NCBI GenBank assembly: GCA_029237815.1
Contig: JAQZBP010000006.1
Span: 248,001-312,000 of the forward strand
DNA length: 64,000 nt
Direction of reading: 5' to 3'
Source: Moraxellaceae bacterium
GTDB taxonomy: Bacteria > Pseudomonadota > Gammaproteobacteria > Pseudomonadales > Moraxellaceae
Shown piece by piece: positions 1 through 64,000 of the stretch; position 1 is the first letter of the stretch; each line of letters starts with the position of its first letter. The notes under the pieces were generated by a model. The model was not told the DNA's origin. It did not search any database and was given only the letters and a program-made list of their open reading frames with translations. Both the position numbers and the translations under genes were made by a program.

Positions 1-66
1 GCTCGCAACGCTGCGCGCCTGTTGCCGTCCCGCGACAAGGGCCAGCTCTGCCGTTACTACAAATAG
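1..66 (+). CDS. C-terminal end of an unidentified protein (partial)
   Basis: The first 22 codons form an open frame that ends in TAG at 64-66 and enters from outside the window. The visible tail is ARNAARLLPSRDKG... and ends in CRYYK. It has the codon usage of a real high-GC gene and no competing frame. The fragment is too short to assign a family. The hemerythrin gene follows on the same strand about 80 bases downstream. Confidence 0.5.
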   Translation, partial: ARNAARLLPSRDKGQLCRYYK

Positions 67-145
67 GCAACAGCAATCGCCCTTTGCCTTTTTATTCCTG
101 TGCCAGATTGGATTTGTGATCCGCAAATCCATTCCGGAGGACATC

Positions 146-670
146 ATGTTCCTGAAGGACCCGAAGGCGATTTCGCTGCTGAAGAAGGACCATCGCGCCG
201 TCGACAAGCTCTTCCTGCAATACGAGGTGACGGAGAACCCGCAGGAGAAGGTGGACCTGGTACAGGAGATCTGCCAGGCGCTGATGGTGCATGCACACCT
301 CGAGGAAAAGCTGTTCTATCCCGCGCTGCGCGGCAAGGTGAAGTCGAAGCTGCTGGACGAGGCCTTCGTGGAACATGACACGTTGAAGGACCTGATCTCC
401 AAGATCGACGGCTGCGGCCCGGACGACGCCTTCTTCGATGCGCATGTGACGGTGCTGCGCGAGTACGTGCACCACCATGTACGCGAAGAGGAAAAGGACA
501 TCATGCCGGAGGCGGAGGGCAGCAATGTCGACCTCGACGACCTTGGCGACCGTATTGAGGCGCTGAAGCTGCGCCTGGAATCGAAGATCGAGGAGCTGGG
601 GCCGGAGACCGGCGACCACAACCGCGTGGAAGTGCTCCAGATGGATGGCCGCGGCATCCGCCATCACTGA
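146..670 (+). CDS. Hemerythrin HHE domain protein
   Basis: This 174-residue protein looks like a four-helix hemerythrin, which binds a non-heme di-iron centre and usually handles oxygen, nitric oxide or iron. Candidate ligands are spaced as in HHE proteins: H16 in KKDHRAVDKLF, H49 and H51 with E53-E54 in MVHAHLEEKLFYP, H77 in VEHDTL, and the H109-H111/E114 cluster HHHVREEE. The start at 146 is chosen over an upstream ATG at 116 because a strong ribosome binding site (GGAGG at 136-140) lies at correct spacing. There is no signal peptide, so it is probably cytoplasmic. The physiological role is not shown by the context. Confidence 0.88.
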   Translation: MFLKDPKAISLLKKDHRAVDKLFLQYEVTENPQEKVDLVQEICQALMVHAHLEEKLFYPALRGKVKSKLLDEAFVEHDTLKDLISKIDGCGPDDAFFDAHVTVLREYVHHHVREEEKDIMPEAEGSNVDLDDLGDRIEALKLRLESKIEELGPETGDHNRVEVLQMDGRGIRHH

Positions 671-712
671 AGACGATCGCGGCGCAGCCTGGCGACTACT
701 GCAGCAACACGA

Positions 713-2881
713 CTACTGCGGCAACAACAGCCACAGCCAGTCGCGCGCAAACCACGCCGCCGCGAGGAGCACCAGTAGCAGCCACGGCCACAGCGGCCGC
801 TTGCCCGCATAAGGATCGCGCAGCGAGCGCTCGGAGCCCTGCGGCAGGGCCGCCACCTGCGTGAGCGCCCCACCGAAGCCGATGCTGAGGCGGGCTTGCG
901 TGTTCACGGCCCAGCCATTGGCGTCCAGGATGGGCGCGAGGTTGCGGCGGCGCAGCTTGAACCAGGCGAGCAGCATGGACGGACCGGAGAGCAGCAGCAT
1001 GCCGCCGCCGATGGCCATCGGCATCTGCCACCACTTGAGCGCGAGGAAGCCGCCGACCACCGCGGCCAGCGCGGTGCCGATGGCGCCGATGGCAAGACCG
1101 ATGGCGGCGAACACCCCGGCGAACTTGGCGATATCGAACGGCGCCTTCGGGGCGGGTGCGACGGCCGCCGGCACGGATGCGACCGGCACCGCTGTCGCCT
1201 GCTGCGCGGTGGCGGTGACGCCGCCCATGGCGCTGGTCGTCGCGGACTGGTCGCTGTTCGCGGCGAATTTCTGGATCTGCTCGGAGATCATGCGGGCAAT
1301 GCGGCGGTAGGGCACCCAGAAGGCCTCGCGCACGCTGATGGCGTTCTGCGTCATGCGCACCACGCGCGCATCCCAGTCCCGGCCCTCGCGGTCGTAGAAG
1401 ACACCGTTGCGCCCGACCATGAGGTTGCCTTCCTCGCCGGCGGTCACCGCCGCCACGATATTCATCTTTTCGCGTTCGGCGCCGGCGGCCACGGTGCGGC
1501 GCTGGCACTCGCAGTAGAGCAGGAAGCTGCCGCTCGCCGCCGCCATCTTCGCGTGCTCGTCGATGCTTCCCACTTTCACCACGAGATCGCAGCTCTTGCC
1601 GTCGATGAACAGGCGGCCGGACTGGAACACGGCTTTCTCGCGCTGCGTGTAGAAATCGCGGAAAGAAATGAAATTATTGAGTAGCGGCAGCAGGTGCTGC
1701 TGGTAGCGCAGCAGGCGGTCGAGGTCGATCAGGTTGTCGGCCTCCTCGCTCACGGTGCGGTCGCGCGCGATCAGCGCCAGGAGCTGCTCGCGGCTGTCGC
1801 CTTCCACCATCCAGGCAAGGCGCTTCGGCTCCAGCTTTTCCAGCACCACGAGGGCGGGCTTTTCTGCCTGCCAGGCGAGATGCGGCGCGCACTTGTCGTT
1901 GATGGCGCGCCAGTCGGCCAGCGTCAGCGCCTCGCGCTCGCCCAGCAACGGCAGCACGACGCGCTCGCGCAACGCATCGATGGCGGCGCGCCACGCCGGA
2001 TTGACGCCCTTGCCGAGCGGCAGCTGCTCGCCGTGGCCGATGGTGGCGAGCGGCAGGCTCGCGGTCTGCGTGACGTCGGCGAGGTTGAGCGCGGCCAGGC
2101 GCACGAGCTCGCCCTCCTCGCCGTTCATGAGTACGCCGGCGCGCGGATCGAAATCGGCCAGCGCGACGCGGTGGAAGTAGTCGTTGATCTTCTCGCGCAG
2201 CGCAAGGAGCGCGGCGATGGCGGCCGCGGTGTCGTCGCCGAAGGGCTGTAGCGCCGTGTCCTGACCCTTCTGGTACCAAGCATAGGCGTGCCCGGCCTGC
2301 GCAAAGAACTCGTTCACGCTCGTCTCGGACACACCGTCCTCGCCGCTGCGGTCCTTCTCCGCGCCCATGCAGGCGATGATGTCGGCGATCACCGCCTTCA
2401 AACGCTCGTCCTCGGTCAGCGCGGCCGGCACGATGCCGTCGCCGTTCGGCTGTGCCGGCGGGAACAGCTTCTGCAGGTCCTGCAGGTCGGCGACCGAGAG
2501 TGTCTGGCCGTCGGCGCGGTCGACCAGCGTGAGCAGGCGCCGCGCGGCACTGGTGAGGCGGCGGCCGGTGTCGTCGTCGCGGAAGGCGGAGACCGCCAGC
2601 GGCTCGTCGCGGAACAGCGTGGCCGGATCGGCCAGGCGTGCCAGCGCCCAATCCACGGCGTCGAGCAGCTCCGGCGCGCGGATGCGGCCGTCGCCGTCAC
2701 TGTCGATGTACTCCAGCGTCTTGCGATCGAATTCCAGGTCCTTCACCGGGCAGGCGAGCGCGGCCCAGAGCTTCTGGTCGAGCGTGCGCAGGGCGGCGAG
2801 GTCGGCGGGACTGTTGAGTTGCACCTGGTCGAAGCCGCCGGCACGGAAGAAGCGCCAGACGTGGGGCATGGAGGCGGTCAT
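713..2881 (-). CDS. Large EF-hand-containing membrane protein
   Basis: The product has about 722 residues. A canonical EF-hand calcium loop lies near residues 60-71 (DSDGDGRIRAPE), and a second, degenerate loop (PNGDG) follows near residue 150. The middle of the protein is soluble and helical. An Ala/Pro-rich linker leads to two or three hydrophobic segments rich in Gly/Ala/Ile, and the extreme C-terminus is a Trp/Leu-rich membrane segment. The start at 2881 has AGGGAG upstream; an in-frame ATG at 2944 lacks a good site. I do not recognise a named family. It may be a calcium-responsive membrane-anchored protein, but that rests on the EF-hand alone. The neighbouring hydrolase gene starts about 1 kb further right on the same strand. 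Confidence 0.8.
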   Translation of the reverse strand: MTASMPHVWRFFRAGGFDQVQLNSPADLAALRTLDQKLWAALACPVKDLEFDRKTLEYIDSDGDGRIRAPELLDAVDWALARLADPATLFRDEPLAVSAFRDDDTGRRLTSAARRLLTLVDRADGQTLSVADLQDLQKLFPPAQPNGDGIVPAALTEDERLKAVIADIIACMGAEKDRSGEDGVSETSVNEFFAQAGHAYAWYQKGQDTALQPFGDDTAAAIAALLALREKINDYFHRVALADFDPRAGVLMNGEEGELVRLAALNLADVTQTASLPLATIGHGEQLPLGKGVNPAWRAAIDALRERVVLPLLGEREALTLADWRAINDKCAPHLAWQAEKPALVVLEKLEPKRLAWMVEGDSREQLLALIARDRTVSEEADNLIDLDRLLRYQQHLLPLLNNFISFRDFYTQREKAVFQSGRLFIDGKSCDLVVKVGSIDEHAKMAAASGSFLLYCECQRRTVAAGAEREKMNIVAAVTAGEEGNLMVGRNGVFYDREGRDWDARVVRMTQNAISVREAFWVPYRRIARMISEQIQKFAANSDQSATTSAMGGVTATAQQATAVPVASVPAAVAPAPKAPFDIAKFAGVFAAIGLAIGAIGTALAAVVGGFLALKWWQMPMAIGGGMLLLSGPSMLLAWFKLRRRNLAPILDANGWAVNTQARLSIGFGGALTQVAALPQGSERSLRDPYAGKRPLWPWLLLVLLAAAWFARDWLWLLLPQ

Positions 2882-2964
2882 GTGGAACTCCCTGGAAATA
2901 TCCAGGGCCCGGCGGAAGGTGCCCGGGCCCAAAAAGTACGGCAATGTTTGTCAGGCGCGGCGCT

Positions 2965-3960
2965 TCAGCGCGGCGCGGTGTTGTCGCCCAGCATGCGCCC
3001 CAGCGCGGCATGCACCGGCGCGCGCAGGTCGTCCCGCTCGTTGGCGAGCTGGTGCGACGCCTCCGGCTCGAGATGCTCGTGCTCGATACGGAAGCGCTCG
3101 CGCACGAAGCGGTTGTTATAGCGCCACTCCACGGTCTCGTCACGGCCGCCCTGCACCAGCAGCACCGGAAAGTCCGTGCGCGGCAGCGCGTGCAGGTGCC
3201 GCACCCAGCGCTTCAGCGCGCCCACCCAGCCCATGGGCACGAGCACATCCTGCAGGGGATCGGTCTCGGCAACGAAACGCAGGAAGGCCTCGTCGCTGGT
3301 ATTGCGGCGGAACACGCGCGGCACGCCGCGCTTGAAATGATGGATGAGCCACCAGCCGAAGCGGATCTTCGCCCACTGCACGGGGCGCACCAGGGGCGCG
3401 AGCAGCAGGACCTTCTGGAAGGCCGGTTTTTTCTGCGCCGCCGCGGCGCTCAGCACATGATCCATCAGGATGGCGGCGCCGGTGCTCTGCCCGATGCCGT
3501 AGAAAGGCTTCGGCAAAGTGCCGCCGTACTGGCGCAAGATGTCAGCCAGCACGTGCTGGTAGTGGTCGAAATCCGGGATGTCGACGCGCTCGCCGCTGGA
3601 AAGGCCGTGGCCTGGCAGATCGAAGATGAACACGGCATGGCCGCGGCGCAGGCAATCGGCAATCAGGTGCCGGTACAGCGCGGAATGATCGAGGTAGCCG
3701 TGCAGGATGAAGACCGTGCCCTGCAGCCGGGCCGGTCGGAACACATGCGCCACGATGCGGTAACCGTAGGCCTCCACCCAGCCCAGGTAGTGGCGCACGC
3801 CGGGCACGGTGTTCTCGAGGTCCAGCCCGTAAAAGCGCACGTAGTCGGCCAGCACGCCGCTGAGCGGCGCGTAGACGCCGAGGTCCAGGCGCAGCAGGGC
3901 GCGGCGCACGGCGTCGGCGTCCAGGCTCTGCTGCGGCGGCACCAGGGCGGCGGTGATCAT
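2965..3960 (-). CDS. Alpha/beta hydrolase (lysophospholipase/S33 type)
   Basis: A 331-residue alpha/beta hydrolase resembling monoacylglycerol lipase and lysophospholipase L2. The oxyanion region HGYLDHS is at 87-93, the nucleophile S159 lies in GIGQSTGA, a candidate acid is the D of GGRDETVEW, and the catalytic His is in EASHQLANE near the C-terminus. The motif DLPGHGLSSGER is typical of this group. No signal peptide is evident, so it probably acts in the cytoplasm or at the inner membrane. It lies 83 bases upstream of the EF-hand membrane protein gene on the same strand, so the two may be cotranscribed. The substrate is not predictable. Confidence 0.88.
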   Translation of the reverse strand: MITAALVPPQQSLDADAVRRALLRLDLGVYAPLSGVLADYVRFYGLDLENTVPGVRHYLGWVEAYGYRIVAHVFRPARLQGTVFILHGYLDHSALYRHLIADCLRRGHAVFIFDLPGHGLSSGERVDIPDFDHYQHVLADILRQYGGTLPKPFYGIGQSTGAAILMDHVLSAAAAQKKPAFQKVLLLAPLVRPVQWAKIRFGWWLIHHFKRGVPRVFRRNTSDEAFLRFVAETDPLQDVLVPMGWVGALKRWVRHLHALPRTDFPVLLVQGGRDETVEWRYNNRFVRERFRIEHEHLEPEASHQLANERDDLRAPVHAALGRMLGDNTAPR

Positions 3961-4050
3961 GCGGGCTCCGTGACAGGGTTTTGCCTGCGGTTATAGCATG
4001 GTGCCTTGCACGCGACAGTGCCCGCGTCGCAGATTTTCAGGAGGTGAATC

Positions 4051-4761
4051 ATGTCCGTCGCGCCGCCGCGCATCGTGGTCCTGACCGGGGCCGGCATTTC
4101 GGCCGAGAGCGGCATCCGCACCTTCCGCGCCCAGGACGGCCTGTGGGAGGAACACCGCCTCGAGGACGTGGCCACGCCCGAGGCATTCGCCCGCGATCCC
4201 GCACTCGTGCAACGCTTCTACAACCTGCGCCGCGCCCAGTTGCAGGATCCCGCAGTCCGGCCCAATGCCGCCCATGCCGCGCTGGCCCGGCTGGAGCGCG
4301 AACACCCCGGCGAGGTGCTGGTGGTGACGCAGAACGTGGACAACCTGCACGAGCGCGCCGGCACGCAACAGCTGCTGCACATGCACGGCGAACTGCTCTC
4401 GATGTTCTGCACCCACAGCGGCGCGCGCTTCGCGATCGCCGGCGACATCACGGCGGCGATGCCCTGCGCATGCTGCGGCCGCACCGGCACGCTGCGGCCC
4501 GACATCGTATGGTTCGGCGAGACGCCCTATCACATGGAGGCGATCGCGGCGGCGCTCCAGCGCTGCACGCTGTTCCTCAGCATCGGGACCTCGGGGAATG
4601 TGTATCCGGCGGCGGGTTTCGTGGCCGAGGCGCGACGCGCCGGTGCCCGTACCATCGAACTCAACCTGGAGCCGTCGCTGACGCGCACGCAGTTCGCCGA
4701 ACACCGCTACGGCCCGGCCACCGAAGTGGTGCCGGCGCTGGTGGAGGAGTTGCTGGCCTAG
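4051..4761 (+). CDS. cobB: NAD-dependent protein deacylase, class III sirtuin
   Basis: A 236-residue sirtuin, which removes acetyl or succinyl groups from lysines using NAD. The NAD-binding GAGIS motif is at 13-17, TQNVDNLH at 93-100, and the catalytic His112 is in MHGE. The class III acyl-pocket pair Y57 and R60 (FYNLRR) predicts desuccinylase as well as deacetylase activity, as in Escherichia coli CobB. Zinc-site cysteines are present (FCTHSG and CACC), followed by the family signature [17 protein letters not shown] just before the ATG fixes the start. It is divergent from the hydrolase gene. Assignment is confident; targets are unknown. Confidence 0.93.
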
Positions 4762-4952
4762 CGGACACCTGTGCCCTGGCTGGTGGTGTGCTGGCACCCT
4801 GAGCCGCGGCGTCGTGTTGCGACTCGCACGCGGCGAGAGACGCGGCCGCTCCGGCAGGCGCGAGCGAAAGAAGGGCTGCCGCACGAATGAGGTCACGACA
4901 CAAGTTCACGCGGATGAGAAGTGCCGCGGTGGCCGAAAGAGAAAAAGCGAGG

Positions 4953-5348
4953 CTATTCGGGCAAGTCGGTCTTGCGGCGGCCGCGCTGCTGGCGGCGGTC
5001 GGGGCGGATGGCGGCATCGCGATTGTTGCCGCGGCGGTCGGCCTGGGTGCGGCGTTCCTCGCCGGTGCGGCGCTCGACACCGTTCCAGCCGGTGGGCAGC
5101 GGCGTGCCGCTGGCGTCGGTGGCGGGCTCGAGATGGGTGATGAGGCCGGCCTCGAGAAAGGCCTCGAGATAGCGGTTGCCGTTGTCGATGTCCACGTCCG
5201 GCTTGAGTACGGTGCCGGTGGAGGCGAGCAACGCCTGCACCTGCTCGGGCGTGGCGCCGAACATTGCCGCAAGACCGGGCGCCACCTGCTCGGGGGTAAG
5301 ACCCGGCAGCAGTTTGCCGCGGAAGACCAGCCGGTAGCGCGTCGCCAT
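4953..5348 (-). CDS. Small protein with an Arg-rich RRxGxERR tail
   Basis: A 131-residue protein. Residues 1-75 look like a compact fold seen at the N-terminus of several gammaproteobacterial proteins (YRLVFRGKLLPGLTPEQV, then two helices and a strand). The C-terminal third is strongly basic and polar, with VERRTGEERR and repeated RR/DRR elements, suggesting nucleic-acid or membrane-surface contact. ATG at 5348 is preceded by AAGGGATG; an ATG two codons upstream is also possible. The upstream frame extends further but crosses the fba terminator and is not expected to be translated. The function is unknown to me. Confidence 0.65.
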   Translation of the reverse strand: MATRYRLVFRGKLLPGLTPEQVAPGLAAMFGATPEQVQALLASTGTVLKPDVDIDNGNRYLEAFLEAGLITHLEPATDASGTPLPTGWNGVERRTGEERRTQADRRGNNRDAAIRPDRRQQRGRRKTDLPE

Positions 5349-5497
5349 GAGCATCCCTTGAAGTGCCGGTGCGCGCGGCCTTCCGCGCCCACACGCGTTC
5401 AAGGGTAGGGGGCGCCGGGCAAGGCGCAAAGGCCGGCAACTGCCGATGGGGCACCCAGGACTGCCGCAGGACCGGAATTCCGGGCCCGCCCCATAAA

Positions 5498-5526
5498 AAA
5501 AGGCGCCACGAGGCGCCTTTTTTCGG
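5498..5526 (-). terminator. Rho-independent terminator after fba
   Basis: A perfect inverted repeat AAGGCGCC-ACGA-GGCGCCTT is flanked by an A run on the left and a T run on the right, so it can work in both directions. It lies 20 bases beyond the fba stop codon and ends the tkt-gap-pgk-fba operon. Confidence 0.9.
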
Positions 5527-5545
5527 TTCGTCGGGCAAACCGGGA

Positions 5546-6610
5546 TTACTTCACCTGCTGCTGCAGTTCGCCGCGGCCGTACTTGTTGGCCATCTCCTCC
5601 AGCGTGTACACCTTGATCTTGCTGGCCTGGCCGGCGGTGCCGAAGGCCTGGTAGCGGTCGATGCAGATGTCGCGCATGGCGGTGATGGTTTCCTTGAAGT
5701 ACTTGCGCGGGTCGAACTCGGCCGGGTCCTTCGCCAGGAAGCGGCGGATGGCGCCGGTGGAGGCCAGGCGCAGGTCGGTGTCGATGTTCACCTTGCGCAC
5801 GCCGTGCTTGATGGCCTCGACGATCTGCTCGACCGGCACGCCGTAGGTTTCCTTGATGGCGCCGCCGTGCGCATTGATGATCTCCAGCCACTCCTGCGGC
5901 ACGGAAGACGACCCATGCATCACCAGGTGGGTGTTGGGGATGCGCGCATGAATGGCCTTCACTCGCTCGATGGCGAGGATGTCGCCGGTGGGCGGGCGCG
6001 TGAACTTGTAGGCGCCATGGCTGGTGCCGATGGCAATGGCCAACGCATCCACGCCGGTGTCGCGCACGAAGCTGGCGGCTTCTTCCGGATCGGTCAGCAG
6101 CTGCGAGTGGTCGAGCACGCCTTCGGCGCCGACGCCGTCCTCTTCACCGGCCATGCCGGTTTCCAGCGAGCCCAGGCAGCCGATCTCGCCTTCCACGGAC
6201 ACGCCGCAGGCGTGGGAGAAATCAACGACCGTCTTCGTGACGCGCACGTTGTAGTCGTAGTCGGTCGGGGTCTTGCCGTCTTCACCCAGCGAGCCGTCCA
6301 TCATCACCGAGCTGAAGCCGAGCTGGATGGAGCGCTGGCAGATGCCGGGGGCGGTGCCGTGGTCCTGGTGCATGACCACGGGGATATGCGGGAACTCCTC
6401 GATGGCGGCCAGGATGAGGTGGCGCAGGAAGGGCGCGCCGGCGTATTTGCGCGCGCCGGCGGAAGCCTGCACGATCACCGGGGAATCGGTCTTGTCGGCC
6501 GCTTCCATGATGGCGCGCATCTGCTCGAGGTTGTTGACGTTGAAGGCGGGCACGCCGTAGCCGTTTTCGGCGGCGTGGTCCAGCAACTGGCGCAGGCTAA
6601 TCAGGGCCAT
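5546..6610 (-). CDS. fba: Fructose-bisphosphate aldolase, class II
   Basis: A 354-residue zinc-dependent aldolase that interconverts fructose 1,6-bisphosphate with dihydroxyacetone phosphate and glyceraldehyde 3-phosphate. Many type B enzymes also act on sedoheptulose bisphosphate. Zinc and catalytic elements are visible: the HQDHGT motif near residue 82, SVEGEIG, GTSHGAY, and [10 protein letters not shown]. The length matches the family. It is the last gene of the tkt-gap-pgk-fba operon, 21 bases after pgk, and is followed by a terminator. In this context it can serve glycolysis, gluconeogenesis or a Calvin-type cycle; no RuBisCO or phosphoribulokinase gene is in the window. Confidence 0.97.
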
Positions 6611-6631
6611 TTGGTTGTCGCTCCTAAAAAA

Positions 6632-7828
6632 TTACTGGGCTTTCGCCGCGGCTTCTTCGAGCGCGGCCACGGCCGGCAGCTGCTTGCCTTCCACGAACTC
6701 GAGGAAGGCGCCGCCACCGGTGGAGATATAGGAAATCCTGTCGCTGACGCCGTACTTGTCGATCGCGGCGAGCGTATCGCCACCGCCGGCAATGGAGAAG
6801 GCGGCGCTCTCGGCGATGGCCTGCGACAGCACGCGGGTGCCGTTGCCAAAGCTGTCGACTTCGAACACGCCGACCGGGCCGTTCCAGAGAATGGTCCTGG
6901 ACGACTTCAGCAATTCCGCGAACTGCGCGGCGGTCTTCGGGCCCACGTCCAGGATCATGTCGTTGGCGCCGACATCCTTCACGTCCTTCACGATCGGCGT
7001 TGCATTGTTCACGAAGGCCATGAAGTCCTCGATGGGGCCGGTCACTTCCGCGACGACCACGTCCACCGGCAGGGGCACGCTGACCTTGGCGGCGATGGCC
7101 TTGGCGGTATCGATGAGATCGTGCTCGCACAGCGATTTGCCGACCGGGTAGCCGGCGGCGGCGAGGAAGGTATTGGCGATGCCGCCGCCGACAATGAGCT
7201 GGTCGCAAAGCGTGGACAGCGAGGTCAGCACGTCCAGCTTGGTGGACACCTTGGAGCCGGCGACGATGGCGACCATGGGACGCGCGGGCGTGGCCAGGGC
7301 CTTCTCCAGTGCATCGAGCTCGGCGGCCAGCAGCGGGCCGGCGCAGGCGACCTTCGCGAACTTGGCGACGCCGTGGGTCGAGCCCTCGGCGCGATGCGCG
7401 GTGCCGAAGGCGTCCATCACGAACACGTCGCAGAGCGCGGCATATTTCTGCGCGAGCTCGTCGCTGTTCTTCTTTTCGCCCTTGTTGAAGCGCACGTTCT
7501 CGAACAGCACGACCTGGCCAGGCGCCACATCCACGCCGCCCAGGTAATCCTTGAGCAGCGGCACGTCACGACCGAGCGCCTGGCTCAGATAGTCCGCCAC
7601 CGGCTGCATCGAATTCTCTTCCGAGAACTCGCCTTCCGTGGGGCGCCCGAGGTGCGAGCACACCATGACGGCGGCGCCTTTCTCCAGCGCGAGCCGGATG
7701 GTGGGCAGCGAGGCCACGATGCGGGCATCGCTCGCCACCTTGCCGTTCTTCACGGGCACGTTCAGGTCTTCGCGGATCAGCACGCGCTTCCCCTTCAGGT
7801 CCAGGTCGGCCATCTTGATTACGGACAT
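6632..7828 (-). CDS. pgk: Phosphoglycerate kinase
   Basis: A 398-residue phosphoglycerate kinase that transfers phosphate between 1,3-bisphosphoglycerate and ADP. The N-terminal substrate site [15 protein letters not shown], the SHLGRPTEG motif and the C-terminal nucleotide site GGGDTLAAI are all present. The protein shows the usual two-domain length. The ATG at 7828 has GAGGGGAA upstream; the in-frame ATG at 7888 has no such site and adds a non-conserved peptide. The gene sits between gap and fba in the same operon. Confidence 0.97.
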
Positions 7829-7894
7829 GTGATTCCCCTCTTCTCTCCAGTTCCTGACACCCGCCGGCCTTGTGGGCTGGCGGCACAAAATCCT

Positions 7895-9061
<1,167 letters not shown>

Positions 9062-9225
9062 GTCTTCGCTCTCTTGGCCCTGCCCGCAGCGGGGTAGTGG
9101 CCGGGTGAGGAAACCGGGGCTCAAGACCCCTGGTCCCGCTTCGCGACCCTGCCGGCAGGGCCGGGACGCGAAGCGGCGCTTCTGCTTCTTCCTCCGCCAG
9201 TTGCAGGCGCAGGGCACCGCCACTA

Positions 9226-11232
9226 TCAGAGAATGTCGTTGACCGCGCGCACCACGGCGTCCGTGGTGATGCCGAAATGCGCGTACAGCTTGCCGGCCGG
9301 CGCGGATTCGCCAAAGGTCGTCATGCCGATCACGCGGCCGTCCAGGCCGACGAACTTCCACCAGTAATCCACGTGCGCGGCCTCCACGGCGACGCGCTTG
9401 CGCACGCCGGCGGGCAGCACGGCCTCGCGGTAGGCGGCGTCCTGCGCCAGGAAGGCATCGGCGGAGGGCATGGACACCACGCGCACCGACTTGCCTTCGG
9501 CGGCGAGCCGCTGCTGCGCCTCCACGGCCAGCGCCACTTCGGAACCGGTGGCGATGAGGATGGCGTCGAGCTTGGGACCGCTTTCCTTCACCAGCACATA
9601 GCCGCCGCGGGCGACGTCGGCGAGCTGCTGCGCATCGCGCGGCTGGTGCGGCAGGTTCTGGCGGGAAAACACCAGCGCGGTCGGGCCGCCCTTGCGCTCC
9701 AGCGCGCTCTTCCAGGCCACCGCGGATTCCACGGTGTCGCAGGGGCGCCACAGGCTCATGTTGGGCGTGCCGCGCAAGCTGGCGATCTGCTCGATGGGCT
9801 GGTGGGTGGGGCCGTCTTCACCGAGGCCGATGGAGTCGTGCGTGTAGACGTGGATCACGCGCTGCTTCATCAGCGCGGCCATGCGCACGGCGTTGCGCGC
9901 GTATTCCATGAAGATCAGGAAGGTGGCGCCGTAGGGCACGAAGCCGCCGTGCAGCGCGATACCGTTCATGATGGCGCTCATGCCGAATTCGCGCACGCCG
10001 TAGTAGACGTAGTTGCCGGCGGCGTCTTCCTGGATGCCGTGGCAGCCCTTCCACAGCGTGAGGTTGGAGCCGGCGAGGTCGGCGGAGCCGCCCAGCAGTT
10101 CCGGCAGCAGCGGGCCGAAGGCGTTGAGCGCGTTCTGCGAGGCCTTGCGGGAGGCGATGGTCTCGCCCTTCTCCGCACAAGCGTGGATGTACTCGGTGGC
10201 CTTCTGCGCGAAGTCGGCGGGCAGGTCGCCGTTCAGGCGGCGCTGCAGTTCCTTCGCGAGATCGGGGTGCGCGCTGCGATAGGCGTTGAACAGCGAGTTC
10301 CACTGCTGCTCGAGGGCGTCGCCCTTGGCGCGGCAATCCCAGGCCTCGTACACGTCCTGCGGGATCGTGAAGGGCGCGTCGCTCCAGCCGAGCGCCTGGC
10401 GGGTCAGCGCGATCTCGGCATCGCCCAGCGGCGCGCCGTGGCACTCTTCCTTGCCCTGCTTGTTGGGGGAGCCGGCGCCGATCACGGTGCGGCAGATGAT
10501 GAGGGTGGGGCGGTCGCTGTCGGCGTGCGCGGCCTTGATGGCGTCGCGGATGGCCTCCGCGTCGTGGCCGTCGATGCGGCCGATCACCTGCCAGCCGTAG
10601 CTTTCGAAACGCTTCCTGGTGTCGTCGGTGAACCACCCTTCCACTTCGCCATCGATGGAAATGCCGTTGTCGTCATAGAAGGCGACGAGCTTGCCGAGCT
10701 TGAGCGTGCCGGCCAGCGAGCAGACCTCGTGCGAGATGCCTTCCATCAGGCAGCCGTCGCCGAGGAAGCAGTAGGTGTAGTGGTCGACCACGCCGAAGCC
10801 GTCGCGGTTGAACTGCGCGGCCAAGGTCTTTTCGGCGATGGCCATGCCGACGGCGTTGGCGATGCCCTGGCCCAGCGGGCCCGTGGTGGTCTCGACGCCG
10901 GGCGTGTAGCCGTATTCCGGATGGCCCGGGGTCTTGCTGTGCAGCTGGCGGAAATTCTTGAGATCGTCGACGGAGACGTCATAGCCGGTCAGGTGCAGCA
11001 GCGCGTACTGCAGCATGGAGCCGTGGCCGTTGGAGAGCACGAAGCGGTCGCGGTTGGCCCAGTGCGGATTGGTCGGGTTGTGGCGCATCGTGCCGCGCCA
11101 CAGCACCTCGGCGATGTCCGCCATGCCCATGGGGGCGCCGGGGTGGCCGGAGTTGGCCTTCTGCACGGCATCCATGGCGAGCGCCCGGATGGCGTTGGCA
11201 AGGCGGCGTTCGGTCAGGGGAGCGGCGGGCAT
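9226..11232 (-). CDS. tkt: Transketolase
   Basis: A 668-residue thiamine-diphosphate enzyme that moves two-carbon ketol units in the pentose-phosphate pathway and the Calvin cycle. Signatures are [12 protein letters not shown] near the N-terminus, [12 protein letters not shown] for the cofactor and Mg site, and [12 protein letters not shown] and RPCDTVE in the pyrimidine domain. Length and order of domains are normal. It is the first gene of the minus-strand tkt-gap-pgk-fba operon, with 164 bases before gap. That gap contains an inverted repeat centred near 9161 but no gene. Confidence 0.97.
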
Positions 11233-11382
11233 GAGGTTCTCCGTACTGGCTGCGGCGAGCCCCGCGGGGCCCGAAAAAAGAGGCGGTATTGTCCCTTAAA
11301 GGCCCAGTCGAAGAAACCTCTGCAATAGGGCGAGCGGGGGATTTGCCGCCCCCGCCAAGCCGATCCCCGGACCAGCCCGTGG

Positions 11383-11400
11383 GTCGGGCTTCAGTCCGAC
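11383..11400. repeat. REP-like palindrome, copy 1
   Basis: GTCGGGCTTCAGTCCGAC is a short imperfect palindrome. Its partners at 11456-11474, 48981-48999 and 49976-49991 share the GTCGGGCTGA core. Such dispersed extragenic palindromes are common in high-GC gammaproteobacteria. Confidence 0.6.
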
Positions 11401-11455
11401 ACGTCCCCAACCGGACATCACTCCCCCATACCCTGGTGCGGCTTCTTGATGGGTT

Positions 11456-11474
11456 GTCGGGCTGAAGCACGACC
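11456..11474. repeat. REP-like palindrome, copy 2
   Basis: GTCGGGCTGAAGCACGACC differs by one central base from the copy at 48981-48999. It lies 55 bases from copy 1 in the opposite arrangement, so the two could form a paired unit. Confidence 0.6.
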
Positions 11475-11526
11475 TGCGGGCGGGAATGGGGTTCGAGGGA
11501 TGGGGCTCGGGGTTGGCGGGCGGGGG

Positions 11527-12144
11527 TCAGTGTCCCGGCTGGCCGGGCCAGTGCTGCAACAGGCCGGTGAGGATCATCTGCACCGCAAAGGTGCCGATCA
11601 TCAGCGAGGACACGCGGCCAGTGATGTCGACGTAGCGATCCACCAGGCGGGCATTGCGCTCGCGCATGTGGTCGTGGGCGTACTTCAGGGCCACCAGGCC
11701 GACGACCACCGCCGCCATGGTCAGCCAGACCACGCCCAACGCCTCGGTCGTGTCCAGGCTGGAACCGATCATGATGGCCGCACTGACCGTCGCCGGCCCG
11801 ATCAGGAAAGGCATGGCGATGCTGCCGGCGAGGTGCTCCGGCTCCCCGCGCAGCAAGCCGATGGCGCGAGGGCCATTGAAGAAGAAGTCGATGCCCACCA
11901 GCAGGAACAGGATGCCGCCGAAGATCTGGAAGGAGCTGAAGTCCACCTGCAGCAGCGTGGAGAACAGCGCGTCGCCGGTCAGGGCGAAGAGCGAGAACAC
12001 GGCACCGCCAATGATGACGCCGCGCGTCAGCACCTGCCGGAACTGCCGCGGCGAGAGCCGCACGATCAGCTCGAGCAGGTACAGGCTCAACAAAAAAGGA
12101 TTGAGGAGGGCCAGGAAAAACAGCAGGGCTTGGGCGAAGCTCAT
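11527..12144 (-). CDS. MarC family integral membrane protein
   Basis: A 205-residue hydrophobic protein with about six membrane segments, matching the MarC/YchE/YhgN family. Visible hallmarks are an N-terminal helix containing LLNPFLLSLYL, the loop GGAVFSLFALTG, FGGILFLLVGIDFFF, and the conserved segment AMPFLIGPATVSAAIM. The start at 12144 is chosen because the hydrophobic N-terminus begins there; an in-frame GTG or ATG further upstream would add a non-conserved peptide. The substrate of this family is not established. It is divergent from the MarR-type gene, separated by 83 bases. Confidence 0.85.
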   Translation of the reverse strand: MSFAQALLFFLALLNPFLLSLYLLELIVRLSPRQFRQVLTRGVIIGGAVFSLFALTGDALFSTLLQVDFSSFQIFGGILFLLVGIDFFFNGPRAIGLLRGEPEHLAGSIAMPFLIGPATVSAAIMIGSSLDTTEALGVVWLTMAAVVVGLVALKYAHDHMRERNARLVDRYVDITGRVSSLMIGTFAVQMILTGLLQHWPGQPGH

Positions 12145-12227
12145 GACGTTCTCGCGGTTGACAGGGCGTACGGATAATCGTATCACTTCGAATCATTCCT
12201 ACTCGAACGATTCGCCAAGGCGCCCGT

Positions 12228-12785
12228 ATGGACACCCAGAACGCTCCCAGCCCCAGCTATGAAGTGCGCATGCTGCGCTCCATCCGCCGCATCATCCGGG
12301 CGGTCGACATGCACTCGAAAATGCTGCAACAGGCCCAGGACATCACGGCGCCCCAGCTGGTTTGTCTGCTTGCGCTGGTACGTCAGGGCCCACTTACATT
12401 GAAGGCGCTGAGCCAGGCCATCGACCTCAGCCCCAGCACCACGGTGGGCGTGGTGGACCGGCTGGAGGCCAAGGGCTTCGCCGCCCGCACCCGCAGCGAG
12501 ACGGACCGCCGCCAGGTCCTGGTGTCCTCCACGGTGGCCGGTGAAGCCGCGGCGCAGCGCGCCCCCTTCCCCCTGCAGAACCGCCTGGTGGAGCGCTACC
12601 GCGACCTGCCCGAGCTGGAGCAGGCCACGCTGACCCTGGCACTGGAGCGGCTGGTCGCCCTGATGGGCGCCGGCGAGATCGACGCCTCCGCCATCCTCGA
12701 CCTGGCGCCGATCGCCGAGGCCCGGAGCCACGCCGACGACCACGACCCGGAGTACGACCGCGAACCGTCCGGAGCCGGCGCGTAA
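12228..12785 (+). CDS. MarR family regulator heading the ectoine operon
   Basis: A 185-residue winged-helix regulator. The recognition region is TLKALSQAIDLSPSTTVGVVDRLEAKGF (about residues 46-74), followed by the wing RTRSETDRRQVLV. The C-terminus is acidic. It overlaps ectA by one base (TAATG at 12783-12787), so the two are translationally coupled. MarR proteins called EctR control ectoine genes in several halophiles and methylotrophs; this gene is a likely equivalent, inferred from position and family. It may also control the divergent MarC gene. I see no clear operator, although the 83-base divergent spacer is the place to look. Confidence 0.85.
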   Translation: MDTQNAPSPSYEVRMLRSIRRIIRAVDMHSKMLQQAQDITAPQLVCLLALVRQGPLTLKALSQAIDLSPSTTVGVVDRLEAKGFAARTRSETDRRQVLVSSTVAGEAAAQRAPFPLQNRLVERYRDLPELEQATLTLALERLVALMGAGEIDASAILDLAPIAEARSHADDHDPEYDREPSGAGA

Positions 12786-13336
12786 TGGACGCCCGCCGCA
12801 GCGCCTGGCTCGCCACGGCCGGTACGGACGACCGACTACGATTGCGCGCGCCGACCCCCGCCGACGGCGTCGCGCTGCACGACCTGATACGCCGCTCGCC
12901 TCCCCTCGACCTGAATTCCTGCTACGCCTACCTGCTGCACGGCCTGCACTTCGCCGACACCTGCGTGCTCGCCGAGGGCGAGTCCGGCCCCGCCGCCTAT
13001 ATCTCCGCCTACATTCCGCCGCGCCAGCCCGACACGCTCTTCGTATGGCAGGTGGCGGTCGACGCCCGCCAGCGCGGCCGCGGCCTCGCCCGCCAATTGC
13101 TCCTGCACCTGCTGGCCCGCCCGGCCTGCGCCGGCGTGCGCTGGCTGGACACCACCGTCAGCCCCGACAACGCGCCCTCGGCGCGCCTCTTCCACGGCCT
13201 GGCCGACACGCTGGGCTGTCCCTGCACCGTCTCCGACCTTTTCAGCGCCGCCGATTTCGGCGGCGCCCACCACCCGGCCGAGCAGCTTTTCCGCCTCGGC
13301 CCCTTCGTCCGCTCCCGAGAGGACAACATGCAATAA
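12785..13336 (+). CDS. ectA: L-2,4-diaminobutyrate acetyltransferase (EctA)
   Basis: A 183-residue GNAT acetyltransferase that makes N-gamma-acetyl-diaminobutyrate from diaminobutyrate and acetyl-CoA. The EctA signature LDLNSCYAYLLHGLHFADTC is near residues 38-57, the acetyl-CoA loop is RQRGRGLA, and WLDTTVSPDNAPSARLF follows. Family length is normal. Its start overlaps the regulator stop codon, and it lies 9 bases before ectB, whose ribosome site AAGGAGGAAAT is in that gap. Confidence 0.95.
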   Translation: MDARRSAWLATAGTDDRLRLRAPTPADGVALHDLIRRSPPLDLNSCYAYLLHGLHFADTCVLAEGESGPAAYISAYIPPRQPDTLFVWQVAVDARQRGRGLARQLLLHLLARPACAGVRWLDTTVSPDNAPSARLFHGLADTLGCPCTVSDLFSAADFGGAHHPAEQLFRLGPFVRSREDNMQ

Positions 13337-14635
<1,299 letters not shown>

Positions 14636-14699
14636 ACGCGTTTCACCATTCGCGCCCTGCGCACCTTGCGCATCGTCACCGCCACGGGGAGGGACTCGC

Positions 14700-15275
14700 A
14701 TGATCGTCCGTCACTTCGAAGACATCCTGCCCTCGTCACGCGCCGTGCACGCCGACAACTGGAGCAGCTTCCGGCTGCTCACGCGCGACGACGGCATGGG
14801 CTTCTCGCTGCACGAAACCTGGATCCATCCGGGCACCGAGACGCACATCTGGTACAAGCACCACTTCGAGGCGGTGTACTGCATCGAAGGCGAGGGCGAA
14901 ATCGAGCCGGTGGACGCGGAGGGTCGCAGCAACGGCGCGCCGATCCCGATCAAGCCCGGCATGATGTACGCCCTGAACGAGCACGACCGGCACTTCCTGC
15001 GCGCCCGCACCCGGCTTCGTTTGATCTGTGTGTTCAACCCGCCGCTGCGTGGTGACGAGACACACGACAAGGACGGCGCCTATGCCGCGCCGACGCCCGA
15101 GTCGGCAGCGCAGCCCCCCGGCGCCACGCGCGCAACACCGGCGCGCTCGGCGCAGGCATCTGCCGCCGCCGCGCCACATGCGGCCAGCGGTGGGCCGCGC
15201 CGCCACCTCGGCACGTCGACGAGCCCGTCCGGGCGCACGGCGCCGTCCAACACACGCAAACTGAACGCCACCTGA
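14700..15275 (+). CDS. ectC: Ectoine synthase (EctC) with a long C-terminal tail
   Basis: A cupin-fold enzyme that cyclises N-acetyl-diaminobutyrate to ectoine. Core motifs are ETWIHPGTETHIWYKHHFEAVY (about 39-60), CIEGEGE, and YALNEHDRHFLRA, ending at FNPPLRGDETHDKDGAY near residue 128. The usual EctC stops about there, near 130 residues. This one continues for some 63 residues of Ala/Pro/Ser/Thr/Arg-rich, probably disordered sequence, to 191. The start at 14700 follows GGGAGGGACTCGC. A bifunctional or targeting role for the tail cannot be told; a mutated stop codon is the simplest origin. ectD starts 13 bases later. Confidence 0.93.
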   Translation: MIVRHFEDILPSSRAVHADNWSSFRLLTRDDGMGFSLHETWIHPGTETHIWYKHHFEAVYCIEGEGEIEPVDAEGRSNGAPIPIKPGMMYALNEHDRHFLRARTRLRLICVFNPPLRGDETHDKDGAYAAPTPESAAQPPGATRATPARSAQASAAAAPHAASGGPRRHLGTSTSPSGRTAPSNTRKLNAT

Positions 15276-15288
15276 AGGAGGAATCGCG

Positions 15289-16206
15289 ATGATGGTCTCC
15301 CTCACGCGCGAGCCCTATCCCTCGCGCGAACTCCCCGAACCCATGCTGCTGCGCCGACGTGAGCCGGTGCTCTGGAATGACGGCCCCGGCCCCGACTGGC
15401 TGCCGCCCGACGCGCTCGAACGCTACGAACAGGACGGCTTCCTCGTGCTGCCCGCACTCCTCACGGCAGAGGAAGTGGCGCTGCTGCAGCGCGAGATGAC
15501 CGCGCTGCTGGAGCGCTTCGCCGGCAGCGACAGCGCCAGCCTGATCCGCGAGCCCGGCTCGGACGCTGTGCGCTCCATCTTCGCGCTGCCGGCGGTGAGC
15601 GAAGTGTTCGCACGCCTCGCGCGTCACCCGAAGCTGCTCGGCTTCGCCGAGCACGTGCTGGGCTCGCAGGCCTACCTGCACCAGAGCCGCCTCAACTACA
15701 AACCCGGGCTCGCCGGCAAGGAGTTCTACTGGCACTCCGATTTCGAGACCTGGCATGTGGAGGACGGCATGCCCGCCATGCGCGCGCTGTCCTGCTCGGT
15801 GCTGCTCACCGAGAACACGGAGTTCAACGGCCCGCTCTTCGTGATCCCCGGCTCGCACCGCACTTATGTCGGCTGTGTCGGCAGCACGCCCGAGGACAAC
15901 TACAAGTCCTCGCTCATGACGCAGACCGTGGGCACGCCGGCGCCGGAATCGCTGTCGCTGCTGGCCGACCAGGCCGGCGGCCTGGCCGCAGTGAAGGGTC
16001 CGCCCGGCACCGTGCTGTTCTTCGACAGCAACCTGCTGCACGGCTCGACCGGCAACATCAGCCCCTACGCGCGGGCCAACGTGTTCATGGTCTACAACAG
16101 CGTGGAGAACCGGCTGGGGCCCCCGCAGCACGGCCTGCGGCCGCGGCCGGAGCACATCGCGCACCGCCGCCAGGTCGAGGTGCTGCGGCATCTGCACGAG
16201 GGCTGA
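15289..16206 (+). CDS. ectD: Ectoine 5-hydroxylase (EctD)
   Basis: A 305-residue Fe(II)/2-oxoglutarate dioxygenase that hydroxylates ectoine to 5-hydroxyectoine. The iron triad is visible as H149 and D151 in WHSDFETWHVEDG and H251 in LLHGSTGNISP. The family-specific block HQSRLNYKPG precedes it. Length matches known EctD proteins. Preceded by AAGGAGGAATCGCG. Its presence as the last gene of the operon means the cell can make hydroxyectoine as well as ectoine, usually linked to salt and heat or desiccation stress. Confidence 0.96.
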   Translation: MMVSLTREPYPSRELPEPMLLRRREPVLWNDGPGPDWLPPDALERYEQDGFLVLPALLTAEEVALLQREMTALLERFAGSDSASLIREPGSDAVRSIFALPAVSEVFARLARHPKLLGFAEHVLGSQAYLHQSRLNYKPGLAGKEFYWHSDFETWHVEDGMPAMRALSCSVLLTENTEFNGPLFVIPGSHRTYVGCVGSTPEDNYKSSLMTQTVGTPAPESLSLLADQAGGLAAVKGPPGTVLFFDSNLLHGSTGNISPYARANVFMVYNSVENRLGPPQHGLRPRPEHIAHRRQVEVLRHLHEG

Positions 16207-16485
16207 CGCAGGGACTGCCGCCGATGGCGGCGCCGGGGCGCCCGCCGGGAGCGCACGCCGCGGGCGGCAGCGCGACCCGGGACGGGCTGGCCTCGCGGGA
16301 TGGCCCGTCCGGCTGATCGGCTACCAGGGCGGACAAACGCCGCCTTTTGCCCCCTCCGTCACCTTATAAAGCCCCGGCAGTCCCGCTATCATCGGCCGCT
16401 CACCCCGCCGGCTTTGGCTCCTTCGGCCGCGCGGGCCGACCCTCCAGGCGCCCTTCCTGGCGTCGACCCAAAGGAGACATGAATA
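16207..16485 (+). other. Leader and promoter region of metK
   Basis: No gene is seen in this 279-base stretch. The first part has GC-rich inverted repeats that could end the ectoine operon (for example GACGGGC at 16281-16287 with GCCCGTC at 16304-16310). The part nearest metK contains CACCTTATAAAGCCC near 16359, which could be part of a promoter, and the ribosome site AAAGGAGACATG. I find no match to a known SAM riboswitch. Confidence 0.4.
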
Positions 16486-17712
16486 ATGTCTGAATATTCC
16501 GTTTTCACGTCCGAGTCCGTTTCCGAAGGCCATCCCGACAAAATGGCCGACCAGATCTCCGACGCCATCCTCGACGCCATCATCGTGCAGGACAAATACG
16601 CACGCGTGGCCTGCGAGACTCTGGTGAAGACCGGCGTCGCCATCGTCGCCGGCGAGATCACCACCAACTGCACCATCGACTACGAGAAGATCATCCGCCA
16701 GGTCATCCTGGACATCGGCTACGACTCTTCCGAGGTTTATTTCGACGGCCGCACCTGCGGCGTGCTGAACCTGATCGGCCAGCAGTCGCCCGACATCAAC
16801 CAGGGCGTCGACCGCGCCAAGCCCGAAGACCAGGGCGCCGGCGACCAGGGCCTGATGTTCGGTTATGCGACGAGCGAAACCGACTCGCTGATGCCCGCGC
16901 CGATTCTCTATTCGCACCGCCTGGTGGAACGCCAGGCGCAGGCGCGCAAGTCGGGCCTGCTGCCCTGGCTGCGCCCGGATGCGAAGTCGCAGATCACCTT
17001 CCGCTACGAGAACGGCAAGCCCGTGGCCGTGGACGCCGTGGTGCTCTCCACCCAGCACAGCCGTGATGTCAGCAACCAGGTCATCGAAGAAGGCGTGATG
17101 GAAGAGATCATCAAGCACGTGCTGCCGGCGGCGTGGCTGACGAAGGACACCAAGTACTTCATCAACCCCACCGGCCGTTTTGAAATCGGCGGCCCCATGG
17201 GCGACTGCGGCCTCACCGGGCGCAAGATCATCGTCGACAGCTACGGCGGCATGGCCCGTCATGGCGGCGGCGCCTTCTCCGGCAAGGATCCCTCCAAGGT
17301 CGACCGTTCCGCCGCGTACGCGGGCCGCTATGTGGCGAAGAATGTCGTGGCCGCCGGCCTCGCCGAGCGTTGCGAGATCCAGGTGAGCTACGCCATCGGC
17401 GTCGCGCAGCCGACCTCCATCTCGGTAAACACTTTCGGCACCGGCAAGGTCAAGGATGAAGTCCTCGTCGGCCTGATCCGCGACGTGTTCGAACTGCGCC
17501 CGTATGGCCTCGTGAAGCAGCTCGACCTGCTGCACCCGATCTACGGCCCCACCTCCAGCTACGGCCACTTCGGCCGCAGCCCCTTCGAGCGCGAGTACGT
17601 GTACGAAACGCGCGAAGGCGGCCAGGTGGTGACGAAGACGCACAAGGCGACGGCCTTCACCTGGGAAAAGACCGACAAGGCGGAGGCGCTGCGCGCCGCG
17701 GCCGGGTTGTAA
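16486..17712 (+). CDS. metK: S-adenosylmethionine synthetase
   Basis: A 408-residue enzyme that forms S-adenosylmethionine from ATP and methionine. Near the N-terminus is [17 protein letters not shown]; the motifs [12 protein letters not shown] (near residue 117) and the glycine-rich [20 protein letters not shown] (near residue 263) are complete. The length is slightly above the Escherichia coli protein. Ribosome site AAAGGAGACATGAAT. A strong terminator follows. It feeds the activated-methyl cycle completed by ahcY and metF about 30 kb away. Confidence 0.98.
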
Positions 17713-17736
17713 GCCCACCGCCGCGACCATGGCGGC

Positions 17737-17775
17737 CCATAAAAAAGCCCGGCACTGCCGGGCTTTTTTATGGGC
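17737..17775. terminator. Bidirectional terminator between metK and a convergent gene
   Basis: CCCATAAAAAAGCCCGGCA pairs with TGCCGGGCTTTTTTATGGG around a CTG/C loop, so the stem has a T run on either strand. It lies between metK on the plus strand and the convergent gene ending at 17788, and serves both. Confidence 0.93.
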
Positions 17776-17787
17776 CGCCAGAACGCG

Positions 17788-18690
17788 TCAGTAATAGGTG
17801 TAGCCGTAGTCGCGCTGCTCGCGCAGCATGCTCGGCACCGCGCCGCGCCCCGGAATTTCCAGCGGCATGTGCAGCGTGCGCTGCACGCGCTCGGAATAGA
17901 TGCGCATGGTGGCCGGGTCGATAACCCGCACCAGTGATCCGGCGATGCGCACGCTCCCCACCGAGGGGGCCTCGTCCCCCGCCACCGCCTGGACCATGCC
18001 CGCGACCATCTGCGCCAGGGCATGGGCGTCCGACTCGTAGAGCTGCTCCACCTTTACGCAACGGCCGGCGGGGCACTGTACGTAGCTACGGATGCGCGTG
18101 CGGATCACATACTCGATGGACTGGCCGTTGGGCAGCATGTAGGGCGCCTTCACATCGATCACGTCGCCGATCGCGAACTCCCCGTCCGCGAAATCGTAAT
18201 AGCGGCCGTTCCACTCCGCCTGCTCGCGCGCCACCATCGCCGCCTCGCTGACCATCGGCGCGAGCGCTGCCGCCATTTGCGGGGGCACCGCCTTGAGCAC
18301 CATCTTTTCCAGGCGATCGAAACCGCGGATGCCCTGCAGGCTGCCATCGGCACCGATGCGGTAGACGATGTCCAGGCCCATGAGCTGCGGGGTGACAGGA
18401 TCGCTCAGGGGCTGGCCGTTGCGCGTCATGGTCGCCTCGTCGAGGCGGGTGGTGAACTCGTAGCCGTCCTGCACCTTGCGGAAGACGCCGTCCGTGGTGG
18501 AGTCGCTCACATCGGTGGCCTGCAGCTGGCCGTCGATCAGGCGCTCGCGGCTCATGCGCGCGGCCACCAGCACGCGCTGGCCATCGGGCGGCGCGAAGCG
18601 GAAGGTGAAGGTCTCGGTTTCGGCGGGTTCTTCCGCCACGGCCACCAGCGGGCAGGCCAGCAGCAGGCAGAGGAGGAATCGCGGCGTCAT
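17788..18690 (-). CDS. Exported protein of unknown function
   Basis: A 300-residue protein with a clear signal peptide (FLLCLLLACPLVAVAEEP, cleavage near residue 19). The mature part is predicted to be beta-rich, with one Cys pair, C and C, in QCPAGRC. I recognise no family; it probably acts in the periplasm. The start at 18690 has GGGAG upstream at good spacing. The next gene on the strand ends about 50 bases away, so it may share a transcript with it. Confidence 0.8.
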   Translation of the reverse strand: MTPRFLLCLLLACPLVAVAEEPAETETFTFRFAPPDGQRVLVAARMSRERLIDGQLQATDVSDSTTDGVFRKVQDGYEFTTRLDEATMTRNGQPLSDPVTPQLMGLDIVYRIGADGSLQGIRGFDRLEKMVLKAVPPQMAAALAPMVSEAAMVAREQAEWNGRYYDFADGEFAIGDVIDVKAPYMLPNGQSIEYVIRTRIRSYVQCPAGRCVKVEQLYESDAHALAQMVAGMVQAVAGDEAPSVGSVRIAGSLVRVIDPATMRIYSERVQRTLHMPLEIPGRGAVPSMLREQRDYGYTYY

Positions 18691-18739
18691 GTACTCGGCT
18701 CCCTTGAGACAGTTTCCCTGGCAACGGTCGCGACGATAG

Positions 18740-19108
18740 TCAGACCTCCGGCGGCTGTCCATGGCGGCCGTCAGGACGTGCGCGCGCCCCCGCCTGGCCC
18801 AGCAGCAGCAAGACCGAAATCGCCAGCAAGGCGAGCGAGGCGGGAAAGAGCGGCACCACGTTCTTGAACAGGAGGCCGAGGAGGATGAGGAAGCCCATGA
18901 CGGCAGACTCGTGGCCGAGCCTCGTCCAGTTCTCGACCAGGTCCACGCCAAAGATCGCAGCGCCGGCGAGCTCCAGAAACGCAAAGACAAGCAGCGCCGC
19001 CGCCCGCGGCCGGGAAACCTTCAGCCAGGCCCGGGCATAGCGCAGCAGCACGGCGAATGTCCCCAGCAGGACGATGATAGTGGCGACGGCCATTGCCTGA
19101 ATGAACAT
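18740..19108 (-). CDS. Small integral membrane protein
   Basis: About 122 residues with four predicted membrane helices (residues about 1-22, 35-58, 68-86 and 90-105) and a polar, Gly/Arg-rich end. ATG at 19108 has AAGGTG upstream; a GTG three codons earlier is possible. No family recognised. Lies upstream of the exported protein gene and downstream of the GNAT gene on the same strand. Confidence 0.65.
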   Translation of the reverse strand: MFIQAMAVATIIVLLGTFAVLLRYARAWLKVSRPRAAALLVFAFLELAGAAIFGVDLVENWTRLGHESAVMGFLILLGLLFKNVVPLFPASLALLAISVLLLLGQAGARARPDGRHGQPPEV

Positions 19109-19207
19109 GGGAATCACCTTTCCGGGAGCGGTGCGCCGCCATTCGCGGCGTGCCAGACACGCGACGGGATGTCACCACCGCTCACGCGCACCGGCATCGT
19201 CTGACGG

Positions 19208-19753
19208 CTACCGGTCAGCACTGCCGGGCGCGTCAATCCGGTAGAAGGCATGGACGTGAACCGTGCCATGAATCTCCTTGGCCTCCTCGTGCGAGAAGAC
19301 CCCGCCGATTTTTTCCATCGCCTTGCGCGAGCGCAGATTGTTGCTGCCCACATGAAACCAGACCACCCGGGCCCAGCGAAAGGCGTGCTCGAGCATGAGC
19401 CGCTTGAGCTCGCGGTTGGTAGCGCCGCCCCAATGGCTCCGGCGCAGAAAGGTGAAGCCGATGGCGACCTCCTGCTTTGCCGGATCCCACTCGTAGTAGC
19501 GCGACGATCCTATGACCTGCCCGGAGGCGTTGTCGGTAATGACGAAGGCGCCCTGGGCCGTGACGGCGCTGACCCAGAAGCCGCTCTCGAAGACGTCGCG
19601 CCGGTAGCGCAAGGGGTACGGGTGCTGCTCCCAGATCAGCGGGTCCGAGGCGGCGGCATAGACCGCTTCGAAGTCGTCGGCCGTCAACGGGCGCAGGGAA
19701 ATGGTCTCGCCCACCAGGGTCGGGGAAAAATCAAAGTCGTCTGAATCCTGCAT
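19208..19753 (-). CDS. GNAT family N-acetyltransferase (RimJ/RimL type)
   Basis: A 181-residue acetyltransferase. The start region GETISLRPLTADDFEAVYA, then WEQHPYP, and the acetyl-CoA site region with HVGSNNLRSRKAMEKIGG are typical of the RimJ/RimL group that also includes small-molecule and spermidine-like acetylases. The substrate is not predictable. It borders the cassette array but I see no attC between it and the membrane gene, so it may belong to the chromosome rather than the array. Confidence 0.88.
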   Translation of the reverse strand: MQDSDDFDFSPTLVGETISLRPLTADDFEAVYAAASDPLIWEQHPYPLRYRRDVFESGFWVSAVTAQGAFVITDNASGQVIGSSRYYEWDPAKQEVAIGFTFLRRSHWGGATNRELKRLMLEHAFRWARVVWFHVGSNNLRSRKAMEKIGGVFSHEEAKEIHGTVHVHAFYRIDAPGSADR

Positions 19754-19868
19754 GTCTTGCTACTCCCGGCGTCCGTTGGGGAGGGAATGATACGCGCCGT
19801 TGAAATCCGGTGAACAGGGCCGGGCCTTGCGCCGCCGCGAGAAGGGCAAAACGGCGAATGGGCACGTA

Positions 19869-20276
19869 TCAGGCATCATCCGGCCGCGCGTCCGGGAACC
19901 ACTCGGTGTGCTGATCGCCCTGACGGCCCGAGTACGTCACCCGCTTGCCGCGAAGATAGACGGTGTAGCCCTGGACGCCCGCCCGCACGGCGCGCGCACA
20001 GAAGTCACGGAAGGTCTGTCCGTTCTGCTGGCTGTCGAGAATGGCGGCCTTGAGGGCGGCGGCATCAAACCGGGCCGCGATCGCAGGCAGGCTCTCGAAG
20101 GTGAGGGGCGCCACCACGGCGGCGCCTGAAGGGCTGTAGAAGGTGAAGGCGCCCAAGGCATAGTCGACGCGGTAATACTCGACGTCCTCTTCGATCAACC
20201 GGCCGACGATCGCCGGGAAGGGCAGCGACCCCGCCAGTGTTGCCCTGACCAACAGGGAGATTTCGTCTGCGTTCAT
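19869..20276 (-). CDS. DUF1398-type protein
   Basis: A 135-residue soluble protein resembling the DUF1398 family (Escherichia coli YbcV-like). Clues are the helical start, EEDVEYYRVDYALGAFTFYS, and the C-terminal block GVQGYTVYLRGKRVTYSG followed by EWFPD. The function of this family is unknown. It is probably the last cassette of the array; the 115 bases beyond its stop hold only a weak attC-like sequence (near 19770-19800). Confidence 0.75.
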   Translation of the reverse strand: MNADEISLLVRATLAGSLPFPAIVGRLIEEDVEYYRVDYALGAFTFYSPSGAAVVAPLTFESLPAIAARFDAAALKAAILDSQQNGQTFRDFCARAVRAGVQGYTVYLRGKRVTYSGRQGDQHTEWFPDARPDDA

Positions 20277-20336
20277 GTTTGCGCTCCACGAAATAATGGG
20301 TGAACCCCAATTGCTGCGGGTGAAATTTTAGTGGCG

Positions 20337-20389
20337 CACCCGCACTGTGGAGCGTCAGTCAGCAGATGCAGCGTTATGCCACCCTGGCA
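20337..20389 (-). repeat. Degenerate attC site
   Basis: CGCACTGTGGAGCGTCAG on the left resembles the left arm CTAACGTGGAGTTAAG of better sites, and GTTATGCC on the right matches the GTTRRRY-type end. It follows the stop codon of the gene at 20391. A longer inverted repeat (GCGCTCCAC at 20281 with GTGGAGCGT at 20347, and GCGGGTG with CACCCGC) overlaps it. Confidence 0.45.
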
Positions 20390-20390
20390 T

Positions 20391-21290
20391 TCACGGCTTC
20401 CCTTTGGACAGCGCCCGCCCCTGCTTCGCCAGCAGCTTGGTCGTCAGCGAATCGAACTCCATCAGCGCCTCGTCGCTGATGGGGCGCTGCATCACCCGGG
20501 CGCGCTCCTCGCGCAAGGCCTTGACCGCGGTCAGCGAGAGTGACGCGGCGGGCCGCCGCTCAAGCAGCCTGCGTGCAAATTTTGCCACCTCGGCATCGAG
20601 ACCGGCTTTTTCACTGAAGCCCTTGAGGGCGGCATGGCCGGCCGGCGTAGCCGTATACCAGAGCGCCAATAGCAGGCTCATCTGCGACCTGGCGTCGCGC
20701 TCGGTCTCGAGCCGGGTGATGAGATCCTGCTCGAACGGAATGTCCTGCAGCGGAAACAGCATGTAGATCAGCGCGTAGTTCTGGCCCAGGGTGAGCGAGT
20801 GCTGCGGAATGAAGGCCTTGAACTCGGGGAAATCCAGAATCCGCAGCGCGGCCTCTCGCGTGTCGAATCCGTTCCGGGCAAACCAGTGCATCGTGACGAG
20901 ATAGTCCGAGTTATTCACATCCTTCAGGTCGACGCGTGGCAGTGCCCGGAGGGCCAGTTCGCGATCGGCCTTGTCCTCGGACAGCGACAGCAGCAGCTTG
21001 GCGCCATCGTAGGCAAAGAAGCTCGGGTTGTCGGGGTTGGCCAACTCATCGCGCAGCAGCGGCAGCACCTCTGGCGCGTTGGCCTTGGCATGCTCCCAGA
21101 ACGTATCGAGCTCCGCCGACTTGGCGATGATCTGCTCCTTATCGAGCTTGTGCGGCTGAAAGCTGTAGAGCGTCGTTACCCGGGTATGAAATTCCGCGCC
21201 GGCAGCGGATTGCGCCTGGGCCTGTGCCTGGCTTGCATTCAACAGCGAGAGCAGGCCCGCCAGTAAGAAAGGTGCGACTCGATTGATCAC
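20391..21290 (-). CDS. Exported helical protein of unknown function (cassette gene)
   Basis: A 299-residue protein with a signal peptide (FLLAGLLSLLNASQAQAQA, cleavage near residue 26). The mature part is helical, with HEAT-like stretches such as LADREL, LPRVDLKDVNNSDYLV and ATPAGHAALKGFSEKAGL, so it may be an alpha-solenoid. It is the longest gene in this array. I do not recognise a family. Confidence 0.75.
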   Translation of the reverse strand: MINRVAPFLLAGLLSLLNASQAQAQAQSAAGAEFHTRVTTLYSFQPHKLDKEQIIAKSAELDTFWEHAKANAPEVLPLLRDELANPDNPSFFAYDGAKLLLSLSEDKADRELALRALPRVDLKDVNNSDYLVTMHWFARNGFDTREAALRILDFPEFKAFIPQHSLTLGQNYALIYMLFPLQDIPFEQDLITRLETERDARSQMSLLLALWYTATPAGHAALKGFSEKAGLDAEVAKFARRLLERRPAASLSLTAVKALREERARVMQRPISDEALMEFDSLTTKLLAKQGRALSKGKP

Positions 21291-21297
21291 GATGCGT

Positions 21298-21392
21298 GCC
21301 CGTTGTGGAGTGAAGTATGCGAGCGGAGCAATCTGGCTGACGTCGCCAGAGTGATGCGCCCTGCGCCTGACGATCAGTGCCGGCGGTTAGCC
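21298..21392 (-). repeat. attC site of the 21387-21830 cassette
   Basis: The left arm GCCCGTTGTGGAGTGAAG and right end GGTTAGCC have the arrangement of the array. The site is 95 bases long, so the central hairpin is large. It overlaps the stop codon of the membrane-protein gene. Confidence 0.65.
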
Positions 21393-21830
21393 GGCACGGG
21401 CGGCCGGTGCGGCGCTCTTGAGGAAGGCGTGATACTGAAATGTCCCCGCGACGCCCTGCCAGTAGAAATAGAGGAACACCAGGGCCATCGGAATGCTCGA
21501 CGCCGGTGCGCCCTGCGACATGAGGTTGATTTTGGCGAAACTGAAATAGACGAGCATGATCAGCGCGCATGTCCGGCTTTTCCGGTAGATGCCGAACGCC
21601 AGGCCCAGCATGAGCGCGACGTCGACGAGCGCCCAGGCATCGAAGCTGAAGACCTTGGTGCCGGAGATCGCTATCAGAATCAGGACCAGGGTCATGGCGG
21701 CGGACACGAGCGAGGCGATCCAGGCGCCCTTGATCTTCTTGAGGATGGTGTCCGGCACCTCGATGGCGGGGGCTGATGCCACGTCCTGAACGACGGAGGC
21801 GGGAGGCGTGTAGGGATTGTTGGAGGCCAT
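21387..21830 (-). CDS. Four-helix membrane protein with N-terminal NPYTPP motif (cassette gene)
   Basis: A 147-residue protein. After the short polar start ASNNPYTPP, residues 36-55, 64-82, 88-104 and 113-130 are hydrophobic. The NPYxxP start is shared with the next cassette gene to the right, which hints at a common origin or sorting signal. The start at 21830 has a plausible ribosome site (AAGGAAAGC); the frame continues upstream but the extension is not membrane-like and would cross an intercassette region. Function unknown. Confidence 0.75.
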   Translation of the reverse strand: MASNNPYTPPASVVQDVASAPAIEVPDTILKKIKGAWIASLVSAAMTLVLILIAISGTKVFSFDAWALVDVALMLGLAFGIYRKSRTCALIMLVYFSFAKINLMSQGAPASSIPMALVFLYFYWQGVAGTFQYHAFLKSAAPAARAG

Positions 21831-21976
21831 TTTGCTTTCCTTGTTATGGGCACTGTCAGGCTTGGCGGCGAACGCCGTAAAAGCCGGGGGATTACGCCCG
21901 CAATTAATACGCTGCCTGCAGGGCAAAGGGTTGGGGGCCGCGCCACAAGCCGGAGCCGGACAGCGACTTGATACGG

Positions 21977-22450
21977 CTATCCCTGGAGCGCTCGCCGTCG
22001 GTATAGATGCCATACATAGAGGACGATGACTACCAGCATGCCAAAGGAAAGACCGAGGACGAGCCACGCATCCGCACCAAGGTTCGGTAGCAGGTCATTG
22101 TTGCTGACGTTGTAGCCAAGGGAAAGCGCACTGACTACCGAAGCAACCAGCCAGAGCCTCAGTGCCGCCTTTTTCATAAGGAAGAGGCTGACCGCCGCGG
22201 CCACCGTCGCAACAGGGGCCGAGAATGCGACCACCCAATCCACAAGCCCAAACGCGGCATAGAATTCCCGGCTCACGGGATCCTGTATCTGCCATCCGAG
22301 GATCGGCATGCTGAGTGAAATGCAGGACAGGAACGAGCTGCCGCCGAAAATCAGCGTGATCACCCAGACCAGAAGAGGCCGGGCCCTCACCCCGCGAGCC
22401 GGGACCCCGGCGGAGACCTCCGAGGTGGGAGCAGCGTAGGGATTATCCAA
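21977..22450 (-). CDS. Membrane protein with N-terminal NPYAAP motif, TTG start (cassette gene)
   Basis: About 157 residues with four membrane helices. It begins DNPYAAPTSEVS, close to the NNPYTPP start of the neighbouring cassette. No ATG fits this start; TTG at 22450 is preceded by GGAGAG at proper spacing, while the ATG at 22513 would add an unrelated peptide. Both genes may derive from one membrane family; only short similarity is visible by eye. Confidence 0.65.
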   Translation of the reverse strand: MDNPYAAPTSEVSAGVPARGVRARPLLVWVITLIFGGSSFLSCISLSMPILGWQIQDPVSREFYAAFGLVDWVVAFSAPVATVAAAVSLFLMKKAALRLWLVASVVSALSLGYNVSNNDLLPNLGADAWLVLGLSFGMLVVIVLYVWHLYRRRALQG

Positions 22451-22547
22451 AAGGTCTCTCCAGAGAACCGGTGTGGCGAATGAGGGGCAGCCGGTCATGA
22501 AGCGGGCGTGCATCCACTCGATCGCACTCTTTACCCTTATTCAGACT

Positions 22548-22736
22548 TCATACCCGAAAGTGCAGGCCATCTGCGTACCTCGGAGCGAGGCGGGAAATGG
22601 CGCCGACAATCGCGACTGGATGTCCCGCGTTAGTGCCGCGGCAATTGATGTTTGCGGTGTTCGCTCCCGCATTCGCCTGCATCGAGGCCGCGCCTATCAG
22701 CGCCAGAAGCCACCTGCCAAAGTGCGATTTGGTCAT
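22548..22736 (-). CDS. Small exported peptide (cassette gene)
   Basis: A 62-residue product with a signal peptide (FGRWLLALIGAASMQANAGA, cleavage near residue 23) and two cysteines at most in the mature part, of which one (NCRGT) is visible. Upstream in-frame ATG at 22784 overlaps the attC of the next cassette and is unlikely to be used. Too short to assign; could be a small periplasmic or secreted peptide. Confidence 0.5.
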   Translation of the reverse strand: MTKSHFGRWLLALIGAASMQANAGANTANINCRGTNAGHPVAIVGAISRLAPRYADGLHFRV

Positions 22737-22750
22737 GAGCCTTCCTTGCC

Positions 22751-22817
22751 GGCTTACGATTGAGTTCGGGCACTTGCCCGCCACGGCCGACGGTCCTGCA
22801 GCGGACGACAGGACGAC
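22751..22817 (-). repeat. attC site of the 22818-23387 cassette
   Basis: GGCTTACGATTGAGTTCGGGC is a slightly diverged version of the array's GCCTAACGTTGGAGTTAAGGC, followed by a GC-rich hairpin and ending at the stop codon of the next gene. Confidence 0.6.
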
Positions 22818-23387
22818 TCACCACGGGAAGCTGTCGATCTTCAGGCCGCTGGCCGTTTGCTGAACCAGCCGGATCTTCGAATTCCTGACGTCGATGTGCC
22901 AGCTGACGTTGCCGGGAAAGGTCGCGACCCGCCGCAGATAGCCGGACTGCTTTTCCGTGACATAGAGCGTGGTTTCCTTGCGCTCTGCATTGCGGGTGGC
23001 GACCAGCACACTGTTGTTCGGGCTACGCTTCTCGAGGAACTGGTTGTTATCGACATAGTGGGGATTGCCGCTGCCGCTCCCGCCGAATATCACGCTGCCG
23101 TCCTTGAAACCGGACTCAAACAGCACGGCGAAAATCGGGCCATTGGGCGGGGACTGGAACAGAAGCCGCGATTCGCCGGAGTTGGGGTCGAACACGTTGA
23201 TATTGACCGTCTCAACACCACCGGATTTGCCGCCCAGAATGCCGCCACCTTCCACCAGGCGTTCGATGGACTTGAAGTAAAGGCCGGTGGCCGCGTCGTA
23301 GGTGTCGATTTGCCCAGAGTTGTAATAGCCGCCCGCGAACAGTGCCTGGCTGACGAGAAGCAGTGCGGCGGCAATGATCTTTTTCAT
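22818..23387 (-). CDS. Exported beta-rich protein of unknown function (cassette gene)
   Basis: A 189-residue protein with a textbook signal peptide (MKKIIAAALLLVSQALFAGG). The mature part is Gly/Asn/Ser-rich and likely beta-stranded (for example GGGILGGKSGGVE, GGSGSGNPHYVDN). No cysteines or known motif are obvious. It begins only 22 bases from the stop codon of the next gene, with no attC between, so both probably sit in one cassette. Confidence 0.75.
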   Translation of the reverse strand: MKKIIAAALLLVSQALFAGGYYNSGQIDTYDAATGLYFKSIERLVEGGGILGGKSGGVETVNINVFDPNSGESRLLFQSPPNGPIFAVLFESGFKDGSVIFGGSGSGNPHYVDNNQFLEKRSPNNSVLVATRNAERKETTLYVTEKQSGYLRRVATFPGNVSWHIDVRNSKIRLVQQTASGLKIDSFPW

Positions 23388-23409
23388 CTTAATTCCCTTT
23401 AAACAGAAC

Positions 23410-23844
23410 TTATCGCGTCCCGGCTCGCGGCAGCGTGTAAAGCGCTCTTACCAGGTCTGGCAGGCTCTTTGGCCTCCCATTAACCTCAAACCGCTTGAAC
23501 ATAACCCAATGGCCGGACTTTTGACGATAGGCAAAGCCTTCATGCCAGCTGGCAATCCCCCCGCTCTCTACCGCCAGGATAATGCAGTTGGCATTGGAGC
23601 CTGCCAGAACAACACCATTCCGAGGATTGCCATCGAGAACATCAGTTGGATTGTAGGCTTCACCGATATCAGCCAGCCCGGACTCCTTGAACAGCACGCT
23701 CTTCAAGTGAGATGAGACTTCAGGCGAGAAAGCTTTGATCGAGCTTGATTCAATCCAGGGGGCTGCTCCGCAGACAAGGAGCTCATCTGCCAGCACGGAC
23801 GGACAAGCAAGTAGGGCAGCTAAAACAATGAACAGCATCCGCAT
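23410..23844 (-). CDS. Exported protein of unknown function (cassette gene)
   Basis: A 144-residue protein with signal peptide MLFIVLAALLACPSVLA. Mature cysteines occur in LLVCGAAPW and NANCIILA and may pair. The end contains GHWVMFKRFEVNG. It lies directly upstream of the gene at 22818-23387 with a 22-base gap, which makes a two-gene cassette. The start at 23844 follows a short site AAAGGAACTTTC. Confidence 0.7.
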   Translation of the reverse strand: MRMLFIVLAALLACPSVLADELLVCGAAPWIESSSIKAFSPEVSSHLKSVLFKESGLADIGEAYNPTDVLDGNPRNGVVLAGSNANCIILAVESGGIASWHEGFAYRQKSGHWVMFKRFEVNGRPKSLPDLVRALYTLPRAGTR

Positions 23845-23858
23845 GAAAGTTCCTTTTA

Positions 23859-23922
23859 GACGCTTGGGAATGGAGTTAAGTCCGCACCCTATCAGGGGCC
23901 GTACCCGCAGCGCATGGTTAGC
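23859..23922 (-). repeat. attC site of the 23951-24358 cassette
   Basis: GCTTGGGAATGGAGTTAAGTCC at the left and GGTTAGCC at the right end flank a GGGGC-based hairpin. Spacing to the gene start on one side and the VOC stop on the other fits a cassette junction. Confidence 0.7.
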
Positions 23923-23950
23923 CGGTAACATGCCGAGGGCAACCCAAGAA

Positions 23951-24358
23951 TTACGTCGGCGTGATAACTACCGACGGCGCGTTGCGCTGAAACGGGCCGT
24001 GGTAAACCGCCTCGATATTGTTGCCGTCAGGGTCCAGCACAAATGCCGCGTAATACCCGGGGTGGTAGGTGCGCTCCCCGGGCGGGCCGTTGTCCCGGCC
24101 GCCTGCCGCCAGCGCCGCCTGATGAAACGCATTAACCGCGTCGCGGTTCGGCGCCTGGAAGGCGACGTGGACATGCGTGACGTAGTCGTCGGCCACATCC
24201 ACGTACAGCTCGTCCGCGTAGAAGAATCCCGGGCCCTCCTGCACCACGTCCGGGTGCCCGAGCGCGGTGAATACGGCGCGATAGAAGCGCTTGCTGGCCT
24301 CCAGATTTGCGACGCGCAGATGCAGATGGTCGAGCAGCCTGCCGCGATGAATTTCCAC
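23951..24358 (-). CDS. VOC/glyoxalase family protein (cassette gene)
   Basis: A 135-residue protein of the vicinal-oxygen-chelate fold. It begins VEIHRGRLLDHLHLRVANLEASKRFY, with the metal-ligand His in DHLHL, continues with ADELYVDV and HVHVAFQAPNRDAV, and ends with AFVLDPDGNNIEAVYHG carrying the Glu ligand. The GTG start at 24358 is preceded by AAGGAGGAC. The family includes glyoxalase, dioxygenases and antibiotic resistance proteins; the substrate is open. Its cassette neighbour is also a VOC protein. Confidence 0.88.
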   Translation of the reverse strand: MEIHRGRLLDHLHLRVANLEASKRFYRAVFTALGHPDVVQEGPGFFYADELYVDVADDYVTHVHVAFQAPNRDAVNAFHQAALAAGGRDNGPPGERTYHPGYYAAFVLDPDGNNIEAVYHGPFQRNAPSVVITPT

Positions 24359-24370
24359 GGGGTCCTCCTT

Positions 24371-24430
24371 GCCGCATAACGCTGGAGTTAAGGCCGAACC
24401 GAAGGTGCCGACCTTGAATCCGCTATCAGG
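24371..24430 (-). repeat. attC site of the 24426-24827 cassette
   Basis: GCATAACGCTGGAGTTAAGGCC is nearly identical to the array consensus. GGTGCCGACCTT supplies the other arm, and the site ends inside the stop of the second VOC gene. Confidence 0.8.
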
Positions 24431-24827
24431 ACTCGGCCACAGGCGCCATATAAACCAGCTCCCAGATGTGGCCATCAGGATCCTCAAAGCCGTGCCCATA
24501 CATGAAGCCATGGTCCTGGGCTTCCCGAGGCGCCGAGCCGCCATGCGCCTTCGCTAACCGTACAAGCTCATCGACCTTTTCACGAGACTCGCAGCTCAGG
24601 CAGTTAAGCACCTCGGTCGTCTGGTGTGCGTCTGCTATGGGTTTGCTGGTGAACGTGGCGAAGAACGGCTTGACGAGCAGCATGACGAGGATCTGTTCGG
24701 CCACTACCACACAGGCCCCCTGATCATTGCTGAATTGCTCGTTGAAGCTAAAGCCAAGCCCGGCGTAGAACGCCCGCGACCTGGCGAGGTCCTGCACCGG
24801 CAGGTTGACAAAAATTGAGTGGGCCAT
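24426..24827 (-). CDS. VOC family protein, second copy (cassette gene)
   Basis: A 133-residue glyoxalase-fold protein: SIFVNLPVQDLARSRAFYAGLGF at the start, then EQILVMLLV, and HGFEDPDGHIWELVYM at the end with the Glu ligand. The overall pattern matches the PhnB/lactoylglutathione-lyase-like group found widely in environmental bacteria. It differs clearly from the adjacent VOC cassette, so the pair is not a recent duplication. Confidence 0.9.
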   Translation of the reverse strand: MAHSIFVNLPVQDLARSRAFYAGLGFSFNEQFSNDQGACVVVAEQILVMLLVKPFFATFTSKPIADAHQTTEVLNCLSCESREKVDELVRLAKAHGGSAPREAQDHGFMYGHGFEDPDGHIWELVYMAPVAES

Positions 24828-24844
24828 CGGTATCTCCTCGTAAG

Positions 24845-24911
24845 GCCTGGTGGTGGAGTTGAGTGGCGCCCCCCGCGCATCTGGTGACGTTCACTCGAAC
24901 GCGTGGTCAGG
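24845..24911 (-). repeat. attC site of the 24907-25266 cassette
   Basis: GCCTGGTGGTGGAGTTGAGTGGCGC on the left and GTTCACTCGAACGCGTGGTCAGG on the right form matching arms around GCGCATCTGGTGACG. Confidence 0.7.
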
Positions 24912-25266
24912 ACAGTTGCTTCAGCACCAGATCGATTGCAAGCACCAACAAGGCGCCCGCCATGAGCCACAAAGCCGGCTTCGAGGTGAGCAATGAGCCG
25001 ATGCCGCCCAAATGCTCCGCCCTGATTTCGAAGAGCTTGCCCGCATGACGGGCGTTGCCGAGATCGGTGATGAACTGGGTATCGCGGAACAGAAGCCGAT
25101 AGGCCTCCCGCTCTTGCAGCAAGTCAGGCGCCTGAACGCCATATACGGCCTGGCCCTCACGGTTATAGCCCAGGGCGATCACCGCCGAGTTGATGCCCCG
25201 GCCAAAGAGAAGCTCGTTCAGAGCCTCAATGAATTCCTTATCTTCAGACTCAACGAGGATTGCCAA
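24907..25266 (-). CDS. Tail-anchored protein resembling DUF2007 (cassette gene)
   Basis: About 119 residues. The N-terminal part (LAILVESEDKEFIEALNELL, then VYGVQAPDLLQEREAYRLLF) has the ferredoxin-like pattern of the DUF2007 signal-transducing family, although I am not certain. The C-terminus is a single membrane helix (residues about 97-115). TTG at 25266 is preceded by GGAGC; the ATG at 25344 lies beyond the next attC and is unlikely. Confidence 0.6.
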   Translation of the reverse strand: MAILVESEDKEFIEALNELLFGRGINSAVIALGYNREGQAVYGVQAPDLLQEREAYRLLFRDTQFITDLGNARHAGKLFEIRAEHLGGIGSLLTSKPALWLMAGALLVLAIDLVLKQLS

Positions 25267-25282
25267 TCGCGCGCTCCAATGA

Positions 25283-25337
25283 GGCCCTACCGTTGGAGCC
25301 AAGGCCGATGCACCAGGCGTTGGCCTTGAAAAAAAGT
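25283..25337 (-). repeat. attC site of the 25344-25826 cassette
   Basis: GCCCTACCGTTGGAGCCAAGGCC pairs with GGCCTTGAAAAAAAGTC. The arms are clearly complementary and the site separates two genes. Confidence 0.75.
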
Positions 25338-25343
25338 CCGCCA

Positions 25344-25826
25344 TTATTCACAGACGGGGTGCTGTCCTTTTATACAGCGACCAACGTAGATGTTGGCCAG
25401 GTAAATACTCCCACCCGATTCAACTATTACCATTTCATATGGATGCCGCTTCCCAGCGGCATCCTGGTAGTACCCGAAGTGCACCAGCGCGTCACTCCCA
25501 TTAAGCGACATGGGCGAAACATGCTTGTACGTATCAATGGCTTTATATTCCTTGAAGTAGGGAATGACTTTTGTGGCCAGGTAATTATGCCAACCCTCCT
25601 CTCCAAACTCCTTTCTGGTGGTTGGCCAGATGCTGTTAAAAAGCTCCTCTTCTTTCGCAGAGTGTGCCAGCTCAGCGACTGTCTTGATGAATGCATTCTG
25701 CTTTTCTGCCGCCATCATGAGTTTCAGTCCTTCCTGAAAGGACATCTGCTCCCCTGACATGCCTATGGCCGGGGTAAAAAGCAGTAGAAACAACGCGGTA
25801 AATGAAGTGGCAATTCTTATACGCAT
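25344..25826 (-). CDS. Exported protein of unknown function (cassette gene)
   Basis: A 160-residue protein with signal peptide IATSFTALFLLLFTPAIGM. The mature part carries conserved-looking GEEGWHNYLATKVIPYFKEY and an NTF2-like pattern (SMSLNGSDALVHFGYY... PYEMVIVESGG). The two C-terminal cysteines (GRCIKGQHPVC) could form a disulfide. The start at 25826 follows AGAGGACAAAAC. Confidence 0.72.
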   Translation of the reverse strand: MRIRIATSFTALFLLLFTPAIGMSGEQMSFQEGLKLMMAAEKQNAFIKTVAELAHSAKEEELFNSIWPTTRKEFGEEGWHNYLATKVIPYFKEYKAIDTYKHVSPMSLNGSDALVHFGYYQDAAGKRHPYEMVIVESGGSIYLANIYVGRCIKGQHPVCE

Positions 25827-25876
25827 GTTTTGTCCTCTTTTATGACTGACACAGAGCTCAGGCCGCGCGCAGACAG

Positions 25877-25985
25877 CCTTCGGTAAGTTGAGTGACATGG
25901 ACCGCGGCGTGCCCTGACCTAAGGGTCAGGACTGGCCAGCCGTGACCGCAGCCATGTTGCCTATGAGCATGGGTAGGCGGCGGAC
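25877..25985 (-). repeat. Possible degenerate attC and hairpin
   Basis: GCCTTCGGTAAGTTGAGTG resembles the left attC arm. Inside the region CCCTGACC-TAA-GGGTCAGG (about 25911-25929) forms a strong hairpin. It lies between two cassette genes, where a site is expected, but the ends are diverged. Confidence 0.4.
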
Positions 25986-26330
25986 TCACTCCCCCACTGG
26001 CGCTGTTGGAAACTCCACGCCCACCAGCTTGTCCTCCTTGAATTTCGTGACCACCACGAGCTGCACGCGGAAGTTGCTGGGGCCGCCCTGACTCTGGGTG
26101 TCGCGGGCGCTGGCGTAGCTGAAGCCATCGCTCTCGTAGCTGGGCGTCAGCGGCATGCCGCGTGTTTGAAAGAAGTGCTCCGCCTGGGTGCGGCTCGCGC
26201 CGATGGGAAGACCCGACTGCATCTCCTGCTGCCAGTAGGCAGTGCGGCTTTCGATATTGGTCGACGGGTTGCCGGAGGTGAAATAGTAGACCGCAAATAC
26301 AAGGGCGGAAATCAACAAGATCCTGACCAT
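25986..26330 (-). CDS. Exported or membrane-anchored small protein (cassette gene)
   Basis: A 114-residue protein with an N-terminal hydrophobic segment (residues 3-18) that can serve as signal or anchor; it starts MVRILLISA, like the gene at 28815-29291 (MVRILFLLL). The rest is soluble and ends in a beta-rich stretch (NFRVQLVVVTKF). No known family. Good candidate for a periplasmic protein. Confidence 0.7.
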   Translation of the reverse strand: MVRILLISALVFAVYYFTSGNPSTNIESRTAYWQQEMQSGLPIGASRTQAEHFFQTRGMPLTPSYESDGFSYASARDTQSQGGPSNFRVQLVVVTKFKEDKLVGVEFPTAPVGE

Positions 26331-26363
26331 TATTCTTCCTTGCCGAATTTGAAACTCAGGTGA

Positions 26364-26419
26364 GCCCTAACGTTGGAGTTAAGGCCGCTCGCCGCCAGCC
26401 GAAATAAGTGCGCTTACGG
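26364..26419 (-). repeat. attC site of the 26414-26836 cassette
   Basis: GCCCTAACGTTGGAGTTAAGGC is one of the best matches. The other arm, AAGTGCGCTTAC, overlaps the stop codon of the membrane-protein gene, a common arrangement for cassettes. Confidence 0.85.
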
Positions 26420-26836
26420 AGCTGCATCGGCGTTGAGCGAGTGCTTAGGCGCTTTCTCTATGGCAAGGATATCTGCTGCATCTGCAACCAACCAGGCAGC
26501 ATGGGTCAGGAGCACCATAGAAACTACTATGAACAGGCCGCCCGACAAGAGCGCCGCAATTAGCGCCGCGAGATTGAGGGCCAGGACGATATGCCCCAAG
26601 GGGGGATAGACATCTGGCGCCAACTTATAGGCAAGCATCGACAACATGACGTTGGGATACACGCCAAACGTCAATAGGGTGAGAAGGAAGCCCATGCCAG
26701 GGCCGGGAAAATTTGCCCCGACCAACCGGCCAATGCCGCCAGCCCTGACAATAATAAAAACGCAGCCATAAATGCTCAGGGTGAGCGCGTTCGCCAGATA
26801 GAACTTTCCACGGCTGCGATTGATCTCGCTAAACAC
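26414..26836 (-). CDS. Four-helix membrane protein (cassette gene)
   Basis: A 140-residue protein with hydrophobic segments at about 14-32, 46-68, 80-98 and 102-120. A short polar N-terminus (MFSEINRSRGKF) and a charged end surround them. I recognise no family. The start at 26836 has AGGAGAAAT upstream. Membrane proteins of this size are frequent in environmental integron cassettes. Confidence 0.78.
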   Translation of the reverse strand: MFSEINRSRGKFYLANALTLSIYGCVFIIVRAGGIGRLVGANFPGPGMGFLLTLLTFGVYPNVMLSMLAYKLAPDVYPPLGHIVLALNLAALIAALLSGGLFIVVSMVLLTHAAWLVADAADILAIEKAPKHSLNADAAP

Positions 26837-26852
26837 GTTATTTCTCCTATTC

Positions 26853-26899
26853 GCCTAACGTGGAGTTAAGGCGGCGGCACGACCGCGAGTGCGGCTAGC
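26853..26899 (-). repeat. attC site of the 26895-27245 cassette
   Basis: GCCTAACGTGGAGTTAAGGC, a GCGGCACGACCGC hairpin and the end GGCTAGCC. This compact site matches the integron consensus on both sides. Confidence 0.87.
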
Positions 26900-27245
26900 C
26901 CGAGGGCAGCAGGACCCAAGCAATGCCTCTCTCTTCCAGGAACGCCCGAAAGGCCGCCATCTCAGCGGCCGAAGACAGTAGCGGCTCTTCCCCGAGACGG
27001 ACGCACCCGGGCGCCCATTTGAGCTCCGAGCCTGGAGCCCATGTCTTGAGATGCTCCTTTAAGGCTGCGACCGAGGTGAATTCCGCTTTCTCGATGCTCA
27101 GGATGAATTGTGGCTTCTTGCCATCGAGCCTATAGGTCAATTGCAGTTCCCGCTTCACGGGAGCGTTGGCCTCTGCCGCCGCGGCGGGCAAGCCTAGGGC
27201 CGAGAGAAGCAGGAGCAGGCTTGGCAGGAGCTTCCATGGCTTCAT
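26895..27245 (-). CDS. Exported small protein (cassette gene)
   Basis: A 116-residue protein with signal peptide LLPSLLLLLSALGLPAAAAEA, cleavage near residue 24. The mature part of about 90 residues looks like a compact alpha/beta domain (LQLTYRLDGKKPQFILSIEKAEF, then AALKEHLKTW). One cysteine is visible (GCVRLG). No recognised family. Confidence 0.72.
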   Translation of the reverse strand: MKPWKLLPSLLLLLSALGLPAAAAEANAPVKRELQLTYRLDGKKPQFILSIEKAEFTSVAALKEHLKTWAPGSELKWAPGCVRLGEEPLLSSAAEMAAFRAFLEERGIAWVLLPSG

Positions 27246-27251
27246 ATATGA

Positions 27252-27362
27252 GCCCTAACGTGGAGTTAACAGCGCGCACTGGCGCCGGTGGCTACGGGAG
27301 CCAAATGTCTCCGCATCGGCCGTTAATCGACCGGTTAAGCGCGCCCCGTTACAGCACACAGC
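27252..27362 (-). mobile_element. ORF-less cassette consisting of an attC
   Basis: GCCCTAACGTGGAGTTAACAGCGCGC at 27252 starts an attC whose right arm is GGTTAAGCGCGCCCCGTTAC at 27334-27353. The next left arm begins at 27363, so the space between two recombination boundaries is about 111 bases. That leaves no room for a gene. It is most simply a non-coding or remnant cassette. Confidence 0.55.
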
Positions 27363-27466
27363 AGCCCTTGAGGTTGAGTTGACGTTACCGTAGCCCGTTC
27401 ACCATTTGAAGCTCGGGAAGCACCGAGTGACGGCTTCAGTTGCAGCCATGCCAAGGGAAGGGGACG
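27363..27466 (-). repeat. attC site of the 27467-27634 cassette
   Basis: GCCCTTGAGGTTGAGTTGACG marks the left arm. The rest of this 100-base gap up to the stop of the next gene contains AAGCTCGGGAAGCACCGAG pairing possibilities. It is less well conserved than the neighbours. Confidence 0.5.
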
Positions 27467-27634
27467 TCACTTCTTCTTGCTTTGGCCCTGCATCCGGCGA
27501 GCCCAATCGTCTTTTTGCTCACGCTCGGCTTCCCGCTCTGCGGCGGCCAGCTTTCCTCGGCGATACGCTGCTATGAAACCCAGGCCACGCCAGACGAGAA
27601 AGAAGATGACCAGAATGCTCAGGAGTGTTTGCAT
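27467..27634 (-). CDS. Small single-helix membrane protein (cassette gene)
   Basis: A 55-residue protein: hydrophobic helix at residues 3-22 (TLLSILVIFFLVWRGLGFI), then a charged, Glu/Arg/Lys-rich tail ending QGQSKKK. ATG at 27634 follows GAGAAGCG. A longer frame reaches 27757 but passes through the attC and is unlikely. Possibly a membrane-anchored helper or toxin-like small protein; nothing decides this. Confidence 0.6.
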   Translation of the reverse strand: MQTLLSILVIFFLVWRGLGFIAAYRRGKLAAAEREAEREQKDDWARRMQGQSKKK

Positions 27635-27974
27635 TTTCGCTTCTCGTAGGGCCCAACGCTGGAATTGGGACGCGCGCTTCCGGCTTTGGATGTAGAGGCT
27701 GATGTGGACCGTGTCGCTTTGAATGAGTTGCCAGGCCGGGCTGATGGGCAAGGCCAATAAACCGCACTTTATTTCCGGGGCGGAGCCAATGGAAAGCCGG
27801 TTGCAACAGCCCCAGCACCAGCTCTAACAGATCCTTTAGCCAACGCAGAAATGACCTGGGCGGTGATTCCTTGGCGCGGAGGCGAACCGTAAAAATCCAC
27901 GTGGCATAGGCGACCAGGCAGAGGAACAGCACCACGTAAATTGAAGCGACAAGGATGGAGAGTGCGGTTTCCAT
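27519..27974 (-). CDS. Membrane protein whose frame runs across an attC (cassette gene)
   Basis: The first part, about 62 residues from METALSIL, has a membrane helix (residues 5-30) and a polar helix, FLRWLKDLLELVLGLLQPAF, like a real small protein. After that the frame continues without stop through the attC at about 27652 and into the next cassette, where it overlaps another gene in a different frame. The last 70 residues look non-native. Loss of the original stop codon or a frameshift is likely. Confidence 0.5.
   Translation of the reverse strand: METALSILVASIYVVLFLCLVAYATWIFTVRLRAKESPPRSFLRWLKDLLELVLGLLQPAFHWLRPGNKVRFIGLAHQPGLATHSKRHGPHQPLHPKPEARVPIPALGPTRSENANTPEHSGHLLSRLAWPGFHSSVSPRKAGRRRAGSRA
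27652..27765 (-). repeat. attC left arm and remnant of the 27974 cassette
   Basis: GCCCAACGCTGGAATTGGGACGCGCGC is a recognisable left arm. The right arm is not obvious and the gene on its right reads through the site. Confidence 0.55.
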
Positions 27975-28010
27975 GGCTCTGACTGTGAATTACTAAATGA
28001 CCGAACTGGG

Positions 28011-28069
28011 GCCTGACGTTGGAGTTGAGTGGCACCGTTTACGGCGTCAACTCGAACGAGTCTTTAGCT
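28011..28069 (-). repeat. attC site of the 28078-28431 cassette
   Basis: GCCTGACGTTGGAGTTGAGTGGC on the left is complementary to GCGTCAACTCGAACGAGTC on the right, giving an almost complete stem with the usual unpaired bases. CTTTAGC ends the site. Confidence 0.85.
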
Positions 28070-28077
28070 TTCGCCCT

Positions 28078-28431
28078 TTAGTGGAAAGTAACCGCCACCC
28101 TAATATCCTTTGCCCACTCATAATTGGAAAGCGCGCCCTTCACCAACTCTTCTATGTGGCGGACATAAAACGCCATCTCTTGCTCGGTAGGATCAGGCTG
28201 ACCAGTTGCGCTGGATATAACAACCGACACCTGTTGCTCTGCCGGGAATACCGCTACCACCACCCCCACCCGGCGCTTCCATAGATCGGTGGTCTGCGTA
28301 ATACGGCTGTAGAGAGAGTCTTGCAGCCATTCGGCCCTGCTGGGCGAATAGGGGGAGGAAAGATCCCCTGCGATGGCAGGAGCACTGATTAAGGAAAGAG
28401 AGAGGACAAAGGACATGGCGAGCAGCTTCAT
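28078..28431 (-). CDS. Exported small protein (cassette gene)
   Basis: A 117-residue protein with signal peptide MSFVLSLSLISAPAIAG. Mature part of about 96 residues: an N-terminal helix after a Ser/Pro-rich stretch, a strand (RVGVVVAVFPAEQQVSVVI) and further helices ending RVAVTFH. Probably periplasmic. Family not recognised. Confidence 0.75.
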   Translation of the reverse strand: MKLLAMSFVLSLSLISAPAIAGDLSSPYSPSRAEWLQDSLYSRITQTTDLWKRRVGVVVAVFPAEQQVSVVISSATGQPDPTEQEMAFYVRHIEELVKGALSNYEWAKDIRVAVTFH

Positions 28432-28447
28432 TATTTTTCTCCTGTGA

Positions 28448-28508
28448 GCACCTGAAGTTTGAATTGGGGGTCGCCGACGGCGCCCCCATGAATGAATCGT
28501 CAGTCCGC
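28448..28508 (-). repeat. attC site of the 28510-28749 cassette
   Basis: CACCTGAAGTTTGAATTGGGGGTCGCC and its partner GGCGCCCCCATGAATGAATCG form a stem with GGGGG/CCCCC at its heart. The core ends are diverged. Confidence 0.6.
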
Positions 28509-28509
28509 G

Positions 28510-28749
28510 TTACTGCGACGCGGCCAGATAGATAAACCACATACCCCAGGCGAAGAGCAAAAGAATGGCAAGCGCCGGGATGGATGCCAATGCCTACTTG
28601 ACCATGAACCAGGTCATGGACCAGAAGGGCATTTTGAAGTCTGTGACCACGACTCTTTGCGCCTGATCTTCAGCCGCATATGAAGTGCCGGGCTCAGCCA
28701 GGCGATCCTCAGAGCGGACAGAGACGTGGAAATTGGGCGGATTGGGCAT
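28510..28749 (-). pseudogene. Small membrane protein gene broken by an in-frame TAG (cassette gene)
   Basis: From ATG at 28749 the frame encodes 51 residues (MPNPPNFHVS ... FWSMTWFMVK), then meets TAG at 28594-28596, and continues in the same frame for 27 more residues, ALASIPALAILLLFAWGMWF..., to TAA at 28510. The two halves read as one 79-residue protein with a soluble start and a C-terminal membrane helix. The expected residue at the stop is probably Trp (TGG to TAG). So the gene is likely a recent nonsense mutant, or a read-through gene, or a base-call error. Confidence 0.6.
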
Positions 28750-28800
28750 GCGGCTTCTCTTTTTCTTATTGCGGCGCTATTTACGGCCCCCGCCATCAGA

Positions 28801-28850
28801 GGCCTACCGTGGCGTTAAGGCCGCGTGCTGCCGGCCTGTGATTTTGGCGC
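28801..28850 (-). repeat. attC site of the 28815-29291 cassette
   Basis: GGCCTACCGTGGCGTTAAGGCC on the left with GCCGGCCTGTGATTTTGGC as the other arm. Overlaps the end of the adjacent gene. Confidence 0.7.
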
Positions 28851-29291
28851 CGCAGGTGCCGTGTCGGCCTGCAGCGACGGAACAGGCTGGCAGGGAACCA
28901 AGCGCGGCGGACCGTACTGGATAATGCTGACAAGCGTGGTTGTTTGCCAAGGGGATGACGGGCCCTCACCCTCCGTCAGGCCGGAGAGCAGGGCGGTGGC
29001 ATCGACTTCCAGCCCACAGCGGGAGACGAGGTCGATGCTTTCCTGCAGACCTTGTACGTGAAGCAGCGCCAAGGCGTGCTCTGGATTTGCTACACCTACC
29101 CTCTTGCTTGAGCCTGTGGCTGTGAAATACAGCTCGCCGTCTTCGAAGAGGCCAAACCGGCCCGTGGCTTTTACCTGCCCCGAATAGGGCGACTCACCGT
29201 CCACGGTGTGCGAATGCCGCATGCCCTGCTTTAGCTCCTGCGCAAGGGCCTGGCTGGTCAGGATGAGGAGAAGGAAAAGAATGCGGACCAT
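28815..29291 (-). CDS. Exported protein of unknown function (cassette gene)
   Basis: A 158-residue protein with signal peptide VRILFLLLILTSQALAQE. Mature cysteines are in SRCGLEVD and LVPCQPV. It ends in a Pro/Ala/Ser-rich tail (SLQADTAPAAPKSQAGSTRP) that lies over the attC, so the tail may be cassette-specific. An upstream ATG at 29336 belongs to the attC on its right and is not used. No family recognised. Confidence 0.72.
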   Translation of the reverse strand: MVRILFLLLILTSQALAQELKQGMRHSHTVDGESPYSGQVKATGRFGLFEDGELYFTATGSSKRVGVANPEHALALLHVQGLQESIDLVSRCGLEVDATALLSGLTEGEGPSSPWQTTTLVSIIQYGPPRLVPCQPVPSLQADTAPAAPKSQAGSTRP

Positions 29292-29296
29292 TTTTA

Positions 29297-29354
29297 GCCA
29301 GCCGGTGGAGTCAAGTGGCGCCGCCAACAGCGCCATTTGAACGATGGGTCAGGC
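29297..29354 (-). repeat. attC site of the 29349-29609 cassette
   Basis: AGCCGGTGGAGTCAAGTGGCGC pairs with GCGCCATTTGAACGATGGGTCAGG. The arms CAAGTGGCGC/GCGCCATTTG are clearly complementary. Confidence 0.75.
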
Positions 29355-29609
29355 ATTGCTCGCGCCTTTCGCCTTCTTGTACCGCCGCTCCTGGAGATAC
29401 CACATGAACGCTCCGAAGGCGGTGCCGCCGCAAAGCCAGACAATTGCTTGCCCTAACAGGAACATCGGGGTTTTAGGATCATCAAGAACGAAGAAGGCCA
29501 TGGCAATGAACATGGCAACGCCATAGCCAAGCACACCGTTCAAGAGAATGAACCGGCCCATCCCCTGCGCCTGCGCTATTTCCCACTGTTCCATTTCCTT
29601 GGGCTTCAT
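29349..29609 (-). CDS. Small two-helix membrane protein (cassette gene)
   Basis: An 86-residue protein: polar helix (KEMEQWEIAQAQGMGR), two membrane helices (about 18-40 and 48-68), then a basic tail (QERRYKKAKG). The charge distribution puts both ends in the cytoplasm. Ribosome site not distinctive. Family not recognised. Confidence 0.72.
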   Translation of the reverse strand: MKPKEMEQWEIAQAQGMGRFILLNGVLGYGVAMFIAMAFFVLDDPKTPMFLLGQAIVWLCGGTAFGAFMWYLQERRYKKAKGASNA

Positions 29610-29613
29610 ATCT

Positions 29614-29700
29614 CACTACCTGGCGTGAAGTTCAGGGGCGCGCCGCCGCGGGTTGCGACGGGAAATGCCCAGGATGCGCATCTCCAGGATGCAGGGTCAG
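29614..29700 (-). repeat. Degenerate attC site of the 29697-30017 cassette
   Basis: CACTACCTGGCGTGAAGTTCAGG is a plausible left arm in the expected position, followed by a GGCGCGCC-rich stem. The match to the consensus is weak. Confidence 0.45.
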
Positions 29701-30017
29701 GAGGCGCGGCGACGGCGCTTGCGCGCCAAGGGGCGTGCTTTGCCCTCTACGATGGTAACCGCGGCCAGGCACAGTGAGTGTCCGGCGGAACTGGCGGAGC
29801 CTTTTGCGTGAAGCTCCCCTGCCAGGTCGAAAATGGATGTCAGCGTGTGGCGCGGCACGACTTTAATGGCGTCTGCAACCGCCTCCTCGCCAAACAGGCG
29901 GAGTTCCTCACAAATGGCCTCTCGGGTTGCAGCCACCCTCGGTATCCGCGACTTGGGTGCCGCCTCGAGGTCATCTAGCGCCGCGCTCAACATTTCCTTT
30001 AAGCCAGCCGGATACAT
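29697..30017 (-). CDS. Small cytoplasmic protein of unknown function (cassette gene)
   Basis: A 106-residue protein without signal peptide or membrane segment. It is helical, Ala/Glu-rich, and ends in a very basic tail (KARPLARKRRRRAS) that could contact nucleic acid. I recognise no family. It is the first cassette of the array in the direction of transcription, so in a functional integron it would be closest to the missing attI. Confidence 0.65.
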   Translation of the reverse strand: MYPAGLKEMLSAALDDLEAAPKSRIPRVAATREAICEELRLFGEEAVADAIKVVPRHTLTSIFDLAGELHAKGSASSAGHSLCLAAVTIVEGKARPLARKRRRRAS

Positions 30018-30022
30018 ATTCG

Positions 30023-30072
30023 TGCCCCTTAACCCTGGAGTTAAGTCCGTGAACTCGGACCACTTCCGTGAA
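30023..30072 (-). repeat. Rightmost attC-like site of the first array
   Basis: CCCTTAACCCTGGAGTTAAGTCCG with hairpin GTCCG-TGAACT-CGGAC. It lies upstream of the first cassette gene, where an attI or the attC of a lost cassette would be. No integrase follows. Confidence 0.65.
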
Positions 30073-30180
30073 GCCTTTCCCAGGCCATGCAGCCCTTAAT
30101 CTTTCATATTCGACCAGGGCTACATAGCCCCCCCGGCCGGGACAGTCACCCGAACGCGGGCCAGCGGCCCCCGGGCAGGC

Positions 30181-31230
30181 TCACTCCCCCGCCAGCGCCG
30201 CCTCGCGCGAATACGGCGCATTCCGGTTCTGGCTGGGGCTCGCCCCCGTGATCTTGCGCACCAGCCGGCGCAAGGCCGTCGGGTCGCGGTAGCCCACCGC
30301 CTCCGCCACCTGCTCGATGGTCATGCGGCTGTTCTCGAGCAGCGCGCGGGCCCGCCGGAAGCGCACGCTCTGGATGAGCGCCGAGGTGCTCTTGCCGGTG
30401 GCCCGGCGCACATGCCGGCCCAGGGTGCGGTCCGACATGCAGAACTCGGCGGCCAGCGCCTCCACCGAAGGCACGTCCGGCAGCGCCTCCTCGATGCGCC
30501 GCGTCAGCCGGCTCACCAGCTCGTCGCCGCTCGCCAGCATCTCGGGAACGATGAAGGGCGCCTGCTGCGCCACGCGTCCATCAATCAGCAGCAGGCGGGA
30601 GACGGCGGTCACGAGCTCGCTGCCGAAGCGCTCGCGCAGCAGATGCACCATGAGCTCGGTCTGCGCAAACGCGGCGCCGGAGGTCACCACCTGGCCGTCG
30701 GCGCAGACCATGCGGTCGGTGTCGACGCGGCAGGTGGGCTCCATCTTCTGCAGCACCGGGCCCAGCCACCAGGTGGTGGTCACGGTCTTGTGCGGCAGCA
30801 GGCCTGCCGCCTGCAGCAGGAACACCGCCGAGCAGGCGGCGGCGATGCGGCCGCCGCCGTCCACGTGGCGCCGGATTCGCCGCGCCATCTCGATGATGTC
30901 CGGGTCCTGCAGCCGGCGGTCGACATCCGCCGCCGTGTTGAGGCCGAGGCCCGCGGTAATCCAGACGGAGCGGTCGTTGCGCTCGCGCTGTGGCAGCCGG
31001 GTCGTGTCGATGCTGAAGCCGCCCTGCAGCGGCACGACGCCGCCGTTAAGGGAGCAGATCCGCCAGCGCGGGCGGGAGACGCCGACGCTGGCCGCCACGG
31101 CCTCGGCCGTCATCAGCACATCGCGGCTCACCGACACGCCGGTGGGGAACTGCCCGGGGAGGACCAGGATGGTGAAATCGTGCACTGTCGGAAAAGTCCC
31201 TGAAGCTGTCGAATCAGACGCTCCGATCAT
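30181..31230 (-). CDS. GlxA-type AraC family transcriptional regulator
   Basis: A 349-residue regulator. The N-terminal 200 residues have the DJ-1/PfpI-like fold (FTILVLPGQFPTGVSVSRD; nucleophile-elbow-like AAACSAVFLLQAAGLL). The C-terminal third is a double helix-turn-helix AraC domain (AEFCMSDRTLGRHVRRATG, then MTIEQVAEAVGYRDPTALRRL). Start at 31230 is preferred over 31281. It is divergent from the GST operon with a 49-base spacer, so it probably controls that operon and itself. Effector unknown. Confidence 0.9.
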   Translation of the reverse strand: MIGASDSTASGTFPTVHDFTILVLPGQFPTGVSVSRDVLMTAEAVAASVGVSRPRWRICSLNGGVVPLQGGFSIDTTRLPQRERNDRSVWITAGLGLNTAADVDRRLQDPDIIEMARRIRRHVDGGGRIAAACSAVFLLQAAGLLPHKTVTTTWWLGPVLQKMEPTCRVDTDRMVCADGQVVTSGAAFAQTELMVHLLRERFGSELVTAVSRLLLIDGRVAQQAPFIVPEMLASGDELVSRLTRRIEEALPDVPSVEALAAEFCMSDRTLGRHVRRATGKSTSALIQSVRFRRARALLENSRMTIEQVAEAVGYRDPTALRRLVRKITGASPSQNRNAPYSREAALAGE

Positions 31231-31279
31231 GCCGAGGCCGGTGCTGTAATGGCAAGCATCCGCACCGGAGGCGCCCGCC

Positions 31280-31864
31280 ATGCAGCTCTACCACACCCCG
31301 CATTCGCATTTCTCGCGCAAGGTCCGGATCCTGCTCGAGGGGCTGGGGATTGCCGTGGAGCTGGTGAACGCCGGCGACACCGCCCGGCAGGAACCCTCGC
31401 GCTTCGGCCACAGCCCGCTGCTGCGCGTGCCGGTGCTGCGCGACGGCGAGGACTGGGTTTTCGACTCGGACGTGATTTCCGCCCACCTGGTCCGCACCCG
31501 CGATCCGGCGGACCGCTTCGGCGTGCTGCGCCACGACCTGCCGGGGCTCAATGCGCGCTCCGTCATGAACGGCGTCATGGCGGCAGAGGTGGAGCTGATC
31601 CTGGCCGCGCGCACCGGCCTCGACACGCGCGGACAGCCGCGCTTCGACAAGGCGCGCCAGGTGATCGCCGCGGGGCTGGCATGGCTGGAGGGGCAGGAGG
31701 CGCTGTTTGCCGGCGAACCCGACTACCTGTCCTTCCACCTCGTCTGCCTGTGGGAGCACCTGCATCGCTACGGCCACTTTCCGCCGCTCGCGCTGCCGCA
31801 GCTGGCGCGGCACGCGGCGCGCGTCGGCGAATTGCCTATCGTGGCCGCCACGCGGGCCGCGTGA
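31280..31864 (+). CDS. Glutathione S-transferase family protein
   Basis: A 194-residue protein. The thioredoxin-like N-terminal domain begins LYHTPHSHFSRKVRILLEGLGI, where a Ser of SHFSRK is the probable glutathione-activating residue, with LRVPVLRDGEDWVFDSDVISAHL following. The C-terminal helical domain ends FPPLALPQLARHAARVGELP. It is the first gene of a four-gene operon divergent from the AraC gene. Substrate unknown. Confidence 0.88.
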   Translation: MQLYHTPHSHFSRKVRILLEGLGIAVELVNAGDTARQEPSRFGHSPLLRVPVLRDGEDWVFDSDVISAHLVRTRDPADRFGVLRHDLPGLNARSVMNGVMAAEVELILAARTGLDTRGQPRFDKARQVIAAGLAWLEGQEALFAGEPDYLSFHLVCLWEHLHRYGHFPPLALPQLARHAARVGELPIVAATRAA

Positions 31865-31908
31865 GGCGCCCTGCCCTTCCGCTATCAACCCATAAAGGAG
31901 AGACACGA

Positions 31909-32301
31909 ATGCAGCCCCTGACCGACAGCGCCGCACAGGCCTTTGCCCGCGCATGGGTGGCGGCGTGGAATGCCCACGACATCGAGCGCGTGCTCGCCCA
32001 CTACGCCGAGGATGTCGAGTTCCAGTCGCCGTTCATTGCCGTCTTCACCGGTGACGCGTCGGGCTGCCTGCAGGGCAAGACCGCGCTGCGCGCCTACTGG
32101 GGCGCCGCGCTGCAGAAACTGCCTGACCTGCGCTTCGAGCTCCTCGATGTGCTGGTCGGGGCCGGATCGCTGACCTTGTACTACCGCGGCCACCGCGGCC
32201 TTGTGGCGGAGACCTTCCTGTTCGGGGCGGGCGGCCAGGTGCAGCGCGCCACGGCCTGTTATTCCATCGGCCTGGCCGGCACCAACGGGAGCGCGACATG
32301 A
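31909..32301 (+). CDS. SnoaL/NTF2-like protein
   Basis: A 130-residue protein of the NTF2 fold: FARAWVAAWNAHDIERVLAHYAEDVEFQSP, then LQGKTALRAYWGAALQKLPDLRFEL, and YYRGHRGL. Proteins of this fold bind small molecules or catalyse isomerisations; the reaction is not predictable. Ribosome site AAAGGAGAGACACGA. It overlaps the next gene by four bases (ATGA at 32298), so they are translationally coupled. Confidence 0.85.
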   Translation: MQPLTDSAAQAFARAWVAAWNAHDIERVLAHYAEDVEFQSPFIAVFTGDASGCLQGKTALRAYWGAALQKLPDLRFELLDVLVGAGSLTLYYRGHRGLVAETFLFGAGGQVQRATACYSIGLAGTNGSAT

Positions 32302-32720
32302 GCACGGCGTTCTATCTGCCCATGGTGGGCCTCGCGACGCTCACGCTCGTGGTGTGGGCCCTGGCCGTGCAGCGGCGCGTGCGCGAGATCCGCGTGCGAC
32401 GCATTCCGCTGCGGTCGCTGGCGCATGCCCGGGACGTGGCCACGGCGCTCGAGGATTGCCGGGCCATGGACAACTTCAACAACCTGCTGCAGGTGCCGGT
32501 GCTGTTCTATGCCGTGTGCCTCGTGCTCGCGCAAACCGGGCAGGACGGCCCGCTGTTCGTGGCGGGCGCCTGGGGCTTTGTGCTGCTGCGCGTGGTGCAC
32601 AGTGCCATCCAGGTGGGTGCGAATCGTGTGCCGCAGCGCTTCTATGCCTGGATGGCGAGCACGCTCGTGCTGTTCGGGCTCTGGGCGGGACTGGCCGTGC
32701 AACTGCTGTCGAACGCGTGA
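32298..32720 (+). CDS. MAPEG family membrane protein
   Basis: A 140-residue protein with four membrane helices. The MAPEG motif is recognisable in the block RAMDNFNNLLQVPVLFYA near residue 56 (Asn/Arg/Glu-rich loop and helix), and VVHSAIQVGANRVPQRF follows. Eukaryotic members are glutathione-dependent (leukotriene, microsomal GST); its place in one operon with a GST fits glutathione-linked detoxification. Start overlaps the upstream stop. Confidence 0.87.
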   Translation: MSTAFYLPMVGLATLTLVVWALAVQRRVREIRVRRIPLRSLAHARDVATALEDCRAMDNFNNLLQVPVLFYAVCLVLAQTGQDGPLFVAGAWGFVLLRVVHSAIQVGANRVPQRFYAWMASTLVLFGLWAGLAVQLLSNA

Positions 32721-32732
32721 AGGAGAGAGGTC

Positions 32733-33218
32733 ATGACAGGTGATACCGCGGAGCTTCCCCTGGCGCTGGTGGCGCGCGAGGCGCCGCCCAATCGCGTCGC
32801 CTCGCAGCTGCCGCCGCCGCTGGGCGCCCGCTTCGAGAAGCGGGAACGGCGGCGGCTCGGCGACCTGTTCGGGCTGACCAACTTCGGCGTCAACCTGACG
32901 CGCATCGCGCCCGGCGGGCAGTCGGCGTTCCTGCACGCGCATGCGCGGCAGGACGAGTTCGTGTACGTGGTGGAGGGCCGGCCGACGCTGGTCACGAGCG
33001 ACGGGCGGGTGGCGATGGCGCCGGGCATGTGCGCGGGCTTCAAGGCCGGCAGCGGGCGCGCGCATTACCTGCTGAACGAGACCGACAGCGACGTGTGGTA
33101 TCTGGAAGTCGGGGACCGCACGCCGGGGGACAGTGCGCGCTATCCGGAGGACGATCTGCAGGGGCGGATGGTGGATGGGGGCTGGGTGTTTACGCGGAAG
33201 GACGGGTCGGCGCTGTAG
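32733..33218 (+). CDS. Cupin domain protein
   Basis: A 161-residue protein with a cupin core: GGQSAFLHAHARQDEFVYVVEGRPTLV carries the two His and Glu of motif 1, and GMCAGFKAGSGRAHYLLN stands for motif 2. It ends DGGWVFTRKDGSAL. Cupins can be metal enzymes or sensors; substrate unknown. It is the last gene of the divergent operon. The start has GGAGAGAGGTC upstream. Confidence 0.87.
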   Translation: MTGDTAELPLALVAREAPPNRVASQLPPPLGARFEKRERRRLGDLFGLTNFGVNLTRIAPGGQSAFLHAHARQDEFVYVVEGRPTLVTSDGRVAMAPGMCAGFKAGSGRAHYLLNETDSDVWYLEVGDRTPGDSARYPEDDLQGRMVDGGWVFTRKDGSAL

Positions 33219-33307
33219 GTGTGACGTAGGTGAGAAACAAGCATATCGAATTGCTGCTGCTAACTATGCACTGGGGGATACAGTCACGAATCCTTGATAC
33301 CACCTTG

Positions 33308-34276
33308 TTAACTCAGACCAATTAACTCATATATTTTTAGGAGTTCTTGCTCGCACGCAGAGTCCCTGACTTCGCCATTTTCACCAAAAAGGTCAGGCAG
33401 CATATAGCGCCCCTTAACTGTTAAATTAAATTCATTCCTTGATCCGTCCTCCAAAATATCCGTCTTGACTTCATCTACAGTGAAGTAATTGTAGAACTTT
33501 TCCAGTTGCTCGTCGGCCGTTATAAAGCATCCCCTCAAGTACCGGCCAAGCCCCTCTCTGCCGGCCTCTTCTATCATGTGACAGAGTTGCCCAATTCTTT
33601 GAATTGTCTGTATGTCGCCAAGCGCGTTGCTTGGATTGAACTCATTCATGTTCTTCTTGAATTTCATGACCTTCTTGGCAGGTTGGCATCCATAAACACA
33701 AGCAAGAGAGGCAAGTACAACCGGATGAACCCTGGGTATTCCCAATCTGGTCGCCTCTTCGCAAATGGACTCGGCGACCTGAAACCTCCTTTCACTAGCA
33801 ACCGGATTATAGATTTTGGAGCAATTCACAAACCTCAAGAACTCGTGGTAGCTCTCACCCAGCAGCTCCGGATGTACGCCATTCAACTCTCGAATGTACG
33901 AGAACACGAACTCCCTAGGCTCTTGGAGTATTGCTCTCTCAAAGAATGCCTCAATAGCATCCATGTCTCTGGAGGCTTCGTCTAAAAGCTGATCAACGGT
34001 CCATCTGGTTTGCTGGTTGCTTGCCTTCTCCATCAGAGCAGGAAAGTAAGAAATTGCGTTATGCGCAAGATCAATGCGGCGCAACAACGCGGCGTAATGA
34101 TCGCCGACAGCGTCCTCGCCCTCACCCTTAGAGAGCCGCGTTTTAATTCGGCTAATTGAGCAAATGTCGAGAAAGTAGACGGTCGGAATTGATTCATTCC
34201 AGGCCACAAGGGCGTTTATTCCATCTTGGTTTTCCGGCGTAACTGGAATGCTGATAGTGAATTTTCCTTTCATCAT
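33308..34276 (-). CDS. PIN-like domain protein of unknown function
   Basis: A 322-residue protein coded by clearly AT-richer DNA than its surroundings, a sign of transfer. The start VYFLDICSI places an Asp (D37) at the end of a first strand as in PIN nucleases. Later acidic residues lie in NALGDIQTIQRIG (D221) and GCFITADEQLEKF (D255), the usual places for the metal cluster. This PIN-fold reading is my inference from motif spacing and needs a profile search. If correct it is an RNase and a plausible effector next to the lipase-STAND gene, which ends upstream 233 bases away on the same strand. Confidence 0.55.
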   Translation of the reverse strand: MMKGKFTISIPVTPENQDGINALVAWNESIPTVYFLDICSISRIKTRLSKGEGEDAVGDHYAALLRRIDLAHNAISYFPALMEKASNQQTRWTVDQLLDEASRDMDAIEAFFERAILQEPREFVFSYIRELNGVHPELLGESYHEFLRFVNCSKIYNPVASERRFQVAESICEEATRLGIPRVHPVVLASLACVYGCQPAKKVMKFKKNMNEFNPSNALGDIQTIQRIGQLCHMIEEAGREGLGRYLRGCFITADEQLEKFYNYFTVDEVKTDILEDGSRNEFNLTVKGRYMLPDLFGENGEVRDSACEQELLKIYELIGLS

Positions 34277-34509
34277 AATGCCCTAATTGAACCGATTGTC
34301 TTTCACAAAAATAATCAAGGCATTTCCATTTTACTCAGTACGCGCTCTAAATAAATGCTGCCGCCCTAATAGTATTTCAGCTTTGCACCTACATTAGCGC
34401 GGCCAGAGAATGACGCCAGTTAGCACTCCGTCTTTATGGGACCGGCCTTTAGGGTGTCAAGGGGCTCTCTCAAATATCAATGCCCCCTTAACAAAATTTG
34501 AGACTTCGT
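34277..34509. other. AT-rich gap between the PIN-like and lipase-STAND genes
   Basis: This 233-base stretch has no convincing gene. Its base composition is low in GC, so it belongs to the same acquired island. A promoter for the PIN-like gene may be here but I cannot define it. Confidence 0.4.
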
Positions 34510-37500
34510 TTACCTCGCAAGCTCCTGTAGCCGCGATGACTTGCGTGCCCTGGACTGCGATCTCCGCCGAACTGGTGCACGAGCGCTATTTCCAACCGGA
34601 GTCCGCTTATCTAAATCCAGAGTCATCTCTCTTGCCTGTGGCATGTTGAATTCCAACATACGCTCGAAGAGCGCCGACCCGGCTGATCGCTCAACCGCAC
34701 CCATGTCTTGAAGCTGCAGCGCAATATCCAGTAACCACTCTGTGCTCAAGTACCAGGATGTTGCGATATTTCCCATTTGATCGCCCGCTACGTTCAGCAG
34801 CGCATGGACCACCTGGCAGACTCGCTCAGGCTCTGTCGCCACTATTTTGACAAGCATTTCTGGCAAGCGTTCAGCTCGACCATTTTTCAGCACTTCAGGA
34901 AATGCCACTAGGGCATCTAGGAGCTCTCTAGTCTCGGCATCGGCAGCGAATCCATCATTCACAAATATCGCGGACAGCGCGTTCAGAACGCGATCATCGC
35001 TGCTACGCAGGAGATGAAGTAGAACTGGATGGACTACCGGCCGGCTCATTGGTTCGTGCCACAAATTGGCCACGCTGTGTGCCACGCCCAATGCAGCCGC
35101 TGAAGCAGCATCATTGACGAGGACCGCAACCAGCTCACGGGACCAATCCTCCGCAGGAAAAAGGGCATGTCGCAAGCCGGCCAGCTCCCCCGCTCCCTGG
35201 AGCCCTAATCCGCCCCCTTCGATAATTCCCATCAGCCATCGCTGTGCCGCGACAGCCGAAGCCCATCGAAACGAGCGCGCGACGAAGTTAGCCCAGCCTC
35301 GCCCGTTGACGATGTATGGCGCGCCCGCAACCAAATGATCAACAAGAGCCTCCGCCCTTGAGCGGTCTGCCATCTGCAGATACATCAGTTCGCGCTGAAT
35401 CATTGCCTCCCACACGCGGGACGACTCGACGCGCGCAACATGCCGCTCAAGGATGGAAAGCCAACGATCAAGCCGAGGAGGCTCCGTGGTCAGGCACGCG
35501 GACGTTAGAGCGCTCAACGTAGGATAGTTACCGTTCGGAAGGACATCTATTGATCCATGCCCCCACAAAACTGCCGAGGGATTGTCTTCTGCATCAGTCT
35601 CAATCTCGCTCGAATCTTCAGCCGTACCAAGAACCAACCAACGCTCCATTCGGTCCAACAAATCATCCGGTACAGGGGCCTCTTTGTTTGCAGCGCTCGA
35701 GATTGCATAAGCCGCGTCACGCCGAAAACCGGCGCCAACAAACCCCTTGTCTTCCAATTCGGCTATCAACGAATAGAGTTCTGGCGCTGTCAAGCCAGCC
35801 GGAACCAGTCCGCGCAGAGCACAGGAAACCGGAATCTCATTGCGCCCAGGATCGAGTGCCCTAACGATCCGGAGAACCTTGGCCAGATTGCTCTTGGCCA
35901 GCTCTGCCAATTCACGGCCAGCCTGTATCGCGCCTCCCTTCATGCGATGCCGCGGATGATCCCAAGCCACGTCATCCGTCAGTTCGTTGAATAGGTTCAG
36001 TACATCGGCATCAGCCGCTAGATCCATTTGGGTCGCGTTTACCGGACTTCCAATCCATTGGGCGCCAGAGAAATGCACGTCCTCGCTAGTTAGGCCCGGA
36101 AACGCGCGCTCCTCTTCCTCCACAAGCCTTTGTACGGCCGGACTACTTCGGCCGACTGGTAGCGCTCGAAGCAGTCGCAGCCGATGCTGGCGAGCCCACT
36201 GAAGTCGCTGATGGCGAATGCTTGGATCATCCTGCTGGACCGCATCGCTGTAGTAGCGCCAATCTCGAAGCGCCGACTCCAAGCGAGCATAAGTAGAATC
36301 GTCTATCAGTGGGCAAATAGCCTCAATCAGAGCGACGCTCTCCTTGTGCACATCGGTGTATGGCCCAAGAACCAGCCGGCGAGGATCGCCGAGCAAGTAG
36401 TCGAATACGCATTTCGGTGAGTGTGCAACGACGCGCACGAGACCTACGGCCAAGAATCTGTGCACTAGAAGCAGCTCGGACTGGGAATTCGCCGCCACGA
36501 ACTCCAGATAGCCTTCCGGATCGGAGTCAGCCCAGCCTTGAACACCTAGCTGAACGGATCGCAGTAAGGGGCGCTCATATCGAGCCTCTTCCTCATCTAG
36601 ATCCTGAAACAGCAGCCCACTGCTCTGGCGATAGCCGATCACAAAGCTGGGCGCCTCAGCCGCGCATAGCTCCAGCCCATCTAAAAGTAGCGGCCACAAA
36701 GCAACTACAAAGTCCCGCGGGGAGGCCTCTGCTATAGCGTCCATGTCAGGAAACTGCCGCGCCCCGAGAATTGACTGAACGATCTTAGACGCCCTGGCAG
36801 CAGCCCCTTCATCCTCTGCGGAAGAAGTGGCCAAGGGCGCCGTGGCAGCATTAATCTGACGCTTGATCCATGCCGCAATCAACCTCGGAGCTTCCTTAGG
36901 CAAAGCAGCGCTCACCACACCAGCTAGATTCCCTATGGCCCACTCGGCAATCGAACTTCTCCCAGCAATTAAGATAAGACTGTCTAGCCAATGGCCGGCC
37001 TGCGGCGCGACATCGCCGGCACCCAGCACGCGCCAGCTCAATAAATCTCGATCCTGTTTTGGTAACCAATGCCGGCGCACAAGATCGACAACCGAGTCAG
37101 CGCTGAAGTGCAATGCCTGCCTAAGCATTGGCAAGAGCGCTTGGGCCTGCTCCTCAGGCAAGGACATCAGTCTCGGAAGATGTATTGGAGACAAGATCGC
37201 AAACCAGCCTGGGCTTCCAACGGCAGCCCCAAGGAATCTGGGCAGGAACCATTGATTCATCATCGCTTGCTCCACGAGCCGTCGCTCCGCAGGCATCGGC
37301 GCTGATTGCAACCCCAGAAACTCAATCAACAACATCTTCAAATGGGGGCGAAGATTGGCGGCCCATAGTCGGTCAATCTCGACGCCATACTCTTCTGGGC
37401 TTGCGCCTCGAAAATACCCGAGCGCATGCCACAACTGTGGTCGAATACGTAGGCTACCTTGTTGAGCTCGCACCGTTTCGGTAAGGCTGCCCCTCTCATC

Positions 37501-39312
37501 CAGAAAGCTTCGCGCGCGTACGAACTCATAGAGAGTTTGATGCCGAAATTCCACTCGCCCGGGTCCTTGATCCACACGAAGCAAGCCAGCAGCCGCTAAT
37601 TCCTGAATCTCCAAGTAGTGATCTTCGACTTGAGCCAAAGGAAGCCCCAGAACTTCGCGTTCTGCCATCAATCTAGCCAGATGACGTAACGTGGCGCGAC
37701 GTCTACCGCTGATGTCGCTCAGCACATGGGTTTCCCATTGTCGCTCTAGTAACCCCTGAAAACTCCTCAGAACCTCTGGCTCAGTTAGGCCACCGAGGAG
37801 TGAAACAAAGATGTCAAGCGCATGTGGAGACCGCAGAACCTGCTGTATGTCCTGGTTCCAAGCCTCTGCTTGAAGACCCTTCGCCGACAGCACAGGCAGC
37901 ACGGCTGACCACTCTGGCAGCTCCAGTCGGATGACCGTCGCGTCCAAATTCCGAAGTGCAGGATCGTGCTTTTGCTCGAAGGTGCGGCACGAAATTACGG
38001 TGTGAACTCTTTCAACTTCGGAGAGATCTTGAACCAGGTCGAGTAAGACGCGTAAGCGTGCTGAGTGCTGGACAACCAAGTCGGCCAAGGCATCCACCTG
38101 ATCAATGATCACAAGTACGGGCGATATTTTTGCGAGATTTCGCAAGACTGCGCTGGCATCTAAGTCGAGATTCAGATGCCTCGAAAGTGCTTCTCTATTC
38201 AGCACATCAGGCGGTAGCCGGTCAGCTTTTATGGCAAGAACACACCAGCCTGCTTTCTGCATTTCCTGAGCTAGCCGCACCAGCAATGCAGACTTCCCGC
38301 ATCCCGGGTCGCCAAGCAGGAAATGGGTGGTCGACGAGTCCGCATTTAAACTTCCGATTAGCTTGTCCAGTTCTGGCCGCTGAAGCCATGTCCCATCAGC
38401 CAACGTACTAGGCCAACTCAAAAGGGGCGCTGAAGCATTCCGTAGCACTGTTGGGATGTCAGTGGAGCCGGACCAGGGAGTCGGCCGACTACGATCAGTC
38501 GGCGGATGGCCTGAAGGTCCGGCCATCATACCCTTGAGGAACTCAACCAGCGCTTTGTGGATTAGCTCCTGCCGAGATTTTGGCTTAGCAATCTCAATAT
38601 GGTCGCCATCAATTGGAGTCGGTATAACTCCAGCGATCCCAGGATCGCTGGAGTTCCTATCGACGATCAGCTGTCGCCGCCCTAGTGTGAAGCCAAAAAT
38701 ACGGCGTCCTAAAAGGACGCCTTTTGATTCAAAGAAGACTCGCACACCAAATCTGCGCTGCACATGCAGGTGTCGAAACTGACCATTTAGCTGCTTAAGC
38801 CATGGATCATCATTAACCATATTGGTGACCTGCGCGTTCGTCCTCAGCAGGAGGCGCAGCTTGTCCGCAATCGTGGCGAGACTCGACCCTTGGTGAGGCG
38901 TGCCGACAAAGACGACACCGGCAATTCGCTCCAAAAGCGTCAATCGTTGCGGGTCGCCGAGTGCCTCGGCTTGCGTCATACCAGACTTGATCACTAGGCC
39001 ACCGAGGCTGTGCCCCACTAGAACGATTCTGCGGCCCTGCAATCCCTGCTCAACCTGCAAGGCAGAAAAAAGTGCTTCGCCAAGATCCGCAAGGTGCATG
39101 GCTGCATCAGTCCAGCCTGAAAGCGCAGCGCCATATCCTGCAACCCAGACATTGCACCCAACATCTTCCCCAATCCAACTCGGCCAAAGGGTCACATGGT
39201 CAGCTGGATTGTGCATCCATGTAGTTCGCGCATTTCCGCCAAGACCGTGCACGAAGACGACGTGCAGCGCATCCGTCGAATCGGTTTCATACACCCGTGT
39301 CAGGGTTGTCAT
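34510..39312 (-). CDS. Lipase-STAND ATPase, NLR-like protein (candidate defence sensor)
   Basis: A 1600-residue protein with three parts. Residues about 10-260 form an alpha/beta hydrolase: VVFVHGLGGNARTTW, nucleophile S102 in VGHSLGGLV, VFVGTPHQGS, and a candidate catalytic H238 in DGDHIEI. Residues about 310-640 are a P-loop NTPase of STAND/NACHT type: Walker A GDPGCGKS (334-341), Walker B VLVIIDQVD (399-407), sensor-like VISCRTF, then a winged-helix-like part ending RVEFRHQTLYEFVRA. The remaining 950 residues are alpha-helical repeats. Effector-NTPase-sensor order is that of bacterial NLR and Avs proteins. Ribosome site GGAGCGAAGCTG. A defence role is inferred, not shown. Confidence 0.85.
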   Translation of the reverse strand: MTTLTRVYETDSTDALHVVFVHGLGGNARTTWMHNPADHVTLWPSWIGEDVGCNVWVAGYGAALSGWTDAAMHLADLGEALFSALQVEQGLQGRRIVLVGHSLGGLVIKSGMTQAEALGDPQRLTLLERIAGVVFVGTPHQGSSLATIADKLRLLLRTNAQVTNMVNDDPWLKQLNGQFRHLHVQRRFGVRVFFESKGVLLGRRIFGFTLGRRQLIVDRNSSDPGIAGVIPTPIDGDHIEIAKPKSRQELIHKALVEFLKGMMAGPSGHPPTDRSRPTPWSGSTDIPTVLRNASAPLLSWPSTLADGTWLQRPELDKLIGSLNADSSTTHFLLGDPGCGKSALLVRLAQEMQKAGWCVLAIKADRLPPDVLNREALSRHLNLDLDASAVLRNLAKISPVLVIIDQVDALADLVVQHSARLRVLLDLVQDLSEVERVHTVISCRTFEQKHDPALRNLDATVIRLELPEWSAVLPVLSAKGLQAEAWNQDIQQVLRSPHALDIFVSLLGGLTEPEVLRSFQGLLERQWETHVLSDISGRRRATLRHLARLMAEREVLGLPLAQVEDHYLEIQELAAAGLLRVDQGPGRVEFRHQTLYEFVRARSFLDERGSLTETVRAQQGSLRIRPQLWHALGYFRGASPEEYGVEIDRLWAANLRPHLKMLLIEFLGLQSAPMPAERRLVEQAMMNQWFLPRFLGAAVGSPGWFAILSPIHLPRLMSLPEEQAQALLPMLRQALHFSADSVVDLVRRHWLPKQDRDLLSWRVLGAGDVAPQAGHWLDSLILIAGRSSIAEWAIGNLAGVVSAALPKEAPRLIAAWIKRQINAATAPLATSSAEDEGAAARASKIVQSILGARQFPDMDAIAEASPRDFVVALWPLLLDGLELCAAEAPSFVIGYRQSSGLLFQDLDEEEARYERPLLRSVQLGVQGWADSDPEGYLEFVAANSQSELLLVHRFLAVGLVRVVAHSPKCVFDYLLGDPRRLVLGPYTDVHKESVALIEAICPLIDDSTYARLESALRDWRYYSDAVQQDDPSIRHQRLQWARQHRLRLLRALPVGRSSPAVQRLVEEEERAFPGLTSEDVHFSGAQWIGSPVNATQMDLAADADVLNLFNELTDDVAWDHPRHRMKGGAIQAGRELAELAKSNLAKVLRIVRALDPGRNEIPVSCALRGLVPAGLTAPELYSLIAELEDKGFVGAGFRRDAAYAISSAANKEAPVPDDLLDRMERWLVLGTAEDSSEIETDAEDNPSAVLWGHGSIDVLPNGNYPTLSALTSACLTTEPPRLDRWLSILERHVARVESSRVWEAMIQRELMYLQMADRSRAEALVDHLVAGAPYIVNGRGWANFVARSFRWASAVAAQRWLMGIIEGGGLGLQGAGELAGLRHALFPAEDWSRELVAVLVNDAASAAALGVAHSVANLWHEPMSRPVVHPVLLHLLRSSDDRVLNALSAIFVNDGFAADAETRELLDALVAFPEVLKNGRAERLPEMLVKIVATEPERVCQVVHALLNVAGDQMGNIATSWYLSTEWLLDIALQLQDMGAVERSAGSALFERMLEFNMPQAREMTLDLDKRTPVGNSARAPVRRRSQSRARKSSRLQELAR

Positions 39313-39541
39313 CAGCTTCGCTCCGCTAATTTTTTAAAAAGCACTCTATCTCTACTACATGCCCCGATGGCCCACTCGAGGAGGCTGGTTTGAAATAAAA
39401 ACTGGTGAATTCGGCAGTCCGCGAAGCGCATTCCAGGATAACCAGTCGCCTATTCCGACAGTCTGAATGGCTGCTCCTAGCCGAAGTTGATATGTATGCG
39501 TGTGCCACCCAACAATGACGTTGGGTCCGTACGCGAAATTG
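39313..39541. other. Spacer upstream of the lipase-STAND gene
   Basis: No convincing gene in 229 bases. It contains a short palindrome, CCCAAC-AATGAC-GTTGGG at 39508-39525, that could be an operator or a remnant of an attC. The promoter of the large gene should be here. Confidence 0.4.
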
Positions 39542-39877
39542 TCAGCCGAGACTTACATCGCTTTTAGCATTTATGACTTCTGACTTTCGAGCAGACTGCA
39601 CACACCCATAAATCCGGCTAGCTACATATTGTCCGGCCAAACCGATGGCGACGATGCCTGCAACAACCACATGCTCGCGCCAACTTGATGGAAGATTGGC
39701 CGGCGTGCCGTTATAGCCCGCAACGATTAGTGCGACGCCGCCTGGCATGCTAAATGCCGCCAGGAAGACCAGTACTGTATGCGGAAGATCGAAAGCCTTT
39801 TTGAAGTAAAGTTGAAGGCCGACATATGTAGACGTGCAGACAAGGCCAGCGGTGATGCCAATGGTGGTGGTATCCAT
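39542..39877 (-). CDS. Small membrane protein, coupled to a zinc-ribbon protein
   Basis: A 111-residue protein starting DTTTIGITAGLVCTSTY, with three predicted membrane helices (about 4-20, 34-56 and 70-90) and a polar tail. The longer frame to 39982 overlaps the upstream gene, so the ATG at 39877 is preferred; it follows the TGA of the upstream gene by one base, giving translational coupling. Function unknown. Confidence 0.65.
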   Translation of the reverse strand: MDTTTIGITAGLVCTSTYVGLQLYFKKAFDLPHTVLVFLAAFSMPGGVALIVAGYNGTPANLPSSWREHVVVAGIVAIGLAGQYVASRIYGCVQSARKSEVINAKSDVSLG

Positions 39878-39878
39878 T

Positions 39879-40121
39879 TCAGCCAACTCCCTTGCCTTCC
39901 TTGCCCAAGATTGCACCAAGGACACCTCCGACAATCGCTCCAACAGGCCCGCCAAGCGCTGCTCCGAGAGCGGCCCCACCAATTAGCCCGACAGCTTGTG
40001 AGGTGTCGCCGGTTGGCTGTGCTGCGGGTAAGAATGCGCCACAATTCCCGCAGCGATACGGTTGCTGAGAACTAGCCTGAATCCGATTAATTGACCTGCA
40101 ATTCGTGCACTGAACTTCCAT
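39879..40121 (-). CDS. Zinc-ribbon plus glycine-zipper small protein
   Basis: An 80-residue protein. CTNC (residues 5-8) and CGNC (24-27) form a four-cysteine zinc ribbon. The second half, GLIGGAALGAALGGPVGAIVGGVLGAI, is a glycine-zipper membrane segment like those in pore-forming or channel proteins. Immediately followed by the small membrane protein gene. The two may act together at the membrane. Part of the second cassette cluster. Confidence 0.7.
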   Translation of the reverse strand: MEVQCTNCRSINRIQASSQQPYRCGNCGAFLPAAQPTGDTSQAVGLIGGAALGAALGGPVGAIVGGVLGAILGKEGKGVG

Positions 40122-40130
40122 ATCAACCCC

Positions 40131-40192
40131 CTGTAACGGTTAACTTTTAAATTGGGCGGATTCGAAAGCGTCCGCTTGAAAGAGTTTTTAGG
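40131..40192 (-). repeat. Degenerate attC site, second cluster
   Basis: CTGTAACGGTTAACTTTTAAATTGGGCGGA on the left with TCCGCTTGAAAGAGTTTTTAGG on the right. GCGGA/TCCGC form the apical stem. The ends are less conserved than in the first array. Confidence 0.55.
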
Positions 40193-40203
40193 TGTGTTCT
40201 CTC

Positions 40204-40731
40204 TTAATTTGGATACGGTGTTATTTGAAGCACACCAGAAATCCGCGATTCAACACGCGCCATCAATAGCTCATCACCTTTGCACTTATTGAGAAACGAC
40301 TCTATTGCATGAACAACATCATTCACGAATGATTTTGCACCTATGAGCGCGAGACCGGGGCATATACTGGGGTTGTAATTGTGATTGCCACCATCGTGAT
40401 ATGCGAACCTTACGGTGTCAGCATCCTCGTTATGAAGCTCTGATTCAGAGCCGTAAGTATGTAAAAATGCACAGCGGGCCGCGTAAACATCCTTGCCGCG
40501 GTATTGGTATTGCTGATCAGGATGGGCATGTAGATGTTCATCTACCCAGAGTTTGAAGTCTGATCTCGTGACTTTTTCCTTATCAATTGGCCTGCCTAGA
40601 TTCGCCAGAGAATCAATACATATAAATGCCATAGCAATAGATGCCATTGTTATTCCATTCTCATCGCAGCGCTTCAATTCTGAAACTAGATCAATAATGG
40701 ATTGCCAGTTATTTGTGGAGCTTTTCGGCAT
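40204..40731 (-). CDS. HEPN-like small protein (cassette gene)
   Basis: A 175-residue helical protein. The motif RCAFLH (R86 to H91, spacing Rx4H) in DVYAARCAFLHTYG matches the catalytic signature of HEPN ribonucleases, which are common in toxin-antitoxin and abortive-infection systems. The surrounding helices and size suit the family. Start at 40731 is just inside the attC on its right; the upstream ATG at 40791 lies over the site. The HEPN call is by motif only. Confidence 0.6.
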   Translation of the reverse strand: MPKSSTNNWQSIIDLVSELKRCDENGITMASIAMAFICIDSLANLGRPIDKEKVTRSDFKLWVDEHLHAHPDQQYQYRGKDVYAARCAFLHTYGSESELHNEDADTVRFAYHDGGNHNYNPSICPGLALIGAKSFVNDVVHAIESFLNKCKGDELLMARVESRISGVLQITPYPN

Positions 40732-40745
40732 ACCCGTTCCTACAC

Positions 40746-40809
40746 ATATAGCGTTCGAGTTAAGTGGCGATCTGCGCAGGCGGGCGCCCACTAAAACGAG
40801 TTGTTAGCT
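40746..40809 (-). repeat. attC site, second cluster
   Basis: GCGTTCGAGTTAAGTGGCG and CGCCCACTAAAACGAGTTGTTAGC are good complementary arms around CGGGCG. GTTAGCT ends the site and overlaps the stop codon of the gene on its right. Confidence 0.75.
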
Positions 40810-41244
40810 ACTTTTTTTCGCCGCCTTAATAGCCTCTGAAATTCGATTGGCTTTGATGACAGAGGATGCGCTCCAGAATGCACTGATCACGCATGAGAAC
40901 AGGGCGACTCCTACTAGCCATGCTGGGTGGGCCGCGATATTTCGGACCAAAAGTAGATATAGGCAGGCGGCAAGCAAAAGGTAGAAGCATGCGTTTACCC
41001 TGAGCCTGAGCTCTTGCTGAAATGCCTCGTTGAGTGACTTCGAGCTGGCCCCGACGCTAGCCACGAGCTGATTCCATGCTTGGATCCTTGCCTCTGACTT
41101 GCTTCTCGCCCAAACGGAAAGGCCAGCCGCCCAAGAGTCAAAGGCCTCCTTTAAGTACGCTGAGATCATATTTATTAGGAGGCCCGCAATAACGACACTG
41201 AACCACCACGATGGGCTTGTAAGTTCGTTTGTGATTTTGTCCAT
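40804..41244 (-). CDS. Membrane protein of unknown function (cassette gene)
   Basis: A 146-residue protein with a first membrane helix (about 12-30), a polar helical stretch (SKSEARIQAWNQLVASVG), and two more helices (about 87-104 and 108-128). The polar region may form a coiled coil. A lysine-rich end (AAKKSS). Lies between two attC-like sites. No family recognised. Confidence 0.7.
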   Translation of the reverse strand: MDKITNELTSPSWWFSVVIAGLLINMISAYLKEAFDSWAAGLSVWARSKSEARIQAWNQLVASVGASSKSLNEAFQQELRLRVNACFYLLLAACLYLLLVRNIAAHPAWLVGVALFSCVISAFWSASSVIKANRISEAIKAAKKSS

Positions 41245-41581
41245 TTTTATCTTTTAGCTAACGTTAAATGGGTCCCAAGAACGGGCCCTAGTCCTTTTCA
41301 AATTCATGTCGCCCAATCCGGCTCGGAGCCCACAAGCCCTTGAACCGACAACCCCCAGCATCAGGTTGGCTGCCCTTATCGGCCGATAATCTGCCAGGTT
41401 AGGCCCTAACCCACAGCGCTGGCACTTACTTCAAACCACCTCGCCAGCCGCCTCCCCGACATTACCCCAGCCCCGACGCGCCCCTCTACCACTTCGTAAT
41501 TCCCGCATTAGCTCCCTCCCCCACCAAATGCCGCCCATTAAAAAGGGCGCCCATTGGCGCCCTTTTTAATCCCCGACTAAC
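41245..41581. other. Non-coding region at the island border
   Basis: 337 bases without a gene. The left end, TAGCTAACGTTAAATGGG, is attC-like. Near 41397-41411 is GGTTAGGCCCTAACC, an exact 15-base palindrome centred on C that contains GTTAGGC and CCTAAC, the ends used by the array. The rest is Pro-rich-codon-like but not open. The copper receptor terminator is at its right end. Confidence 0.55.
41536..41572 (-). terminator. Terminator of the copper receptor gene
   Basis: TTAAAAAGGGCGCC-CATT-GGCGCCCTTTTTAA is a perfect hairpin with an A run before and a T run after, lying directly after the stop codon at 41582. Confidence 0.92.
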
Positions 41582-43735
41582 TCACTCCAGCGTCCAATTC
41601 ACCTTCAACCACGCCATCTGCCCCGGCTCATTCACGCGCGTGGTCTGCACATACCCCGGAATCGCCCCGCCCATGCCATTCCCCCCGGCACGGCTCACGA
41701 ACTCGGCATACCGGCGGTCAAACACGTTGTCGATGCCGACCGACACCAGCACCGCCTTCGTCGGCCGGTAGCCGCCATTCACGGAGAGCACAGCAAAGCC
41801 CGGCGTGCCGCCCAGATCGCGGCCCACGATATTGCCTTCGTTCAGCGCAAAGCGGTCCTGCTCCGCCACGAAGCGCCCGAGCAGGCCGGCGCTCCACACG
41901 CGGTTGTCCCAGGCGAGGCCGAGGCGCCCTTCCAGCGGCGGCAATTGCGGCAGGTCGGTGTCGTCGGTGTCGTTACGGCCGCGCACATAGCTCAGTGCCG
42001 AGCTCAGCTTCAGCGTGCCGGTGAGCGCGTAGTCGGCGGAGAGTTCGCCGCCCCAGGTCCAGGCTTCCACGTTGCGCGCGGCGCCGTTCATTTTCATCGT
42101 GTAGTCGATCAGGATGAAATCGGCTGTGCGGCCATAGAACAGCGAAGCCGAGGCCTGCAGCCGCTTCGCCTGGTAGAGCGCGCCCACGTCGAGCTGGTCG
42201 GTCTGCTCGGGGCGGATGTCGAAGGCGGAGAGCGAGCTCACGCCCTGCTTGGCGATCAGCTCCCAGTAATCCGGAAAGCGCTCCACATGGCCCAGGCCCG
42301 CGTACACCAGCACCGGCGCGCCGGCGTACTGCTGCTCCAGGCGCACAAAGCCGCTCTCCAGCGTGTCGCGGCGCGTCTCGTTGGCGCTCGGGTTGGGCAT
42401 CGCCATGGGCGGCATCGGCGGCATCGCCATGCCGGTGATCGTGGTGCGCAGGTCGGTGGCCTGCCAGCGGTCGCTGCGGTAGCCGGCGTGCAGCGTGTTC
42501 TGCTGGCCGAGTTCCTGCTGGAGTTCGGCGAACACGCCGTACTGCTGGATCTGCGCGTCTTCTTTCAATGCGGAGTAGGGCATGCCGGGCATCGCGCTGC
42601 GCGCGGCGTGGGTGTTTTCCTGCACGTCGGCGCCGAGCGTGAGCAGCGTCGGCGCGGCCACGCGCAAGCTCGTGGCTAGGCGGCCGCCGTCGGTGTCGCG
42701 CAGCAGGTTGGCGTAGCCCATGGTGCCGGGCGTGCGCAGCTCCTGGTCGTCCATCACGTGGTCGACGTCGCTGGTGTAGGCGGAGAACTCCACTTTTTCG
42801 AACAGCGGGCTCAGGTTTTTCTGCTCGACGCGCAGCGAGGCGGCCTCGCGGCGGAATTTCGTGCCGTCCATGCTGCGGTCGGCATAGGCGGCTTCGCCGT
42901 CGCTCTGCGTGGCGGAGAGTTCGACGAGCGTGTCGTCGCCGGGCGTCCAGCCGAGTGCGGCGCCGGCGTTGTAGCGGTGGTATTCGGCGTGCACGCGCTT
43001 GCCGTCGCCGTCTTCGTAATCGTCGGAGCGCGAATCGCTGCCGTTGAGCGCGAGATAGCCGGTGGCGTTGCCGAGGCGCGCATCGAGAATCGCGTCCGTG
43101 CGGTTGAAGCTCGCCACGCCGGCGCTGGCGTAGAGCACGACGCCGGGTTCAACAAAGCGCTCGTGGCTGCGCTCGAACAAAATCGTGCCGGCGCTCGTGC
43201 CGGGGCCGTGCGCCACGGACTGCGGGCCCTTGATCACGGTGAGCAGGTCGTAGGCTTCCGGGTAGATGTAGGCGGTGGGCGCGTCCATTCGCGCGTTGCA
43301 GCCGCCGAGGATGCCCTGGCCGTCGGCCAGGATGGTCAGGCGCGAGCCGGACATGCCGCGGAACACGGGGTCGCCGTCGGCGCCGCCTTTGCGGATCACG
43401 CTGAAGCCGGGAATGGTCTTGAGGTAGTCGGCGCCGTCGTGCGCGGGCAGCGGCTGGCGCGGCTGCTTCAGGTCGGTCTGCACGGTGACGGGCGCGGTAA
43501 GGGCGGTGGCGGTTACCACCACGGCGGGCAGTGCGGGAGCGGCGGGTGTGCCGGCGCGGGTGGCGGCCAAGGCGGCTTCTTCAGTAGCGGCGGACTCAGC
43601 CGTTGCAGTTTCAGCCGCGCTCGCGGCAGCGGCGCTGCCTGCAGCGGCATCGGCCGGGGCTGCTTCGGTGGCGTGAAGGGGCAGCGCATGCGTCGCCAGC
43701 AGCGCGGCAACAAGGGGGGCAAGGCGAAAGGACAT
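41582..43735 (-). CDS. TonB-dependent copper receptor (OprC-like)
   Basis: A 717-residue outer-membrane beta-barrel receptor with a signal peptide (MSFRLAPLVAALLATHALPLHA) and a long Ala/Glu-rich stretch. The plug starts near residue 75 with VVVTATAL, includes FRGMSGSRLTILADGQGILGGCNARMDAPTAYIYPEAYD, the signature of OprC copper receptors, and the barrel ends in aromatic WTLE. A methionine-rich extracellular segment, MAMPPMPPMAMPNPS, near residues 435-450 is suitable for copper binding. Likely needs TonB/ExbB/ExbD from elsewhere in the genome. Confidence 0.93.
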   Translation of the reverse strand: MSFRLAPLVAALLATHALPLHATEAAPADAAAGSAAAASAAETATAESAATEEAALAATRAGTPAAPALPAVVVTATALTAPVTVQTDLKQPRQPLPAHDGADYLKTIPGFSVIRKGGADGDPVFRGMSGSRLTILADGQGILGGCNARMDAPTAYIYPEAYDLLTVIKGPQSVAHGPGTSAGTILFERSHERFVEPGVVLYASAGVASFNRTDAILDARLGNATGYLALNGSDSRSDDYEDGDGKRVHAEYHRYNAGAALGWTPGDDTLVELSATQSDGEAAYADRSMDGTKFRREAASLRVEQKNLSPLFEKVEFSAYTSDVDHVMDDQELRTPGTMGYANLLRDTDGGRLATSLRVAAPTLLTLGADVQENTHAARSAMPGMPYSALKEDAQIQQYGVFAELQQELGQQNTLHAGYRSDRWQATDLRTTITGMAMPPMPPMAMPNPSANETRRDTLESGFVRLEQQYAGAPVLVYAGLGHVERFPDYWELIAKQGVSSLSAFDIRPEQTDQLDVGALYQAKRLQASASLFYGRTADFILIDYTMKMNGAARNVEAWTWGGELSADYALTGTLKLSSALSYVRGRNDTDDTDLPQLPPLEGRLGLAWDNRVWSAGLLGRFVAEQDRFALNEGNIVGRDLGGTPGFAVLSVNGGYRPTKAVLVSVGIDNVFDRRYAEFVSRAGGNGMGGAIPGYVQTTRVNEPGQMAWLKVNWTLE

Positions 43736-43927
43736 CCCGCGGTTCTCCGGTGGGCGCGGGCTGGGCCCGCTGTTCTGGAAGCGCGGGCAGTCTACGGATT
43801 ACGCGTGAGCTGGCACTGCGACACGTTGTCGCACCCCGGGGCGGCCAGCGCCGCCCGGAAACGACGATCCCGCCACCAGGGCGGGATCGGAAACGCAGGC
43901 TTTGACGTGAGGCGCCGGCGCGCCGCC

Positions 43928-44197
43928 TCAGATGCCGATGGCCGACAGCTTCTGCAACGCCTCGCTCACCACGCGGGAGAGCACCGGGTGCTCGGCCTCG
44001 AGCCGTGCCTCCCAGTCGCGCAGCAGGTCCAGCAGGGGCGCGGGGTCGGCGGGCTCGGCCACCTGGAACTCCTGCTCCAGCGCGGTCAGGGCCGCTTCCA
44101 TTTCGGCGCGCCGCTCGGGCGTCAGCGGCTGCTCGCGCAGCGCCGTGCGCACGGCCTCCAGCTGTTCCACCACTCCAGTCCGGACCTGCTTGCTCAT
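43928..44197 (-). CDS. DUF4404 family small helical protein
   Basis: An 89-residue protein, MSKQVRTGVVEQLEAVRTAL, helical with two repeated Glu/Leu-rich halves and an EHPVLSRVVSEALQKLSAIGI end. These features match the DUF4404 family of unknown function. Start at 44197 has GGAGACA upstream; the longer upstream frame overlaps a kinase remnant. Role unknown. Confidence 0.72.
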   Translation of the reverse strand: MSKQVRTGVVEQLEAVRTALREQPLTPERRAEMEAALTALEQEFQVAEPADPAPLLDLLRDWEARLEAEHPVLSRVVSEALQKLSAIGI

Positions 44198-44332
44198 CTT
44201 TGTCTCCACGGTGTCGAAGGCCCGGTCGTTGGCCGGGGCATAGGCGAGATAGTAGGCCGCTTCCGGCCCGAGTTCAGCCCGCATGCTACCGCGCGCCGCC
44301 GGCGCCGTACTGCGCCGCGTCAAACCGGGGCG

Positions 44333-44621
44333 ACGATCCTCTGTAACCTGATCAACAACGCCATCAGGTTCACCGGCTCCACGCCGGCGGAGGCGGAAGC
44401 GCGCGGCCGCCTCGTGCTCCTGGTCGAGGACAACCCGGTGAACCAGCAGGTGGGCCGGAGCCCGCGCGCTCGGCGAGGAACTCGCGCGCTGCCGCCGCGC
44501 CGGCATGGACGATTTCCTGCCCAAGCCGGTCGAGCTGGCCGCGCTGCAGGAATGCCTGGCGCGCTGGCTGCCGGCGGACGCGCAGGCCGAGTCCGCGCCG
44601 CGCCCGGCACCAGATGCTTAA
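44333..44621 (+). pseudogene. Remnant of a hybrid histidine kinase
   Basis: Three short blocks match the intact kinase next door, in order but with gaps and frame changes: LCNLINNAIRFT (N box of the ATPase domain), [16 protein letters not shown] (start of the receiver domain) and ARCRRAGMDDFLPKPVELAALQECLARWLP (receiver end), then the stop TAA at 44619-44621. The parts between were deleted. It is the decayed tail of a paralogue lying directly upstream of the intact gene. Confidence 0.8.
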
Positions 44622-44630
44622 CTGAAGGAA

Positions 44631-47141
<2,511 letters not shown>

Positions 47142-47217
47142 GGCTGGCTCCGGACGGCGCGGCAGGAAGCCCGAGCGGCCTTCCGTGGCCGCGGGCTTTC
47201 TGGCTACAATGCCGGTC

Positions 47218-47325
47218 CGCCCGAGGAGCGCTGCAACGGATGTTCATCCGCCAGGCTCGGGCCCTCCGGACCCGCTCCGGCTGTAACGGCGCTCGCTTGA
47301 CCCTGATGCGGTTGGCGAGCCCTCC
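47218..47325 (+). promoter_or_regulatory. S-adenosylhomocysteine (SAH) riboswitch in the ahcY leader
   Basis: The leader contains the SAH aptamer core CCGAGGAGCGCTGCAACGG (47222-47240), AGGCTCGG (47254-47261) and GGCGCTC (47289-47295), the known order of the SAH riboswitch. The element GCTCGC (47292-47297) overlaps the last stem strand and is complementary to GCGAGC (47316-47321), so the two can form alternative stems, giving a possible on/off switch before the start codon. It lies between the kinase stop and ahcY. Confidence 0.93.
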
Positions 47326-47378
47326 TGTGTGACCTCCCCGCCGCGTCATTTTTCCGATTCTTACGAGGAATGACGCCC

Positions 47379-48791
47379 ATGACTGCCAAAGTCGATCTCA
47401 AGACCTTCACCGATTACAAAGTCGCCGATATTTCCCTGGCCGCCTGGGGCCGCAAGGAAATCATCCTGGCCGAAACCGAAATGCCCGCCCTGATGGGCCT
47501 GCGTCGCAAGTACGCGGCCAGCAAGCCGCTCGCCGGCGCGAAAATCATGGGCTGCATCCACATGACCATCCAGACCGCCGTGCTCATCGAGACGCTGGTC
47601 GAGCTCGGCGCCGAAGTGCGCTGGTCCTCCTGCAACATCTTCTCCACGCAGGACCACGCCGCCGCCGCCATCGCCGCCGCCGGCATTCCCGTGTTCGCCT
47701 GGAAGGGCGAGACGGAAGCCGAGTACGAGTGGTGCCTGGAGAAGACCATCCTCGCCGGCGACAAGCCCTGGGACGCCAACATGATCCTGGACGACGGCGG
47801 CGACCTGACCCTGCTCGTGCACAACAAGTACCCGCAGATGCTGAAGACCATCCACGGCATCACGGAAGAAACCACGACCGGCGTGCACCGCCTGGTGGAA
47901 ATGCTGGCGAAGGGCGAGCTGAAGGTGCCCGCCATCAACGTCAACGACTCCGTCACCAAGAGCAAGAACGACAACAAGTACGGCTGCCGCCACTCGCTGA
48001 ACGACGCCATCAAGCGCGGCGTGGACATGCTGATGGCCGGCCGCCGCGCGCTCGTGATCGGCTACGGCGACGTGGGCAAGGGCTCGGCGCAGTCGCTGCG
48101 CCAGGAAGGCATGATCGTGCGCGTCACCGAAATCGACCCGATCTGCGCCATGCAGGCCTGCATGGACGGCTATGAAGTCGTCTCGCCCTACCTGAACGGC
48201 CTCAACACCGGCAAGTTCGAGGACATCGACGCGCGCCTGCTGGGTGAAACCGACCTCATCGTCACCACCACCGGCAACACCAACGTGTGCGACGCCAACA
48301 TGCTGCGCGCGCTGAAGAACGGCGCCGTGGTCTGCAACATCGGCCACTTCGACACCGAGATCGACACCGCCTACATGCGCCAGAACTGGCACTGGGAAGA
48401 AGTGAAGCCGCAGGTGCACAAGGTCTACCGCGCCGACAAGGGCAGCAATGTGAACCCTTCCGACCCGGACTACCTGCTGCTGCTGTCCGAAGGCCGCCTG
48501 GTGAACCTGGGCAACGCCACCGGTCACCCGTCGCGCATCATGGACGGCTCCTTCGCCAACCAGGTGCTGGCGCAGATGTACCTGTACGAACAGAAGTTCG
48601 CGACGCATTCGCCGGCGGTGCAGGAGCGCATGCTGAAGGTGGAAGTGCTGCCGAAGAAGCTGGACGAGGAAGTGGCCGCGGCCATGGTCGCCGGCTTCGG
48701 CGGCGTGATCACGCGCCTCACCGACACGCAGGCGAAGTACATCGGCGTGAGCGTGGAAGGCCCGTTCAAGCCGGAACACTACAAGTACTGA
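47379..48791 (+). CDS. ahcY: Adenosylhomocysteinase
   Basis: A 470-residue enzyme that hydrolyses S-adenosylhomocysteine to adenosine and homocysteine. Features: N-terminal [21 protein letters not shown], the [13 protein letters not shown] motif, [18 protein letters not shown], the NAD-binding [10 protein letters not shown], and the C-terminal [11 protein letters not shown] that reaches the neighbouring active site. ATG at 47379 is chosen, since ACGAGGA is at ideal spacing; an ATG at 47370 is too near this site. Regulated by the upstream SAH riboswitch. metF follows 268 bases later. Confidence 0.97.
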
Positions 48792-49059
48792 GGCGAGTGC
48801 CGCTCCGGCGCCATCTCCGGAGCGGCTTGCGCGGCGACACGACGCACGGCACTGCGATGTGTCGCGTTACACGGCGTCGCCGCACGACGCCGGTTAACGC
48901 GATGCGACGCGCATCGGGCTCCGGCCCGACAACGCCGTCGCGCCAGGCCTCGGCCCGCTGTATCGGGCCGGGGAAGTTGTGTCGGGCTGAAGCCCGACCA
49001 GCAGGCGGAACGCGGCGCATGCCGCCCCACAAGAGCCGGCCAGCGGCCAGGACACCATC
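48792..49059 (+). other. ahcY-metF intergenic region with repeats
   Basis: No gene seen. GC-rich, with several near-palindromes, including the REP-like copy at 48981-48999 and GCGTCGCCGC/GCGGCGAC-type repeats around 48830-48880. It may include a terminator or attenuator before metF, but no clear T run is visible. Confidence 0.4.
48981..48999. repeat. REP-like palindrome, copy 3
   Basis: GTCGGGCTGAAGCCCGACC is the most perfect copy of the repeat also found at 11383, 11456 and 49976. Confidence 0.65.
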
Positions 49060-49902
49060 ATGAGCAAGCATTTTTCGTTTGAATTCTTCCCGCCCAAGAC
49101 CGAGGTGGGCGCGGCCAAGCTGCGCGAGGTATACAAGCAGCTCGCGCCGCTGAAGCCCGAATATTTTTCCGTGACCTACGGCGCCGGTGGCTCCACGCGC
49201 GAGCGCTCGCTTGGCACCGTGCTGGAAATCCAGCGCGAATCGGGCAGCGCCGCGGCGCCCCACCTCTCCTGCATCGGCGACAGCAAGGCGGAACTGTCCG
49301 AACTGCTCGACACCTACAAGGAGAACGGCATCCGCCATATCGTCGCCCTGCGCGGCGACCTGCCCTCCGGCCATGGACTCGGCAGCGGGGAACTCGCCTT
49401 TGCCGCCGACCTCGTACGCTTCATCCGCGAGCGCCACGGCAACCACTTCCACATTGAAGTGGCGGCCTATCCGGAGTGCCACCCGCAGGCGGCGCATCTC
49501 GGCCAGGACATCCGCAACTTCGTGCACAAGGTGGAGCAGGGCGCGAACTCGGCGATCACGCAGTACTTCTTCAATGCCGACAGCTACTTCCACTTCGTGG
49601 CGGAAGTGCATCGCCAGGGCGTGGACATCCCCATCATCCCCGGCATCATGCCCATCACCAATTTCGCCAACCTGATCCGCTTCTCCGACGCCTGCGGCGC
49701 CGAAGTGCCGCGCTGGATCCGCAAACAGGTCGCCGCCTACGGTGACGACACGGCAAGCATCCAGCGCTTCGGCGAACACGTGGTGACGGACCTGTGCTCG
49801 CAGCTCCTCAACGGCGGCGCGCCGGGCCTGCATTTCTACACCATGAACCAGGCCGAGCCGACGCTGGCCCTGTGGCGCAACCTGGGCCTGCCCGGGGCAT
49901 GA
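49060..49902 (+). CDS. metF: Methylenetetrahydrofolate reductase
   Basis: A 280-residue FAD enzyme that makes 5-methyl-tetrahydrofolate for methionine synthesis. Visible: FSFEFFPPKTEVGAAKL at the start, YFSVTYGAGGSTRERS, IRHIVALRGDLPSG, GANSAITQYFFNADSYFHF and GIMPITNF. Length matches bacterial MetF. It completes the activated-methyl cycle with metK and ahcY. The start at 49060 is the first ATG of the conserved frame. Confidence 0.97.
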   Translation: MSKHFSFEFFPPKTEVGAAKLREVYKQLAPLKPEYFSVTYGAGGSTRERSLGTVLEIQRESGSAAAPHLSCIGDSKAELSELLDTYKENGIRHIVALRGDLPSGHGLGSGELAFAADLVRFIRERHGNHFHIEVAAYPECHPQAAHLGQDIRNFVHKVEQGANSAITQYFFNADSYFHFVAEVHRQGVDIPIIPGIMPITNFANLIRFSDACGAEVPRWIRKQVAAYGDDTASIQRFGEHVVTDLCSQLLNGGAPGLHFYTMNQAEPTLALWRNLGLPGA

Positions 49903-49975
49903 GCCGGGGCCTGCGTCAGGGCGCTGGCGTTGCCCTGATGGCCGGCGCGCCGCGCGGGATTTCGCCGCCCCGCAG

Positions 49976-49991
49976 GTCGGGCTGATGCCCG
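49976..49991. repeat. REP-like palindrome, copy 4 (partial)
   Basis: GTCGGGCTGATGCCCG is a shortened copy of the repeat at 48981, in the 196-base gap between metF and bioA. Confidence 0.5.
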
Positions 49992-50098
49992 CTGCGCGCA
50001 GCGGTGACGCGAAACGCAGTGGCGGCGCGCTGAAACGAGAGTGGCAATGGCTATCGCGATGATGCGGCGGGAATACGGCAAACGGCAGTGAAGAAGGC

Positions 50099-51484
50099 AT
50101 GAACAACAACGACTGGATGCAGCGCGACCTCAAGCACCTCTGGCATCCCTGCACGCAGATGCAGGACCACGAGACGCTGCCCGTCGTGCCCATCCAGCGC
50201 GGCGCCGGCGTGTGGCTGCAGGACTTCGAGGGCAAGCGCTACCTCGATGCCGTGAGCTCCTGGTGGGTGAACCTGTTCGGCCACGCCAACCCGCGCATCA
50301 ACGCTGCCTTGAAAGACCAGCTCGACACGCTGGAGCACGTGATCCTCGCCGGCTTCACGCACGAGCCCATCGTCACGCTCTCGGAAAAACTCGTGGCGCT
50401 GGCGCCGCCCGGCCTCACGCGCTGCTTCTATGGCGACAACGGCTCCGCCGCCATCGAGATCGCGCTCAAGATGAGCCTGCATTTCTGGCGCAACACCGGC
50501 AAGCCGGAGAAGACCCGCTTCATCTGCCTGGAGAACGGCTACCACGGCGAGACGCTGGGCGCGCTCGCCGTCACCGACATTCCGCTGTTCTCCGCCACCT
50601 ATGCGCCGCTGCTGAAAGAACACCTGCGCGCGCCCTCGCCCGACTGTTCGCGCCGCGCCGAGGGCGAAAGCTGGGAGCAGCATTCACGCCGCCAGTTCGC
50701 ACACATGGAAGCATTGCTCGCAAAGCACCATGCCGAGACCTGCGCCGTGATCCTGGAGCCGCTGGTGCAGGGCGCCGCCGGCATGAAAATGTACCACCCG
50801 GTTTATCTCACGCTGCTGCGCGAGGCCTGCGACCGCTATGGCGTGCACCTGATCGCGGACGAGATCGCCGTCGGCTTCGGCCGCACCGGCACGCTCTTCG
50901 CCTGCGAGCAGGCCGGCATCACGCCGGATTTCCTCTGCCTCTCGAAAGGCCTCACCGCCGGCTACCTGCCCATGTCCGTCGTGATGACCACGGAGACGGT
51001 GTACGAGGCCTTCTACGACCGCTACGAAACCCTGAAAGGTTTCCTGCACTCCCACAGCTATACCGGTAATGCGCTGGCGGCCCGCGCCGCCCTCGCCTCG
51101 CTGGAGATTTTCGAAAGCGACAACGTGCTGGCGCGCAACCGCGAACTCGCCGAGGTGATGCGTGAGGCGCTGGCGCCGCTCGCCGCGCACCCGAACGTGC
51201 TGGAGGTGCGCCAGACCGGCATGATCGCGGCCGTCGAGCTGGTGCAGGACAAGAAAACGCGCGCGCCCTTCGACTGGCGCGAGCGGCGCGGCCTTCGGAT
51301 ATTCGAGCACGCGCTGGCCCACGGCGTGCTGCTGCGCCCCATCGGCAATGTCGTGTATTTCCTGCCGCCTTACGTGATCACGCCCGACGAGATCCGTTTC
51401 ATGGTGGCGACGGCCGCCGCCGCCATCGACGCGGCGCTCGCGGGGAATGCCCGCGCCGGCGGCGACAACCTCGCCATTCCCTGA
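50099..51484 (+). CDS. bioA: Adenosylmethionine-8-amino-7-oxononanoate aminotransferase
   Basis: A 461-residue PLP enzyme of biotin synthesis that uses S-adenosylmethionine as amino donor. Motifs: DLKHLWHPCTQM at the start (typical of BioA), VSSWWVNLFGHANP, GDNGSAAIEIALKM, ADEIAVGFGRTG with the PLP-binding Asp, and the Schiff-base lysine in LSKGLTAGYLP. It is the only biotin gene in the window, so the rest of the pathway must be elsewhere. The next gene starts 13 bases after its stop. Confidence 0.96.
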   Translation: MNNNDWMQRDLKHLWHPCTQMQDHETLPVVPIQRGAGVWLQDFEGKRYLDAVSSWWVNLFGHANPRINAALKDQLDTLEHVILAGFTHEPIVTLSEKLVALAPPGLTRCFYGDNGSAAIEIALKMSLHFWRNTGKPEKTRFICLENGYHGETLGALAVTDIPLFSATYAPLLKEHLRAPSPDCSRRAEGESWEQHSRRQFAHMEALLAKHHAETCAVILEPLVQGAAGMKMYHPVYLTLLREACDRYGVHLIADEIAVGFGRTGTLFACEQAGITPDFLCLSKGLTAGYLPMSVVMTTETVYEAFYDRYETLKGFLHSHSYTGNALAARAALASLEIFESDNVLARNRELAEVMREALAPLAAHPNVLEVRQTGMIAAVELVQDKKTRAPFDWRERRGLRIFEHALAHGVLLRPIGNVVYFLPPYVITPDEIRFMVATAAAAIDAALAGNARAGGDNLAIP

Positions 51485-51497
51485 CCGGACGCCGCGC

Positions 51498-53243
51498 ATG
51501 GATCGCCGCAAACTCCTGCTGATCGCCCTCCTGCTCCTGGTCGTCGCCGTGACCGGCGGCGGCGTGTGGCGCCTGCTCGCGCTGGGCAAGCTCACCGGCA
51601 ACGTGGGCCCACAGGCGCTCAGCCGCGACGGCAACGGCGGCATCTATCTCGCCACCGACCACGAACTGCTGCACCTCGACGGCAGCGGCAAGGTGCTGGC
51701 CCGGCACAGCGTGGAATCACTCGGCCTGTTCGAGATCAACGCCCTCGCCCTCGGCGAGGACCACACGCTTTACGTCTACGACAGCCGCCAGCGCCGCCTT
51801 TACCGCTGTGACACGCGGCGCTGGGGCTGCGCCGCCTTCGGCGCGCGCAACCTCGGCCTCGACGAGAACGTGCAGATCGCCTGGCTCTACGGGCCCGACC
51901 GGCGCCTGCTGCTGGCCGACAACACGCATCACCGCGTGCTGGCCTTCGCCGCCGACGGCAGCTCGATCGGCAGCTCGCAGTCGACCTGGCACTTCCCCAA
52001 CCAGGTCGTGGCGAGCGGCGAGCATGTGCTGCTGGCCGACACCGACACGCGCCGCATCGTCACGCTCGACGCCACCGGCAACGGCATGGTCGGTGTCGCG
52101 CTGCAGGCGCGCGAACGCCCCTATCGCTTCGCGCGTCGCGATGCCGAGTGGTGGGTGCTCGAGGCCGGCGTCACGCTGGAACGCGCCAGGCTGCGCTACT
52201 ACCGCGGCGGCGAGGCGACGGAGATCGCGCTGCCGGCGGCCGACCCGGTCGCCGTGCTCGACATCGGCCGCGCGCTTATCGTGATCAGCAAGGAAGACTG
52301 GCGCCTGCTCGCGGTCGACCCGGACAGCAATGCCGTCACGCGCTTCGGCGCGCCCGAGCTGCAGGAGGAATTCCGCCTGCGCCACGCCAGCACGCTGGAG
52401 GCGCGCCGCGAGCGCGCGCAGCTGCCGCTGCTGATGGCGGGCCTCATGCTGCCGGCGCTGTTCGGCGGCGTGCTGCTGCAGCGCCGCATCGACCGGGACG
52501 CGCGCACGCTTGTGCCGCCGGCCAACACGCCGACCCGGCCCGCCCCTACTCCTGCCGGAATTTCTACCGCGCCCGCGGCTGCCGCCGGCCAGCCCGCGCG
52601 CCGCACGTCCGCCGCGCGCATCGACACCGACCGCGATGCGCTGGCGATGGCGCGTGCCCTGCAGAACCGGCAGCTGCTGCGCTTAGGCCTGCTGCTCGTG
52701 CCCATGCTGCTGTTGCTCCCGCTCCTGCTCTGGCTGCTGCTGCCGGACAGCAGCGCGCTGAAGTTCCTCGTGCCGCTCTTTCTGGCAGTACCGCTGCTGC
52801 TCGGCCTCGCGCTCTACTCCGGCCGCCGCCAGCAGGACCGGCTCTACGACCAGCATTTCCTGCTCGGCCCCGACAAGCTCATCCACGTGGTGCGCGGCAA
52901 GCCCATGCGCGCCGTGCCCTACACGGCGGTCTGGCTGGGCGAGGAAAGCCTGATTCTCGGCAAGCTTCGACTGCCGCTTTATATCGGCTTCGGCGCGCAG
53001 CGCAGCGCGCTCTGGAATATCGGCGACGTGCAGCGCGAGCTCGGCGCGCGCATCCCGCACACGCAGCACCTGGGCGAGGTCGAGCTCGCCCGTGCCATGC
53101 TGGCGCAGGGGCGCGTCGTCGGCCTGCAGGTGCTGTCGGCACGCTTCCTGATCATCATCGTTGTCGTCCTCCTCGTGCTGCTCAAGCTGTGGAACCTGTT
53201 GCACCACAGCCTGGGCTGGACGCTCTGGGAAATCTTCCACTGA
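51498..53243 (+). CDS. Membrane-anchored beta-propeller protein of unknown function
   Basis: A 581-residue protein. An N-terminal anchor (KLLLIALLLLVVAVTGGGVW, residues about 4-24) leads to a periplasmic region with NHL/beta-propeller-like repeats (GGIYLATDHELLHLDG, LADNTHHRVLAFAADGS, LLADTDTRRIVTLDA). Then a membrane helix, a Pro/Ala-rich linker (residues about 330-380), two membrane helices near 395-435 and a last helix near 550. Start at 51498 follows GGACGCCGCGC; upstream starts add bioA-overlapping sequence. I do not recognise a family. Confidence 0.78.
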   Translation: MDRRKLLLIALLLLVVAVTGGGVWRLLALGKLTGNVGPQALSRDGNGGIYLATDHELLHLDGSGKVLARHSVESLGLFEINALALGEDHTLYVYDSRQRRLYRCDTRRWGCAAFGARNLGLDENVQIAWLYGPDRRLLLADNTHHRVLAFAADGSSIGSSQSTWHFPNQVVASGEHVLLADTDTRRIVTLDATGNGMVGVALQARERPYRFARRDAEWWVLEAGVTLERARLRYYRGGEATEIALPAADPVAVLDIGRALIVISKEDWRLLAVDPDSNAVTRFGAPELQEEFRLRHASTLEARRERAQLPLLMAGLMLPALFGGVLLQRRIDRDARTLVPPANTPTRPAPTPAGISTAPAAAAGQPARRTSAARIDTDRDALAMARALQNRQLLRLGLLLVPMLLLLPLLLWLLLPDSSALKFLVPLFLAVPLLLGLALYSGRRQQDRLYDQHFLLGPDKLIHVVRGKPMRAVPYTAVWLGEESLILGKLRLPLYIGFGAQRSALWNIGDVQRELGARIPHTQHLGEVELARAMLAQGRVVGLQVLSARFLIIIVVVLLVLLKLWNLLHHSLGWTLWEIFH

Positions 53244-53252
53244 GACCCTGCC

Positions 53253-53972
53253 ATGCGCTTCTTCATAGCCTCGCCCCTCGTGGCGCACAGCGACATCACC
53301 CTGCCCGACGACGTGGCGCACCACCTTGTGCGCGTGCTGCGCAGCGAAGCCGGCACGCGCTTCGTGCTGTTCAACGGCGAAGGCGGCGCGTTTGACGCCG
53401 AACTCATCGAGGCCGGCAAGAAGACGGCGCGCGCCCGCCTGCTCGATTTCCACCCGGACAACCGGCAGTCGCCGCTGCTCACGCATCTCGGCCAGGTCAT
53501 GTCCAAGGGCGACCGCATGGACTTCGCCATCCAGAAGGCGACCGAGCTCGGCGTCAGCGAGATCACGCCGCTCACCAGCGAGCGCTGCGAGCTGCGCCTG
53601 CGCGGCGAGGAACGCGCCGACAAGAAGCTTGAGCACTGGCGCCGCGTCGCGATCAGCGCCTGCGAGCAGTGCGGCCGCAACCTTGTGCCGGTGGTGCACG
53701 AGCCCGTCGCGCTCGCCGACTGGAGCGCCAAGGTGCAGGCGGAATTGAAGCTCGTGCTGGCGCCCGCGGTGTCGGGCCGGCTGCCGGATGGGCGCGTGCG
53801 TTCCGCAGCGCTCCTGGTCGGCCCCGAGGGCGGATTGTCCGAGGCGGAGATTGCCGCCGTGCAGGCGCAGGGCTTTCTGCCCTGGCAACTCGGGCCGCGC
53901 GTGCTGCGCACCGAGACCGCGCCGCTGGCCGCGCTGGCCGTGCTGCAGGCCGAGCTCGGCGATTTCAGCTGA
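53253..53972 (+). CDS. rsmE: 16S rRNA (uracil-1498-N3)-methyltransferase
   Basis: A 239-residue SPOUT-family RNA methyltransferase. Visible: HHLVRVLRSEAGTRFVLFNGEGG at the start, GDRMDFAIQKATELGVSEITPL, and the knot region LLVGPEGGLSEAE with LRTETAPLAALAVLQ that holds SAM. Length is normal. It methylates U1498 of 16S rRNA in Escherichia coli. Separated from the propeller gene by 9 bases. Confidence 0.95.
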   Translation: MRFFIASPLVAHSDITLPDDVAHHLVRVLRSEAGTRFVLFNGEGGAFDAELIEAGKKTARARLLDFHPDNRQSPLLTHLGQVMSKGDRMDFAIQKATELGVSEITPLTSERCELRLRGEERADKKLEHWRRVAISACEQCGRNLVPVVHEPVALADWSAKVQAELKLVLAPAVSGRLPDGRVRSAALLVGPEGGLSEAEIAAVQAQGFLPWQLGPRVLRTETAPLAALAVLQAELGDFS

Positions 53973-54058
53973 CGCGCCGCGGCAGCGCCACCGCATCTGC
54001 TATACCCGTGCATGAGCATGCGCCATTGGCGCAGGGCCCCCTTCCGGAGAGGATCGCC

Positions 54059-55765
54059 ATGACGCGCCGACCGTTCCTGCTGTTGCTGCTCTCGCTGTGG
54101 CTCGCGCCCGCCTTCGCCGCCGACACCGCGCCGCTGGCGCCGGAAGGCGACACCGGCCGCTACACGCTCTCCGCCGCGCAGGGCGAGCAGGCCATGGTCG
54201 TCACCGCGAATCCGCACGCCACCGAGGCCGCGCTCGCCATGCTGCGCGCCGGCGGCAGCGCGATCGATGCCGCGATTGCGGCGCAGGCGGTGCTCGGGCT
54301 GGTCGAGCCGCAATCCTCCGGCTTTGGCGGCGGCGCCTTCCTCGTCTATCACGATGGCAAGCGCATACGCAGTTTCGATGGCCGCGAGACGGCGCCGGCC
54401 GCGGCCCGCGAAGACCGTTTTCTCGACCGTGACGGTGCGCCCCTGCCGTTTCATGCGGCCGTGGCCAGCGGTCGCGGCATCGGCGTGCCGGGTGTGCTCG
54501 CGGCCTTGCACGCCGCGCACCGCCAGCATGGCCGCCTGCCCTTCGCCGACACGCTGGCGCCCGCCATCCGCCTGGCGCGCGACGGCTTTGCGATCTCGCC
54601 GCGTCTGCACGAGCTGATCGCGCGCGATCCGCTGCTGCGGGGCAACGCCGGCACGCGCGCCTATTTCTTCACACCGGACGGCACGCCGTTGCCGGCCGGC
54701 CACGTGCTGCGCAACCCCGCCTATGCCGCCACGCTGGCAACCTTGGCTCGCGACGGCGCGCAAGCGCTCTACCGCGGCCCACTGGCACGCGAGCTGATCG
54801 CCGCGCTGAACGCGCAGGGCGCCGACTTCACGGCGCGCGACTGGCGCCGCTACCGGCCCCGCGTCAGCGCCGCGCTTTGTGCGCCCTACCGGCGCTGGGA
54901 AGTCTGCAGTGCGCCGCCGCCCTCCGGTGGCTGGACGGTACTGCAAACCCTGCGGCTGCTCGACGGTTTCACGCCGACCGACTCGCGCGCGCGGAACCTG
55001 CATCGTCTGCTCGAGGCCGAGCGCCTCGCCTTCGCCGACCGCCAGCGCTACAGCGCCGATCCCGCCTTCATTCCGGTGCCGCTCGAGGGCCTGCTCTCGC
55101 CCGGCTATGTCGCGGCACGTCGCCTGCTCATCGGCGGGAAAAGCCTGCAGGTCGCACCCGCCGGCATCCCGCCCGGGCTGCGCAAGCCCTGGGGCGACGA
55201 CGGCCAGTTGCTGGAGAACGGCACTACGCACCTGTCCATCGTCGACGCGCGCGGCCACTGGCTCAGCATGACGAGTTCCATCGAGGACGCCTTCGGCAGC
55301 CGCGTCATGGCGGGTGGCATGCTCTTCAACAACCAGCTCACCGATTTCAGCTTTTTGCCGCGGGAAAAAGGCCGCCTGCTGGCGAACCGCGTGGCGCCCG
55401 GCAAGCGGCCGCGCAGCGCCATGGCGCCGGTGATCGTGCGCGATGCCACGGGGCGGCCCGTGCTCGCCACCGGCTCGCCGGGCGGCAGCCGCATCATCGG
55501 CTATGTATTGCACACGCTGGTGGCGAGCCTGGACGAGGGCCTGGCGCCGGCCGAGGTCGTCGCGCTGCCGCTGGTGCTGAGCCGCAACGGCCCGACCGAG
55601 TTCGACAGCGATTTTCCGCCGGCGCTGAAAACGGAGCTCGAGGCCTTCGGGCAGGTCTTCAAGGCCGGCGACCTGAACAGCGGCATCGGCCTCATCCGCC
55701 GCCACGACGGTCGCCTGCAAGGCGCGGCCGATCCGCGCCGCGAAGGCCGCGCGGCCGGCTACTGA
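54059..55765 (+). CDS. ggt: Gamma-glutamyltransferase
   Basis: A 568-residue periplasmic enzyme, with signal peptide FLLLLLSLWLAPAFA, that hydrolyses or transfers gamma-glutamyl groups of glutathione. The precursor is self-cleaved before the threonine of the block LENGTTHLSIVDARGHW, about residue 390, giving a small subunit with SMTSSIEDAFGS and the GSPGGSRIIGYVL end. The large subunit shows NPHATEAALAMLRAGGSAIDAAIA. Ribosome site GGAGAGGATCGCC. Confidence 0.95.
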   Translation: MTRRPFLLLLLSLWLAPAFAADTAPLAPEGDTGRYTLSAAQGEQAMVVTANPHATEAALAMLRAGGSAIDAAIAAQAVLGLVEPQSSGFGGGAFLVYHDGKRIRSFDGRETAPAAAREDRFLDRDGAPLPFHAAVASGRGIGVPGVLAALHAAHRQHGRLPFADTLAPAIRLARDGFAISPRLHELIARDPLLRGNAGTRAYFFTPDGTPLPAGHVLRNPAYAATLATLARDGAQALYRGPLARELIAALNAQGADFTARDWRRYRPRVSAALCAPYRRWEVCSAPPPSGGWTVLQTLRLLDGFTPTDSRARNLHRLLEAERLAFADRQRYSADPAFIPVPLEGLLSPGYVAARRLLIGGKSLQVAPAGIPPGLRKPWGDDGQLLENGTTHLSIVDARGHWLSMTSSIEDAFGSRVMAGGMLFNNQLTDFSFLPREKGRLLANRVAPGKRPRSAMAPVIVRDATGRPVLATGSPGGSRIIGYVLHTLVASLDEGLAPAEVVALPLVLSRNGPTEFDSDFPPALKTELEAFGQVFKAGDLNSGIGLIRRHDGRLQGAADPRREGRAAGY

Positions 55766-55867
55766 CCGCACGCCGGCAGTCGCGGTGCGCTCGCCCGGAC
55801 AGTGCCGGCGCGCGCACCGCTCCCGTATGATCGAAAGGACTTCCCTGCCAACCCACCGGAGCCGCCC

Positions 55868-57157
<1,290 letters not shown>

Positions 57158-57224
57158 TGGCGCGGCGTTGTGTCCTGGCGTCGCTCCGGGCGCGTATCAG
57201 CAGGCAATCTGTCGAGGTGGCGGC

Positions 57225-57476
57225 ATGGGTGACATCAAGGCGTGGTTCTTCGTGGTCTTCGGCGTCGGCCTCGTGCTGATCGCCCTGCAGGGCCTGCAGC
57301 GCGGCTGGCTGCCCACCGGCCCGCAGGGCTTCGAGCAGGGCACGGGCGCGACGCGGCAGGAGCAGCCACTGCTTTTCTGGCTGTTCTTCCTGCTCTATGG
57401 CGGCGGCGGCGTGGCGCTGACGGTCCATGCGCTGCGCCTGCTGGCCGGCACGACGCCGGCAGGTGCCGCCGGCTGA
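57225..57476 (+). CDS. Small two-helix membrane protein
   Basis: An 83-residue protein with two membrane helices (about 6-20 and 48-70) joined by a polar loop rich in Gly. It starts [15 protein letters not shown], with GAGGTGG upstream. No family recognised. It follows the symporter gene by 67 bases on the same strand. Confidence 0.6.
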
Positions 57477-57695
57477 GCAACGGCGTCCCGGGCAGCCGCA
57501 GCGCCGCCAGGGCAAGACCAGGCCGCACGCGGAGCCTGCACAGGGGCAGCCTCGCCAAGCTCGCGTCCGGAGAGCACTCGGTTCCTGACTGCTCAATAGA
57601 TTTTATTTATCGAAGCGCCAGCCAACCTGAATTTCACCTGTTCCGGGTGCCGCGGCACCATGTCTCTCGTGATCAACCTTCAGGAGGGCGATGCC

Positions 57696-57938
57696 ATGGT
57701 CATGGCCGCACGTACCACCAGCCAGATCCTCATGCACATGGGAGTGGCCTTCACCGTCATGTACGTGGCGACCGGCTCGGCCGCCTTCGGGGGCGTGGCC
57801 GCGGTCATCGAGCCGATCTGCAACGTGGCCTTGCTGCCGCTCCACGACCGCGCCTGGGAGCGCATCCGGCACTGGCTCGGGCGTAGCGCCGAGGGCCGTG
57901 TCGAGACTGTGATTGGCGAGGTCAGCACCGCGCCGTAG
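57696..57938 (+). CDS. DUF2061 family small membrane protein
   Basis: An 80-residue protein resembling DUF2061: MAARTTSQILMHMGVAFTVMYVATGSAAFGGVAAVIEPICNVA. Two membrane segments are predicted. AGGAGG at 57682-57687 supports ATG at 57696; an upstream start at 57660 is also possible. Function not known. Confidence 0.72.
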   Translation: MVMAARTTSQILMHMGVAFTVMYVATGSAAFGGVAAVIEPICNVALLPLHDRAWERIRHWLGRSAEGRVETVIGEVSTAP

Positions 57939-58059
57939 CCGGCATCCGGCTGAGCCACTGAAGTGCTGAAGTGCTGAAACGACTGCAAGCGAAGTCGAAG
58001 TCGAAGTGCACGCCGCCCCGGACGGCGCGGTAGCGCAAGCGTTGAACTGGCGGCAATTG

Positions 58060-58093
58060 AAAGGGCGAAGGCGCTCACGCGCCTTCGCCCTTT
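58060..58093. terminator. Bidirectional terminator between DUF2061 gene and cytochrome b561
   Basis: AAAGGGCGAAGGCGC-TCAC-GCGCCTTCGCCCTTTTG is a GC-rich stem followed by a T run (and preceded by an A run on the other strand). Two short tandem repeats, CTGAAGTG and CGAAGT, precede it at about 57958-58010. Confidence 0.9.
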
Positions 58094-58110
58094 TGTAAAA
58101 CGCCCCGACC

Positions 58111-58665
58111 TCAGGAGCGGCGAAACGGCAGCATGCGCTTCAGCGTGTCGTCCTTCAGCACGAAGTGGTGCCACAGCGCCGCCACGGCATGCAGGCCGAC
58201 CAGCGCCAGCAACACCGGCCACAGCACCTCGCCATGGAGCTCTTCCATCTGCTCGGCCAGTTCGCTGTTCTTCTGCAGGAAAAGCGGGATATCGATCAGG
58301 CCGAACCACGACACGGCGCGGCCGGCGAGCTGCGTCGTCAGCAGGCCCGTCAGCGGCATCACGATCAGGATCAGGTAGAGCGCGGCATGCACGAGCGCCG
58401 AGGTGAGCTGCTGCCAGCGCGGTCCCGGCAAGGGTGCGGGCACGTCACCGGACAGGCGCCAGCCGAGACGTACCCAGAGCAGGACAAAGACGGAAATGCC
58501 GATGGCGAAGTGCAACTGCATCCACTCGCGGCGCTCCGGCGATCCCTTGGGGAAGTCCTCGTGCATCTCGACGGCATACCAGGCGCCGATCAGCAGGAAC
58601 AGGAACAGCCAGTGCAGGAAGCGGGCGACAGGACCCCAGCGGGTCGACGTGTTGCGCAGGGACAT
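58111..58665 (-). CDS. Cytochrome b561
   Basis: A 184-residue di-heme membrane protein with four helices. Candidate heme ligands are the His residues of RFLHWLFLF, QLHFAIGI, ALVHAALYL and GLHAVAALWHHF. It transfers electrons between quinol and periplasmic acceptors, or dismutates superoxide in some members. Its stop is 70 bases from the next gene. No immediate link to the Chp cluster is seen except neighbourhood. Confidence 0.92.
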   Translation of the reverse strand: MSLRNTSTRWGPVARFLHWLFLFLLIGAWYAVEMHEDFPKGSPERREWMQLHFAIGISVFVLLWVRLGWRLSGDVPAPLPGPRWQQLTSALVHAALYLILIVMPLTGLLTTQLAGRAVSWFGLIDIPLFLQKNSELAEQMEELHGEVLWPVLLALVGLHAVAALWHHFVLKDDTLKRMLPFRRS

Positions 58666-58735
58666 GGCAGAAGCCTCAGCGTGTGGTCATGGCATCCATT
58701 CTGGCACGGGCCGGCTTAAGCGAAGCTGAGCTGCC

Positions 58736-59221
58736 TCAAGCGAGCAGGCGCGCTTCCAGCGCGTCGAGGTCGGGAATCACGGTCAGCTCGCCGGCGTAGC
58801 GCACCTTGAGGAATTCCATGGGGCCGGTGGGCGCACCCTCGAGGTCCTCGAGCTCGGCGATCTTCACCTTGGCCAGGCGCGGGATGCCCTGCACGGCGAT
58901 GCCGTAGTACGGCAGGTCGCGCTGCGCGCTGATGCCGGACAGGATGGCGATGCGTTCGTACTCGCGCGGCGCGGCATTGTCGTTCAGCCCCTCGAAGGCC
59001 ACGACGGGAATGCGCATCTCGCGCCACATGACGAAGCCCTGGTGCCACTCCGGCGCATTCTCGGGCGGCGGCTGCCGGTCGTTGGCGGACACCACTTCGG
59101 CCACCGTCACGTTGGGCAGCAGCAGCTGCTTGCCGGTCACCGGCGTGATCAGGCAGGCAATGGTGCCGGTGGTGGCGCCAAGCAGCGTGGTCTGGTTGAG
59201 CGTGAGCTGGGTAGTGGCCAT
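58736..59221 (-). CDS. chpC: CheW-like protein (ChpC)
   Basis: A 161-residue CheW-domain protein: ACLITPVTGKQLLLPNVTVAEVV, FVMWREMRIPVVAFEGLN and GIAVQGIPRLAKV. It is the last gene of the chpA-chpB-chpC order and is 11 bases after chpB, so it is most like ChpC, an accessory coupling protein of the type IV pilus chemosensory system. Confidence 0.85.
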   Translation of the reverse strand: MATTQLTLNQTTLLGATTGTIACLITPVTGKQLLLPNVTVAEVVSANDRQPPPENAPEWHQGFVMWREMRIPVVAFEGLNDNAAPREYERIAILSGISAQRDLPYYGIAVQGIPRLAKVKIAELEDLEGAPTGPMEFLKVRYAGELTVIPDLDALEARLLA

Positions 59222-59232
59222 GTCATTCCGCC

Positions 59233-60249
59233 TCAGGCGGCCGCGGAAACGCGGCTGCGTACGTGTTCAACAAGATGCGCGGCCAGTTCGGCCGGGGTGC
59301 CGTTGAAGGTCACCACGCCGGTGGCGCGCATGGAATCGGGCTGGCTGGCGCAGGCGCAGCTCTCGGCAGTTTGCGCCCAGATGAAGCCGCCAGCCTCCTG
59401 CATCAGGCGGCCGGAAATGGAACCGTCGCCGCCCATGCCGCTGAAGATCAGCGCGCCGGCACGGTTGCCGAAGCGGCGCGTCACGTTCGCCATCATCTGG
59501 TCGATGGAGGGCGAGTACGGCCCGTCCCACTCGATGCCGCGCACGATCACGGCACCGGTTTCATCGAAATCGATCTCGCTTTCCACCGGCGCGATGAGCA
59601 GCTCGCCGTGACGCAGGCGATCGCCGGCACCGGCGATCGCGCAGGGCATGCCGTTGTGGCGCACCAGCACACGCGTCAGCGTCGACTGCATGCGCACGTC
59701 GATGTGCTGCGCGAGCACGAAGGCGACCGGCAGCCCCTTCGGCATGCAGTCGAGGAATTCCTTTACCGCGGCCGGTCCACCCAGCGAGGCGGCCAGCACG
59801 ACCACGAGCTCGAGGCCGTCGGCGTGGTGCGCCGTGATTTCCGGCGGCAATTCCAGCGCCACGGGTGCGGAGGCCGGCTCCGTCTGCTCGAGCACGTCGA
59901 GCCTTTCGTCGAGCACGGGCTCGCCCACGGTTTCCTTCAGCTTGACGAAGACGCGGCGCTCCCAGCGCGGGTAGTTGCGCGTGCCCTGCGCGGGCGCCTG
60001 CTCGAGGCCGAACAGGATGGGTGCGGCGGAATGGTCGAGCAGGCGGTCGAGGAAGTCGTCGTCCTCGTCCTGCATGTCCACCACCCAGACATCGAGCTCG
60101 GCGCTGTCGAGCGCGGCTTCGTCGAGCTTGTCAGGCGAGGTGTTGAAGCACAGCTCGTAGCCGTGCCCCTTCACCGCCTGCGCCAGCGCGATGCGCTGCA
60201 GATTGGAGTCGCTGACTACACCGACGCGCGGATTGCGACGCTCAGTCAT
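59233..60249 (-). CDS. chpB: CheB-type methylesterase (ChpB)
   Basis: A 338-residue protein: an N-terminal region resembling a degraded receiver (PRVGVVSDSNLQRIALAQAV ... VWVVDMQ) and a C-terminal CheB methylesterase with the catalytic Ser in VLAASLGGP, His in VLAQHIDVR and Asp in IFSGMGGDGS. It removes methyl groups from the chemoreceptor (PilJ-like). The receiver lacks a clear phosphorylation Asp pair; activation may differ. It lies 9 bases after chpA. Confidence 0.88.
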   Translation of the reverse strand: MTERRNPRVGVVSDSNLQRIALAQAVKGHGYELCFNTSPDKLDEAALDSAELDVWVVDMQDEDDDFLDRLLDHSAAPILFGLEQAPAQGTRNYPRWERRVFVKLKETVGEPVLDERLDVLEQTEPASAPVALELPPEITAHHADGLELVVVLAASLGGPAAVKEFLDCMPKGLPVAFVLAQHIDVRMQSTLTRVLVRHNGMPCAIAGAGDRLRHGELLIAPVESEIDFDETGAVIVRGIEWDGPYSPSIDQMMANVTRRFGNRAGALIFSGMGGDGSISGRLMQEAGGFIWAQTAESCACASQPDSMRATGVVTFNGTPAELAAHLVEHVRSRVSAAA

Positions 60250-60258
60250 GCCGTTTCC

Positions 60259-61875
60259 TCACTTCACCGTCGCGGCCGCAAGCAGCTCGGAAATCGTTTC
60301 AAGCAGTTGCTCTTCCTGGAACGGCTTGCCCATGTAGCAGTTCACGCCGATCTGGAAGGCGCGCTCGCGATGCTTTTCGCCGGTACGCGAGGTGATCATG
60401 ATGATCGGCAGGTCTTCGAGGTGCGGGTTGTGACGCACCAGCGTCGCCACTTCGAAGCCGTCCATGCGCGGCATTTCGATGTCGAGCAGCATGATGTCGG
60501 GGCGTGCATCCTCGAGCTTGGCGATCGCGTCCATCCCGTCCTTCGCGAGCAACACTTCGTAGCCGTGGCGCTCGAGCAGGCGCGAGGTCACCTTGCGCAC
60601 CGTCACCGAGTCGTCGACCACCATGACCTGACGCGTGCGCTTGTCCTCGACCGGGGTCGGCAGCGCTTCGACGCCGCCGATGGAGATGCGCGGCGTGACG
60701 AGCGAGGCGGCGCGCAGCATGGCCGTCACGTCGAGAATGATGACCACGGAGCCGTCGCCGAGAATGGTGGCGCCGGACAGGCCGGCCACGGTCGCAAGCT
60801 GGGCGCCCACGGCCTTCACCACGATTTCGCGCGAACCGATGAGCTGGTCCACCTGGATGGCGACGCGCTGTTCGCTGCCGCGGATCAGCAGCACCGGCAG
60901 CGGCATGGTCTGGCCGACCAGATTGGGCGACTTCACGCCGTGCACGAATTCGCCCAGATAATTCAGCCGGTAGGTGACGCTGGCGTATTCGAACAGCGGC
61001 GCATCCGGGCCATAGTAGGTTTCGAGCTCGTAAGGGCTGGCGCGCACGATACCTTCGATCTGCGCCAGCGGAATCGCATAGATGTCCTCGCCGACACGCA
61101 CCATCAGCGCGCGGTTCACCGCCACGGTGAACGGCAGGCGGATGGTGAAGGTGGTGCCCTGGCCCGTGACGGAGTGGATGGAGACCACGCCGCCCATCTG
61201 CTTGATTTCGGACTGCACCACGTCCATGCCGACGCCGCGGCCGGACACCTGCGTCACCTTCGCCGCCGTGGAGAAACCGGCGTGGAAGATGAACTGGATG
61301 ACGTCCTGGTCGGAGATGTCCTGGCCTTCGGTGATCAGCCCGCGCTCCAGCGCCTTGGCACGCACGGCGGCGATGTTGATGCCGCGGCCGTCGTCGGCCA
61401 GCGTCAGCACCACTTCACCGCCTTCGCGTGCCAGCGTCAGCGTGACGCGGCCCTGCGCCGGCTTGCCGGCGGCGGTACGACCGGCCGGGTCTTCGAGACC
61501 GTGGTCGACCGAGTTGCGCAGCATGTGTTCGAGCGGCGCGACGATACGCTCCAACAGCGTACGGTCCATTTCGCCTTCGGGGTTGATCACGTCCAGGTCG
61601 GCGGGCTTGCCCACTTCCTGGCCGGTCTGGCGCACGATGCGCTTGAGGCGCGGCACCAGGCGCGAGAAGGGCACCATGCGCGAACGCATGAGGCCTTCCT
61701 GCAGTTCGGTATTGATGCGGGCCTGCTGCAGCAGCAGGGTTTCCGTGTCCTTGGCCTTGTCGATCAGCGTCGACTTCAGGTCGAGCAAGTCGGAGGCGGA
61801 TTCGGCGAGCGCTTTCGAGAGCTGGTTCAGGGACGAGTACTGGTCCATTTCCAGCGGGTCGAAGTCTTCGTACAC
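60259..61875 (-). CDS. chpA: ChpA C-terminal part: dimerisation, kinase, CheW and receiver domains
   Basis: This 538-residue frame carries the ChpA C-terminal half: helical dimerisation region (EMDQYSSLNQLSKALAESASDL), the ATPase domain (LRNSVDHGLEDP, SGRGVGMDVV, GQGTTFTIRLP), a CheW-like domain and a final receiver with Asp in IMLLDIEMPRMDGF. It cannot begin on its own with a normal start: it begins at a GTG directly where the N-terminal half, in another frame, ends. Taken with the entry at 61415-64000 this is one gene broken near 61877. Confidence 0.85.
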   Translation of the reverse strand: MYEDFDPLEMDQYSSLNQLSKALAESASDLLDLKSTLIDKAKDTETLLLQQARINTELQEGLMRSRMVPFSRLVPRLKRIVRQTGQEVGKPADLDVINPEGEMDRTLLERIVAPLEHMLRNSVDHGLEDPAGRTAAGKPAQGRVTLTLAREGGEVVLTLADDGRGINIAAVRAKALERGLITEGQDISDQDVIQFIFHAGFSTAAKVTQVSGRGVGMDVVQSEIKQMGGVVSIHSVTGQGTTFTIRLPFTVAVNRALMVRVGEDIYAIPLAQIEGIVRASPYELETYYGPDAPLFEYASVTYRLNYLGEFVHGVKSPNLVGQTMPLPVLLIRGSEQRVAIQVDQLIGSREIVVKAVGAQLATVAGLSGATILGDGSVVIILDVTAMLRAASLVTPRISIGGVEALPTPVEDKRTRQVMVVDDSVTVRKVTSRLLERHGYEVLLAKDGMDAIAKLEDARPDIMLLDIEMPRMDGFEVATLVRHNPHLEDLPIIMITSRTGEKHRERAFQIGVNCYMGKPFQEEQLLETISELLAAATVK

Positions 61876-64000
61876 GGGTGATGGAGGTTTCGCCGGCGAG
61901 GTTCACCAGCTTTTCCAGCAGGTCGGACGGCACGCGGATCATTTCCTGCGGGCCGCGGGCCGACGTGTCCTTGATGAAGCCGCCGAGCATGGAGGGCGGC
62001 TTCGCTCCGCCGCTGGCCACCAGCGTCTTCGGCGCCGCCGCGGGCACCGGCGCAGACGCCTTCACAGGCGCCGGCGTGGCAGCCACCGGCGCCGGGGCGG
62101 CCGGCTGCTCCGGCACGGCCGCGGCGGCGGCTGCGGCAGCGCGGCTGCTCACCGCCTTGATGCCTGCGAGCACGGCTTCGAGCCGGTCGTTGAGCGAGGC
62201 GAAGAAATCGTTGTCGGCCTTGCGGCTGCCGCTCTGGATGGTGACGAGTTCGGTTTCCCAGTCGTGGGCGATGTCGCCCAGCTGCTTGAGGCCGGCCAGG
62301 CGCGCGCCGCCCTTCAGCGTGTGCAGGTGCCGCATCAGCGCCTCGAGCGGCGCCGTGGCGTCATGGTTGTCCAGCCACTCGTTGAGCGCGGTCTCGATGC
62401 CTTCGGCGAGCTCCTCCGACTCCTCGAGGAAGATCTCCAGGATGTCGTTGTCGACGTTCTCCGGCACCGGCGCCGCTTCGATGGCGCGCGGCGCCGGCAT
62501 TTCCACCGGGGCGGCGGGCGCAGGCGCCTCCGCTGCCACCGGCTTCAGCGTCACCGTGGCCGGCGTGTCCTGGAAATGCTCGGGATCGGCAATGTAGGCG
62601 TTGATCTGATGAACGAGGTCGGCAGTGTCCGGGCAGGCCTGCGCGCCGCGCAGCGCCTCGACGGCGTCGGCGAGCCGGTCGTGGCAGCGCTGCAGCAGGC
62701 TGAAGAGCTGGCCGGTCGGCGTCATCAGGCCGCCGCACACGCCCTCGTAAAGGAACTCGAGCTGGTGGGCGAGATCGCCGAGCGCGGGAATTTCCGCCAT
62801 GCGCGCGCCACCCTTCAGGGTGTGCAGGCCACGCTGCAACTCCTGCACGGGCAGGGTGTTGTTCGGATCGGACTTCCAGGTCGCGAGCTGCTCGCTCGTG
62901 GCATCGACGATTTCGCCGGCCTCTTCCAGGAAGATTTCCAGCAGCTCGGGATCGAAATTCGACACTGCCGCTTCCGGCACCGTGGCGACCACCACGGGCG
63001 CGGGCGGCACCGGTGCCGGTTCGGGCGCGGCGGCTGCGGCCGCCGCGGGGAAGAATTCTGCAAAGATCGCGTCGCTGTCGCCCGCGCCCTCTGCATCGGT
63101 CTCAACTGCGGCAGGCGCCAGGTCCTGCGACGCCGCGGCCATTTCCAGTGACAGGTCATCCGCTGCGGACAGGGTGTCCTCGGCCGGGAGCTCGATCGCC
63201 TCGACCGCGGCGAGGGAATCGCCCGGCTCCATGGCGAAGTCCTGGTTCCAGGGCTCGGCCGGCGCTTCGGCAATCGGTGCGGCGGGCGCCACGGCGCCGA
63301 GGTTCACGCCAGCGGCCGGATCGCGGCGATAGGCATTGATGGCGTTGACGAGGTCGATGCCGGCCGGGCAGCGGCCAGTGTTGCGCAGCTCGCTGACCAT
63401 GTCGGCCAGACGGTCGTGGCAACGCTGCAGCAGGTCGACGAGGTCGGGCGTCGACGGATAGCGGCCATCGACCAGGCCTTCGTAAAGGAACTCGAGTTCA
63501 TGCCCGAGATCGCCGAGCGGGCGGATCTCCGCCAGGCGGGCACCGCCCTTCAGCGTGTGCAGGTGGCGCTGCAGTGCCGCCAGCGCCGGCGTGTTCTCAT
63601 TGTCGCGGCGCCAGTTGTCGAGTTCGCTCTCGGCGGCCTCGAGCACCTCGTCCGCCTCTTCCAGGAAAATCTCCAGCAGCTCGGGATCGACGGAGCCGAC
63701 GGAGGTCATTGCTGCGGCATCCTGCCAGGCGTTGTCGTCGCCTTCGGTGACGAGCTCGGCCAGGCTCTGCTGCACCTCGGGCTCGAATGCCGCCTCGGCA
63801 GGCTCGTCGCTGATGACCGGCGCCGGTGCCGCCGACTGGTTGTCCAGCATATCCTGCAGGTGTGTCAGCAGCGCCTCGTTGGGCTGCACGGTCTGGCTGG
63901 CCGCCAAGGTATCGAACACATTGACGATCTCGTCATGCGCCGACGCCAGGTCGTTGAGCAGCTCGCCCTCGGGCGAGAGTTCGAGCGTGCCGAGCCGGCG
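61415..64000 (-). pseudogene. chpA: ChpA N-terminal part with Hpt domains, frameshifted (partial)
   Basis: This part continues beyond the right end of the window. It holds three histidine phosphotransfer domains with HTLKGGARLAE, HTLKGGARMAE and HTLKGGARLAG, separated by Ala/Pro/Val-rich linkers. The frame reads into the P1-P3 region LVNLAGETSITR at about 61880-61920, then meaningless sequence to 61415, while the correct protein continues in another frame (60259-61875). In ChpA homologues some 55-65 residues lie between these motifs, so a deletion plus frameshift is likely. The gene is therefore inactive unless this is an assembly error. Confidence 0.85.

Follow-up and report, generated by a model that had tools for sequence, protein, structure and literature searches.

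An attI site and gene cassettes without a neighbouring integrase gene in a Moraxellaceae genome, and further such attI sites across the genus

The window, i.e. the whole 64,000-nt stretch of DNA analysed here, spans positions 248,001–312,000 (forward strand) of contig JAQZBP010000006.1 from a Moraxellaceae bacterium (GCA_029237815.1; genome G000, 3.12 Mb in 12 contigs, 93% complete). Every feature of the cluster is on the minus strand and, from right to left, the order is a TonB receptor gene, an attI, cassette 1, cassette 2, a zinc-ribbon/glycine-zipper ORF, a hydrophobic ORF and a lipase-STAND gene:

41582–43735, minus: TonB-dependent receptor gene (named by eye), in the place expected for intI
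41256–41323, minus: attI without neighbouring intI, ending in the recombination core GTTAGCT (41256–41262); attI profile and pairwise alignment
40752–41261, minus: gene cassette 1, from the TT of the attI core to the last G of its attC; start-core pairing
40804–41244, minus: cassette 1 coding sequence (ORF), 146 aa, hydrophobic by eye
40746–40809, minus: attC of cassette 1; similarity to an intact attC on contig C6 of G000
40204–40731, minus: cassette 2 coding sequence, HEPN-like, 175 aa from ATG, 195 aa from GTG
40132–40193, minus: site read as the attC of cassette 2, with a preserved 5′ half and a decayed 3′ half; weight matrices
39879–40121, minus: zinc-ribbon and glycine-zipper ORF, 80 aa, after the last attC and a candidate cassette gene only; Pfam and NCBIfam below cut-offs
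39542–39877, minus: hydrophobic ORF (by eye) directly downstream of the zinc-ribbon ORF, 111 aa from ATG, 146 aa from TTG
34510–39312, minus: lipase-STAND NTPase, 1600 aa (Pfam Abhydrolase_6, E 6e-7; AAA_16, E 1e-6)

G+C content is 47–60% across 33–42 kb, against ~70% at 30–33 kb and from 42 kb onward. The TonB receptor gene has an orthologue (76–77%) in the related genome G059, where both flanks of window positions 17712–41582 (ORF 16483–17712 at 97%, TonB gene at 77%) are found on one contig, identifying the intervening segment as a variable locus. The 24 kb between them (17.7–41.6 kb) is replaced in G059 by ~13.5 kb with no match to window ORFs of at least 80 aa (E 1e-8, >60 bits), so that a clean empty site was not obtained.

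An nhmmer profile built from five intI-linked attIs of the same genus only, and run on the window plus seven further stretches of G000, matched the window (E 2.6e-9) and sites on contigs C1 (E 3.6e-9) and C6 (E 5e-9), the next match having E 4. By blast against the loci of relatives the region is 75.8% identical over 66 columns to the attI of G053 and G038, and a gapless 64-bp alignment to the G053 attI has 47/64 identical positions (local score 30), whereas 500 random window stretches aligned to six attIs scored no higher than 16. When the G053 attI was blasted against the whole of G000, the sites on C6 and C1 were listed and the window site was missing. Three attC-like sites had been proposed here in an earlier note made from the sequence; those at 40746 and ~40131 (half-decayed) are retained as attCs, but the third, at 41258–41410, is the attI region. 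As an attC this third candidate was rejected, its ends ranking 238th and 103rd by weight matrix.

For attCs, a simple R″/R′–L″/L′ scan gave 11 matches in the window (scores to 23.0), against 4 and 9 (to 22.2) after two block shuffles, and missed the sites of the cluster; models trained on the genus took its place. Intact attCs for these models came from stretches beside intI genes of the family: covariance model R1 contains seven attC sites, R2 contains 30 R1 matches from nine loci searched (5/30 from another genus of the family) and weight matrices of attC halves derive from 24 attCs of the genus. The best R1 and R2 matches in the window are minus-strand sites at 24.3–29.7 kb, in what the earlier note had called the first cluster.

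The attC at 40746 stands as previously claimed. Its strongest evidence is the match of 40746–40809 to an intact attC in another array of the same genome (G000:C6; L037:7158–7221), with 47/64 identical positions, gapless (blastn E 8e-10); no other 64-mer on either strand of the window exceeds 35/64. Covariance scores are low (R1 14.0 bits, E 0.54; R2 11.8 bits, E 1.5). By weight matrix the 5′ half ranks 6th (12.5) and the 3′ half 7th (17.5) among all window positions, ranks that alone are no proof, since 20 single-strand shuffles reached comparable scores (5′ maxima 7.7–14.3 plus one of 19.5; 3′ maxima 6.2–18.9).

While an integron cassette is circular, its first bases form part of its own attC. 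The start core of cassette 1 (GTTAGCT) pairs 7/7 with its own R″ (AGCTAAC, 40803–40809), ~450 bp away, including a departure from the consensus common to both, against only 4/7 with the adjacent R′. As a control, 6–7 of 7 positions pair in 13/13 cassettes of three intI-linked arrays; in arrays without intI the counts are 6, 7 and 7 (G000:C6), 7 and 5 (G000:C1) and 3/7 for cassette 2 of the window. The reconstituted circular attC of cassette 1 folds canonically (−13.3 kcal/mol, z −2.9; linear −8.4, z −0.9). Integron recombination thus inserted cassette 1 at this attI. The 146-aa protein has a homologue in Vibrio campbellii (tblastn 47% over residues 1–51, E 2e-7; 29% overall), located between VCR-type attCs by strict scan (L076 2843–2970 and 3435–3560, the latter assigned to the opposite strand by the scan and interpreted by eye). 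R2 gave no attC directly beside this gene (sole match nearby 2194–2319), the attCs there being of other type.

In cassette 2, the 5′ half at 40193 is the top 5′-half match of the window on either strand (18.3; 1/20 shuffles reached 19.5), while the 3′ half ranks 41st, the outer arms do not pair and the start core is mutated (GCTATAT). The site is absent from the listings of both covariance models at E ≤ 10 and is read here as a half-decayed attC. Cassette 1 is fully supported and cassette 2 by the 5′ half of its attC only; together with the attI, they bear out the small cassette cluster originally proposed.

The HEPN-like protein named in the earlier note is upheld, on sequence grounds, by an R86-x4-H91 motif (HEPN R-x4-6-H), with H in 11/11 and R in 10/11 aligned sequences (Cys in Reinekea); L100 was left out of the alignment because its translation contains a stop. 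The AlphaFold2 model is helical (mean pLDDT 87), and its best alignments in fold comparison are mostly to HEPN-type chains: AbiV, which we take to be of HEPN type (Z 5.6; 113 aligned, 4.2 Å), AF_0298 (Z 5.1; 111, 3.7 Å) and MntA-HepT (Z 5.0; 102, 3.3 Å), with a DinB-family protein among them (Z 5.2; 98, 2.9 Å). The Z scores of 4.6–5.6 against AbiV, AF_0298, HepT and Csm6 chains are alone not conclusive, and the top Foldseek match, AF_0298, has E 1.7. The 175-aa protein has the R-x4-H motif in common with HEPN ribonucleases, to chains of which its helical model aligns at these Z scores, but differs in having no HEPN family match in Pfam and no nucleotidyltransferase partner gene in cassette 2. 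From the motif, it probably acts as a ribonuclease, perhaps in phage defence. Neither cassette protein matched any PADLOC family at E ≤ 1.

Besides the window genome, three of 390 genomes of the order have a homologue of the HEPN-like protein, and 11 homologue loci were found in GTDB genomes (including Marinobacter, Shewanella, Nitrosomonas, Vibrio, Reinekea, Herbaspirillum and Marinomonas); the searches used gave none from plasmids, phages or viral contigs. The Reinekea and Marinomonas loci account for two of the three order-level matches (1.5 kb identical), so that the window genome belongs to the same GTDB order, Pseudomonadales. The attCs in homologue flanks rest on the strict scan, which found them on both sides at 1/11 loci (Marinomonas; 2 matches in 66 kb of shuffled control), or on inspection by eye, which found attC-like sequences on both sides in Vibrio xiamenensis and on the downstream side in Shewanella surugensis and one Deltaproteobacteria MAG. 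R2 gave no attC directly beside any of the 11 homologues, whose attCs are of other types. Given homologues in Marinomonas (by eye Vibrio) and V. campbellii arrays, both genes are cassette genes elsewhere too, and the HEPN-like family is a candidate for a defence screen. A HEPN ribonuclease as a cassette would fit the published view of integrons as stores of defence genes; cassettes often encode phage defence according to the part of PMC12444791 available.

No IntI was found above cut-off in G000; four model matches below it fall in two ORFs, read as XerC and XerD. The same search was positive in all 14 control genomes. Across the family, 13/119 genomes match IntI at E ≤ 1e-60 (12 above cut-off), five of them being among the eight other genomes of the window's genus (g1). 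With G000 only 93% complete and split into 12 contigs, the assembly may lack an intI located elsewhere. At the window site itself, a search of 41201–42000 and the upstream flank against five motif-checked IntI proteins (three in an earlier run) found no IntI relic.

Model R3, built from eight attIs including three of G000, was searched over nine genomes of the genus and gave 18 places at E ≤ 0.01 in eight genomes, five beside intI and 13 without (orphan attIs). No site was listed beside the intI of G064:C332, and there was no match in G047. Apart from the three in G000, the orphan attIs are six clear and four weak ones:

Clear, outside G000 (E ≤ 5.5e-6): G038:C14, G064:C416, G013:C4, G064:C386, G059:C2, G068:C195
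Weak (E 7e-4 to 6e-3): G053:C2, G013:C2, G027:C38, G053:C8

Clear orphan attIs are therefore present in 6/9 genomes, i.e. G000 and five of its eight relatives. An R2 attC (E ≤ 0.05) lies on the same strand ≤0.9 kb downstream of 6/13, the weak G013:C2 and G053:C8 included, and the window attI is a seventh, by pairing and similarity to G000:C6. The contig end is too near to tell at G038:C14, G013:C4 and G068:C195, and R2 gave no attC within 0.9 kb downstream at G064:C386, G053:C2 and G027:C38.

The upstream flanks of all 13 (~0.6–0.9 kb each) were searched for IntI. G064:C386 keeps 40 IntI N-terminal residues (82.5%, E 7e-17); at G064:C416 ~37 remain, an in-frame stop among them (51%, E 3e-5). 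In the eleven remaining flanks, that of the window included, no IntI match exceeded the threshold. These N-terminal fragments show loss of intI at two sites and so make it one cause of orphan attIs. Loss is likely at a third, G038:C14, which resembles the intI-linked site over 163 bp (78%), as far as the intI start.

G000 has two other arrays that begin with an attI and lack intI, at L040 3134–4263 (C1) and L037 5877–7221 (C6). Past 7.5 kb of L037, at the contig end, the C6 array gives way to a stretch resembling an insertion sequence. The motif AAGTRAGTGCCAGCG has two exact copies in the genome, at window 41417–41431 and G000:C6:43796–43810, each followed by an orphan attI core, ~127 and 155 bp further downstream. 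On C6 it lies among degenerate copies in both orientations and is perhaps the remnant of an insertion-sequence end. The motif suggested IS-mediated loss of intI; a 131-bp query covering the C6 repeats found nothing but itself across the nine genomes.

Of the components of a complete integron, an attI and cassettes with attC in line with it are present at the window locus and an adjacent intI is absent. The segment at 40.1–41.3 kb is very probably the attI end of a decayed integron that has lost its integrase gene. IntI would have inserted the HEPN-like cassette at attI first and then the membrane-protein cassette, now next to attI. Later, intI would have been lost from the site and the cassettes would have decayed in place, with half of the cassette 2 attC eroded and its start core mutated. 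The attI, cassette 1 with its attC, the lack of intI beside them and the other intI-less attIs of the genus are shown. As the window site has no intI trace, its loss there is inferred from relatives; the order of events and the mode of gene expression are likewise inferred.

It is possible, though we doubt it, that the arrays are working satellites and not relics, with attI copies dispersed to several chromosomal places and served in trans by a distant IntI. The attI of G013:C4 is 59/60 identical to the intI-linked attI of the same genome, and comparison over 733 bp gave no similarity in the flanks at E ≤ 1e-3; a match limited to attI could reflect duplication of attI by itself or, equally, loss of intI. 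The orphan-attI contig and the complete-array contig of G038 end in the same 141 bp, which start three bases ahead of the core, and both places begin with the same cassette sequence. Such dispersal is also in keeping with the intact attCs of the orphan array on G000:C6 (75, 64.7 and 40.7 bits). However, the window array is decayed (start core GCTATAT, half-eroded attC), G000 has no IntI above cut-off and the 141-bp overlap may equal the assembler k-mer length, so that it shows shared sequence and not its extent. A broader and rather more speculative view, to which we give somewhat less credence, is that the integron of the genus is a distributed system of several attIs, most without intI, on all of which a few intI genes act in trans, with cassettes moving between platforms and the window site as a silenced member.

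The earlier note had set the cluster beside a lipase-STAND gene, and Pfam and PADLOC matches confirm this neighbour: its N-terminus matches PADLOC DUF626_VIII (E 4.9e-41) and its NTPase part PDC-M54A (E 1.9e-16). In the plasmid search, the lipase part matched proteins assigned by annotation to ABC-three component or other systems, and the remainder matched a SEFIR-domain protein of a Nostoc, a mixture expected of a modular sensor. The zinc-ribbon ORF has only weak PADLOC matches, to Cas12 (E 0.025–0.057), probably because of its zinc ribbon, and the ORF at 39542 had no Pfam, PADLOC or NCBIfam match and no plasmid match. Between the latter and the STAND start, 229 bp apart, the sole R1/R2 listing is a perfect 20-bp palindrome at 39507–39526 (ACCCAAC-N6-GTTGGGT), equivalent to both outer attC arms without an interior; at E 0.76 (R1) and 0.41 (R2) it is not significant, though it could be a collapsed attC. 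The STAND gene was also considered as a cassette and rejected, R1 and R2 finding no attC around it.

The model of the earlier note, that cluster and STAND gene form one anti-phage island with the cassettes as accessory parts, is improbable. The low-GC stretch at 33–42 kb spans both, STAND and HEPN-like proteins lie side by side and defence cassettes are known (PMC12444791, in the text available). Against this stand the 229-bp gap and the lack of R1 or R2 attC matches around the STAND gene, and no STAND-length ORF was seen in the ORF lists of 10/11 HEPN homologue loci (by length only, in flanks ≤3 kb; the eleventh is unlisted). Nearness is the only link between STAND gene and cassettes. An anti-phage function of the cluster itself may be plausible; that its protein types are typical of anti-phage modules, as had been stated, stays an inference. 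Least credible is placement of the cassettes by a distant IntI at a chance secondary site (attG) that was never an integron: off-target insertion is one of three origins proposed for clusters of attCs lacking integrases (CALINs), with loss of intI and rearrangement (PMC8618304, as far as its accessible text goes), but a 64-bp attI homologue directly precedes cassette 1, and a chance site would not resemble attI over 64 bp.

CALINs resemble the locus in having cassettes with attC and no intI nearby. By the CALIN criterion (at least two attCs, no intI), the locus has one clear and one half-decayed attC; it differs in being headed by a recognisable attI and in having only one well-formed attC. 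IntegronFinder does not detect attI outside class 1 (PMC9024848, in the portion seen), and CALINs and single attC sites without intI are reported across Shewanella (PMC9229058, in the sections available). In the literature covered, which included few subscription journals, a single precedent for an attI-headed cluster without intI was found, in the accessible text of PMC9892861: the CALIN of Shewanella prophage M16-3, which lacks intI, has an attI of its own and lies next to a complete integron. M16-3 is one prophage, whereas orphan attIs of the present genus are on chromosomal contigs in 6/9 genomes, two sites having intI relics. An integron remnant of Treponema phagedenis similarly kept cassettes and attC after loss of intI; attI is not described in the text covered (PMC3607928), whereas the window locus has one. 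The delta-attI cassettes of class 1 and 2 integrons also have attI sequence outside its normal place, but there, in the available text of PMC12901181, attI pieces (14–18 nt of attI1, one complete) replace attC after the gene inside arrays, whereas the window attI is ~64 bp and precedes the first cassette.

Arrays without intI, and one prophage array with its own attI (PMC9892861, from the same partial text), are thus already known. New are a genus with recurrent intI-less attIs at several sites, some of which keep IntI stumps, and a simple test, an own-genus attI profile plus start-core pairing, that separates relic integrons from off-target insertions. The genus-specific profile distinguishes off-target insertion from loss of intI or rearrangement site by site and is usable in any genus that still has some intI-linked attIs. 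Docking sites without intI in related bacteria show one way in which stray cassette clusters can arise.

Elsewhere in the window, the first cluster of the earlier note (24374–30046, minus strand) contains decayed attC-like sites with the 3′ motif of the genus, TTAACTCCAACGTTAG, and no attI was found there. It could be the distal part of the array with attI at 41.3 kb, split by ~3 kb of host-like DNA (30.2–33.2 kb). At the far end of the low-GC stretch, a 322-aa ORF (33308–34276, minus strand) has no significant Pfam, PADLOC, NCBIfam or PHROGs family. A SAH riboswitch (47217–47301, plus strand; 64 bits) lies directly upstream of ORF 47370–48791, probably ahcY.
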